Origin: Bacillota bacterium
Lineage (GTDB): Bacteria; Bacillota_I; Bacilli_A; Acholeplasmatales; Acholeplasmataceae
DNA: 40,543 nt
Reading direction: 5' to 3'
Assembly (NCBI GenBank): GCA_018817915.1
Contig: JAHISX010000055.1
Coordinates: 1 to 40,543 of the forward strand
Below, in pieces: positions 1 to 40,543 of this stretch (its first letter is position 1; every line of letters begins with the position of its first letter). The notes beneath the pieces were generated by a model, which made no database searches, was not told the origin of the DNA, and saw nothing but the letters and a program-made list of their open reading frames with translations. Made by a program: the position numbers and the translations under genes.

Positions 1-1
1 A

Positions 2-97
2 AGAGCATATGGTGATATGTTTAGAGACAAAAACAATAAAAAAGATGGCCGCTCTCTAAAAGAACAACCATCTTACTTAAATGATTTAAATGATTAA
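2..97 (+). other. 3' end of an unidentified reading frame at the window edge
   Basis: Frame 2 is open from the window edge to TAA at 95-97 and reads as a hydrophilic tail ending in PSYLNDLND. It overlaps the first codons of the helicase-like ORF at 90. It may be the end of an unrelated upstream gene or the frameshifted continuation of the helicase. I do not recognise it; the part before the window is needed. Confidence 0.3.
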
Positions 98-1046
98 GGT
101 CTTTTTTCACTTAGTCCTTGACATAGGGTATACATTAGAATATGTCTACGTTAAGGATGGTATTTTCGATAACAGAAGAAATGTAGAAGAAGCTAAAGCC
201 GTTATTAAACTATTACGCAAAATTCTTAGGGAACGTGAAAATAATGAAACTATAGGTGTCATTACATTTAACAGTACACAAAGAGATCTAATTGAAAATT
301 ATGTCGATGCCGAACTATTTAAACAAAGCACTTATCAGAAACAATTTGAAACTGAACTTTATCGAACAGAAGATGGAGAAGATCAAAGTTTATTTATTAA
401 AAATATTGAAAATGTCCAAGGGGATGAAAGAGATATTATTATATTCTCAATGGGATATGGTCGGGACTTAAGTGGAGTCGTACATAGAAGATTTGGTTGG
501 CTTAATAACGATGGAGGTCAAAATCGATTAAATGTTGCTATTAGCCGTGCTAAACAAAAGATTTATTTTGTTTCTTCATTATTTCCTGAAGAATTAAAAG
601 TGGATGACTTGAAAAGCACTGGTCCTAAATTACTAAAAGATTATATGAGATATTGTTATTATATTTCAAATAAGAAGCCAGAGTTAGCAAGAGATGTACT
701 CAATCAATTGCATGCAGAAGGTTCTAATCATGCAGAAGAAGTTTTATCAGATTTAGTGTTAGACATCAAACAGCGATTAGAAAGAAATAATTATATCGTC
801 AAGACTTCAATAGGTATTGGAAGATATAGTATTAATTTAGCAGTATATGATCAAGAAACATTATCTTATAAGTTAGGTATTATTTGTGATGTCGATGAAG
901 TGAAAACTGCTAATTCTAGAAGAGATCTCATCCATCAAGAAAAGTACTTAAAAGCAAGAAATTGGAAATTATACCGAGTGTTTGCTTCAAATTGGTATAT
1001 AGACCAAGCAAAAGAAATGAGAAATATCAGAGATTTAATAAAATAA
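90..1046 (+). pseudogene. Truncated DUF4011/AAA_12-type superfamily 1 helicase, C-terminal part
   Basis: The 318-residue product matches the C-terminal third of large SF1 helicases of the DUF4011/AAA_12 type. Residues about 110-170 hold the late helicase motifs NVQGDERDIIIFS and GGQNRLNVAISRAK (motifs V-VI). The last 90 residues (from about 225) look like the restriction-endonuclease-like domain (REase_MTES_1575) that ends these proteins. Walker A, Walker B and the N-terminal domains are missing. This is not caused by the window edge, because the same frame has a stop at 57-59. The ATG at 90 has no Shine-Dalgarno sequence. It is therefore best read as the remnant of a longer defence- or repair-associated helicase, broken by a deletion or frameshift. 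A short functional protein is possible but less likely. Confidence 0.6.
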
Positions 1047-1069
1047 TAAATTTTAAGCAAATAGACAAA

Positions 1070-1111
1070 AAAATCTTAGCCTATTAGACTAAGATTTTCT
1101 ATTTTTTATTT
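1070..1111. terminator. Bidirectional intrinsic terminator between convergent genes
   Basis: Stem AAAATCTTAG (1070-1079) pairs with CTAAGATTTT (1089-1098) across a 9-nt loop. A T-rich run follows on the plus strand and an A-run precedes it, so it can serve both the helicase remnant and the DUF2188 gene. Confidence 0.8.
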
Positions 1112-1317
1112 GACTTCATAGCTTGTTCTCTTACAATACCATCTTTATTCTTAATATTGATTGAACCACCACTTTTTCCAGCTAATTCTTTAGCTCTAGC
1201 AATAGCTTCAACTTGTGTAGCAAATGAATCTGATTTTTTAACTGAACCATGGCGACGAACTATCCATAAACCAGTTTTTTTATCGTTGAAAACAGTATAA
1301 TTGCTTAATAAGCCCAT
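1099..1317 (-). CDS. DUF2188 family small protein
   Basis: A 72-residue protein with the DUF2188 pattern: an N-terminal beta strand (YTVFNDKKTGLWIVRRHG), a central helix beginning near FATQVEAIARAKELA, and a closing strand with GGSINIKNKDGIV. The family is widespread, of unknown function, and often encoded as a single small gene. The more upstream ATG at 1323 lies only about one base from the GGAG of the ribosome binding site. The second ATG at 1317 has a normal 7-base spacer, so I start there. The basic C-terminus (AMKSNKK) is typical. It is a single-gene unit converging on the helicase remnant. Confidence 0.75.
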   Translation of the reverse strand: MGLLSNYTVFNDKKTGLWIVRRHGSVKKSDSFATQVEAIARAKELAGKSGGSINIKNKDGIVREQAMKSNKK

Positions 1318-1518
1318 AATCATTCTCCTTTCAAGGTTAATATTTATGACGCACCTTAATCTTACTTCTTTATCTAACTTAATACAACTATAAACGACAC
1401 AATATAGGGATAACTGTACAAAAGATCATCCTTTTAAATATATAAACATTAAAAAGAGTAATAATTGATGATTTTATGGAAATATATATTGAAGAATGTT
1501 AAAAGTAATTTCTATTTT

Positions 1519-1547
1519 TTGTGATAAAATTGTATTAAATATAAAAT
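1519..1547 (+). promoter_or_regulatory. Promoter of the InlB-repeat/BMP lipoprotein gene
   Basis: TTGTGA (1519-1524) and TAAAAT (1542-1547) are separated by 17 bases, shortly before the GGAGGG ribosome binding site at 1558-1563. Inference from consensus only. Confidence 0.5.
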
Positions 1548-1570
1548 ACATTTCACTGGAGGGATTATTT

Positions 1571-3103
1571 GTGTGGAAGTCTAAATTATTCATTATTCCT
1601 ATGATTCTAGGGTTGGGGATTTTTTTATTTTCATGTGTTGGTTCTAAAGAATATACGATTTCTTTTGAATCAAATGGAGGTAGTGAAGTTGCATCGATTA
1701 TATCTGATGGTACAACATCCTTTACAGCACCACAAAATCCTATAAAAGAAGGATATTTATTTGATGGATGGTATAGCGATGCTGCTTTTGAATCTATTTA
1801 TAACTTTAAAAGTATTCCGTCAGAAAATTTAGTACTTTATGCAAAATGGGATCTTGTGACCTATGACATTTATTATGTTTTAGAAGGCGGGAACAACAGC
1901 TTAAGTAATCCTTATCATTATACAATGACTACATCAACAATTATCTTAGAAAATGCAAACAAAGAAGGTTATACATTTTTAGGATGGTTTGATAATGATA
2001 ATTTGTCTGGTGATGCCGTGACCGAGATCGAAGAAGGAACAACTGGGGATATCACGCTTTATGCGAAATTTGAATTATCAATGGGTATTGATATAGCATT
2101 GATCACTGATGGAGGATCAATCAGTGATGAATCATACAATCAAGCAGTTTATGAGGGTATGTATCAATATGCAGTGGATAATGGGAAAACATTTGCTTAC
2201 TATATACCAGAACAAAGTAATACAGCTGACTTGCTAGCGGCAATTATCGTCGCTATTAGTGATGGTGCTGATATCGTCGTACTTCCTGGATTTTTATTTG
2301 AAGTTGCTGCTTATTATGCACAAGATCTATTTCCTGATGTAACCTTCATCTTGATAGATGGTTATCCTCATGACGACGCATATGTAGATTTTAAAATTGG
2401 AGAAAATACGTTAACCGTCTATTTCAACGAGTCACAAGCAGGATTTTTAGCTGGTTATGCTGCAGTTATGGAAGGCAATACACATCTGGGATTCATGGGT
2501 GGTATGCCAGTGCCTATGGTTATCAGTTATGGCATGGGATATATCTATGGTGCATATTATGCTGCTGATGAATTGGATGTAACTTTAGATTTTGATGATA
2601 GCACGTATACATATTTGGGTAGTTTCAGTCCATCCCAAGAATTTGTTATGTTAGCTTCAAATTGGTATCAAGCAGGGACAGAAGTAATCTTTGGTGTTTC
2701 AGGAGGGGCAAACTTAAGTATTATCATTGCAGCAGAAATATATGATCGCAATGTCATAGGTGTTGATGTTGATATGTCAAGCATGTCGGATGTTATATTA
2801 ACAAGTGCTATAAAAAACATGTCACTTGCTGCATATGTTGCTCTAGATGATTTTTACAAAGGTATATTGACCACTGGAGTTGTCTTAACATTAGGTGCTC
2901 TAGATGATGGCATCATTATTCCGTTTGATACGAGTAGATTTGATACATTTACTCAAGCAGAGTATGATGCTATTTATGCAGATTTAGTAGATGGTACAAT
3001 AGTAGTCCCTACAACATGGAACGCTTTAGCAGCTTTACTCACTGCCTTAGGTATTGAAGCAAATACATTTAGTGAAGGCAATGTTACTTATGTAGTTAAT
3101 TAA
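1571..3103 (+). CDS. Lipoprotein with two InlB-type repeats and a BMP/PnrA-like binding domain
   Basis: The 510-residue product begins with a lipoprotein signal ending in FLFSC (Cys22). Two Listeria-Bacteroides (InlB B / Flg_new) repeats follow at about residues 28-165, with the hallmarks NGG, EGY.F.GW and LYAKW. From about residue 172 to the end the sequence resembles the basic membrane protein family (PnrA/Med, PF02608), which binds nucleosides for ABC import: IDIALITDGGSISDESYNQ, ADIVVLPG and ESQAGFLAGYAAVMEG. I start at GTG 1571 because GGAGGG lies 7 bases upstream and the signal peptide begins there; the in-frame start at 1496 lies before the likely promoter. No permease or ATPase gene is adjacent, which is unusual for a transporter subunit. 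A surface sensor or ligand scavenger is an alternative. Confidence 0.8.
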   Translation: MWKSKLFIIPMILGLGIFLFSCVGSKEYTISFESNGGSEVASIISDGTTSFTAPQNPIKEGYLFDGWYSDAAFESIYNFKSIPSENLVLYAKWDLVTYDIYYVLEGGNNSLSNPYHYTMTTSTIILENANKEGYTFLGWFDNDNLSGDAVTEIEEGTTGDITLYAKFELSMGIDIALITDGGSISDESYNQAVYEGMYQYAVDNGKTFAYYIPEQSNTADLLAAIIVAISDGADIVVLPGFLFEVAAYYAQDLFPDVTFILIDGYPHDDAYVDFKIGENTLTVYFNESQAGFLAGYAAVMEGNTHLGFMGGMPVPMVISYGMGYIYGAYYAADELDVTLDFDDSTYTYLGSFSPSQEFVMLASNWYQAGTEVIFGVSGGANLSIIIAAEIYDRNVIGVDVDMSSMSDVILTSAIKNMSLAAYVALDDFYKGILTTGVVLTLGALDDGIIIPFDTSRFDTFTQAEYDAIYADLVDGTIVVPTTWNALAALLTALGIEANTFSEGNVTYVVN

Positions 3104-3148
3104 TGAGTTATTTACAAAGTAAAAAAATATAAATAGATCATTATTAAA

Positions 3149-3175
3149 ACTCAATATCTAATTGAGTCGGTTTTT
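3149..3175 (+). terminator. Intrinsic terminator after the BMP-like lipoprotein gene
   Basis: ACTCAAT (3149-3155) pairs with ATTGAGT (3161-3167) over a 5-nt loop, followed by CGG and a run of five T. The stem is short, so strength is uncertain. Confidence 0.55.
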
Positions 3176-3187
3176 AATCGCAATACA

Positions 3188-3216
3188 TTGCTTCCGATCA
3201 ATTTATCTCATATAAT
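3188..3216 (+). promoter_or_regulatory. Promoter of the membrane HTH regulator gene
   Basis: TTGCTT (3188-3193) and a perfect TATAAT (3211-3216) with a 17-base spacer, followed by a G-rich ribosome binding site before ATG 3235. Confidence 0.65.
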
Positions 3217-3234
3217 CATTGTGGGGGTAGTACA

Positions 3235-4752
3235 ATGAGAAACGAACAAGTTGGGAAATTACTAAAGGAATTACGCATCAAGAATAATTTAACACAAGCT
3301 GATTTAGCCGAAAAGGTTGGAGTTACTTTTCAGGCTGTATCTAGATGGGAAAAAGGAATCAACACGCCTAATCTAGAAACCTTGATTGCTCTAAAGCAAC
3401 TATATAACATTAGCGTGGATGAATTACTTCTTGAAGTCAAAATTCCCAAACAAGATAATCCTAAAAATGCACATTGGATTATACGATTTTTTCTTTTTCC
3501 AATTCCACTTTTTCTCTTTTCTTTAGGTGTAACCCAATTTTACTTCTTTTTAAATACATCTTATGCGATAACTATCATGGCAGTATTTTTCATGGTTATC
3601 GAAATGTTAATCATTGGGTTAGTTAAGGTTAAGGAAAGATCAAGGTTTTATCTCATATTACTAGGACTTTTCTTATTAGCAACAGGACTCATTTACGGAA
3701 CGAATTTCTATTATTACAATCAAATGTATGTACCTTATCTGATTGAAGTAGATTCAATTAAGCTTGACATTGATTATAGTGATCAAGGACCAATACCCAT
3801 TCAATTAACCCACGATAATCGTGATTATGTTCTCATCTATCACCGGTTACGTGACAAAATTTATTTGTATGATATTAATGCAAGTTTAGAAACCATGGTA
3901 GCCACAATAGAAACATATGAAAAACCTGTGATGAGTGTAGCAATCATAGGCGATGATATCTATTATTCTACTTATGATGAATATATTAATGATTGTGAAA
4001 TTTATAAAATCAATCTGAACACCAATGTTTCTGAATTTGTTATCTCATCAAGTACGAATTATGATGTGCTATCCGATGGAACCAATTTATACTTAGTAAC
4101 ACAATATGAACCACTAATTTATCATGAGGATTCTATATTTAAACTTGAAGGAAATTCTATTGTCCATGTGGTTGATTTTAATTTTGAGATCTATGACATT
4201 TTATATAGTGAGTTTTATGAAGCCTTTTATATTTCAATCATTAATTCAGATATTAGGGGTAATATCCTCATTTACGATAATTATTTTACTTATAACCATA
4301 CTATTTTTAATGATGCTAGCCAAGACTTTTTTGATATTAAAGATGATGGCAGTAAAATCATTTCATCATATGAGGATGAACTTGTTCGTATTTTATACAC
4401 AGATGTTGAGATGACAGGATTCATTGGAGGGGTTGATGGGATTCATAATACAGGAGATTACTATACATATCGTGGAGCTCTATTGGATCCCCAATGGAAT
4501 ATTCTTAATGAAAATGCGTTTGTCAAACCAAATTTTAGGCAAGGATCAGGGCATTTGTTATTTCATAGAGAGATGAGTCTAGAGTATATTAGTATTGAAC
4601 AAGATGAGGTGACTTTATTAGAAAGCTATTCAAGACAAATAGAAGAGATTGCGATAAATAGTTACTTAAGACATGTTCTTATGTTTAGTTCATTACCGCT
4701 GATTGCTTTGTTCGTGACATTAGGTGTCATTGTGAAAAAGAAGGGTTTATAA
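3235..4752 (+). CDS. XRE-family HTH regulator fused to four membrane segments and an extracytoplasmic domain
   Basis: Residues 7-65 are a Cro/C1-type helix-turn-helix (RIKNNLTQADLAEKVGVTFQ, then VSRWEKG and the INTPNLETLI helix). Hydrophobic segments lie at about 81-103, 110-130 and 138-160. A mostly beta, aromatic-rich region of about 310 residues follows, then a last membrane segment at about 481-500 ending in KKKGL. The charge pattern (KVKER after segment 2, KKK at the end) puts the HTH and C-terminus in the cytoplasm and the long domain outside. That domain has irregular repeats such as IYLYDIN, DIYYSTYDE and EIYKINLN that suggest a beta-propeller. XRE proteins with a short membrane tail are common in Firmicutes; the large outer domain is not. 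It may be a one-component transmembrane sensor. Target genes are unknown. The gene stands alone with its own promoter. Confidence 0.7.
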   Translation: MRNEQVGKLLKELRIKNNLTQADLAEKVGVTFQAVSRWEKGINTPNLETLIALKQLYNISVDELLLEVKIPKQDNPKNAHWIIRFFLFPIPLFLFSLGVTQFYFFLNTSYAITIMAVFFMVIEMLIIGLVKVKERSRFYLILLGLFLLATGLIYGTNFYYYNQMYVPYLIEVDSIKLDIDYSDQGPIPIQLTHDNRDYVLIYHRLRDKIYLYDINASLETMVATIETYEKPVMSVAIIGDDIYYSTYDEYINDCEIYKINLNTNVSEFVISSSTNYDVLSDGTNLYLVTQYEPLIYHEDSIFKLEGNSIVHVVDFNFEIYDILYSEFYEAFYISIINSDIRGNILIYDNYFTYNHTIFNDASQDFFDIKDDGSKIISSYEDELVRILYTDVEMTGFIGGVDGIHNTGDYYTYRGALLDPQWNILNENAFVKPNFRQGSGHLLFHREMSLEYISIEQDEVTLLESYSRQIEEIAINSYLRHVLMFSSLPLIALFVTLGVIVKKKGL

Positions 4753-4780
4753 ACATCGTTTATGTGAATAGAGTAATAAA

Positions 4781-4810
4781 AAAAACTAGAAAATTTTCTA
4801 GTTTTTATTT
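4781..4810. terminator. Palindromic intrinsic terminator
   Basis: The A-run plus ACTAGAAAA (4785-4793) is perfectly palindromic with TTTTCTAGT (4794-4802) followed by a T-run. It can form a hairpin on either strand. Confidence 0.65.
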
Positions 4811-4928
4811 TTTATATTTTAGTATGAATATTTAGAAAATAATAGGATTGTACGAATGCATGAAAAACCGTGATATGTTATGTATATTTCAATGAACATC
4901 AGTAAAAAGGTTTTCATTACTAATATTT

Positions 4929-4957
4929 TTGCATAAATGGGCTATGAATAGTATAAT
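4929..4957 (+). promoter_or_regulatory. fprA promoter
   Basis: TTGCAT (4929-4934) and TATAAT (4952-4957) with exactly 17 bases between them. Transcription would start near 4964. Confidence 0.7.
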
Positions 4958-4968
4958 GTATGTGATAC

Positions 4969-5009
4969 AGCGTGAAGCTAAAAGCGTCATGCTATTACAT
5001 GAAATGTAA
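4969..5009 (+). promoter_or_regulatory. Two hairpins in the fprA leader
   Basis: AGCGTGAAGC (4969-4978) pairs imperfectly (one wobble, one mismatch) with GCGTCATGCT (4984-4993). TTACAT (4995-5000) pairs perfectly with ATGTAA (5004-5009), immediately before the AAAGGAG ribosome binding site. These may be mRNA-stability or translational elements, or the second may be a protein-binding palindrome. Confidence 0.45.
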
Positions 5010-5024
5010 AAGGAGTATAACCAT

Positions 5025-6206
5025 ATGGAAGCAGTTTTAATAAAAGAAAATATTTATTGGGTGGGAGTTCTTGACTGGAACTTAAGAGATTTTCACGGAT
5101 ATTCAACAAGTTTAGGTGGTACATATAATGCATATCTTATCTTAGATGAGAAAATCACGTTAATTGATAATGTCTATGCACCATTTGCTGAAGAAATGAT
5201 TGAACGTATTAAATCAGTCATTGATCCATCAAAAATTGAGGTCATTATTTCAAATCATAGTGAACCTGATCACAGTGGTAGTATTCATGCAGTTTTAAAA
5301 TATGCACCAAACGCTAAAATTTATGCATCGGGACCTTCTGGAGTGCGTTCCATGATGGGGACTTATCATGATATCGAAGTTTTACCTGTCAAAACAAATG
5401 ATATCGTAAACATTGGTAAAAGAGATCTCAAATTTATTCAAACACCTTTAGTTCATTGGCCTGATAACATGGTTACCTATAGTGCATATGACAAAATTTT
5501 ATTCAGTAATGATATGTTGGGACAACATATCGCATCATTTGAAAGATACGATGAAGATTTTGCAATTGAATTTCTTTTGAGTGAGTTAAGAAATTATTAT
5601 GCAAACATTGTCTTACCTTATGGTGTCCAAACCCAAAAGGCACTTGCTATTGTTAAGCAACTAGATATTGAATTGATTGCGCCTAGTCATGGTATCATCT
5701 GGAAGAAGTACATCAAAGAAGCAATTGATCTTTATGATAAGATGAGTAAATACGAAAAAGAAAATAAAGCTGTGGTACTTTATGATTCTATGTGGGGTAG
5801 CACAGAAAAGATGGCTTTAGAAGTTGCTGAATCTTTTTCAAATGCTGGAATTAAAACTCTCGTACGTCACGTCAGAAAATCACCAAATTCAGATTTAATT
5901 GTTGATCTAATGGATGCTAAGTATATTGCTGTTGGATCACCAACATTAAATAATGGCATCATGCCATCACTTGCTAGTTTTTTATGCTACATGAAAGGCT
6001 TAAATCCAAGAAAACTTAATTTCTTTGTTTTTGGTAGTTATGGTTGGAGCGGACAAGGCACTGAAATCGCTGATAAAGAACTTGAAGATATGGGATACAC
6101 AAGAATTATTGAGCCTTTGAGAATTCAATATTCTCCAAAATCTGAGCAGATTAATTTAATGAAAGAAAATATCGCAATGGCTTTGAAAGAATTTGCTACT
6201 AAATAA
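5025..6206 (+). CDS. fprA: Flavodiiron protein (A-type flavoprotein, O2/NO reductase)
   Basis: The 393-residue product has the family's two domains. The N-terminal metallo-beta-lactamase fold carries all six diiron ligands: His78, Glu80 and Asp82 in HSEPDH, His144 in HWPDN, Asp163 in FSND and His222 in PSHG. The C-terminal flavodoxin domain (from about residue 248, YDSMWGSTEKMA) binds FMN. Such enzymes reduce O2 to water or NO to N2O in the cytoplasm of anaerobes, taking electrons from rubredoxin or F420/NADH systems. Its length equals that of the Moorella/Methanothermobacter enzymes, with no fused rubredoxin domain, so a separate electron donor is expected elsewhere. It is monocistronic, with a good promoter and a terminator. 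It implies an anaerobic or microaerophilic life with oxygen exposure. Confidence 0.93.
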   Translation: MEAVLIKENIYWVGVLDWNLRDFHGYSTSLGGTYNAYLILDEKITLIDNVYAPFAEEMIERIKSVIDPSKIEVIISNHSEPDHSGSIHAVLKYAPNAKIYASGPSGVRSMMGTYHDIEVLPVKTNDIVNIGKRDLKFIQTPLVHWPDNMVTYSAYDKILFSNDMLGQHIASFERYDEDFAIEFLLSELRNYYANIVLPYGVQTQKALAIVKQLDIELIAPSHGIIWKKYIKEAIDLYDKMSKYEKENKAVVLYDSMWGSTEKMALEVAESFSNAGIKTLVRHVRKSPNSDLIVDLMDAKYIAVGSPTLNNGIMPSLASFLCYMKGLNPRKLNFFVFGSYGWSGQGTEIADKELEDMGYTRIIEPLRIQYSPKSEQINLMKENIAMALKEFATK

Positions 6207-6222
6207 TATTTAAATATAGAAG

Positions 6223-6253
6223 AAGCAATTGACTTTTAGTCACTTGCTTTTTT
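6223..6253 (+). terminator. Intrinsic terminator after fprA
   Basis: AAGCAATTGAC (6223-6233) pairs with GTCACTTGCTT (6239-6249), with one mismatch, and runs into six T. Confidence 0.75.
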
Positions 6254-6388
6254 AATTTTTTAGAGAAATATAAGCATGCATATACAGTTATTTTCTAGTG
6301 AAGAACTTCACGATTTAATATATTAAAAGTAAATAACAAGTTTTTATTGAGAAAAGTTAAAATACTTCTTTAAATATGAGTCTTACCA

Positions 6389-6397
6389 TGCTATAAT
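6389..6397 (+). promoter_or_regulatory. Extended -10 promoter of phnD
   Basis: TGCTATAAT (6389-6397). The expected -35 position (6369-6374, TTTAAA) is poor, as is usual for extended -10 promoters. Start codon 6429 follows the purine-rich site AGAGGAGA. Confidence 0.6.
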
Positions 6398-6428
6398 GAA
6401 ACCATAAAATCTATAAGAGGAGAGTATT

Positions 6429-7490
6429 ATGGTAAAGAAAATCGCGCTTTTTGTTCTTACATTTGTTATGATCATAGGTTTGGCTTCATGCACAGGGGAA
6501 CCTGCAGAAAAAACAAACCTAAGTGTATTCTTTGTCCCTTCAAGAGATAACGCAACCTTAGTTCAGGGAATTAGTTACTTGCCAGAGCTTCTAAAAGCTG
6601 AAATGGCCACTCTAGGTTATGATTTTGAAACAGTTAGTGTTTATGTTGGTACTTCATACGAAGCAGTCGGCGAAGCACTAGATGCTGGTACAGCTGACAT
6701 CGGGTTTATTCCTGGTGGTACTTATGCAGTTTATTCTGATGGCGAAAACATGGATGTTGCTTTAACTGCAACTCGTGGTGGTCTATCTAAAGATTTTTCA
6801 GATGCTAAAGATTGGAATGATGGTGTTGCTACAGTATCAGATCCAGAATACCAAGTAACTTATTATCGTTCAATCGGTATCGTTGGACAAACTACTAAAG
6901 GCCGTGAACTTGCTGACATCATTAATGGTGGTGGTGACATTACGTGGGAAGATTTACAAGATGCTAAGATTGGTGTACAATCAGTCACTTCATCTGCTGG
7001 ACGCGTTTATCCTTCTTTATTATTCAATGAATTATATGGTCACACTTTAGCAGATCTTCCTGCTGCAAATGTTATCTTAGTTTCTGGATACGGCGGAGCT
7101 GCTTCAGCTTTAGCATCCGGTTCTGTTGATATCGCATTTGGTTATGCAGATTTCAGAAGAGATTATGCTGATGAATGGATTTCTACTGAAGAAGGTGGAT
7201 ACAGCCAAGAAAATACAATTTGGGAAGACACTGATGTTGTTTTCGTTACTGAGGGTGTTTATAATGATACAATTACAGTTTCTAAGAAAACTGTAGATGA
7301 TGATCTTCAAGCAGCTATTGAACAAGCATTCATTAATCTAGTTCAAGACACAACACCACTTGCTAGTCCTTCAGGTGTATTCTTAATGGTCAAAGACATC
7401 TTTACAGTATATAGTCATGAAGGTTATAGAACTGCTGATGATTCTGATTATGATGTTGCACGTGCAGCTAACTTAATCGTTAACGGCTAA
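6429..7490 (+). CDS. phnD: Phosphonate/phosphite-type ABC transporter substrate-binding lipoprotein
   Basis: The 353-residue protein has a lipoprotein signal ending GLASC (Cys21) and a periplasmic-binding fold of the PhnD/PtxB family: an N-terminal VFFVPSRD strand, then LDAGTADIGFIPGGTYAVY, QSVTSSAGRVYPSLLF and ASGSVDIAFGYADF. The family binds phosphonates, phosphite or related phosphorus oxyanions outside the membrane. The ligand cannot be fixed from sequence. It heads the phnDCEE cluster and is separated from phnC by a hairpin that may limit readthrough, so the binding protein could be made in excess. No C-P lyase, phosphonatase or ptxD gene is nearby. Confidence 0.9.
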   Translation: MVKKIALFVLTFVMIIGLASCTGEPAEKTNLSVFFVPSRDNATLVQGISYLPELLKAEMATLGYDFETVSVYVGTSYEAVGEALDAGTADIGFIPGGTYAVYSDGENMDVALTATRGGLSKDFSDAKDWNDGVATVSDPEYQVTYYRSIGIVGQTTKGRELADIINGGGDITWEDLQDAKIGVQSVTSSAGRVYPSLLFNELYGHTLADLPAANVILVSGYGGAASALASGSVDIAFGYADFRRDYADEWISTEEGGYSQENTIWEDTDVVFVTEGVYNDTITVSKKTVDDDLQAAIEQAFINLVQDTTPLASPSGVFLMVKDIFTVYSHEGYRTADDSDYDVARAANLIVNG

Positions 7491-7525
7491 CTAATTTTAA
7501 AACAAACAAGAATATTTGAAAAATT

Positions 7526-7556
7526 AGGCTTAGTATTATATTAAGCCTTCTTTTTT
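7526..7556 (+). terminator. Intercistronic terminator-like hairpin between phnD and phnC
   Basis: AGGCTTA (7526-7532) pairs with TAAGCCT (7542-7548) over a 9-nt loop, followed closely by six T (7551-7556). It is a short stem and probably allows partial readthrough into phnC, since no promoter is evident between it and phnC. Confidence 0.65.
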
Positions 7557-7572
7557 CTAAAAGGAGCACACA

Positions 7573-8343
7573 ATGATAGAATTTCAAAATGTGAGTAAAA
7601 CATATGCTAATGGTGTTGAAGCACTCAAAAACATTTCCCTTAAAATTGAACCCGGTGAGTTTGTTGCTATTATTGGGTTAAGTGGTGCAGGAAAATCAAC
7701 ATTGATTAAGCTTGTAAATAAAATGATTGATGTCACTGATGGTAATGTCATCGTTAATGGTCTAGAAATTCCTGACTTAAGAGGGAAGGCACTTAGACAA
7801 TATAGAAGACATGTAGGCATGGTTTTCCAATCATTTAACTTAATCAATAGAACTTCAGTGATCAACAATGTTTTGGCCGCAAGAGTTCCTGATATTAATC
7901 CACTTTTTAGTCTTCTAGGTATATTTACCAAAGCAGATAAACTAATGGCATTAGAGTCACTACATAAAGTCGGTATTTTAGAAAAAGCTTATATTCGTGC
8001 TGACCAACTTTCAGGTGGTCAACAGCAAAGAGTAGCTTTGGCCAGAACCCTCGCTCAAAATCCAACGATTATTTTAGCTGATGAACCGGTTGCTTCATTA
8101 GACCCAATTACAGCTAATCAAATTATGAAAGATTTTGAACGCATCAATCAAACTGAAAAAATAACCATTTTAGTCAACATGCATCACGTAGACTTGGCAC
8201 TAAAATATGCTTCAAGAGTGATAGGTATTAATAAAGGGGAAATTGTCTATGACGGTGGTACCGATGATATCACAGAAGACATCTTGAAAACCATTTATGG
8301 GAGAGAGCTGACCGATGAAGACATTATGTTCAAAGATAAGTAA
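7573..8343 (+). CDS. phnC: Phosphonate-type ABC transporter ATP-binding protein
   Basis: The 256-residue ATPase has Walker A GLSGAGKS (35-42), Q-loop VFQSFNL (about 84-90), signature LSGGQ (146-150), Walker B IILADEP (166-172) and the switch His in MHHVD. The PhnC subfamily is shown by the VNKMIDVTDGNVIVNG region and by the neighbours. It powers uptake through the two following permeases. AAAGGAG precedes ATG 7573. Its 3' end overlaps the first permease gene by 29 bases, so the two are probably translationally coupled. Confidence 0.93.
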   Translation: MIEFQNVSKTYANGVEALKNISLKIEPGEFVAIIGLSGAGKSTLIKLVNKMIDVTDGNVIVNGLEIPDLRGKALRQYRRHVGMVFQSFNLINRTSVINNVLAARVPDINPLFSLLGIFTKADKLMALESLHKVGILEKAYIRADQLSGGQQQRVALARTLAQNPTIILADEPVASLDPITANQIMKDFERINQTEKITILVNMHHVDLALKYASRVIGINKGEIVYDGGTDDITEDILKTIYGRELTDEDIMFKDK

Positions 8344-9193
8344 TTTATTCAAAAACTTCATCAAACGCAATGAGCGATATCGAACATCAGTTTTGGATGA
8401 TGGTACAAACATCACAAGACCATTTTCTTATGCTCTGATTATATTTGCAGTTGTAGCCATCATTTTTGTTTACTTTTGGAATATGATCGTGACCGATTTC
8501 TTTGACCGATTTGGTTTTCAATTTTTCGTAAGTAGTATTCCAAACTTCTTTACGATTATTCAAAAGATGGTAGTACAAGTCAATTGGTCATATTTTGATA
8601 AAGTCGTTGCCCCATTGGTTGACACAATTAAAATTTCTATTATTGGCACATTGCTTGGTGCAATATTTTCCCTTCCTGTTGCAATTTTGGCTTCTCAAAA
8701 TATCATGGGTAAGAGTAAGATACCAAATATCATTAAATTCTTTTTATCAATCATCCGAACGTTTCCTACACTTGTCTATGCACTCATCTTTTCTTTCATC
8801 TTCGGTTATGGCACATTCATTGGTGTTCTTGCAACAATTATATTCACTTTTAGCATCATCACAAAGATGATGTATGAAATTATTGAAACAATTGATATGG
8901 GTGCGTTTATAGCGATAGAAGCAACTGGAGCAACTAAGCTGCAAGCCTTTCGTGCTGCGGTTATCCCTCAAATCATTGGTAGATTTTATTCAATCATCTT
9001 ATACAATTTTGAAATCAATTTACGTGCATCAGCTATCTTAGGCTTCGTTAATGCTGGTGGTATTGGTATTATCATGAATGACCAAATGGCATTGATGAAA
9101 TATGGTAATGTTGCTGTCATCGTCTTGGCACTTCTTGCTGTAGTTATTGTTGTTCAAAACTTCTCACAATATCTAAGACGGAGGTTGACATAA
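8315..9193 (+). CDS. phnE: Phosphonate-type ABC transporter permease, first subunit
   Basis: A 292-residue membrane protein of the BPD_transp_1 (MetI-like) family with about six membrane segments. The hallmark EAA loop is IEATGATKLQAFRAAVIPQI, followed by ASAILGFVNAGGIGIIM, the PhnE signature. The start overlaps the phnC end by 29 bases; GGGAGAG upstream of ATG 8315 may serve as ribosome binding site. It presumably pairs with the second PhnE-type subunit to form a heterodimeric channel, as is known for paired phnE genes. Confidence 0.9.
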   Translation: MKTLCSKISNLFKNFIKRNERYRTSVLDDGTNITRPFSYALIIFAVVAIIFVYFWNMIVTDFFDRFGFQFFVSSIPNFFTIIQKMVVQVNWSYFDKVVAPLVDTIKISIIGTLLGAIFSLPVAILASQNIMGKSKIPNIIKFFLSIIRTFPTLVYALIFSFIFGYGTFIGVLATIIFTFSIITKMMYEIIETIDMGAFIAIEATGATKLQAFRAAVIPQIIGRFYSIILYNFEINLRASAILGFVNAGGIGIIMNDQMALMKYGNVAVIVLALLAVVIVVQNFSQYLRRRLT

Positions 9194-9996
9194 TGCAAAC
9201 AATCCTTCAGAAATATGATGAGCGTCCAAGAAATGGTTTAAGAAATACGATTACTATTTCAGTGATTTTGTTTCTAACCGTATGGAGTGCAGACATTATC
9301 AATTATCCTGGCTTATTTGAGAATGGATTAAACATTGCTAGAAATATTTTTAAAGCGCTTTATAATCCAACATGGCATTTAATTTTTAGCGTAGAAGTCG
9401 ATAGCATACCTTTCTTGATGTTTGAAACTTTGGGTATTGCATTTTTAGGAACTCTATTAGGAGCAATTCTATCTATTCCATTTGCTTTTTTAACTGCTAA
9501 AAATATCGTAGGTAGATTTAACATTATTGGCAACACCATTATTACAACAATCAGATCATTTCCATTTTTCTTAATTGCTTTGATGTTTGTTCGTGTCAGT
9601 GGACCTGGTCCAATGACTGGTGTGTTAACAATTGGTGTCTTATCGATTGGGATGATTTCTAAATTATACATTGAAGTTATTGAAGATATAGATCCAGGCA
9701 TTTTATTAGCACTAGATGCTTTAGGTGCTACAAAGTATCAAAAGATTCGTTATGGTATTATTCCACAACTTACAGCAAGTATCATTTCTGTTGTCATTTA
9801 TCGTTTTGAAATTAACGTTAAAAATGCTACAGTATTAGGTATTGTTGGTGCTGGTGGTATTGGTGTTACTTTGTTAACAGCAATGAATGCTGGTAGATGG
9901 AGAGATGCGGCTGCTGCATTATGGGGTATTATCATAGTAGTACTCATTGTTGATTATTTCTCAACAATGTTAAGAAAGAAACTCGTAAACGGATAA
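9193..9996 (+). CDS. phnE: Phosphonate-type ABC transporter permease, second subunit
   Basis: A 267-residue paralogue of the preceding permease with the same layout: an EAA loop LDALGATKYQKIRYGIIPQL and the segment ATVLGIVGAGGIGVTLL. The ATG overlaps the upstream stop (TAATG) and has GGAGG 8 bases before it, so translation is coupled. It lacks the N-terminal extension of the first permease. Two different PhnE proteins in one operon suggest a heterodimer. The gene ends at a strong terminator. Confidence 0.9.
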   Translation: MQTILQKYDERPRNGLRNTITISVILFLTVWSADIINYPGLFENGLNIARNIFKALYNPTWHLIFSVEVDSIPFLMFETLGIAFLGTLLGAILSIPFAFLTAKNIVGRFNIIGNTIITTIRSFPFFLIALMFVRVSGPGPMTGVLTIGVLSIGMISKLYIEVIEDIDPGILLALDALGATKYQKIRYGIIPQLTASIISVVIYRFEINVKNATVLGIVGAGGIGVTLLTAMNAGRWRDAAAALWGIIIVVLIVDYFSTMLRKKLVNG

Positions 9997-10003
9997 TAAA
10001 AAA

Positions 10004-10039
10004 ATGGTAGGAAGACAATGACGCTTTCTACCATTTTTT
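10004..10039. terminator. Bidirectional terminator between phnE and the phosphoesterase gene
   Basis: ATGGTAGGAAG (10004-10014) pairs with CTTTCTACCAT (10024-10034) with one wobble, flanked by an A-run and a T-run, so both convergent genes can end here. Confidence 0.85.
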
Positions 10040-10041
10040 AT

Positions 10042-11562
10042 TTATTTAATTACTTTAAAGTTCTCAATGAGTTCGAAATCTAAAACCGGATGAGCTTCGA
10101 TATAATCTTTGATTAAATCAAAATATGAAACGGGATAAGCAATGACTCTTTTTGCTTTTTTAAACATCTCGAATCCGCCACTACCTATTGCTCTATATGA
10201 ATTGAGTGCGAGTTTAAAGGTATCTTCTGGATGAATCGTTTTATTTTTATAAGTTAAAGATGTTATGCGTTCGCCTATAGGCTTAGAAGCATCGATGACA
10301 TACTCAATACCATCATAAACATCATAATTATAATGTTCCACTTTAGGGAATAAGAATCTTGAATTGATTACAATTTGATTTTCTTTAATATCAAAATATG
10401 ATGCATTTTGTTCTAAAGCTTCTTTTAAAATAGAACCAGTGACTTCTAGGACAACTAAATCATTTTCAAACGGGAAGTTAACAGCAATATCATTTAAAGT
10501 AATCTCTTTAGGAAATCCATGTGTCTCATTTGGAAGAGAAGCCATGGATATGTCCGCTTTTGTGTATTCTAATTGAATCTGATTAATGAGTTGGAATAAA
10601 GGGTGTTTCTTTATTCTACAATCGAGAGGCGAGGAAATATGCATATCATTTTTAATGATACCAATGGTTTGTGATAAAAATGAATTGGTTTTTTTAATAT
10701 CATCATTAATTAATTGCTCAATGTTCTCATCTATCGCATATTCAGATAAAGATATGATTTTGGCATCTATTGATTGATTATGATCTTGATCAAAAGAGAT
10801 TGCGATCAATCCAAAATCTTTTGCGTTGTGGGATGTCTGCAAGGCGACTTTTTGATTATTCTTATAGATTTGAGGGATGTGCTGATGTCCAGTAAGTAAA
10901 ACATCTATATCTTTGATTTGGAAGAGTTCATATCCCTTGTTTTCTATCGTATCAGGACCATAAGCTTGATGGGTATTTAAGTCTTTATTGAAGCCACCAT
11001 GATACATGACTACAATCAAGTCTGATTTATTTTTTAAGTCGTTATCTTTAATTACTTTTTTGGTAGTCTCTACAACGTCTAAGAAAACCAAACCTTTTAG
11101 GTTTTCTGGTTTTTCCCAAAAGGGAATGAATTCAGTTGTTACACCTATAATTGCTACTTTAATACCATCAATTTCATGAATAACATGAGTTTTAAAATAA
11201 GGCTTATTGTCTTTATAAATATTAGCACAAAGAATTTCTCCTTGGTATGACGATTGGAAAGAATTAAGATAGGGTAGTCCATAATTAAAATCATGATTAC
11301 CAACAGTTACATAGTCGTAGTGAATTGCGTTCAATACTTTAGCAACCGGATGGAGCAGATTTTGTTTCCTAGAATAGTCTAAAAGAGGTGAGCCTTGTAA
11401 AAAGTCTCCGTTATCTAATAGTAGATAGGATGTTTCAAGTGTTTTAAGATAATTTGGTAATCTAGACAGACCAAAAGAACCATAATTTTGGTTCAAAAAA
11501 TCATATGCTGATAACCTACCGTGTGTATCGGAAGTGTATATTATGTTTAATCTTTTGTTCAT
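10042..11562 (-). CDS. 5'-nucleotidase/2',3'-cyclic phosphodiesterase-like metallophosphoesterase
   Basis: The 506-residue enzyme has an N-terminal metallophosphatase domain with the dimetal motifs SDTHG (12-14 region), LDNGDFLQGSP, VGNHDFNYG, MYHGGF and TGHQH. A C-terminal 5'-nucleotidase domain (from about 320) ends with the substrate loop YRAIGSGGFEMF. This is the UshA/CpdB/YfkN architecture, which hydrolyses nucleotides or other phosphomonoesters. No signal peptide precedes the first motif, so it is probably cytoplasmic, unlike most homologues. I use the second ATG (11562) because GGAG is 6 bases from it and only 3 from the ATG at 11565. It faces the phn transporter, which suggests but does not prove a shared role in phosphorus supply. 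Confidence 0.88.
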   Translation of the reverse strand: MNKRLNIIYTSDTHGRLSAYDFLNQNYGSFGLSRLPNYLKTLETSYLLLDNGDFLQGSPLLDYSRKQNLLHPVAKVLNAIHYDYVTVGNHDFNYGLPYLNSFQSSYQGEILCANIYKDNKPYFKTHVIHEIDGIKVAIIGVTTEFIPFWEKPENLKGLVFLDVVETTKKVIKDNDLKNKSDLIVVMYHGGFNKDLNTHQAYGPDTIENKGYELFQIKDIDVLLTGHQHIPQIYKNNQKVALQTSHNAKDFGLIAISFDQDHNQSIDAKIISLSEYAIDENIEQLINDDIKKTNSFLSQTIGIIKNDMHISSPLDCRIKKHPLFQLINQIQLEYTKADISMASLPNETHGFPKEITLNDIAVNFPFENDLVVLEVTGSILKEALEQNASYFDIKENQIVINSRFLFPKVEHYNYDVYDGIEYVIDASKPIGERITSLTYKNKTIHPEDTFKLALNSYRAIGSGGFEMFKKAKRVIAYPVSYFDLIKDYIEAHPVLDFELIENFKVIK

Positions 11563-11588
11563 CATTTACTCCTACGTTTGTTATATTT

Positions 11589-11594
11589 ATTATA
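11589..11594 (-). promoter_or_regulatory. Possible -10 element for the phosphoesterase gene
   Basis: TATAAT on the minus strand about 25 bases before the start. No convincing -35 was seen. Confidence 0.45.
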
Positions 11595-11618
11595 CACTAT
11601 TTGTTATTTGAATGAATA

Positions 11619-11627
11619 TGATATAAT
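11619..11627 (+). promoter_or_regulatory. Extended -10 promoter of the RCC1-repeat lipoprotein gene
   Basis: TGATATAAT, with TTTGTT at about 16 bases upstream. It leaves an untranslated leader of about 110 bases before ATG 11744, in which I see no clear structure. Confidence 0.6.
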
Positions 11628-11743
11628 CATGTTATTAAACATGAACAAAAATCAGGGGGAATATGGGATAAGAGTAATTAGATAATGAACAAATTTCATT
11701 TTAATACTTAAATCATCATATCGTGAACAAAGGGGGAATTCAA

Positions 11744-13900
11744 ATGAAGAGAATATTTCAAATAAGTATACTTATAGTGATCAGTATGGTTTTATTTGCA
11801 TGTGATGAACCGGAAATCACATATCAACTAAACTTTGATACCAATGGGGGAACTGAGATTGAGTCTGTCATTATCGATCAAAACACTCAATTGACGCTAC
11901 CCGAAGATCCAGTAAAAGAAGGTTATATGTTTTGGGGATGGTATTTAGATGATACAACCTTTATCAACGCTTTTACAAATGATTCATTAGATAATCTTGA
12001 TTTATCGAATGATTTGACAATTTATGCCAAATGGGTGAATAACAACAATGTTGTTGAAATTATTATTAACACAGCAGGTGGACCAAGCTATGATTCTTTC
12101 TATGTAGAAAGAGGGGAAACTATTGAACTGCCTCAAATTGTAAGAGAAGGATATACCATTGATTACTGGTTTACCATTATTGATCAGCACCTTTACACAA
12201 TTGAAGATGGTATTTTTGAAGTCAATTATCCAATAAGTGAAATTACATTACAAATCAGTTGGATTATGGATATTTATTTAGTGAATTATGAATTAAATGG
12301 TGGAATCAACAATCCAGAAAATATAAGTTACTATGTAACTACCGATGCAATTGAATTATATGACCCAGAAAAGGAGGGTTATGTTTTCATGGGATGGTAT
12401 GACAACGAGGATTTTACTGGAAACACGATCAATGAAATTCCTATAGGTTCTAATATAGATTACACGCTCTATGCGAAGTGGGAAATAGGACAATTTCAGA
12501 TTACATATAATATCTATGATTCAGATATTTCATACGTCGATTTCCCATTAGAAATAGGACAATCAGTTCGGAAGATTTCTATAGGCTCAGATCATTTTGG
12601 TTTATTGACTTCTGATGGTCAAGTCTATACTTGGGGAGATAATTACTATGGTCAATTAGGATATTATTCGATTTCCAGATATGCATATCCTTCAAATATT
12701 ACACATCGATTTGACTTACAGGTTGGCGAGGAGATTTCAAATATCTTTATGAACTCTAAATCTTCTTATGCTGTTACAACACTTAATCGAGTGTTTGCTT
12801 GGGGTTATAATTACTATGGTCAATTGGGTGATGGTACAACAATCGATAGATTTGACCCTATTGATATCACTGACCAATTTAACCTGTTGCCAGATGAAAC
12901 AATCATACAATACACAAGTTCGTTTTATTTTTCAATGGTCGTAACATCATCAGGTAGAGTTCTAGCTTGGGGAAAAGATAATTATATTTGGCTTGATGGT
13001 GGTCAACATGTAGCAGAATTGACACCTACAGATATGACAATCATGTTCAACTTGAATGTAGATGAAAAGATTGTCAATGCAGAAGTTTCAGGATATCGAG
13101 CAATAGCAATATCATCAACAGGACGCGTTTTTGAGTGGGGAGATAATAAATATGGTGCACCTGGAGATGGAACACTCGTCGCTCAATTTGTACCTGTAGA
13201 AATTACTAATGCATTTAATTTGATTGAAGATGAAGTGATAACTCAAGTTGATTTTGGTTATTTTTCGAGCATTGCATTATCTTCAACTGGACGTATTTTT
13301 ACTTGGGGTAATAATGACTATGGTCAACTTGGGAATGGTACAGGAGTATCAAGTTATATACCCATTGATATCACTGATCAGTTTTTACTTGACCAAAATG
13401 AAAGTATTGTTGATATTTCTGGTGGATCTAGTCATTTTGTAGTTATAACATCATCAAATCGTATTTTTACGTGGGGATATATATATCATGGTGTACTATA
13501 TGAAATAACAAATCCTTTCCAACTCGTGCCATTAGATATAACTGAAAGATTTGTTTTTAATGAGAATGAAACGATAAGTAATTTAAGTGTTGGAGGTCTT
13601 AATTCTTTAATCATAACCTCGGAAAATCGTGTACTTGCTTGGGGTTATATCAATCAATATTTGATTTCTGGATCTGTTGTTTCCTGGATTACTCATGAGA
13701 TACTATTAGATCATATCCATCTTGCTCAATCATTTGAGATCAACACGTATCAAGAAATAATAGATTTATATGTACCTGATAGAGAAGGATATACTTTTTC
13801 TGGATGGTATATGGATAGTCGCTTTATAATAGAGTTTGAATTAACAACTATGCCTCATTATGATTTAATGCTTTATGGATATTGGATACCAAATGATTAA
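11744..13900 (+). CDS. Lipoprotein with InlB-type repeats and seven RCC1-like propeller repeats
   Basis: The 718-residue product starts with a lipoprotein signal ending VLFAC (Cys20). Three InlB/Flg_new-type repeats lie at about 28-255 (NGG, EGY.F.GWY, LYAKW). From about 275 to 645 come seven RCC1-like repeats with the signature G.....T..G.V..WG.N..GQLG; clear copies contain VYTWGDNYYGQLG, VFAWGYNYYGQLGDG and IFTWGNNDYGQLGNG. Seven copies fit one closed seven-bladed beta-propeller. A last InlB-type repeat (DREGYTFSGWYMD) ends the protein. I start at ATG 11744, behind AGGGGGAA; the in-frame GTG at 11723 has no such site. It is presumably anchored outside the membrane; binding partner unknown. 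Adhesion is a guess from the repeats. It is not coupled to its neighbours. Confidence 0.82.
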   Translation: MKRIFQISILIVISMVLFACDEPEITYQLNFDTNGGTEIESVIIDQNTQLTLPEDPVKEGYMFWGWYLDDTTFINAFTNDSLDNLDLSNDLTIYAKWVNNNNVVEIIINTAGGPSYDSFYVERGETIELPQIVREGYTIDYWFTIIDQHLYTIEDGIFEVNYPISEITLQISWIMDIYLVNYELNGGINNPENISYYVTTDAIELYDPEKEGYVFMGWYDNEDFTGNTINEIPIGSNIDYTLYAKWEIGQFQITYNIYDSDISYVDFPLEIGQSVRKISIGSDHFGLLTSDGQVYTWGDNYYGQLGYYSISRYAYPSNITHRFDLQVGEEISNIFMNSKSSYAVTTLNRVFAWGYNYYGQLGDGTTIDRFDPIDITDQFNLLPDETIIQYTSSFYFSMVVTSSGRVLAWGKDNYIWLDGGQHVAELTPTDMTIMFNLNVDEKIVNAEVSGYRAIAISSTGRVFEWGDNKYGAPGDGTLVAQFVPVEITNAFNLIEDEVITQVDFGYFSSIALSSTGRIFTWGNNDYGQLGNGTGVSSYIPIDITDQFLLDQNESIVDISGGSSHFVVITSSNRIFTWGYIYHGVLYEITNPFQLVPLDITERFVFNENETISNLSVGGLNSLIITSENRVLAWGYINQYLISGSVVSWITHEILLDHIHLAQSFEINTYQEIIDLYVPDREGYTFSGWYMDSRFIIEFELTTMPHYDLMLYGYWIPND

Positions 13901-13922
13901 AAATGATGATGGAAACTGAATA

Positions 13923-13946
13923 AAAAAAGCCTAACGATTTAGGCTT
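13923..13946 (-). terminator. Terminator overlapping the yigZ stop codon
   Basis: On the minus strand AAGCCTAA (13946-13939) pairs with TTAGGCTT (13934-13927), followed by a T-run. The yigZ stop codon TAA is part of the stem. Confidence 0.8.
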
Positions 13947-14544
13947 CTACCCATAAAATTTCCATACTTAATTGTTTAAAATCAATCAGTTGATGTTTGA
14001 TATCGGTAATCACTGATGCATCATCTTCATTGAATAGAATTTTATAAGTAACCGTCGTTAGGAAATTTTTTTCCAAGACGGTTGCTTTATTTTCTAGGTA
14101 GTGATCAATTAGATTAATCAAAGGATAATCAAATTCAAGTTCATAAGAAGGAACAAATTTCTTTTGATAGAACTTAACATCTTTAATTAAATCAGCTGTA
14201 GCTTTGGTATATGCTCTAACCAATCCACCACTACCAAGCTTAATGCCACCAAAGAAGCGTACAACTACGCAAAGGATGTTAGTGACATCATGATGCTTTA
14301 AAACCTCTAAAATGGGAATTCCAGCGGTTCTAGAGGGTTCTCCATCATCATGTGCTGTTTGTTGTTCACCATGCTCTCCAAAAATAGATGCATTGCAGTA
14401 GTGATTGGCTTTAGGATATTCATGTTTGACCTGATCGAGATAGTAAGAAATATCATCTTGAGATTCTAATGGATAAAAAACAGCTATAAAAACTGATTTG
14501 TTAATTTCGATTTGGATGCTCGCTTTTTCTTTGATATAACGCAT
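13939..14544 (-). CDS. yigZ: YigZ/IMPACT family protein
   Basis: A 201-residue protein of the UPF0029/IMPACT family, called YvyE in Bacillus. The N-terminal domain carries the family signature HDDGEPSRTAGIPILEVL followed by VVRFFGGIKLGSGGLVRAY. The C-terminal part (about 130-201) corresponds to the DUF1949 ferredoxin-like domain. Eukaryotic IMPACT modulates the GCN1/GCN2 stress response; the bacterial role is unsettled, with a nucleic-acid-binding or translation link proposed. Length matches the family. GGTGAT precedes the ATG at 14544. It is a single gene read towards the RCC1 lipoprotein gene. Confidence 0.92.
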   Translation of the reverse strand: MRYIKEKASIQIEINKSVFIAVFYPLESQDDISYYLDQVKHEYPKANHYCNASIFGEHGEQQTAHDDGEPSRTAGIPILEVLKHHDVTNILCVVVRFFGGIKLGSGGLVRAYTKATADLIKDVKFYQKKFVPSYELEFDYPLINLIDHYLENKATVLEKNFLTTVTYKILFNEDDASVITDIKHQLIDFKQLSMEILWVEA

Positions 14545-14559
14545 TTTATCACCAGATTT

Positions 14560-14568
14560 AGTATATCA
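14560..14568 (-). promoter_or_regulatory. Extended -10 promoter of yigZ
   Basis: TGATATACT on the minus strand about 16 bases before the start, giving a very short leader. Confidence 0.55.
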
Positions 14569-14640
14569 TATTGTTTTATATGATTTATAGGCAAAAATAG
14601 GTAAACAAAATATTTATAACAAGTAAATCTCTTTATCTTT

Positions 14641-14649
14641 TGATATAAT
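14641..14649 (+). promoter_or_regulatory. Extended -10 promoter of the M6 protease gene
   Basis: TGATATAAT, followed by the TGAGG ribosome binding site and ATG 14683. Confidence 0.6.
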
Positions 14650-14682
14650 AATAAAGACAAAAAAATTAATTGAGGTAATCGC

Positions 14683-17600
14683 ATGAAGATCTATAAAAAA
14701 TTTATTTTAATCATTGGCATGTTATTCATCTTGGCGTCTTGTATACAAGAGGGTGGTTTTAGCATAATTTTTAACAGTAATGGAGGGAATGTTCTTGAAA
14801 GTCTGACTTATGACGGTTCATCATTAGTTTTACCTGATAATCCAACCAAAACGGGATATGATTTTGATGGATGGTATTTGGATGATGTTACATTTTTAGT
14901 TCCTTTTTCAATACAATCTATCCTTGATGAACCTTTACAAAACGACCTAACGGTCTTTGCTAAATGGAGTATCAATCAATATACCATTTCATTTGATTCA
15001 AATGGAGGAACCAGTTTAGCAAGTATCACTCAAGATTATTTAACTTCTGTAACTGAGCCTGATGACCCAACTAGAGATGGCTATATATTTGTTGGATGGT
15101 ACACAGATGCTTTTCTTACTTCAGCCTATACGATCTCTACTATGCCAGCTGAGGATTTGACATTATATGCCAAATGGGCAAATGATCCAGAAGTAACATA
15201 CACGATTATATGGCAAAATGAGGATGGTACAGTTCTTGAAACAGATGAAGTAGAAGCTGGTACAGTTCCAACTTATGACGGTAGCACACCTGTTAAAGAT
15301 TCAACAGAAACTTATACCTATACATTCACTGGATTTACACCTACAATTAGTTTTGTAACTGGTGATCAAGTCTATGTAGCTACTTATGAAGAAAACTTAA
15401 TCGAAGAACAGACAGAATTTGACCCTGATTTATTAAACGATCTCTTTGGATTCGATATTTACTCAACAATTCCAAGTTTTTCAACATCTGATTATTATTT
15501 TGGTAATTATAGTGATCCAACATTTTTTGATATCTTTGTTGATATGTTTGATTGGACTGAAACAGATTTTAATAATTACATTGATTTACTTGATTCAAGC
15601 CTTAGTTACGACAGTTTAGAAGAATCATGGATTTTAGGTGATTATTATCTATATGTCTACGCTGATAATTACACTTATGAGCGCTTAATTGTTTACGGTT
15701 TTGGAATTTATGGTGATAATGCTAACGGAACAGGAGAGACTGGAGAAAGCTTTGATTCAAATGATTTGAATACAATCTTTGGTTTTGATATCTACAGTTT
15801 AATGCCAGCTTTTACTTCCAATGATGCCTTATTACTAGATTATTCAGATAGTACAATCTATGAAGTTTACATAGACATTTTTGATTGGTCTGAAGCTGAT
15901 GGTTTAGCATATATTGATTTACTAGATGCATTATTGGCATATGATGAAGTAGAAGCATCATGGATTTTAGGTGATTACTATATTTATGTTTATGCGGATG
16001 ATGAGTCATATGATGGACTTATTGTCTATGGCATAGGCATTTATGGCGATGTTACATCAACACCTTTAGACAATCTATACTATGTATTTGATGTACAAAG
16101 TACGACAACAACGTTAACAACAAGTTATAAAGACAATGTTGATCAATCATTAATATTTAGTGGCTCTAGTGGAAAAGTCGTAGTTCAATCAAGTTATTTA
16201 GCTCAAATTACTGGTACACCACCTAGTGGATTAACAAACGGCGTCATCTTTGCTGCTAACGTAGCTGATATTGCAAATCCTCTTGTTTACCTTGAGATTG
16301 ACACTTTAGGACAAACCATCGAAACGATGAGTTTTCAAATTGAAGCCAGAGATTCATTTAGTACTAATTTGTTAGGTGCAGTTCTGCAAGTCTATAATGG
16401 TTCTGCATGGGTTAATCTAGAAGGTGGAGATTTTTATTCACAACTATCATCAGATCAGGTCTTAATTACAATCAATCATATCAATGCTTCACAATTTAGA
16501 TTGTTATTTACAGGTTCTGGAATAACTAGCAATGGTGGACAATTTAAAATTTCAACGGTCAGCCTATATACATCAAGTTCAGTGATTATTGAATCTTGGG
16601 ATGAAGCAGTTTTAATGCTTGAAGGTTATTTGAGTGAAACAGCGTTAAGCGAACTTTTTCCTCAATTTGAAAACTTAACTGACATTGAACTCAATAGGAT
16701 TTCAAATAGTCATTATGCTATAATTGCTGGATTAGTTACAGCAAGTAACACACAGACAATAGATCAATATATTGCTGATTTAATTGTTGGTGGATTTGCT
16801 CTTGATTCTGAACTTTCAACAACTTATGGTGAAAATGTTTATACATTGGTCATCTCTGATGATATCGCATATGCTGTATATGTGACCTATGATGAAACAA
16901 GTTTGGAAATGCATATTTGGAAATATGATCCTTTAGTAGAAATTGGGTTGTTAGATACATTGGTTACGAGACAGACGATTAATGAATTTGAAGTTGAAGA
17001 ATTTTCTCAATCAGGGTTACCTTCTGTCGGTACTTATGATGTTTTAGTTATTCCAGTTGAAATTAGTGGATATCCATTTGCATCAGATTATCTAACTAAC
17101 TTAGATTTAGTCTTTAATGGAAATTCAGCTACAACTGGATGGGAAAGTGTTTCAAGTTATTATGAAAAGAGCAGTTATGGGTTGTTAGACTTAACCTTTG
17201 TTATAAGTAATAAGTACACAACGACCAATACAAAGGAGTATTATCAAAATTATGGAACTGATGGCGATCAATATGCCATTACAGAAGCATTAACAGCACT
17301 AGATTTTCAAATTGATTTTTCTCATTATGATTCCAATAATGATGGCTTGATAGATTCAATTATCTTTATTTACTCTGTTGATTATAATTATGATAGTGAT
17401 CCATGGTGGGCTTGGGTATATGCTGCACAATATGGTGAAGCAAGTAGTATTGGTTCACTAGATGGTAAAGCCTTTGAATATTATATGTGGGCAAGTTATA
17501 CATTCTCAGAAGATGCTCTACCTGGTATGTCTGGTTTAGTCGTCAATGCTGAAACATATATTCATGAAATGGGTCATTTAATGGGATTTCCAGATTTATA

Positions 17601-18216
17601 CTCATATGATAGAGATTATGGTCCAATTGGTGGATTTGATATGATGGATTATAATGTTGGCGATCATGGACCATTTAATAAGCTCATGTTTGGATGGTTA
17701 CACCCTTTATTAGCAACTACAGGTTCTTATGAAGTAACAATAGACTCATATTCAATAGATACAGATGGTGTCTCAAGTGCAATCTTGATTCCTTATAATG
17801 CTAATGATTTAAATGATGGTAATGCATTTGATGAATATCTCTTAATTATTTTCTATACACCAGAAGGTTTGTATAGTGCTCACATGAATACAGGTTATGA
17901 GCTTGATCAAGCGGGTGTTGTGATTTATCATATTGATGCGAGAATGAATCCATCTGCAGGATTTTGGGATAATTACTTCAGCTATAATAACGATGGATCA
18001 TCACTGTTCATTGCTGAGATATTAGAAGCTGATTTCAATAATTCGATTCCTGGCTCAACACAAACAATAGAAATGTCAGATATTTTGACCAGTGGATCAA
18101 TCGATTTAAGTTCATATACATGGCATCAAGGTGGTTCAATTGATGTTTCAATAGAAATATCTAGTCTGTTTACCAATACGAGTGATTCAATATCATTTAT
18201 ATTGACGGTATCTTAA
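14683..18216 (+). CDS. Lipoprotein with InlB-type repeats and an M6-family metalloprotease domain
   Basis: The 1177-residue product has a lipoprotein signal ending ILASC (Cys20). Two InlB/Flg_new repeats follow (about 28-165), then a MucBP-like beta domain (about 170-236). Next come two tandem copies of a roughly 100-residue unit (about 247-345 and 362-462), each with LFGFDIYS or IFGFDIYS near the start and ESWILGDYY or ASWILGDYY, then IYGD, near the end. A beta-sandwich-like stretch follows. The catalytic domain (about 785-1005) has the zinc motif HEMGHLMGFPD (His961, Glu962, His965) and the M6 features IGGFDMMDY and GPFNKLMFGWL. M6 enzymes (immune inhibitor A type) are secreted proteases; here it would be membrane-tethered. 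It may release peptides for nutrition or process surface proteins. It has its own promoter and terminator. Confidence 0.85.
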   Translation: MKIYKKFILIIGMLFILASCIQEGGFSIIFNSNGGNVLESLTYDGSSLVLPDNPTKTGYDFDGWYLDDVTFLVPFSIQSILDEPLQNDLTVFAKWSINQYTISFDSNGGTSLASITQDYLTSVTEPDDPTRDGYIFVGWYTDAFLTSAYTISTMPAEDLTLYAKWANDPEVTYTIIWQNEDGTVLETDEVEAGTVPTYDGSTPVKDSTETYTYTFTGFTPTISFVTGDQVYVATYEENLIEEQTEFDPDLLNDLFGFDIYSTIPSFSTSDYYFGNYSDPTFFDIFVDMFDWTETDFNNYIDLLDSSLSYDSLEESWILGDYYLYVYADNYTYERLIVYGFGIYGDNANGTGETGESFDSNDLNTIFGFDIYSLMPAFTSNDALLLDYSDSTIYEVYIDIFDWSEADGLAYIDLLDALLAYDEVEASWILGDYYIYVYADDESYDGLIVYGIGIYGDVTSTPLDNLYYVFDVQSTTTTLTTSYKDNVDQSLIFSGSSGKVVVQSSYLAQITGTPPSGLTNGVIFAANVADIANPLVYLEIDTLGQTIETMSFQIEARDSFSTNLLGAVLQVYNGSAWVNLEGGDFYSQLSSDQVLITINHINASQFRLLFTGSGITSNGGQFKISTVSLYTSSSVIIESWDEAVLMLEGYLSETALSELFPQFENLTDIELNRISNSHYAIIAGLVTASNTQTIDQYIADLIVGGFALDSELSTTYGENVYTLVISDDIAYAVYVTYDETSLEMHIWKYDPLVEIGLLDTLVTRQTINEFEVEEFSQSGLPSVGTYDVLVIPVEISGYPFASDYLTNLDLVFNGNSATTGWESVSSYYEKSSYGLLDLTFVISNKYTTTNTKEYYQNYGTDGDQYAITEALTALDFQIDFSHYDSNNDGLIDSIIFIYSVDYNYDSDPWWAWVYAAQYGEASSIGSLDGKAFEYYMWASYTFSEDALPGMSGLVVNAETYIHEMGHLMGFPDLYSYDRDYGPIGGFDMMDYNVGDHGPFNKLMFGWLHPLLATTGSYEVTIDSYSIDTDGVSSAILIPYNANDLNDGNAFDEYLLIIFYTPEGLYSAHMNTGYELDQAGVVIYHIDARMNPSAGFWDNYFSYNNDGSSLFIAEILEADFNNSIPGSTQTIEMSDILTSGSIDLSSYTWHQGGSIDVSIEISSLFTNTSDSISFILTVS

Positions 18217-18229
18217 GTTTTTAAATAAC

Positions 18230-18270
18230 AAACACCTTCACACTGATATCAAGCGTGGAGGTGTTTTCTA
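18230..18270. terminator. Strong terminator after the M6 protease gene
   Basis: AAACACCTTCAC (18230-18241) pairs with GTGGAGGTGTTT (18255-18266) with one wobble, then a T-run. Confidence 0.85.
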
Positions 18271-18291
18271 TTCACTTAGTATTCATTCACT

Positions 18292-18447
18292 CTATTTACG
18301 GTTATAAACGAGGAAAACTAAGTTATCTTCATATTCAACAGTAGATAATTTAAGATCAACTTTATTTTGGACCTCAAGACATAAGGAGATAACTCGTTTG
18401 TACTTTAACACTTGAATTGTGTAACCGCAATTAAAGATACTTGGCAC
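18292..18447 (-). CDS. Possible 51-residue small protein or gene remnant
   Basis: In the 266-base space between the M6 protease gene and cca, the minus strand has an open frame from a GTG at 18447 to TAG at 18292-18294. It contains YTIQVLKYKRVISLCLEV and ends DNLVFLVYNRK. The alternating hydrophobic pattern and low stop density look protein-like, but there is no Shine-Dalgarno sequence, no ATG and no family I recognise. It may be the degraded 3' end of a lost gene. Otherwise the interval holds only the terminator and the cca promoter. Confidence 0.25.
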   Translation of the reverse strand: MPSIFNCGYTIQVLKYKRVISLCLEVQNKVDLKLSTVEYEDNLVFLVYNRK

Positions 18448-18467
18448 TACTAAAAATAACGAACTCT

Positions 18468-18476
18468 TGGTATAAT
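18468..18476 (+). promoter_or_regulatory. Extended -10 promoter of cca
   Basis: TGGTATAAT ends 7 bases before the GTG at 18484, so transcription would start at or next to the start codon. Confidence 0.5.
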
Positions 18477-18483
18477 AGATACG

Positions 18484-19635
18484 GTGAAGAATATGAGTAC
18501 AATTAGAGGCGCTAAAAAAGTAATTTACGAACTAAAAAAACAACATTATGAAGCATATATCGTAGGTGGTGCCGTTAGGGACCATATTTTAAAGCAGCCA
18601 ACAACAGATATTGATATTACAACCAATGCGAAACCACATCAAGTCGCTAAAATATTTAAAACGAAACCAACAGGACTCAAATATGGAACGGTTACAGTCT
18701 TTATGGGAGATGAAACTTTCGAGGTAACAACTTACCGTGTCGATGGACAGTACATTGATAGTAGACATCCTGAAGATGTATTATTTGTAGAATCTGTTGA
18801 AGAAGATGTCAAAAGAAGAGACTTCACCATCAACGGTTTATTGATGACTGAAAAAGAAGAAATCATTGATTATGTAGATGGTAGAGCTGACTTACAGTTA
18901 AAGATCATCAAGACAATAGGTAATCCTATAGATCGATTTAATGAGGATGCATTGCGCATCATGAGAGCTTTCTATTTTCAGTCGAAACTCGGTTTTCAAA
19001 TCGAAAAAGAAACAAGAGATGCGATTACTGAAATGAAAGATAAGCTTAAAGATATAGCAATGGAACGCATCTTAAATGAAATGATTAAACTACTCCAAGG
19101 TGGTCATGTAAAAAAGGCACTTAAGTCCATGATAACCACTGGTGTACATGAAGTGCTTCCTGGTTTAAAAGAAGGCATTATCTATGCTGAAGATATGGAT
19201 GAAATTCCCTTTGTTGACGCATTTTTCACCTTATGTTTCACCTTGAGTGGATCAGTTCCAGCATCATGGCCATTCTCGAACAAACATAGACATCGTTATG
19301 AAACAGCGCGTATGCTATCAGAGTCGAATCAAACCTTTGATCCTTATACACTATATACTTATGGGATTGATTTATGTCTACTTGCAAATCGTGTAAACTA
19401 TATGCTTAAGAAGACTAAAAATTTAACCAATAAGATAGAATTAGATTATAAGAATTTGCCAATTCAAAGTGATCTGGATCTAAAATTAAGAGCAACCGAA
19501 ATAATTGCTTTAGCAAATAAAAAGGCTGGAGCGTGGGTCAAGAACTTACAAACAGAAATGGTTGTTGAAGTATTGAACCGCAGATTAAAAAACGAGAAAA
19601 GCGAACTAGAGCGCTATGTTCTAGAACATATATAG
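18484..19635 (+). CDS. cca: CCA-adding tRNA nucleotidyltransferase
   Basis: The 383-residue enzyme adds or repairs the 3' CCA of tRNAs. The class II polymerase-beta head has YIVGGAVRDHIL and the metal-binding TDIDITT, then the flexible-loop region FEVTTYRVDGQYIDSRHPE, RRDFTINGLL and NPIDRFNEDALRIMRAFYF. The helical C-terminal part is somewhat shorter than in many Firmicutes. The start is uncertain: GTG 18484 or ATG 18493, neither with a Shine-Dalgarno sequence, and the likely transcription start falls at 18483-18484. The mRNA may therefore be leaderless. The next gene, yhaM, follows after 17 bases and has no promoter of its own, so both are probably co-transcribed. Confidence 0.93.
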   Translation: MKNMSTIRGAKKVIYELKKQHYEAYIVGGAVRDHILKQPTTDIDITTNAKPHQVAKIFKTKPTGLKYGTVTVFMGDETFEVTTYRVDGQYIDSRHPEDVLFVESVEEDVKRRDFTINGLLMTEKEEIIDYVDGRADLQLKIIKTIGNPIDRFNEDALRIMRAFYFQSKLGFQIEKETRDAITEMKDKLKDIAMERILNEMIKLLQGGHVKKALKSMITTGVHEVLPGLKEGIIYAEDMDEIPFVDAFFTLCFTLSGSVPASWPFSNKHRHRYETARMLSESNQTFDPYTLYTYGIDLCLLANRVNYMLKKTKNLTNKIELDYKNLPIQSDLDLKLRATEIIALANKKAGAWVKNLQTEMVVEVLNRRLKNEKSELERYVLEHI

Positions 19636-19652
19636 AAAGCAGAGGGATTTAC

Positions 19653-20588
19653 ATGGAACTCAATCAAAATGAAATTTATAAAATGATTGCTAAAGTAGAA
19701 AATATTAATCAAGGCGTTCATTTTTGCAATACAACTGTAAGAACCGAAGAGGGAGAGCATATCAACCTTAAGCTTGATTTTGATCAACTTCCTTTTGTAG
19801 CAATGGGCAAGGTTTATCAGTTTGAAGCTCAAGCAATTGTTAAACTTGAAGATGAATTGATTCTCAAATGTTTATCTATTACACCAGCTGAAAAAATATT
19901 ATCAGATGATGATTTAGCAAGAGTCTTAGAGCATTTTTATGTTTACGCACCTATTCCAATGATGGAAATCAAAAAAGGTATTGAATCTTATTTAAACAAA
20001 ATAGATAATCCTATACTATTTAAAATCACAGAAGCTATCTATAAAGAAAATAAAAATAACTTCTACATGCATCCTGCAGCAACCAAGTTTCATCATGCTT
20101 ATGTCGGCGGATTATCACATCACACACTGACCATGTTAAAACTCATTGACCCATTCATTAGTGTATATCCATATTTAAATAAGAATTTATTGTATGCAGC
20201 AACTATTCTTCATGATATGTCTAAAATTAATGAGATTAGTGGTGTGGATGGAGAATATACAAAAGAAGGCTTACTCATAGGTCATTTAGTCATGGAAACT
20301 GTTGAAGTCGACCGTGTAGCAAGATCTTTAGGTTATCAAGATTCAGAAGAATCATTATTACTTAAGCATATGATGATTTCTCATCATGGTCAATTTAATT
20401 TTGGATCACCAAAGAAACCTCAAACAGGCGAAGCACTCCTTTTATGGTTTATTGATACGATTGATTCTAAGTTTACTGTATTAGGTGAATCATTAGAAGA
20501 TACACCTGAAGGTGCATTCACGAATATGGTATCTGTCTTAGATAAAATGCGTTTTTATAAAACAACAATTAAAGATGAAAAAAAATAA
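19653..20588 (+). CDS. yhaM: 3'-5' exoribonuclease YhaM family
   Basis: A 311-residue protein with an N-terminal OB-fold (about 10-90) and a C-terminal HD domain holding GLSHHTLTMLKL, ILHDMSKI and MMISHHGQFNFGSPKKPQ, the YhaM/CBF1 pattern. YhaM trims RNA 3' ends, and DNA in some species, using Mn or Co. Length matches the Bacillus protein. AGAGGG precedes ATG 19653. It lies directly after cca, an RNA-metabolism pairing. Confidence 0.93.
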   Translation: MELNQNEIYKMIAKVENINQGVHFCNTTVRTEEGEHINLKLDFDQLPFVAMGKVYQFEAQAIVKLEDELILKCLSITPAEKILSDDDLARVLEHFYVYAPIPMMEIKKGIESYLNKIDNPILFKITEAIYKENKNNFYMHPAATKFHHAYVGGLSHHTLTMLKLIDPFISVYPYLNKNLLYAATILHDMSKINEISGVDGEYTKEGLLIGHLVMETVEVDRVARSLGYQDSEESLLLKHMMISHHGQFNFGSPKKPQTGEALLLWFIDTIDSKFTVLGESLEDTPEGAFTNMVSVLDKMRFYKTTIKDEKK

Positions 20589-20609
20589 ATCCCATTTGGG
20601 ATTTTTTTT
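20587..20609 (+). terminator. Terminator overlapping the yhaM stop
   Basis: AAATCCC (20587-20593) pairs with GGGATTT (20598-20604) over a 4-nt loop, followed by a run of T. Confidence 0.85.
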
Positions 20610-20640
20610 AATCAAATGAGCAAAACGAATCGAATCGATA

Positions 20641-20649
20641 TGATATAAT
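20641..20649 (+). promoter_or_regulatory. Extended -10 promoter of the MORN-like/SRAP pair
   Basis: TGATATAAT 22 bases before ATG 20672. Confidence 0.6.
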
Positions 20650-20671
20650 GAGCTTGAAATGAGGTATCATT

Positions 20672-20950
20672 ATGTTAGAAAAAACGACTTATAAAAATGG
20701 CCAAATAACACATGAAATTGAAGATGGCAGATTGACATATTATTTAAAATCGGGACTCATTAAAGCAACCGGACCTTACATCAATGATTTATTTGAAGGA
20801 CAATGGACATTTAATAGAATGGATGGTTCGTTATGGCAAATCGGGCAGTTTAGAAACAACTTAAAACATGGATTGTGGACTAGATATCATAAAGATGGAA
20901 CAATAGAAAAAGAAATGCTGTTTGAAAATGGTATAGAATTAAAAAAATAA
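20672..20950 (+). CDS. MORN-repeat-variant (YwqK-like) protein
   Basis: A 92-residue protein made of about three repeats of the MORN_2/YwqK type, seen as KNGQITHEIEDGRL, KATGPYINDLFEGQWTF and GQFRNNLKHGLWTRYHKDGT. These form a beta-hairpin sheet. The family's role is unclear; some members are annotated as antitoxins, but no toxin gene is adjacent. No signal peptide. TGAGG precedes the start. The SRAP gene follows after 13 bases with no promoter or terminator between, so the two form an operon. Confidence 0.75.
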   Translation: MLEKTTYKNGQITHEIEDGRLTYYLKSGLIKATGPYINDLFEGQWTFNRMDGSLWQIGQFRNNLKHGLWTRYHKDGTIEKEMLFENGIELKK

Positions 20951-20963
20951 AGAAGGTGCATTT

Positions 20964-21653
20964 ATGTGCGGAAGATTTACTATTACTGTTACCATGGATG
21001 AATTAAAAGACTATTTAAGTGAATATTATGAAATAGATGAAATGAAAAGCAAGATAGTTGTTCCTAGATATAATGTAGCACCAGGACAAGAAATCATTAC
21101 AATCATTAATGATGGCAATAAAAATCGAGTTGGGCTTTTAAAATGGGGTTTAGTACCTCCTTTTGCTCAAGATGAGAAAATAGGAAATAGCATGATCAAT
21201 GCCAAATCTGAAACGCTCCATGAAAAGCCTTCTTATAAATCTTCATTTGAACATAAGAGATGTGTGATTCTTGCTAATGGGTTTTATGAGTGGAAGAGAA
21301 ACGATAAAATTAAAACACCCATGCGAATCTTAATGAAAGATCAATCAATTTTTCCCATTGCAGGGTTATGGTCCACGTATCATAGACCAGATGGAACGAA
21401 ATTACATACATGCACAATCATTACAACACAAGCGAATGAAGTTGTATCCTCTATACATGATCGAATGCCAGTCATTTTAACTGAAGAAAATAGAAAAGCA
21501 TGGTTAAACCCTCGCATTACTGATTATCAATTATTATCTCATACGCTCAAACCATTTGAACCCTCAAAAATGTATGCTTATCAAGTATCTTCTTTAGTTA
21601 ATAATGCAACAAATGAAATACCAGAATGCATCCAACCCCAACCAATTCAATAA
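20964..21653 (+). CDS. yedK: SOS response-associated peptidase (SRAP, YedK/HMCES family)
   Basis: The 229-residue protein begins MCGRF, leaving the catalytic Cys2 at the mature N-terminus. It also has RYNVAPGQ, NAKSETLHEKPSYKSSF, GFYEWKR (catalytic Glu) and HDRMPVIL (catalytic His). SRAP proteins form a thiazolidine crosslink to abasic sites in single-stranded DNA and protect them. Length is typical. GAAGGTG precedes ATG 20964. The shared operon with a MORN-like protein is not an association I know. Confidence 0.94.
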   Translation: MCGRFTITVTMDELKDYLSEYYEIDEMKSKIVVPRYNVAPGQEIITIINDGNKNRVGLLKWGLVPPFAQDEKIGNSMINAKSETLHEKPSYKSSFEHKRCVILANGFYEWKRNDKIKTPMRILMKDQSIFPIAGLWSTYHRPDGTKLHTCTIITTQANEVVSSIHDRMPVILTEENRKAWLNPRITDYQLLSHTLKPFEPSKMYAYQVSSLVNNATNEIPECIQPQPIQ

Positions 21654-21662
21654 GCATAAATA

Positions 21663-21692
21663 AAAAAAGGACTAAAAATTTTAGTCCTTTTT
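21663..21692. terminator. Bidirectional terminator between SRAP and the parvulin-like lipoprotein
   Basis: AAAAGGACTAAAA (21665-21677) is perfectly complementary to TTTTAGTCCTTTT (21679-21691), with an A-run before and a T-run after. Confidence 0.85.
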
Positions 21693-21707
21693 GTTAAAAA
21701 GTTTTAA

Positions 21708-24644
21708 TTATCCTTCTAGAATGTCAAACCATGAACCGTATAGGTTATCGTAGTTTTGATCAAAATATCCAGTTGAAGAAAGTAAATATTCATTTAATTG
21801 ACGTTTGTTGATTTCACGAATTGTGTTGAATCTATTAAGATTGTCAGCATCAGTAAATGTTGCATCTTCCATAAGCTTGAAAATAAGCTCACGTTGCATG
21901 TAAGTGCCTTCATAACGTGTAAGAACTGGAGTTAGGTAATTTGTAATTGCTGTTTGAACAACAGTAGGTAATACAACACCTTCATCAGTTTCTGATTCTG
22001 TTAAGTAGTATTCGATTTGTGAAGCAGTTAATGTATCAGAATCAGAGTTGTAAACATTTAATGTTTCATCTGCATTTACATATTTACCATCTTCATCTTC
22101 AATCGCATCATAAATTGCACTTGAAGTATCAGTCACTGAAGTTGCAAGAATTAAGTGCCAACCGAATGATGACATCACTTGTGATAATGCTTCATCAGTA
22201 ATTACTGAATCATAAAGGTCAAGATATGGGAACTTAGAATCATCTTCTTCAATACCAGCAAGAACTGTATTTAATTCCATTGCACGGTTGTAGAAGACTT
22301 CATCAAGAACACTTGAACCAGTGATAAAGTTTGAAGTGTTTGTAATTGCTGAAGGTAGACTTTCATATTTCAAATAGAAACCTAATTGACGGTATTGTGA
22401 CCAGATCAATTCAATTTGATAATCATAAGGTGGAATGATACTACCACGGTCAATGCGTCCTGAATTGTTGAATTCAGTAGCAAGTGCTGTTAAACCAGCT
22501 GCCATGCCAGTATAATTACCAATCTTAGAATAAATAAGTTGTACGAGGTCATTTAAACCAGTCAATACTTGAGTTTGTCCTTCTGGGCTTAAAGTATCAA
22601 GATACTCTTGAGGATCATCAGGTGTACCATCACCATTTTCATCAAAATAAACGAGTAAGTGGCTAACACTGATTGATTCATAATTGTTATATTGCAATGC
22701 AGCAAGTTCAGCAAGTTTTGTATAAATCGTTTCTGCATCATTGCTATATTGTGCTTCTTTGTCACTTAAGTATTGGTCTCTAAGGTCTGGATAAACAAAG
22801 AGTTGGTTGATAGATTCAGTATTTGATGTAGAACCAAAAGCAAGAAGTAAGAAGTTTTGTCTACCCATGCTTGCTGGATAACCAGAAGATGCAAAATTGT
22901 CAGCTGAGAATTGAGAAATGATATCTTCGAATTGTGTCTCGTAATCTGCCATATCTGTATCACTTACAACATAATCTGTTTCATTTAACAAATATTTGTT
23001 AGAAGCAAGATCTAATGCCAAATTAATACCATAAGATTGTTCAAGTCTAGCGTAGAATTGATCAACTGTAATTTCGATATCACCAAGATCTGCTAATACA
23101 TCACCTGCTTGGTCTTTAGTTGTTCCATCATAACCATAAGATTGTTCATAGAAAGTACGTACAACGAAATCATAAATGTTGAGTGAGCTTTCTGAGTAAA
23201 GATCGTTTACTTTAGTTGAGATATAAGTAGAAGTAAGTTTAGCTTCTTTGACAGCAGTATAAGCGTCTGCTTGTGCAGCAACTGCTTCATCTGTTTCAAG
23301 GAATGCTTCATTTTCTGCATCATAGACCAAAGCATCTGTTTCACTGTCATCATCTAGTTTGAAAACTAAATAACGTGAAGTTCCAAATGTTTGAACTCTT
23401 GAAGAGTAAGGTTTACCATCGACTAAATCATCAGGATCAGCCATACCAGCTTCAGAAATTAATGTTGAGTATAAATGTGCTCTTAAGCTTGTGTTGATTG
23501 TTGTTAGGTCATCATAAGTATATGTTGTTTGGACATCTGCGCCACCAACACCAATGATTGAACCATCAACAGCAATTTCTACTTGTGATGCTGGGTTTAA
23601 TACGTTATAGATTGCAACGAATTCAGCTTTGACTTGTGCTGTCGTTAAAGCTTCATCACTTAATCCATCAGTTCTTGTTGTACTGATTACATAAGCTTTA
23701 TAATAGTTTTCGTAGTCAGTTACACTAATTTGATCGCGATCTTCATAGTTAACACCTAGTTTACCTAATAAACCAAGGTCGTCAAGAATATCTTTGACAT
23801 GTTTATTACCGGATTGTGGTGTCACATCTGTTAAATCGACATATCCATCTTCACCTGGAAGAATACGGATATCAGGAATTGCATACCATAAGCCTTTAGA
23901 ATCAGCTTTAATGCTCATCATGTATAATGCAGCATTTGCTTCGTTCAAGTTAATGAAACGAATGACTAATGCTTCAACATCATATCTGTCTAAGCTATTT
24001 GCCTGGTAATAAGCTAAGACATCTTCGTCGCTGATATAATAATCGCCTTCAGCATCAAGCACTTCTTCTTCGAGAAGTTGTTGTGCATAATATCTTTGAG
24101 CAACTCTTAAACCATATCTATCGACAAGTAGAGGAAGACTTGAATATCCACTATAACCGTTATCTTGTGTTGTAGATAAATTTTCAATGCTTGAAATGAC
24201 TGCATTGATATCAACTGTATTGTCTAATAAATATAGTGAGTCAGCAAATTGTTCAATATTTCTTGTGAAGCGTTCAGGATAATTAGTATATAAATCATCA
24301 AGTCCATCTGCATCAGAAGTACCATGGATTGCTCCATTGACTGTTTCATCAAGATAAGTATTTAAATCTTCATCTCCGTCAGCAAGCATTTGTGTAACTG
24401 TTGCTAATTGGTCAACAAAGATTTGTTCGTCAATCATAGTTGCTAAAATTGAAGCTCCTTGCAAACGTAATTGATCATATAATTCCTTTTCTGTTACCGT
24501 AACATTGCCTACAGTCATATAAACGTCATCTGATATGCTTCCGTAGGGTGTTGCATCTTTTGTGCTGCACGCAGCTAATGTAAGTAAACCAGCAGTTATT
24601 AGCACAAATATTGCTAGTTTTCTTAAATTTTTTATTTGATTCAT
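21708..24644 (-). CDS. Giant PrsA/SurA-like lipoprotein with parvulin-type features
   Basis: The 978-residue product has a lipoprotein signal ending LTLAAC (Cys26). The mature N-terminus resembles SurA_N/PrsA: GNVTVTEKELYDQLRLQGAS followed by MIDEQIFVDQL. A second SurA_N-like start appears near ADLGDIEITVDQFYARLEQS. Parvulin (PpiC) motifs occur late: SVSHLLVYFDENGDG and FGWHLILATSVTD, separated by a long insertion. It should act outside the membrane, folding secreted proteins such as the nearby large lipoproteins. PrsA is usually about 300 residues, so this is three times larger. I start at ATG 24644, which has GGAGGAG 8 bases upstream; the frame also opens further up at 24671. Whether the isomerase is active is unknown. 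Confidence 0.75.
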   Translation of the reverse strand: MNQIKNLRKLAIFVLITAGLLTLAACSTKDATPYGSISDDVYMTVGNVTVTEKELYDQLRLQGASILATMIDEQIFVDQLATVTQMLADGDEDLNTYLDETVNGAIHGTSDADGLDDLYTNYPERFTRNIEQFADSLYLLDNTVDINAVISSIENLSTTQDNGYSGYSSLPLLVDRYGLRVAQRYYAQQLLEEEVLDAEGDYYISDEDVLAYYQANSLDRYDVEALVIRFINLNEANAALYMMSIKADSKGLWYAIPDIRILPGEDGYVDLTDVTPQSGNKHVKDILDDLGLLGKLGVNYEDRDQISVTDYENYYKAYVISTTRTDGLSDEALTTAQVKAEFVAIYNVLNPASQVEIAVDGSIIGVGGADVQTTYTYDDLTTINTSLRAHLYSTLISEAGMADPDDLVDGKPYSSRVQTFGTSRYLVFKLDDDSETDALVYDAENEAFLETDEAVAAQADAYTAVKEAKLTSTYISTKVNDLYSESSLNIYDFVVRTFYEQSYGYDGTTKDQAGDVLADLGDIEITVDQFYARLEQSYGINLALDLASNKYLLNETDYVVSDTDMADYETQFEDIISQFSADNFASSGYPASMGRQNFLLLAFGSTSNTESINQLFVYPDLRDQYLSDKEAQYSNDAETIYTKLAELAALQYNNYESISVSHLLVYFDENGDGTPDDPQEYLDTLSPEGQTQVLTGLNDLVQLIYSKIGNYTGMAAGLTALATEFNNSGRIDRGSIIPPYDYQIELIWSQYRQLGFYLKYESLPSAITNTSNFITGSSVLDEVFYNRAMELNTVLAGIEEDDSKFPYLDLYDSVITDEALSQVMSSFGWHLILATSVTDTSSAIYDAIEDEDGKYVNADETLNVYNSDSDTLTASQIEYYLTESETDEGVVLPTVVQTAITNYLTPVLTRYEGTYMQRELIFKLMEDATFTDADNLNRFNTIREINKRQLNEYLLSSTGYFDQNYDNLYGSWFDILEG

Positions 24645-24683
24645 TGTGTTCACTCCTCCAATGTATTTCATACAAGCAAATAT

Positions 24684-24712
24684 AATATAGCATTTTTTAC
24701 GGGGTTATGCAA
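24684..24712 (-). promoter_or_regulatory. Promoter of the parvulin-like lipoprotein gene
   Basis: On the minus strand TTGCAT (24712-24707) and TATATT (24689-24684) have a 17-base spacer that ends in TGC, an extended -10. Confidence 0.7.
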
Positions 24713-24727
24713 CCACTTTCATTTTAT

Positions 24728-24758
24728 TTGATAATATCACATATTTGTATGTTATCAT
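24728..24758 (+). promoter_or_regulatory. Promoter of the yycJ-rlmH-HAD operon
   Basis: TTGATA (24728-24733) and TATCAT (24753-24758) with a 19-base spacer and an upstream TG (TGTTATCAT). It overlaps the in-frame upstream start at 24745, supporting GTG 24775 as the real start. Confidence 0.5.
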
Positions 24759-24774
24759 GAAAGAAGGTGATATT

Positions 24775-25545
24775 GTGGAAGTTTTTATTTTGGCTAGTGG
24801 CTCAAAAGGAAATATGGCCTACTTAAAAGTAGGCGATATTAGATTGTTTATTGATGCCGGAATTAGCTATCAAAAAGTTAAAAATAAAATGGTAGCTTAT
24901 GAAGAGAACCTTTATGACGTTAGATCGCTCTTAATCACACATGAACATCATGATCATGTGATGGGGTTAAAGATGCTTCTTAAACAAGGTGCTATTGAAG
25001 ACATATACATAACAAAAGGAACATATAACGCGCTACCAACTGAGGTGGTTGCGCTTTTTGAACGTACACATTTTATTAGTGCTGATGTTCCATTTTTTAT
25101 GAGTGATATTAAGGTTTCACCATTCATGCTATCACATGATGCTGCAGAGCCAGTTGGGTTCGTGATTGAAAACCAAATGAAGAAGATGGTTGTCTTAACG
25201 GATACTGGTTATGTTGATCAAAGCTATCATGAAATGCTAAGCAATGCTGATTTATATCTTCTAGAAGCGAACCATCATCCTACTAAGTTAATGAATTCAG
25301 CAAGACCTTTCTTATTAAAGAAGAGAATTTTAGGTGAAAGAGGGCATTTGTCTAATGATGATGCTGCGTGGCTCGTTAATCTATTTGTTAAAGATAGACC
25401 CAGTAAATGGGTTGTAGCACATATATCAGAAGACTGCAATACATGCTTAGACATCGAAGAATCGATCGTTAAGGTGTTTGATGATCCAACAAAAATCGAA
25501 ATTTATTATGCATCACAGGCAAGTCTTCCAGGCATTAAACTATGA
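24775..25545 (+). CDS. yycJ: YycJ/WalJ-type metallo-beta-lactamase-fold hydrolase
   Basis: The 256-residue protein has the opening VFILASGSKGN and the metal-binding THEHHDHVMGL (HxHxDH), with further ligands in LSHDAAEPVGF, LTDTGYV and EANHH. The WalJ/YycJ group are MBL-fold nucleases linked to the WalRK operon in Bacillus. No walRK genes are present here. I start at GTG 24775, which follows AGAAGGTGA and gives the usual N-terminus. The stop overlaps the rlmH start by four bases (ATGA), so the two are coupled; the order yycJ-rlmH is also found in other Firmicutes. Confidence 0.9.
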   Translation: MEVFILASGSKGNMAYLKVGDIRLFIDAGISYQKVKNKMVAYEENLYDVRSLLITHEHHDHVMGLKMLLKQGAIEDIYITKGTYNALPTEVVALFERTHFISADVPFFMSDIKVSPFMLSHDAAEPVGFVIENQMKKMVVLTDTGYVDQSYHEMLSNADLYLLEANHHPTKLMNSARPFLLKKRILGERGHLSNDDAAWLVNLFVKDRPSKWVVAHISEDCNTCLDIEESIVKVFDDPTKIEIYYASQASLPGIKL

Positions 25546-25985
25546 TTAAAGTGATTGTTGTGGGTAAGATGAATCAAAAATACTTAGAACAAGGCATTTT
25601 ATATTATCAAAAACAGTTACCTATTAAATTAGAATGGGTAGAAGTTTCAGATGAAGCGAGTATTCAAGGTAAGGATATTGAAGGTGATCGCATTCTATCT
25701 AAGATTAAAGATTCTGATTTAGTCATCGCATTAGCCATTGAGGGTAAGATGTTAGATAGTGAGGGATTTGCTAAGATGTTAGATGAAGCAGAAACCTACC
25801 ATCAAGGTGATATAGCATTTGTGATTGGTGGATCTTACGGGTTAAGTGAAAGTGTCATGAAAAGAGCTAATCAAAAAATATCATTTTCTAAAATGACATT
25901 TCCTCATCAATTGATGAGATTAATCTTAATTGAGCAGATCTATAGGGGATACATGATTTTAAAAAATCATCCCTATCATAAGTGA
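25542..25985 (+). CDS. rlmH: 23S rRNA pseudouridine-1915 N3-methyltransferase
   Basis: A 147-residue SPOUT methyltransferase with the SAM-binding trefoil-knot motif FVIGGSYGLSESVMKRANQK and the C-terminal HQLMRLILIEQIYRGYMIL, then HPYHK. RlmH methylates pseudouridine 1915 in helix 69 of 23S rRNA on assembled ribosomes. It is slightly shorter than the usual 155-159 residues, the difference lying before the SAM site. It overlaps yycJ by four bases and ends with TGA. Confidence 0.95.
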   Translation: MIKVIVVGKMNQKYLEQGILYYQKQLPIKLEWVEVSDEASIQGKDIEGDRILSKIKDSDLVIALAIEGKMLDSEGFAKMLDEAETYHQGDIAFVIGGSYGLSESVMKRANQKISFSKMTFPHQLMRLILIEQIYRGYMILKNHPYHK

Positions 25986-25993
25986 GGTTGAAT

Positions 25994-26614
25994 ATGAAAT
26001 ATATATTTTGGGATTTTAATGGGACAGTTTTAGATGACGCATATCTTTGTTATGAGATCTTAAATGAAATGTTAATCGAAGAAGAAAGACCTATTGTCAC
26101 TTTTGATGAGTATTTAATGATCTTTGATTTTCCAGTAGAAGCTTATTATGATAAAGTTTATGACCTAAAAAAGACAAGTTTTGAGATTTTGGCACATCGC
26201 TTCATCGAAAGATATCAACCAAGAAGCTTAGAATTAGCATTACATGAAGGTGTTATTGATGCAATTCAGCATTATGAGAAAAAAGGATTTACAAATATCA
26301 TGTTATCTGCTTCTGAAATCAATAATCTACATCGTCAATTAAACCATTTTAAGATAGAGCACTTGTTTGATCATATCTTGGGAACATCAGATGTTTATGC
26401 TAAAAGTAAAGTTGCTGTAGCAAAGAGATTCATAGAAGAAAATGAAATAGATCCTAAAGATGTAACGATGATTGGTGATACACTTCATGATGTAGAAGTT
26501 GCTCATGAGTTAGGTTGTGAAATCATTTTGTATACTAAGGGACATCAACATAAAGATAGACTTAAAGGATATCAATCGATAGATGATATGAAAGAGTTGT
26601 ATCAAATTATCTAA
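25994..26614 (+). CDS. HAD-superfamily hydrolase, phosphoglycolate-phosphatase-like
   Basis: The 206-residue protein has HAD motif I DFNGTVLDD near its start, motif II LSAS, motif III lysine region KSKVAVAKRF and motif IV MIGDTLHDVEVA. The nucleophile Asp is present, but the second acid of motif I is Asn (DFN instead of DFD). This variant occurs in a HAD subgroup and may alter activity. The cap region is helical, as in the Gph-like class. Substrate unknown. GAGG lies 6 bases before ATG 25994, so I prefer it to GTG 25982, although the latter overlaps the rlmH end. It is the last gene of the yycJ operon; no terminator is evident after it. Confidence 0.82.
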   Translation: MKYIFWDFNGTVLDDAYLCYEILNEMLIEEERPIVTFDEYLMIFDFPVEAYYDKVYDLKKTSFEILAHRFIERYQPRSLELALHEGVIDAIQHYEKKGFTNIMLSASEINNLHRQLNHFKIEHLFDHILGTSDVYAKSKVAVAKRFIEENEIDPKDVTMIGDTLHDVEVAHELGCEIILYTKGHQHKDRLKGYQSIDDMKELYQII

Positions 26615-26619
26615 AAATA

Positions 26620-26628
26620 TGATAAGAT
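26620..26628 (+). promoter_or_regulatory. Extended -10 promoter of the DegV-family gene
   Basis: TGATAAGAT, with TTGTAT (26597-26602) 20 bases before the hexamer. The leader of about 75 bases contains a palindrome, ATATATC (26650-26656) and GATATAT (26660-26666), of unknown role. Confidence 0.4.
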
Positions 26629-26708
26629 ACAAATGAATAAGAATATACTATATATCATAGATATATGTTATCGTTGTCTAAAAATAAATTTTATAGGGAG
26701 ATAAAAAA

Positions 26709-27557
26709 ATGAGTAAAGTAGCAATTTTAGCATGTAGTAATGCAGGCTTAGACTATTTAGATTATCCAAAAGACATTATTATTTTGAGATCTGCTATCCA
26801 TTTTGGAGCAGACGAATCTTTTGATGATTTTGTGGATATGGATGCAAAGACTTTCTATGAAAGAATAGCAAAAGATCCAAATGACATCCCAAAGACATCA
26901 TTTGTTACCATCGGTAAAATGATAGAATATTTTGAACAACTTGAAAAAGAAGGTTATGAAGAAGCTTTAGTTATCACCATTTCATCTCAACTCAGTGGTT
27001 TATTTGAAGCTGTAAAGAGAACTGCAAGTGAAGTTAAGATCAAGGTAACTGCATTTGATTCATTAACACTGGCTTATGGTGAAGCTTATATGGTTTTAGA
27101 AGCACATCGTTTAGCTGCTGAAGGTAAGACTGTTGCTGAAATTATTCCTTATCTTGAAAAGATTAGAGATAATGATCGTATTTATTTTGCAGTCGATACC
27201 TTATTATATCTTGTTAAAAATGGTAGACTTTCTAAATTACAAGGCACTTTAGGCACAATGCTTCAACTTAAACCATTATTGGTGTTAGGTGATGATGGTA
27301 AAGTGACTTCATTAGAAAAGATTAGAACAACCCATAAGGCACAACAACGTGTCTTAGAAAAATATATTGAGGATACGAAAGATTTAAATGTATTAACTTA
27401 CATAGCACATGCACATAATGAAGAAGCAGCTGCATGGTTTAAAGAAGAAATTCAAAAAGTGTATCCAAAACGTGAAGTTGTTGTTGCATATCTAACACCA
27501 GTTGTTGGTGCACATACAGGGCCAAAAGGTATTGGTGTCGGCTACATTAAACTTTAA
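26709..27557 (+). CDS. DegV family fatty-acid-binding protein
   Basis: A 282-residue protein of the DegV family, with the N-terminal domain TSFVTIGKMIEYFEQLEKEG and the signature VITISSQLSGLFEAVK, then FDSLTLAYGEAYMVLEAHRLA and the C-terminal KPLLVLGDDGKV. The last part ends VVGAHTGPKGIGVGYI, matching the usual HxGPG loop. DegV proteins bind a fatty acid; FakB members deliver it to the kinase FakA for phospholipid synthesis. No fakA gene is in the window. AGGGAGA precedes ATG 26709. It is monocistronic. Confidence 0.92.
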   Translation: MSKVAILACSNAGLDYLDYPKDIIILRSAIHFGADESFDDFVDMDAKTFYERIAKDPNDIPKTSFVTIGKMIEYFEQLEKEGYEEALVITISSQLSGLFEAVKRTASEVKIKVTAFDSLTLAYGEAYMVLEAHRLAAEGKTVAEIIPYLEKIRDNDRIYFAVDTLLYLVKNGRLSKLQGTLGTMLQLKPLLVLGDDGKVTSLEKIRTTHKAQQRVLEKYIEDTKDLNVLTYIAHAHNEEAAAWFKEEIQKVYPKREVVVAYLTPVVGAHTGPKGIGVGYIKL

Positions 27558-27567
27558 AACTTAAACA

Positions 27568-27601
27568 AAAAGACTGATGAGCAATCATTCAGTCTTTTTT
27601 A
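27568..27601 (+). terminator. Terminator after the DegV-family gene
   Basis: AAAAGACTGA (27568-27577) pairs with the TCAGTCTTTT arm (27589-27598) with a small bulge, within a T-run. Confidence 0.8.
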
Positions 27602-27620
27602 ATGAAAAAATAATTTGAAA

Positions 27621-27629
27621 TGATATAAT
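27621..27629 (+). promoter_or_regulatory. Extended -10 promoter of mscL
   Basis: TGATATAAT, followed by AGGGAGGT and ATG 27655. Confidence 0.6.
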
Positions 27630-27654
27630 AGTTTCATAAGAGGGAGGTAAGTAT

Positions 27655-28131
27655 ATGAAAAAATTTCTTAAAGAATTTAAATCGTTTATGTTAAAGGGGA
27701 ATGTATTGAATCTGGCTGTAGCTGTGATTATTGGTGCTGCATTTGGTAAGATTATTTCCAGTTTAGTTAAAGATGTCTTAATGCCTATTATCAGTTTGGT
27801 AACAGGTGGTGGTGGTTTTGAGAATTACAAGTATGTCATTACAGCAGCTGATGATGTGAATGGTGTTGCTGAAAATGCTATTTACTATGGCGTATTCATT
27901 CAAAACATTATTGATTTTGTTATAATTGCATTTGTTGTCTTTATGATTGTTAAATTATTCAATAAAGCTAGTGAACTAGCAAACCAGAAAAAAATTGAAG
28001 AAGAAGCTGCTGCAAAAGCAGTTGAAGATGAAAAGCAAAGAGTTCAAGCTGAATTGAATGCTCAAAAACCAACTGTAGAAGATTTACTTGTTGATATTAA
28101 GAAGTTACTAGAAAAGAATCTCAAACAATAA
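27655..28131 (+). CDS. mscL: Large-conductance mechanosensitive channel
   Basis: The 158-residue protein starts with the amphipathic helix KKFLKEFKSFMLKGN, then TM1 NLAVAVIIGAAFGKIISSLV, the conserved DVLMPIIS, a periplasmic loop, and TM2 IIDFVIIAFVVFMIVKLFN. MscL opens under membrane tension to release solutes during osmotic downshock. Its charged C-terminal helix (about 108-158, rich in Glu, Lys and Ala) is longer than in E. coli. The pore-facing Gly and Ala pattern is kept. It has its own promoter and terminator. Confidence 0.96.
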   Translation: MKKFLKEFKSFMLKGNVLNLAVAVIIGAAFGKIISSLVKDVLMPIISLVTGGGGFENYKYVITAADDVNGVAENAIYYGVFIQNIIDFVIIAFVVFMIVKLFNKASELANQKKIEEEAAAKAVEDEKQRVQAELNAQKPTVEDLLVDIKKLLEKNLKQ

Positions 28132-28156
28132 AAATGCTGATTTCAGCATTTTTTCT
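28131..28156 (+). terminator. Terminator after mscL
   Basis: AAAATGCTGA (28131-28140) and TCAGCATTTT (28143-28152), followed by further T residues; the stop codon touches the stem. Confidence 0.85.
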
Positions 28157-28166
28157 TAATCAAAGG

Positions 28167-28195
28167 TTTACTTTATGGCTTAGATAAGATAAAAT
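28167..28195 (+). promoter_or_regulatory. Promoter of the rsgA leader and gene
   Basis: TTTACT (28167-28172) and TAAAAT (28190-28195) with a 17-base spacer, giving a leader of about 120 bases before rsgA. Confidence 0.5.
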
Positions 28196-28233
28196 GTTGG
28201 TGTTTAAGAATAAAAAGAAATGGGGAATGTATT

Positions 28234-28293
28234 ATGTCGAAAATTGAGCTAAGAGAATTAAACCAAAAAATGACGGAGGGCATTCCATTTTAA
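28234..28293 (+). CDS. Possible 19-residue leader peptide upstream of rsgA
   Basis: ATG 28234 to TAA 28293 encodes MSKIELRELNQKMTEGIPF. A G-rich site (GGGG, 28222-28225) lies 8 bases upstream. The stop codon is directly followed by CCCTCC, which can pair with GGAGGG inside this ORF or with the rsgA ribosome binding site. It may be a regulatory leader peptide or a chance frame; there is no obvious run of one amino acid. Confidence 0.4.
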   Translation: MSKIELRELNQKMTEGIPF

Positions 28294-28317
28294 CCCTCCA
28301 AATTTAAAAATTGGAGG
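28275..28317 (+). promoter_or_regulatory. Mutually exclusive hairpins controlling the rsgA ribosome binding site
   Basis: GGAGGG (28275-28280) can pair with CCCTCC (28294-28299). Alternatively CCTCCAA (28295-28301) can pair with TTGGAGG (28311-28317), hiding the ribosome binding site GGAGG. Both cannot form together. The pairing is seen; the regulation is inference. Confidence 0.5.
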
Positions 28318-28321
28318 CATT

Positions 28322-29326
28322 ATGAATCAAACGAATCAAGTTCGGATTTTTGTGAACAAAGATCGAATGAATGAATCTAAAGCTTTTGAATCATTAGAAA
28401 TAGCTTTAGTTATTGAGCAACAAAAAGATCTTTATAAGATTATTGTTCAAAATGAAGTTCGTTTTGCAAAAGTATCCGGAAAAATGATGTATCAGGCATT
28501 AACGCCTAAAGCATTTCCATCAGTTGGCGATTGGGTGATGGTAGAAAGTGCTTATGATATAGCTGTTATTCATACTATATTAAATCGCAAAAGTATATTA
28601 GAAAGAAAATCAGCAGGAGTAACATCTGATGCACAGATTATAGCAACTAACATTGATATCATATTCATTTGTATGTCGCTTAATGAAAACTTTAATTTAA
28701 GAAGACTTGAACGCTATTTATCTGTTTGTTGGAATAGTGGAGCAATTCCTGTGATTGTTCTAACTAAAGCTGATTTAACTTTGAAGTTAGATCAAATGGT
28801 CAAATCGGTTTATTCTGTAGCATTTGGAGTAGATGTATTATTTACATCAGAATTTGTCGAACCTTATTTCAAACAAGTAGAAACTTATTTAAAAAAAGGG
28901 TTAACTTATGCATTTATTGGGTCATCTGGTGTAGGTAAATCAACACTTGTGAATCATTTGTTAGCAATTGATATTCAGAAAACAGAAGTTGTTGGTGGCC
29001 ATGATAAAGGTAGACATACGACAACATCAAGAGGACTATATATGACTCAAGGTGGATCAATGATTATTGATACACCAGGCATGAGAGAACTACAACTTGA
29101 TGAAGTAGATTTGGAAACAACTTTTGATGATATTGAAAAATTGAGCAAGTCATGCAAATTTAATGATTGTTCACATACGACTGAGCCTGGTTGTGCTGTA
29201 TTAGAAGCTATTGAATCAGGAACAATGGAAAAAGATAGATTATTGAATTATCAGAAGTTACAAAAAGAATTTGAGTATCAAAAGTTAAGGGCGTTAAGAA
29301 AAGAAAGAAAGATGAATAAACGATAA
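28322..29326 (+). CDS. rsgA: Ribosome small-subunit assembly GTPase
   Basis: The 334-residue protein is a circularly permuted GTPase. An N-terminal OB-fold (about 20-90) is followed by the motifs in permuted order: G4 LTKAD near residue 147, G1 GSSGVGKST near 200, then G2 (HDKGRHTTTSRGL) and G3 DTPGMREL. A C-terminal zinc knuckle follows (CKFNDCSHTTEPGC). RsgA tests and releases late 30S ribosomal intermediates. The zinc ligands and the usual basic tail are present. The start follows TTGGAGG after four bases, a site that can be hidden by a hairpin. No prkC/prpC genes are adjacent, unlike in Bacillus. Confidence 0.95.
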   Translation: MNQTNQVRIFVNKDRMNESKAFESLEIALVIEQQKDLYKIIVQNEVRFAKVSGKMMYQALTPKAFPSVGDWVMVESAYDIAVIHTILNRKSILERKSAGVTSDAQIIATNIDIIFICMSLNENFNLRRLERYLSVCWNSGAIPVIVLTKADLTLKLDQMVKSVYSVAFGVDVLFTSEFVEPYFKQVETYLKKGLTYAFIGSSGVGKSTLVNHLLAIDIQKTEVVGGHDKGRHTTTSRGLYMTQGGSMIIDTPGMRELQLDEVDLETTFDDIEKLSKSCKFNDCSHTTEPGCAVLEAIESGTMEKDRLLNYQKLQKEFEYQKLRALRKERKMNKR

Positions 29327-29328
29327 AA

Positions 29329-29361
29329 AAGCTTGGTTCAAATTGAACCAAGCTTATTTTT
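29329..29361. terminator. Bidirectional terminator between rsgA and pdxT
   Basis: AAGCTTGGTTCA (29329-29340) and TGAACCAAGCTT (29344-29355) form a perfect 12-base stem with a 3-nt loop, with T-runs on both strands; the pdxT stop codon overlaps it. Confidence 0.9.
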
Positions 29362-29920
29362 TAATGATCATATGAAGAAAATACTCGTGAACATAAGTGC
29401 TATCTGTAAGTTCTGGGTGAAAGGCGGTTGCTAATTGATTTTTTTGTCTAACAGCAACTATTCTATCATCAACAATTGATAATGTTTCTACACCTTGACC
29501 ACAACTATGAACATATGGTGCACGAATGAATGTCATTGGTATTTCAAGACCATTAAATAAATTGTGAGTAAAGAAGCTTCCTAGTTGTCTACCATATGCA
29601 TTTCTTTCAACGCTAATATCCATGGTTTCTAAACTGTTTTGATTTGAATTTGTTAATCCCTTAGCAAGTAATATCATACCAGCACAAGTGCCTAGAACAG
29701 GTAATCCCGTTTCAACACTTTCTTTAATAGAATTAAACATGTCCAAATCTTTTAATAATCTAACCATTGTGGTACTTTCACCACCTGGTAAGATTAAACC
29801 ATCCATTTTCTTATCTAAATCTCTTTTTTGTCTAATTTCAAAGGTTTGAACATTTAACTTTGCTAAAACCTTAGCATGCTCAATGAAAGCCCCTTGAACT
29901 GCAAGGATGCCAATGATCAT
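29354..29920 (-). CDS. pdxT: Pyridoxal phosphate synthase glutaminase subunit
   Basis: The 188-residue class I glutamine amidotransferase has the catalytic Cys in GTCAGMILLAKG, the His-Glu pair in FHPELT, the oxyanion segment LPGGESTTM and the usual start GILAVQGAF-EH. It hydrolyses glutamine and passes ammonia to PdxS in the PLP synthase complex. Its ATG overlaps the pdxS stop (TAATG), so translation is coupled and the stoichiometry matched. Confidence 0.97.
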   Translation of the reverse strand: MIIGILAVQGAFIEHAKVLAKLNVQTFEIRQKRDLDKKMDGLILPGGESTTMVRLLKDLDMFNSIKESVETGLPVLGTCAGMILLAKGLTNSNQNSLETMDISVERNAYGRQLGSFFTHNLFNGLEIPMTFIRAPYVHSCGQGVETLSIVDDRIVAVRQKNQLATAFHPELTDSTYVHEYFLHMIIKK

Positions 29921-30795
29921 TATTTTCCTCTTTCAGCCATCAAGAGTTCTATTTCTTGTTCATTGATACCAACCATAGCTTCACCTAAATCTTCTGAGAT
30001 TTCAGCAAGGATCTTTGGATCATTAAAGTTTGTTACTGCTTTGACGATCGCTTCAGCTCTCTTTTGAGGATTACCGGACTTAAATATTCCCGAACCAACA
30101 AAGACACCTTCAGCGCCTAATTGCATCATTAAAGCTGCATCAGCAGGAGTAGCTATACCACCAGCAGCAAAGTTAACAACTGGTAACTTTCCATTTTCAT
30201 GAACATACATTAATAAATCTAAAGATACACCTAATTGTTTTTGTAGTATAAAGATTTCAGTTGGATCCATGGATTGTATAGAACGCATTTCTTTTTGGAT
30301 TGCTCTCATGTGTCTAACTGCTTGAATAACATCACCAGTACCAGGTTCGCCCTTCGTACGGATCATTGCAGCACCTTCGCTGATGCGTCTAAGTGCTTCA
30401 CCTAAGTCTTTAGCGCCACAAACAAAAGGTACATTAAATTTAGTTTTATCAATATGATGGATATCATCAGCAGGTGATAAAACTTCACTTTCATCAATAT
30501 AATCGATTTCGATTGCTTCTAAGATTTGTGCTTCAACAAAATGACCAATTCTAACTTTAGCCATGACTGGAATTGACACAGCATCTTGAATTTGTTTAAT
30601 CATCTTTGGGTCACTCATTCTAGAAACACCGCCAGCAGCTCTAATATCTGCAGGAATTCTTTCTAGTGCCATCACGGCAACCGCTCCAGCTTTCTCTGCT
30701 ATTTTTGCTTGCTCAGGATTTGAGACATCCATGATGACGCCACCCTTTAACATTTGAGCAAGTTCTTTGTTTAATTTATATCTATCGTTTTGCAT
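29920..30795 (-). CDS. pdxS: Pyridoxal 5'-phosphate synthase lyase subunit
   Basis: The 291-residue TIM-barrel enzyme makes PLP from ribose 5-phosphate, glyceraldehyde 3-phosphate and ammonia. Recognisable segments are [40 protein letters not shown], the active-site lysine segment [10 protein letters not shown], the second lysine in [17 protein letters not shown], and the phosphate-binding [15 protein letters not shown] and FVGSGIF. Length and order are typical. TGGAGG precedes the start. It is read with pdxT, divergently from a MocR/PdxR-like gene that probably controls it. Confidence 0.98.
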
Positions 30796-30828
30796 TGTAA
30801 AACCTCCATTTGATATATTTCCACATCT

Positions 30829-30857
30829 ATTATATAATAATAACTGGTATGTTGTAA
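30829..30857 (-). promoter_or_regulatory. pdxST promoter
   Basis: Minus-strand TTACAA (30857-30852) and TATAAT (30834-30829) with a 17-base spacer. The spacer holds one arm of the inverted repeat at 30844-30888. Confidence 0.65.
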
Positions 30858-30888
30858 TGGTCAGTTTGATAAATTAAGAGCATACCAG
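30844..30888. promoter_or_regulatory. Inverted repeat, likely operator of the pdx divergent region
   Basis: CTGGTATG (30844-30851) and CATACCAG (30881-30888) are perfect inverted copies 29 bases apart, between pdxS and the MocR-type gene. One arm lies between the -35 and -10 of pdxST. MocR/PdxR proteins bind such spaced repeats as dimers; binding here is inference. Confidence 0.6.
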
Positions 30889-30899
30889 ATGGTGAACGT

Positions 30900-32306
30900 A
30901 TGTTTGATACATTTAATAAAGATTCTAAGAAGGATACACTTTATGTATCTCTTTATAAACACATCAAAAAAATGATTAAAGAAAACAAATATCAAGAGGG
31001 ACAAAAGTTGCCTTCCAAAAGAAGATTGGCTGAAGATTTACATATCAGTCCTTTAACAGTAGAAGCTGCTTATCAACAACTCATTGCTGAAGGATATGTC
31101 TATGCAATTGAGAAAAAAGGATACTATGTAGATGAGCAAATAGAACTTGTGGAATCGCATAAAAAGAATATCAAATTTAAATCTCAAAATGATGCTGAAG
31201 TTGTACCTGAATATCAGTATGCATTTAGAACAAATGTTGTTGATACGTCCTTGTTTCCTAATACAACATGGGCAAGACTATCTAGAGAAGTCTTATCTGA
31301 AAATCATCATGAGATGCTCAATGTAACTCATCCACAAGGTGTTTTAATGCTCAGAAAAGAAATCGCTAAGTACCTAGAACTCTATAGAGGCATGAATGTT
31401 TCAGAAGAACAAATCATTATCGGTTCAGGCAGCTCATCACTGATTAGTATATTAATTGAACTACTAGGTAGAGATAAACATTATGCAATTGAAAACCCTG
31501 GATACTCTAAAAATTATGCTTTATATAAAGGTAATGATGTCAGATTATCTTTGATTTCACTCGATGATTCTGGTATTAAAATTGATGATCTCATTCAATC
31601 AAATGCAGAGATTGTCCATATCACACCATCCCATCAATTTCCGATGGGCATCGTCATGCCCATCCAAAGAAGAATTGAATTACTTAATTGGTCAAACCGC
31701 TTCATAGGGCGATATATCATTGAAGATGATTACGATAGTGAATTTAGATTTCAAGGGAAACCAATTCCAGCGCTTCAAGGGTTCTATGAAAATGATCAAG
31801 TTATCTACATGAATACATTTGCTAGAACACTCGCGCCATCATTTAGAATGAGTTATATGGTATTGCCACTAAAATTACTGCCAAGATATCATCAAATCAT
31901 GACCTATCATGGATGTACAGTGCCTAATTCTGAACAATATATTATGTATAAATTTATGCACGGTGGATTTTTCGAACGTCATATTAATCGGATGAGAAAT
32001 CAATACAGACAAAAAATAGAGTTGATTTTGAAAATGGTTGAAAACTATCCCAATGTAAGACTTAAGGGTTATGATGCGGGTCTTCATTTCTTAATGGAAA
32101 TTGAGACAAATGATACAGAAGCATCATTAATTGAAAAAGTGGCACAACACCATATCTATGTGACTGGTCTCAGTTCTTATGATCATAAGATTCATTCATC
32201 TCATTCAAATCCAACTTTAGTCATAGGTTATTCTGGTATAAAAAAAGAGGAAATCGAACAATCAATTTCCGCTCTTTTTCAATCAATTAATATAAGTAAA
32301 TCATAG
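30900..32306 (+). CDS. pdxR: MocR/PdxR-like GntR-family regulator lacking the PLP lysine
   Basis: The 468-residue protein has an N-terminal GntR winged helix (about 12-80, with KLPSKRRLAEDLHISPLTVE) and a fold-type I aminotransferase-like domain (about 110-460). In the PdxR and GabR families the latter binds PLP. Most landmarks are kept: IGSGSSSLI, HITPSHQFPMGI, IEDDYDSEFRF (Asp276, Tyr278) and Arg316. The segment that normally reads FSKTL, with the Schiff-base lysine, is FARTL here: Arg309, codon AGA. So it cannot form the usual internal aldimine and may sense PLP or another ligand noncovalently. It is divergent from pdxST and probably controls it. The ribosome binding site is weak. An aminotransferase role is unlikely. 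Confidence 0.88.
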   Translation: MFDTFNKDSKKDTLYVSLYKHIKKMIKENKYQEGQKLPSKRRLAEDLHISPLTVEAAYQQLIAEGYVYAIEKKGYYVDEQIELVESHKKNIKFKSQNDAEVVPEYQYAFRTNVVDTSLFPNTTWARLSREVLSENHHEMLNVTHPQGVLMLRKEIAKYLELYRGMNVSEEQIIIGSGSSSLISILIELLGRDKHYAIENPGYSKNYALYKGNDVRLSLISLDDSGIKIDDLIQSNAEIVHITPSHQFPMGIVMPIQRRIELLNWSNRFIGRYIIEDDYDSEFRFQGKPIPALQGFYENDQVIYMNTFARTLAPSFRMSYMVLPLKLLPRYHQIMTYHGCTVPNSEQYIMYKFMHGGFFERHINRMRNQYRQKIELILKMVENYPNVRLKGYDAGLHFLMEIETNDTEASLIEKVAQHHIYVTGLSSYDHKIHSSHSNPTLVIGYSGIKKEEIEQSISALFQSINISKS

Positions 32307-32339
32307 TTGACGAATGTACTTATTTAGTGCTGTCATAAT

Positions 32340-32447
32340 TGCTACACAATTAATGAAATTATAAATTTGAGTTCGTAGTTTTCAAATTAATTGACCTAAG
32401 AACATGAGCATAAAATTTTTATTTCTAAAGACAGAAGTTTTCATCAT
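32340..32447 (-). pseudogene. 5' remnant of an MFS transporter gene
   Basis: On the minus strand, behind AAAGGTGA, an ATG at 32447 opens a frame containing SVFRNKNFMLMFLGQLI, the typical start of many major-facilitator transporters. It meets TGA at 32384-32382. After that stop the same frame continues KLRTQIYNF, which matches the usual next segment (GQLIS..G.QIYNF) and then loses resemblance. This looks like a gene cut after its first 40 codons and further decayed. TGA as Trp would not rescue it, since the frame soon ends again. It lies downstream of the PadR operon on the same strand. Confidence 0.6.
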
Positions 32448-32463
32448 TGTCACCTTTTATATG

Positions 32464-32500
32464 AACAGAGGCTCAATTAAGCCTCTGTTTTCATTTATTT
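32464..32500 (+). terminator. Hairpin terminator between the pdxR-like gene and the PadR operon
   Basis: AACAGAGGCT (32464-32473) and AGCCTCTGTT (32480-32489) form a perfect 10-base stem with a T-rich sequence after it on the plus strand. It lies about 160 bases beyond the pdxR-like gene. Confidence 0.65.
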
Positions 32501-32518
32501 ATTCATTATGTATTGAGC

Positions 32519-33613
32519 TTATGCGTTTTCCAAAATTGCTGCAATAGGAATGATTAAGAATGCTAACCAAGATAATTGGAACATATTAAAGAAATAACCA
32601 ATTGAGAAGAATAAGACGACTGCAACAAATGGTGTAATTGAAGCAAATCTAAACTTATCAAACAATAGAATAGATACAACTGGAATGAGTAAGAAGATTT
32701 GCCAAGCATATGCCCAACCATTCAATAGTAAGCCAAGCGCTACGAATACAGCAATGGATAACGCGATGGTAGAAAGTAATATAATTGTCTTTTTACGCAA
32801 TGGTCCTTTGGGTATATCCCATACAAAATTCATTTCACCAAACATCATACTCACTGCGATTGGTAAAATAAATCCTAAACCACCAATAAGCCAACTGCCT
32901 TGAACATACCCCATATATAAGTAGAATGGTATTGCAACTACAAAGGATAACTCAGATACAATCATCTTCCAAAAAGTTCTCATCTGAAGAATACCTAACA
33001 TAGGAATGATTAAGAATACCAACCAACCTGGGTTCCATAAATCATAATATGTACCTAAGATCATGAATGCAATGACTGCTGCAAATGGTGATAGAGCAAC
33101 AAATACATCTTTTAATCTTGTATTTAAGATAATAGAAATCACAGGAATAAATAAGAAGACCAACCAACCCGGATGCCATAAACCATACTTAAATCCTAAA
33201 AGTAAGTAAGCAAGTGTACAAATAAATGGTGATAGAGCAACAATGGAGTTTTTAGCGTTTGAGTTTAAAACGATAGCCGTCATCGGAATGAGTAAGAAAA
33301 CCAACCAACCTGGATGCCATAAATCCCAACCAAAACCTAAAATCATAAAGATAATCACACTAATGAATGGCATTAAAGCAACAATCTTATTTCTCTTATA
33401 ATTATGTTGCTTAATTTTGATTGAATCAATGAGTTCATAAGCAACTTGTCTAGGATTACCTAACAATTGATAAATCTCATCATCTGTCTTTCCTTTGCTT
33501 AAAGCGTCATCATATAACTGACCATAATCACTTAAGATATCATCTATATCAGTTTTGCTTGCTTGAAACTCTTGTAATTGATCTCTTAATTTTTCTAAAT
33601 ATTTAGCTTTCAT
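32519..33613 (-). CDS. DUF1700/HAAS-domain membrane protein with six tandem two-helix repeats
   Basis: The 364-residue product starts with a helical cytoplasmic domain (1-72) of the DUF1700/HAAS type: YLEKLRDQLQ, ILSDYGQLYDDALSKGKTDD and LLGNPRQVAYELI. The rest is six tandem repeats of about 44 residues, each with two hydrophobic helices, giving about 12 membrane segments. The first three are nearly identical in the core, with LWHPGWLVFL or LWNPGWLVFL and ALSPF or ALMPF; the last three have diverged. PadR regulators are commonly paired with HAAS membrane proteins. It overlaps the padR gene by 11 bases, so the two are coupled. Its role may be membrane-stress sensing or transport; neither is shown. 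The MFS remnant lies beyond it. Confidence 0.8.
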   Translation of the reverse strand: MKAKYLEKLRDQLQEFQASKTDIDDILSDYGQLYDDALSKGKTDDEIYQLLGNPRQVAYELIDSIKIKQHNYKRNKIVALMPFISVIIFMILGFGWDLWHPGWLVFLLIPMTAIVLNSNAKNSIVALSPFICTLAYLLLGFKYGLWHPGWLVFLFIPVISIILNTRLKDVFVALSPFAAVIAFMILGTYYDLWNPGWLVFLIIPMLGILQMRTFWKMIVSELSFVVAIPFYLYMGYVQGSWLIGGLGFILPIAVSMMFGEMNFVWDIPKGPLRKKTIILLSTIALSIAVFVALGLLLNGWAYAWQIFLLIPVVSILLFDKFRFASITPFVAVVLFFSIGYFFNMFQLSWLAFLIIPIAAILENA

Positions 33614-33926
33614 CTTTCAAACCTCCTAATAATTTAAATACACCTTTTAAGAATGCTGTCCATTCTCCTTCATATTCATCGAGTTTCTCTTTACCTAATG
33701 CTGTGATTTGATAATATTTTCTAGGTGCGCCTATATTGGTTTGTTCCATATATGTATCAAATAAGCCTTGACTTGTTAGTCGTCTTAAAATTGGATATAC
33801 TGTGTTTTCGTTCACATCGATATCAGTAGCAAGCTTTTCTATAACTTCATAACCGTACATATCTCGCTTTTTGATGATGCTTAGAATACACATTTCGACA
33901 ATACCTTTTTTGAATTGAGTATTCAT
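33603..33926 (-). CDS. PadR-family transcriptional regulator
   Basis: The 107-residue protein is a compact PadR winged helix: FKKGIVEMCILSIIKKRDMY, GYEVIEKLATDIDVNENTVY, PILRRLTSQGLF and GAPRKYYQIT. It then has a C-terminal dimerisation helix. I start at ATG 33926, directly behind AAGGAGAG; the longer in-frame start at 33995 would read through the likely promoter. PadR proteins usually repress their own operon and respond to envelope stress or antimicrobials. Repeats in the promoter fit autoregulation. Confidence 0.92.
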   Translation of the reverse strand: MNTQFKKGIVEMCILSIIKKRDMYGYEVIEKLATDIDVNENTVYPILRRLTSQGLFDTYMEQTNIGAPRKYYQITALGKEKLDEYEGEWTAFLKGVFKLLGGLKDES

Positions 33927-33935
33927 TATATCTCT

Positions 33936-33988
33936 CCTTACTGTGTCTTGCACACTACTATAATAACACCTTACTGTGCAAAACACAA
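33936..33988 (-). promoter_or_regulatory. padR operon promoter with operator-like repeats
   Basis: Minus-strand TTGTGT (33988-33983) and TATTAT (33965-33960) have a 17-base spacer. An inverted repeat, TTGCACA (33948-33954) and TGTGCAA (33975-33981), brackets the -10. The decamer CCTTACTGTG occurs twice (33936-33945 and 33969-33978), 33 bases apart. These fit PadR binding, by inference. Confidence 0.6.
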
Positions 33989-34033
33989 TACCCAAAAATA
34001 AAAAATGTGTAAAAAATATTTTTTAACTCGATA

Positions 34034-34062
34034 TTGTCTTTTTAAAGAGAATGTGATACCAT
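34034..34062 (+). promoter_or_regulatory. Promoter of the aro operon
   Basis: TTGTCT (34034-34039) and TACCAT (34057-34062) with a 17-base spacer ending TGA (extended -10 TGATACCAT). Transcription would start near 34069, 20 bases before the leader peptide gene. Confidence 0.5.
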
Positions 34063-34088
34063 AAAACAAACAAAGAAAGGTGATTTCT

Positions 34089-34133
34089 ATGTTAAAAATA
34101 AAGGAAGCTGTCTATTATTACGCATATCATTAG
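34089..34133 (+). CDS. Tyrosine-rich leader peptide of the aro operon
   Basis: ATG 34089 to TAG 34133 encodes MLKIKEAVYYYAYH, with a good ribosome binding site (AAAGGTGA). Three consecutive Tyr codons (34113-34121) and a fourth (34125-34127) lie just before the stop. The operon behind it holds DAHP synthase and tyrA, which lead to tyrosine. This is the layout of a ribosome-mediated attenuator: scarce Tyr-tRNA would stall the ribosome near codons 9-13. Confidence 0.75.
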   Translation: MLKIKEAVYYYAYH

Positions 34134-34134
34134 A

Positions 34135-34229
34135 AAAAAGGATTGCAAGGCATTCCTTTTTGAGCGAATAAAGGAACAGCCAAAAAATGACTAACGTTCA
34201 TCCTTGGGGTTCCTCTCAGGGATTTTTTT
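34135..34229 (+). promoter_or_regulatory. Tyrosine attenuator: alternative hairpins and terminator before DAHP synthase
   Basis: Four alternative pairings are seen. (a) AAAAAGGA (34135-34142), just after the leader stop, with TCCTTTTT (34154-34161). (b) TTCCTTT (34153-34159) with AAAGGAA (34170-34176), extended by GGC/GCC. (c) AGGAAC and CCAA (34172-34183) with TTGG and GTTCCT (34204-34214), the antiterminator. (d) ATCCTTG (34200-34206) with CAGGGAT (34217-34223) followed by seven T, the terminator. Pairings a and b exclude each other, as do b and c, and c and d. A ribosome at the leader stop would cover the first arm of a and favour b and d (off). One stalled at the Tyr codons would leave a free and favour c (on). 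Confidence 0.7.
34200..34229 (+). terminator. Attenuator terminator of the aro operon
   Basis: Stem ATCCTTG/CAGGGAT (one wobble) at 34200-34206 and 34217-34223 with a 10-nt loop, then seven T (34223-34229), 26 bases before the DAHP synthase start. Confidence 0.8.
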
Positions 34230-34254
34230 ATTTAAACTTAGGAGCGTACAGAAC

Positions 34255-35274
34255 ATGATTATTCAAATGAAAAAGAACTCCACTAAAAAGGAGTACGAAA
34301 AGATTGTCGAATATTTAAAGGCTAAAAAATTAGAGATCAAAGATGCATCAACCGATGAGGTCCGTGTCTTTGGTATTATTGGTGATACTTCCAGTATCGA
34401 TCCAACTGATCTATATGCTTTTGATGGTGTTAAGGAAGTTACAAGAGTATCGACACCATTTAAGAAAGCAAGTCGCAGCTTTAAGAAAAAAGATACCATC
34501 GTTAAATTAAAAAATGGAATTGAAATAGGTGGAGACCGTTTCATTGTGATGGCAGGACCTTGTTCGATTGAATCTGAAGAACAATTAAGAATCATTGCTA
34601 AGAGTGTTAAGAAATCAGGTGCTCATCTTTTAAGAGGGGGAGCGTATAAACCAAGAACTTCACCTTATGCTTTTCAAGGCTTAGAAGTTGAAGGCTTAAA
34701 GATATTAAGAAAGATTGGAGACGAAACAGGTTTAGCTGTCGTCACTGAAATTCCTAGTCCTGACCTAATTCCTTTATTTGAAGAATATGTTGATATCATT
34801 CAAGTTGGAGCAAGAAACATGCAAAACTTCCATTTGCTTAAAGCTTTAGGCAAATGTAACACACCTATTTTATTAAAAAGAGGTTTATCAGCAACCATTG
34901 AAGAATGGTTAATGTCTGCTGAATATATTATGGCAGGCGGTAATGAAAATGTTATATTGTGCGAACGCGGCATTCGCACATATGAAAAATATACAAGAAA
35001 CACGCTAGATATTAGTGCTGTTTTAGCAGTTCAAGAACTATCCCATCTTCCAGTCATCATTGACCCATCACATGCAGCAGGCAGATGGAACATGATTGAA
35101 AAACTATCCTTAGCAAGTCTTGCTGTTGGAGCTTCTGGATTAATCGTTGAAGTTCATCATGATCCAGAACATGCATTAAGTGATGGTGCTCAGTCATTGA
35201 AGCTGAATAAGTTTACCCATATGATGGAAGAACTTGAAAAGATTTCAGATGTTTTAGGTAAAAAGATTAAATGA
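34255..35274 (+). CDS. aroF: 3-deoxy-7-phosphoheptulonate (DAHP) synthase, type I-beta
   Basis: The 339-residue protein joins an N-terminal ferredoxin-like regulatory domain (about 1-75) to the DAHP synthase/KDO8P synthase barrel: VMAGPCSIES, LLRGGAYKPRTSPYAFQG, VGARNMQNF, LLKRGLSATIEEWLMSAEY, ILCERGIRTYE and IIDPSHAAGR. It condenses phosphoenolpyruvate and erythrose 4-phosphate, the first step of the shikimate pathway. In the Thermotoga enzyme the ferredoxin-like domain mediates Tyr and Phe feedback inhibition, which may hold here. I start at ATG 34255, behind TTAGGAG; the longer frame from 34204 begins inside the attenuator terminator. It overlaps tyrA by four bases. Confidence 0.96.
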   Translation: MIIQMKKNSTKKEYEKIVEYLKAKKLEIKDASTDEVRVFGIIGDTSSIDPTDLYAFDGVKEVTRVSTPFKKASRSFKKKDTIVKLKNGIEIGGDRFIVMAGPCSIESEEQLRIIAKSVKKSGAHLLRGGAYKPRTSPYAFQGLEVEGLKILRKIGDETGLAVVTEIPSPDLIPLFEEYVDIIQVGARNMQNFHLLKALGKCNTPILLKRGLSATIEEWLMSAEYIMAGGNENVILCERGIRTYEKYTRNTLDISAVLAVQELSHLPVIIDPSHAAGRWNMIEKLSLASLAVGASGLIVEVHHDPEHALSDGAQSLKLNKFTHMMEELEKISDVLGKKIK

Positions 35275-36101
35275 AGATTTTTATTGTAGGTCTTGGTATC
35301 ATTGGGGCTTCTTATGCCGAAGGACTCCATTTAAAAGGCCATCAAATATATGCCTATAATAGAAGTGAAAGACCAATTACACAAGGGATTAAAGAAGGTT
35401 TTATTGAAAAAGATAATGCCCTCGATAAACTAACAGCTTGTGATTTGGTTATTTTAGCGTTATATCCTAAGTACAATATTGAATTTGTTCAAAAAAATAT
35501 TCATCTTTTTATTCCCGGACAAATGGTAACAGATGTTAGTGGAACGAAAGTTTGGATGATGAATGAATTGGAACAACTCTTACCAAAAGGTATTTCTTAT
35601 ACTTCACATCATCCTATGGCAGGAAAAGAAACAAGTGGATATGATTCTAAAGATTATAAGATGTTTGAAAATGCCAATTTTATCATTGTTACAGGCTCAA
35701 GAAGCGAAAAAAGAGACAAAGAAGTCTTAAGACTTATCGCAAACAACCTTAATTTTGGTAAAATAACAGTAGTACCTTCACAAACACATGATGAACTAAT
35801 CGCTTTTACGAGTCAACTCACACATGTTTTGGCGATTGCACTTATGCAAAGTGATCGTTTAAAAGAAACAAAAGAAGCAACCGGAGATTCATTTAGAGAT
35901 TTAACGAGAATTGCTAAAATCAATGAAACGATGTGGACTGAACTGTTTTTAGAAAACAAAGAAGCCTTAGTTAGTAAGATGAATGATTTCATGGAAGAAA
36001 TGAAATATATTAAAGAATTGATTTTAGTTGAAGATAAAGATGCGCTTATGAAGTATCTTAAGGAAGCAAAAGAAAAGAGGAAAGATTTTGACATACATTA
36101 A
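35271..36101 (+). CDS. tyrA: Prephenate dehydrogenase
   Basis: The 276-residue protein has the NAD-binding start IFIVGLGIIGASYAEGL, the middle VTDVSGTKVWM and the active-site HHPMAGKETSGYDS. A helical dimerisation domain follows, with AFTSQLTHVLAIAL and SFRDLTRIAKIN. It converts prephenate to 4-hydroxyphenylpyruvate, the precursor of tyrosine. It has no ACT domain, so feedback would rest on the DAHP synthase and the leader. It starts with an ATGA overlap on the preceding stop and overlaps aroB by 14 bases. Confidence 0.93.
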   Translation: MKIFIVGLGIIGASYAEGLHLKGHQIYAYNRSERPITQGIKEGFIEKDNALDKLTACDLVILALYPKYNIEFVQKNIHLFIPGQMVTDVSGTKVWMMNELEQLLPKGISYTSHHPMAGKETSGYDSKDYKMFENANFIIVTGSRSEKRDKEVLRLIANNLNFGKITVVPSQTHDELIAFTSQLTHVLAIALMQSDRLKETKEATGDSFRDLTRIAKINETMWTELFLENKEALVSKMNDFMEEMKYIKELILVEDKDALMKYLKEAKEKRKDFDIH

Positions 36102-37101
36102 AATGCCTCAATATGACATTTTCATCGAGAAAAATGGTTTATTGAATTTACCAAAGTATATCGCTGATGTCTATACCTACCATGATATCTATATCGTTAC
36201 TGATGAAACGGTTTATGAATTGTATGGTAAAAAGATTGAAAATATTTTGGTAACTCACAAGGTGTTTTTTGTTGTAGTCAAACCTGGAGAAAAATCTAAG
36301 TCTTTAGATACATATCATCAAGTGGTTAAAGAACTTGTCCAAAAAGGGATGAGAAGAAATCATTTACTGATTGCCTTAGGTGGCGGTGTGGTTGGAGATT
36401 TAACTGGCTTTGTAGCATCAACCATCTTCAGAGGCGTACCATTTGTCCAAATTCCAACAACTTTACTAGCTCAAGTGGATAGTAGTGTGGGAGGGAAGGT
36501 CGGTATCGATTTAGAAGAAGGTAAAAATCTAGTCGGATCTTTCTACAATCCTTTATTTGTCTTAATAGATCCAGAATTCTTAAAAACTCTTTCAAAAAGA
36601 GAATATGCAAATGGTCTAGCTGAAATGATTAAAGCAGGACTCATCGGTGATAAAAAGCTTTATCACCATCTTTTAAGTCATGATCTAGTAACTGAAGAAG
36701 AAATCACGATGGCTATTCAAGTAAAACGAGCTGTTGTTTTAGTAGATCCATATGATAAGAAAGAAAGAATGTTTTTGAATTTTGGCCATACTTTTGGGCA
36801 TGCCATTGAAAAGAAACATCATTATGAATCTTATAAACATGGCGAAGCCATTAGTTATGGTATGCTATTTGCCCTTCAAGTTGGTATTAAATATCATGAG
36901 ACAAAACAAGAGTTATATGATGAAGTTAAAGAACTTCTTTTAGCAAGAGGTTTAGTTAAAGAACCTTTACTTAAAATGGAAGACTACATCCGTGAAATTC
37001 AATCAGATAAGAAATTTTTAGCAAACGGACTCAATTTCATTATTGTAGATCGTATTGGAGATGCAAAAATCGTTCCACTCAAGGAAAGTGATTTTCTATG
37101 A
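36088..37101 (+). CDS. aroB: 3-dehydroquinate synthase
   Basis: The 337-residue enzyme shows the NAD-site GGGVVGDLTGFVASTIFRG, IPTTLLAQVDSSVGGKVGID, EGKNLVGSFYNP, the metal ligand region NGLAEMIKAGLI, and HTFGHAIEKKH with HGEAISYGM. It converts DAHP to 3-dehydroquinate. The start is probably TTG 36088: GAGG lies 7 bases before it, while ATG 36103 is too distant. TTG together with the 14-base overlap may lower its translation. Confidence 0.96.
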   Translation: MTYIKMPQYDIFIEKNGLLNLPKYIADVYTYHDIYIVTDETVYELYGKKIENILVTHKVFFVVVKPGEKSKSLDTYHQVVKELVQKGMRRNHLLIALGGGVVGDLTGFVASTIFRGVPFVQIPTTLLAQVDSSVGGKVGIDLEEGKNLVGSFYNPLFVLIDPEFLKTLSKREYANGLAEMIKAGLIGDKKLYHHLLSHDLVTEEEITMAIQVKRAVVLVDPYDKKERMFLNFGHTFGHAIEKKHHYESYKHGEAISYGMLFALQVGIKYHETKQELYDEVKELLLARGLVKEPLLKMEDYIREIQSDKKFLANGLNFIIVDRIGDAKIVPLKESDFL

Positions 37102-38357
37102 ACATAAAAATCACACCTAAACCATTAACAGGTAAGGTTTCTGTTGTCTCATCTAAATCTTTATCTCATCGATATATCATCGCATCCGGTTTAGCGCATG
37201 GGACAAGTGTCATTAACAATGTTTTAGACTCTGACGACCTAGTAGCCACCAAAGGTGCATTAAGCGCTTTAGGGACTCAATTTGAGGGTGATAAAGTCAT
37301 TGGAAATGATTTGATTCTTAGCCAATCAACGATTGATTGCAAAGAATCAGGGTCTACCTTAAGATTTATGATTCCTATCCTTTTGTTACAAAAGGAAAAG
37401 GTTACATTCACTGGTAGTGGTAGATTACCTTTACGTTCTTTAGATGTCTATTTTGATCTATTCAAACAAAAAAATATTCATTATACAAGACCAGAAGATG
37501 CTTATTTGCCTTTAGAGGTCAAAGGACCTCTTAGAGCTGGATATTATCCGATGAGAGGTGATGTCAGTTCACAATTCTTAACCGGACTATTATTTGCCTT
37601 ACCTTTATTAAATAAAGATTCAGTTATAGAAATAACAACACCTTTAGAATCCAGAGGATACATCAATCTAACATTAGATACACTCAGATTATTTGGTATA
37701 CATATTTTAGAAGTTGATCAATATTTCTATATTAAGGGTGGACAAAAGTATTTACCTATAGAAGCTACCGTTGAGGCCGACTATTCACAAGCAGCCTTCT
37801 GGATGGTTGCCGGTATCATTGGAGGAAAAATAGAATTATCCAATCTTGATCCATTAACCAAACAAGGTGATTATAAAATTGTTGATATCATAAAAAGCAT
37901 GGTTGGATCGATTGAATATGATGATGCATCACGTATTTACTCTATTGAACCAAGCGAAACATTTGGAATCACCATTGATTTAAGTCAAATCCCTGATCTA
38001 GGACCAATCTTAATGGTTTTAGCTTCATTAAGTAAAAATACAACAATATTTACCAATGCATCACGTCTAAGAATTAAAGAATCAGACCGATTGGATGCTA
38101 TGTATCAAACCTTATTAAAATTTGGTGTTGATGTTGAAATGAAAGCTGATAGTATGGTTGTTAAAGGGACGAAGATACTCAAAGGAAACCAAACTTTTGA
38201 TACCTTTGGGGATCATAGAATCGCAATGGCAATTGCGATAGCAGCAATTCGAGCAGATGGTCCAGTTACTATTTTAAATGCTGATGTTGTCAGCAAATCT
38301 TATCCAAAATTCTTTGAAGTCTATCAAAGCCTAGGAGGTGACATTCATGAGTCTTGA
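37098..38357 (+). CDS. aroA: EPSP synthase (3-phosphoshikimate 1-carboxyvinyltransferase)
   Basis: The 419-residue enzyme has the shikimate-3-phosphate site SSKSLSHRYIIASGLA, the ESGSTLRFM motif, GDVSSQFLTGLLFALP, SNLDPLTKQGD, RIKESDRLDAM and GDHRIAMAIAIAA. It joins shikimate 3-phosphate and PEP. The double inverse-barrel layout and length are normal. It overlaps aroB by four bases (ATGA). The segment NESGSTLRF-like glyphosate-site variants were not classified. Confidence 0.96.
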   Translation: MNIKITPKPLTGKVSVVSSKSLSHRYIIASGLAHGTSVINNVLDSDDLVATKGALSALGTQFEGDKVIGNDLILSQSTIDCKESGSTLRFMIPILLLQKEKVTFTGSGRLPLRSLDVYFDLFKQKNIHYTRPEDAYLPLEVKGPLRAGYYPMRGDVSSQFLTGLLFALPLLNKDSVIEITTPLESRGYINLTLDTLRLFGIHILEVDQYFYIKGGQKYLPIEATVEADYSQAAFWMVAGIIGGKIELSNLDPLTKQGDYKIVDIIKSMVGSIEYDDASRIYSIEPSETFGITIDLSQIPDLGPILMVLASLSKNTTIFTNASRLRIKESDRLDAMYQTLLKFGVDVEMKADSMVVKGTKILKGNQTFDTFGDHRIAMAIAIAAIRADGPVTILNADVVSKSYPKFFEVYQSLGGDIHES

Positions 38358-38601
38358 TGAGTTAAGAATACAAATCGATGAAATCGATCAGAAAATGATG
38401 CGTCTATTCAAAGATAGAATGACTGTTTCTCAAATGATAGGTGACTATAAGAAAATCAATCATCTACCAGTCCTTGACCAAAATAGAGAAAAAGAACTAT
38501 TAAATAAAAGAAAAGAGCAATTGAATGATGATCAATTGTGGCCACTTTATGAATCATTCATTAAAGAGGTTATGAAGCTTTCTAAGGCGTATCAAAAATG
38601 A
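38347..38601 (+). CDS. Chorismate mutase, AroQ class
   Basis: The 84-residue all-helical protein has the AroQ chorismate mutase pattern: LRIQIDEIDQKMMRLFKDRM, then VSQMIGDYKK, PVLDQNREKELL and the last helix around FIKEVMKLSK. It rearranges chorismate to prephenate, the substrate of TyrA in the same operon. I start at ATG 38347, since AGGAGGTG lies 6 bases upstream; the in-frame GTG at 38338 lies inside that site. It overlaps aroA by 11 bases and aroE by four. Confidence 0.92.
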   Translation: MSLDELRIQIDEIDQKMMRLFKDRMTVSQMIGDYKKINHLPVLDQNREKELLNKRKEQLNDDQLWPLYESFIKEVMKLSKAYQK

Positions 38602-39386
38602 GTGCGCGTTATGCTTTAATCGGTCATGATATTAGCTATAGCAAATCACCATGGATTCATAGATTCATGGCTAAAAAGCTTCATATGGATATGACCTATG
38701 ATTTATTAGAAGTTGAAGCTGATGAGCTTAAAGATTTGATAGATGACCTTAGAGAAGGTCTATATCAAGGATTTAATGTCACCATTCCTTATAAAGAGGT
38801 TATCATTCCATATCTTGATGAACTCACCTATAAGGCAAAAAATATTGGAGCAGTGAATACCATTTACATCAAAAATGGTATCGTTTATGGTGATAATACG
38901 GATTATGATGGGTTTGTTGGTTTATTAGAAAGCAATCAAATCAATGTTAGATCAAAGAATGTTTACATTCTAGGTACAGGTGGAGCAGCGAAAGCTGTCT
39001 ATCATGCATTAATTGATTTAGGAGCAAACGTAACGGTTGTGAGTAGAAACTTGGCAACGAAAGAAAAAATCTTTAATCATGTGATTGAATATGGAGAAAT
39101 TAAACCACATATGGTAGATATCTATGTTCAGGCTACACCGATAGGTACTTATCCCAATGTGAATGTTTCTGTTTTAACAAAAGATGAAGTTGAAGGTAAA
39201 GTGGTTATCGACTTAATCTACAATCCTTTAGAAACACAAATCATGAAAGATAGCAAACAAGGGATTAGCGGTATATCGATGCTTATTATTCAAGCATTAA
39301 AAAGCGAAGAAATTTGGTTTGATCAAGAAATTGAACTTACAGATCAATTAATGAAACAATTGAAAGAAGTGATACTAGATGAATAG
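38598..39386 (+). CDS. aroE: Shikimate dehydrogenase
   Basis: The 262-residue enzyme has the substrate-site Ser motif YSKSPWIHRFM, catalytic Lys in NVTIPYKE, NTIYIKNG, DNTDYDGF and the NADP loop ILGTGGAAKAVYHAL, then VVSRN. It reduces 3-dehydroshikimate to shikimate. Its ATG overlaps the previous stop and its 3' end overlaps aroC by eight bases. Confidence 0.95.
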   Translation: MSARYALIGHDISYSKSPWIHRFMAKKLHMDMTYDLLEVEADELKDLIDDLREGLYQGFNVTIPYKEVIIPYLDELTYKAKNIGAVNTIYIKNGIVYGDNTDYDGFVGLLESNQINVRSKNVYILGTGGAAKAVYHALIDLGANVTVVSRNLATKEKIFNHVIEYGEIKPHMVDIYVQATPIGTYPNVNVSVLTKDEVEGKVVIDLIYNPLETQIMKDSKQGISGISMLIIQALKSEEIWFDQEIELTDQLMKQLKEVILDE

Positions 39387-40365
39387 TTATGGCAATCTAT
39401 TTAAAGTAACTTTATATGGCGAATCTCATCAAGAGGCAATCGGCATCGTGATTGATGGCATGCCATCAGGTGTTCAAATCGATGAAAAAAAGATAACTGA
39501 TGATTTGAATCTGAGAAAACCAGGAGCAGTAGGAACAACACCCAGACAAGAAGCTGATCTTTTTAAGATTACCTCCGGTGTTTTTAATGGGTTTTCTACA
39601 GGATCACCAATTCATCTGATGATTGAAAATCAAAATGTTCAATCTAAAGACTATGAACACTTAAAAAAACAGCCAAGACCAGGTCATGCTGATTTTGTAG
39701 CAAACGCTAAATATAAAGGATTTCAAGACTATCGTGGAGGCGGAAGATTCTCAGGTAGACTGACTGCGCCTTTGGTTGCAGCAGGTTCCATCGCTAAAAT
39801 GATTCTACCATTCGAATTTCAACATGAATTAGTTCAAGTAGGAACGCTTAAAGATATGTCTAAATTGGATGAATATTTAAGTAAGGTAGCACTAGAAGGT
39901 GATTCAGTAGGTGGTATTGTAGAAGTTACTGTAAATAATATGGTCGTTGGATTAGGCGAACCTTTCTTTAATAAGATAGATGCTGAAATAGCAAAGATGA
40001 TGTTCTCCATTCCTGCAGTTAAAGGTGTTGAAATTGGAACTGGGTTTTCCGGAGTTCAATTAAAGGGTAGCCAGTTTAATGATGAAATCATTAGTTCGAA
40101 AGGAACAACGAAGACCAATCATAGTGGTGGCACCTCTGGTGGCATCTCAAATGGTAATGATCTTGTTGTGAGAGTTTTTATTAAACCAACATCAAGCATC
40201 AAAAAAGAACAGCAAACCTTTAATTTTGAAACAGATCAAGTAGATCCACTAGAAATTGGTGGAAGACATGATGTCTGTATCGCAAGAAGAGCTGGTATTG
40301 TATTAGAAAATGCAATAGCAATCGTCTTAGCAGATTTATACTTAATCAATAAAGCATATTTATAA
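39379..40365 (+). CDS. aroC: Chorismate synthase
   Basis: The 328-residue enzyme shows all three classical signatures: GESHQEAIGIVIDGMPSG at the start, YRGGGRFSGRLTAPLVAAGS, and GGRHDVCIARRAGIVLENA at the end. It converts EPSP to chorismate with reduced FMN. It is somewhat shorter than the usual 350-390 residues, with the C-terminal tail trimmed. It is the last gene of the operon. Confidence 0.96.
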   Translation: MNSYGNLFKVTLYGESHQEAIGIVIDGMPSGVQIDEKKITDDLNLRKPGAVGTTPRQEADLFKITSGVFNGFSTGSPIHLMIENQNVQSKDYEHLKKQPRPGHADFVANAKYKGFQDYRGGGRFSGRLTAPLVAAGSIAKMILPFEFQHELVQVGTLKDMSKLDEYLSKVALEGDSVGGIVEVTVNNMVVGLGEPFFNKIDAEIAKMMFSIPAVKGVEIGTGFSGVQLKGSQFNDEIISSKGTTKTNHSGGTSGGISNGNDLVVRVFIKPTSSIKKEQQTFNFETDQVDPLEIGGRHDVCIARRAGIVLENAIAIVLADLYLINKAYL

Positions 40366-40387
40366 AAGGCAGAGATGCCTTTTTTTA
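40364..40387 (+). terminator. Terminator of the aro operon
   Basis: AAAAGGCA (40364-40371) and TGCCTTTT (40376-40383) with a 4-nt loop, followed by further T. The aroC stop abuts the stem. Confidence 0.88.
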
Positions 40388-40504
40388 TGCATACAAATCG
40401 ATATCCTTGCTTGATAAATAAACTTTCGCTTTGATCATTAATTGTTATTTTGTCAATATAAGCAGCGTATCATGAGATTTCTTATATTGCAGGGCGAAAA
40501 TTAG

Positions 40505-40532
40505 TTGTTTTTTTATTCAATTATGATATGAT
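40505..40532 (+). promoter_or_regulatory. Promoter of a gene beyond the window
   Basis: TTGTTT (40505-40510) and TATGAT (40527-40532) with a 16-base spacer ending TGA (TGATATGAT). The rest of 40388-40543 shows no gene. Confidence 0.45.
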
Positions 40533-40543
40533 TAAATTGTAAT

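Follow-up and report, generated by a model that had tools for sequence, protein, structure and literature searches.

A candidate tyrosine-codon leader-peptide attenuator ahead of the chorismate operon in Acholeplasmataceae, with three competitors for one RNA strand

The window, by which we mean the whole stretch of 40,543 nucleotides that was analysed, is one contig of a source genome of 2.1 Mb whose nearest named genomes are Acholeplasmataceae, in agreement with the Mollicutes-like character that an earlier examination of the bare letters (hereafter the sequence-only reading) had attributed to it. On its plus strand, the window carries an operon in which DAHP synthase, tyrA, aroB, aroA, chorismate mutase, aroE, and aroC follow one another in that order with overlapping ends. 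The DAHP synthase (34255–35274, +), as the first gene of the predicted regulated operon, scored over the cut-offs of NF006421 and TIGR01361 and contained PF00793 together with PF18152. The second gene, tyrA (35271–36101, +), was placed in the prephenate dehydrogenase family, tyrosine-specific branch, with a best family E of 3e-45 that lies below the curated cut-offs, whereas the genes from aroB to aroC occupy 36088–40365 (+), with the chorismate mutase, of type II, at 38347–38601 (+).

A promoter could be read from the sequence at 34034–34062 (+), formed by a −35 box TTGTCT (34034–34039), a spacer of 17 nt, and an extended −10 box TGA-TACCAT (34054–34062). This promoter, about 30 nt 5' of a short leader ORF, would place the start of the RNA near 34069; it was absent from the output of a consensus promoter scan at the stringency used, and relatives carried identical boxes with identical spacing, as in L016 (TTGTCT-17-TGATACTAT) and also in L023. 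A Shine–Dalgarno sequence, AAAGGTGA (34076–34083, +), whose GGTGAT is kept in most homologous leaders, precedes the leader-peptide ORF MLKIKEAVYYYAYH (34089–34133, +), whose 14 codons, between the ATG at 34089 and the TAG at 34131–34133, comprise four for Tyr (34113–34121 and 34125–34127) and none for Phe; the ORF, its stop, and its Tyr codons had been located to the exact base by the sequence-only reading. Among the 197 short ORFs of the window that are preceded by a Shine–Dalgarno sequence, four contained YYY or at least four Tyr, and MLKIKEAVYYYAYH is the one of these that stands ahead of the aro genes. An ORF with its ribosome-binding site in front of a biosynthetic operon is what would be expected, as judged from the letters, of a ribosome-mediated attenuator of the trp/his/phe type.

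Divergent from the aro leader are the genes for a PadR-family regulator (33606–33929, −) and for a membrane protein in which WHPGWLVFL segments recur (32519–33613, −); the leader promoter is situated inside the intergenic region that they share with it. Further upstream, at 29354–32306, pdxS/pdxT on the minus strand diverge from a MocR-like PdxR regulator in an ordinary vitamin B6 regulon, and at 1496–3103, 11723–13900, and 14683–18216 large proteins with signal-peptide-like starts contain repeated 'NGG...GYxFDGWY' segments which, by eye, resemble Listeria–Bacteroides repeats.

The RNA between the start of the leader ORF and the DAHP synthase contains a chain of segments with more than one possible partner. 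Region 1 (34107–34121, +), consisting of GCUGU plus Tyr codons, is followed immediately after the leader stop by Ha (34135–34146, +), the 5' arm of a hairpin; by Hb, GGCAUUCCUUUUU (34149–34161, +), which may pair with either Ha or region 2; by region 2 itself, AAAGGAACAGCCAA (34170–34183, +), for which region 1, Hb, and region 3 are alternative partners; and by region 3, UUGGGGUUCCU (34204–34214, +), which pairs with region 2 in the antiterminator or with region 4 in the terminator. An AUGA/UCAU extension of the antiterminator (34187–34201, +; 34187–34190/34198–34201) was paired in 93.5% of the alignment cells. The intrinsic terminator (34200–34230, +), lying between the leader ORF and the first gene, has a stem of 10 pairs (34200–34209/34214–34223) plus a U run, and was recovered by a terminator scan as 34200–34223 with TTTTTTATTT.

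The fold states were modelled with ViennaRNA by removing the 5' part of the leader at the ribosome edges. In the transcript 34129–34215 the hairpin 34135–34142/34154–34161 (Ha:Hb, 34135–34146/34150–34161) formed together with the antiterminator helices 34172–34177/34209–34214 and 34180–34183/34204–34207 (z −2.4), while from 34147 on the helix 34149–34159/34170–34181 (Hb:region 2) formed along with the terminator stem 34200–34209/34214–34223. These two alternative folds and the terminator coincide base for base with those drawn in the sequence-only reading, which missed, nevertheless, a further competitor: when the whole leader was left free, the minimum-free-energy fold paired 34107–34111, with an extension into the Tyr codons, to 34176–34180, and the terminator was formed as well, the leader fold having a z of −3.0 to −3.3. 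The region 1:region 2 helix would be expected to constitute the default off state of a leader on which no ribosome is loaded.

These parts suggest the following mechanism. If tyrosine were short, a ribosome stalling on the Tyr codons would hide region 1 and leave the Ha:Hb hairpin intact, so that region 2 would be free to pair with region 3, the terminator would be blocked, and the operon would be transcribed. If tyrosine were plentiful, the ribosome would reach the stop, and its leading edge, at about 34144, would invade Ha and release Hb, which would capture region 2, thus allowing region 3 to pair with region 4 and transcription to stop. Were no ribosome present, region 1 would capture region 2, and transcription would also stop. 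The stalling by uncharged tRNA-Tyr, the coupling of transcription with translation, and the change of read-through in vivo are inferred. The likeness to the his and trp operon attenuators lies in the end-product codons of the leader peptide, in the chain of mutually exclusive helices, and in the terminator that comes last. The wiring recalls the his attenuator of enterobacteria, where a ribosome at the stop acts via an intermediate hairpin and a segment is freed to take up the antiterminator strand. The present leader differs from those enterobacterial systems in having codons for tyrosine instead of His or Trp, in the pairing of region 1 with region 2 and not with its neighbour, and in the location of region 2 some 40 nt past the stop, for which reason the ribosome would have to act through Ha and Hb.

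To place the leader in an evolutionary context, we searched for DAHP synthase in 160 genomes of the order and then read the upstream DNA, an approach that gathered 51 homologous leaders from nine genera of the Acholeplasmataceae and, in a second family, from a single genus, Acholeplasma granularum (L079) being among the carriers. All 51 (of which one terminator, that of L035, was set by hand) comprised a short ORF with 2–6 Tyr codons followed by a terminator, so that the conservation of ORF and Tyr codons in relatives, which the sequence-only reading had proposed to look for, was found without exception. Tyr accounted for 219 of the 730 codons (164 TAT and 55 TAC, which replace each other among leaders in the manner of synonymous drift), Phe for 44, and Trp for 0; no Phe codon was present in 19 of the leaders, that of the window included. 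The cluster of codons thus corresponds to the end product of an operon whose second gene is tyrA, and tyrA lay directly 3' of the DAHP synthase at every homologous locus with sufficient flank. The block GGCAUUCCUUUUU was nearly invariant. In the complete genome of strain zrk7 (L046/L074, CP076021.1 near 561052–562066) the frame of the DAHP synthase is apparently broken, which could be a sequencing error, and the leader is intact. In the sampled Anaeroplasmataceae the leader was not seen, though the DAHP synthase–tyrA arrangement is kept there; in some members of that family (L052–L054) a T-box-like sequence was observed, by eye, ahead of a second DAHP synthase.

The helices, for their part, proved to be conserved as pairings. 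Over the 51 leaders, the mean duplex z against dinucleotide shuffles was −2.3 for region 1:region 2 (which was not significant singly in 23 of them), −3.0 for Ha:Hb, −2.5 for Hb:region 2, and −2.1 for region 2:region 3. Within the main clade the named pairs held in 94–97% of the cells, as against 38–68% for slid versions, the counts being taken from alignment A4 only, since alignments A1–A2 misplace the terminator loop of L009–L011 and region 2 of the second family. Few columns in that clade vary on both sides, as may be expected because the strands have several partners each, and column-wise covariation of region 1:region 2 within the main clade was not significant; the case for region 1 rests, therefore, on the evidence between clades. 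There the arms differ greatly yet pair, as exemplified by GGAACAGCC/GGGGUUCC versus GGAAAUGUAC/GGACAUUCC, and the region 1:region 2 duplex was present in all clades with its arms changed in concert. When the arms were swapped among 14 representatives, permutations as low as the native combination numbered 0 (region 1:region 2), 16 (Ha:Hb), 182 (Hb:region 2), and 3 (region 2:region 3) of 20,000, which places all four helices at or below about 0.01; with 9 distinct clades the values were clear for region 1:region 2 (0.00004) and region 2:region 3 (0.0001) and marginal for Ha:Hb (0.09) and Hb:region 2 (0.06), all these p-values being overstatements in that the leaders are phylogenetically related and do not constitute independent evidence. 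The covariation of the stems, another check put forward in the sequence-only reading, accordingly came out in favour of native over swapped arms, and the antiterminator that excludes the terminator has been conserved by evolution.

To estimate the effect of the ribosome's position, we masked 13 nt, beginning with the A-site codon's first base, and took the expected number of antiterminator pairs as the readout. As the sequence-only reading had anticipated, this number depended on where the ribosome was placed: a stall at the Tyr run gave a higher value than a ribosome at the stop in 50 of the 51 leaders (mean 10.0 vs 7.2) and exceeded the ribosome-free value in 48, the mean difference between Tyr run and stop falling from 2.76 to 0.20 (sd 0.28) when the spacer was shuffled. 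For the window's leader alone the computed contrast at equilibrium was modest, with 11.2 versus 10.9 antiterminator pairs at the Tyr run and the stop, respectively, and a full-length terminator probability of 0.71 versus 0.90. In view of that poor separation, the order in which the strands emerge during transcription must do part of the work. When the capture of region 2 before the emergence of region 3 was compared between the two ribosome positions, the stop exceeded the Tyr run in only 32 of the 51 leaders, which is a weak tendency, the corresponding figure in the comparison with no ribosome being 47 of 51. What the sequence-only reading had observed is hence confirmed and its interpretation supported, with a mechanism that is a computed one.

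A candidate upstream ORF designated uORFC-13-1 (Brewer et al., 2021; PMC8632094) has been described from 24 sequences 5' of aroF in Acholeplasma and unknown environmental organisms as standing before a terminator, with a run of phenylalanine codons, a proposed dependence on phenylalanine, and attenuation as the suggested mode of action. The likeness extends to the downstream aroF (DAHP synthase), the host, the −10 and −35 boxes, the ribosome-binding site, the start codon, and the intrinsic terminator that comes next, all of which were found in our leaders, including that of A. granularum. The aro leader is almost certainly the same element, the gene, the host, and the layout being in agreement when compared by the published description only. 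That description includes at least one Phe codon, and since MLKIKEAVYYYAYH has none, we do not formally file the window's leader under uORFC-13-1 as described. The claim of the sequence-only reading that a ribosome-mediated Tyr attenuator for a whole chorismate operon would be new consequently stands for the tyrosine-specific reading and fails for the element, already published as a candidate. The text describing uORFC-13-1 contains no alternative pairing scheme, whereas here a complete switch is proposed, with Tyr in 51 of 51 leaders and a range beyond the family. The element, then, is not wholly new; its novelty lies in the specificity for tyrosine, in a complete switch where three partners compete for a single strand, in a wider range, and in a conflict, considered below, with the predicted uncoupling of transcription and translation.

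Could the leader instead sense phenylalanine, as Brewer et al. proposed (PMC8632094), or aromatic amino acids in general? The 44 Phe codons, the Phe that many leaders have as second codon (MF...), and the F mixed into the run (YYFYY) in several genera would speak for it; nevertheless, this reading does not fit, because the common Phe is that second codon, outside the site where a stall would mask region 1 in most genera, and because the 19 leaders devoid of Phe, like all the rest, contain at least two Tyr. Moreover, the operon's second gene is tyrA, and pheA, which the source genome encodes at another locus, has no leader of this kind; nor was a Phe leader seen ahead of it. We therefore regard a phenylalanine or general aromatic sensor as improbable, and think, from the codons, that the Phe assignment of uORFC-13-1 would be mistaken for what is the same RNA element; the tyrosine reading would accordingly correct the amino acid given to that published motif.

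A leader that binds a metabolite or a protein, in the manner of a riboswitch or of TRAP, with the short ORF being incidental, strikes us as still less probable. A strong structure with a terminator would suit any sensor, and GGCAUUCCUUUUU is nearly invariant; yet the Tyr frame, the Shine–Dalgarno sequence, and the start are kept despite synonymous base changes, the invariance of certain blocks follows from each having two or three partners to pair with, the position of the stop relative to Ha suits a ribosome, and an Rfam riboswitch match is absent. As to a partial terminator that acts constitutively behind a translated leader, with no response to tyrosine, the effects of ribosome position are indeed computed values; such an arrangement, however, would leave unexplained both the Tyr run in every leader and the co-evolution of region 1, Hb, and region 3 with region 2, and we give it hardly any credence. 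The element is thus, with high probability in our judgement, a ribosome-mediated transcription attenuator that would read the charging of tRNA-Tyr and control the chorismate/tyrosine operon.

With respect to known regulatory RNAs, the window gave no match at gathering scores to any Rfam family, including the T-box (RF00230) and the Trp, His, Phe, Leu, and Thr leaders, so that a T-box or other Rfam family at the site was rejected. The tyrosine T-boxes of Firmicutes (RF00230) likewise read tRNA-Tyr charging and control antitermination, but they do so by binding the tRNA directly and without a leader peptide, in contrast to the aro leader. In keeping with the remark in the sequence-only reading that low-GC Gram-positives use T-boxes, the source genome has 13 of them elsewhere, one of which (C56:26283–26457, −) lies ahead of tyrS (25003–26235, −) and shows, as read from the alignment, UAC in the likely specifier loop. 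The charging of tRNA-Tyr is probably read, then, by two different devices in the same genome.

Among leader-peptide systems, AroR, which precedes aroF in Corynebacterium glutamicum (Neshat et al., 2014, as cited in PMC11802643), is also an attenuator before a DAHP synthase; according to the citing text, it encodes a Phe-Tyr-Phe peptide and responds to phenylalanine, with tyrosine availability being without effect. Histidine leaders of the same classical kind, though for his operons, have been predicted in the B. cereus group, the Peptostreptococcaceae, and the Erysipelotrichales (PMC9413887), and a 2005 survey gave tyrosine as T-box-regulated. A literature search for tyrosine-codon leaders produced no other case and no earlier tyrosine-specific classical attenuator.

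Classical attenuation requires a ribosome that keeps pace with the RNA polymerase, and a ribosome-stalling mechanism has rarely been reported in the branch of bacteria to which the wall-less Acholeplasmataceae belong. In B. subtilis transcription outruns translation, and a phylogenetic analysis predicts the same for all Firmicutes (reviewed in PMC10953045), so that the view of this group as largely uncoupled counts against an attenuator. We consider it likely, nonetheless, that the attenuator is strictly tyrosine-specific, is old in the Acholeplasmatales and present in another family of the class as well, and operates through one strand contested by the leader ORF, Hb, and region 3. If that were true, transcription and translation would be functionally coupled in a Firmicutes branch predicted to be uncoupled, and the device would work beside a T-box, that of tyrS, which probably reads the same tRNA. 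The conservation of such a leader across the Acholeplasmatales makes the prediction of uncoupling directly testable in culturable organisms such as A. granularum.

A covariance model built from 28 leaders detected the element in 48 of the 160 genomes of the order, each time as a single copy at the position of the DAHP-synthase leader, and recovered the leader of L141. In 296 genomes of the class the model added three genomes of another family, by which a third family was reached, where the leaders MATLHTAYYYSIVTQ..., MTFIFSTYYYGDI, and MHIFQAFNYYGEYLK stand before DAHP synthase–tyrA; the model includes bases of the ORF, so that the Tyr runs of these leaders are not a fully blind confirmation. 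Erysipelotrichaceae leaders matched it only weakly (E 0.34–0.4), for which reason we refrain from assigning them to this element.

Short Tyr-rich ORFs 5' of the DAHP synthase, including MILKHAYYYYR, MKLKTGRFYYYE, and MNTIVITRSYYYYR, were observed in some genomes of the family of L104, the Erysipelotrichaceae (L104/L186, L191, L199, L205, and L213), and are perhaps an independent Tyr attenuator. In C. difficile and its family relatives (L082, L220–L224, L228, and L232) a conserved upstream ORF of 43–51 aa with many Phe, Tyr, and Trp residues (KLYSFYYFMFWGFYFSAGYFFYK) precedes the DAHP synthase, at about 285 nt 5' of that gene in L082; this ORF, for which Pfam and NCBIfam returned no match, is possibly an aromatic leader peptide. 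Aromatic-rich ORFs 5' of the DAHP synthase were also noted in L103, L086, L126, and L088, which are records of a Clostridia MAG, Flavonifractor, Fusobacteriaceae, and Phascolarctobacterium.
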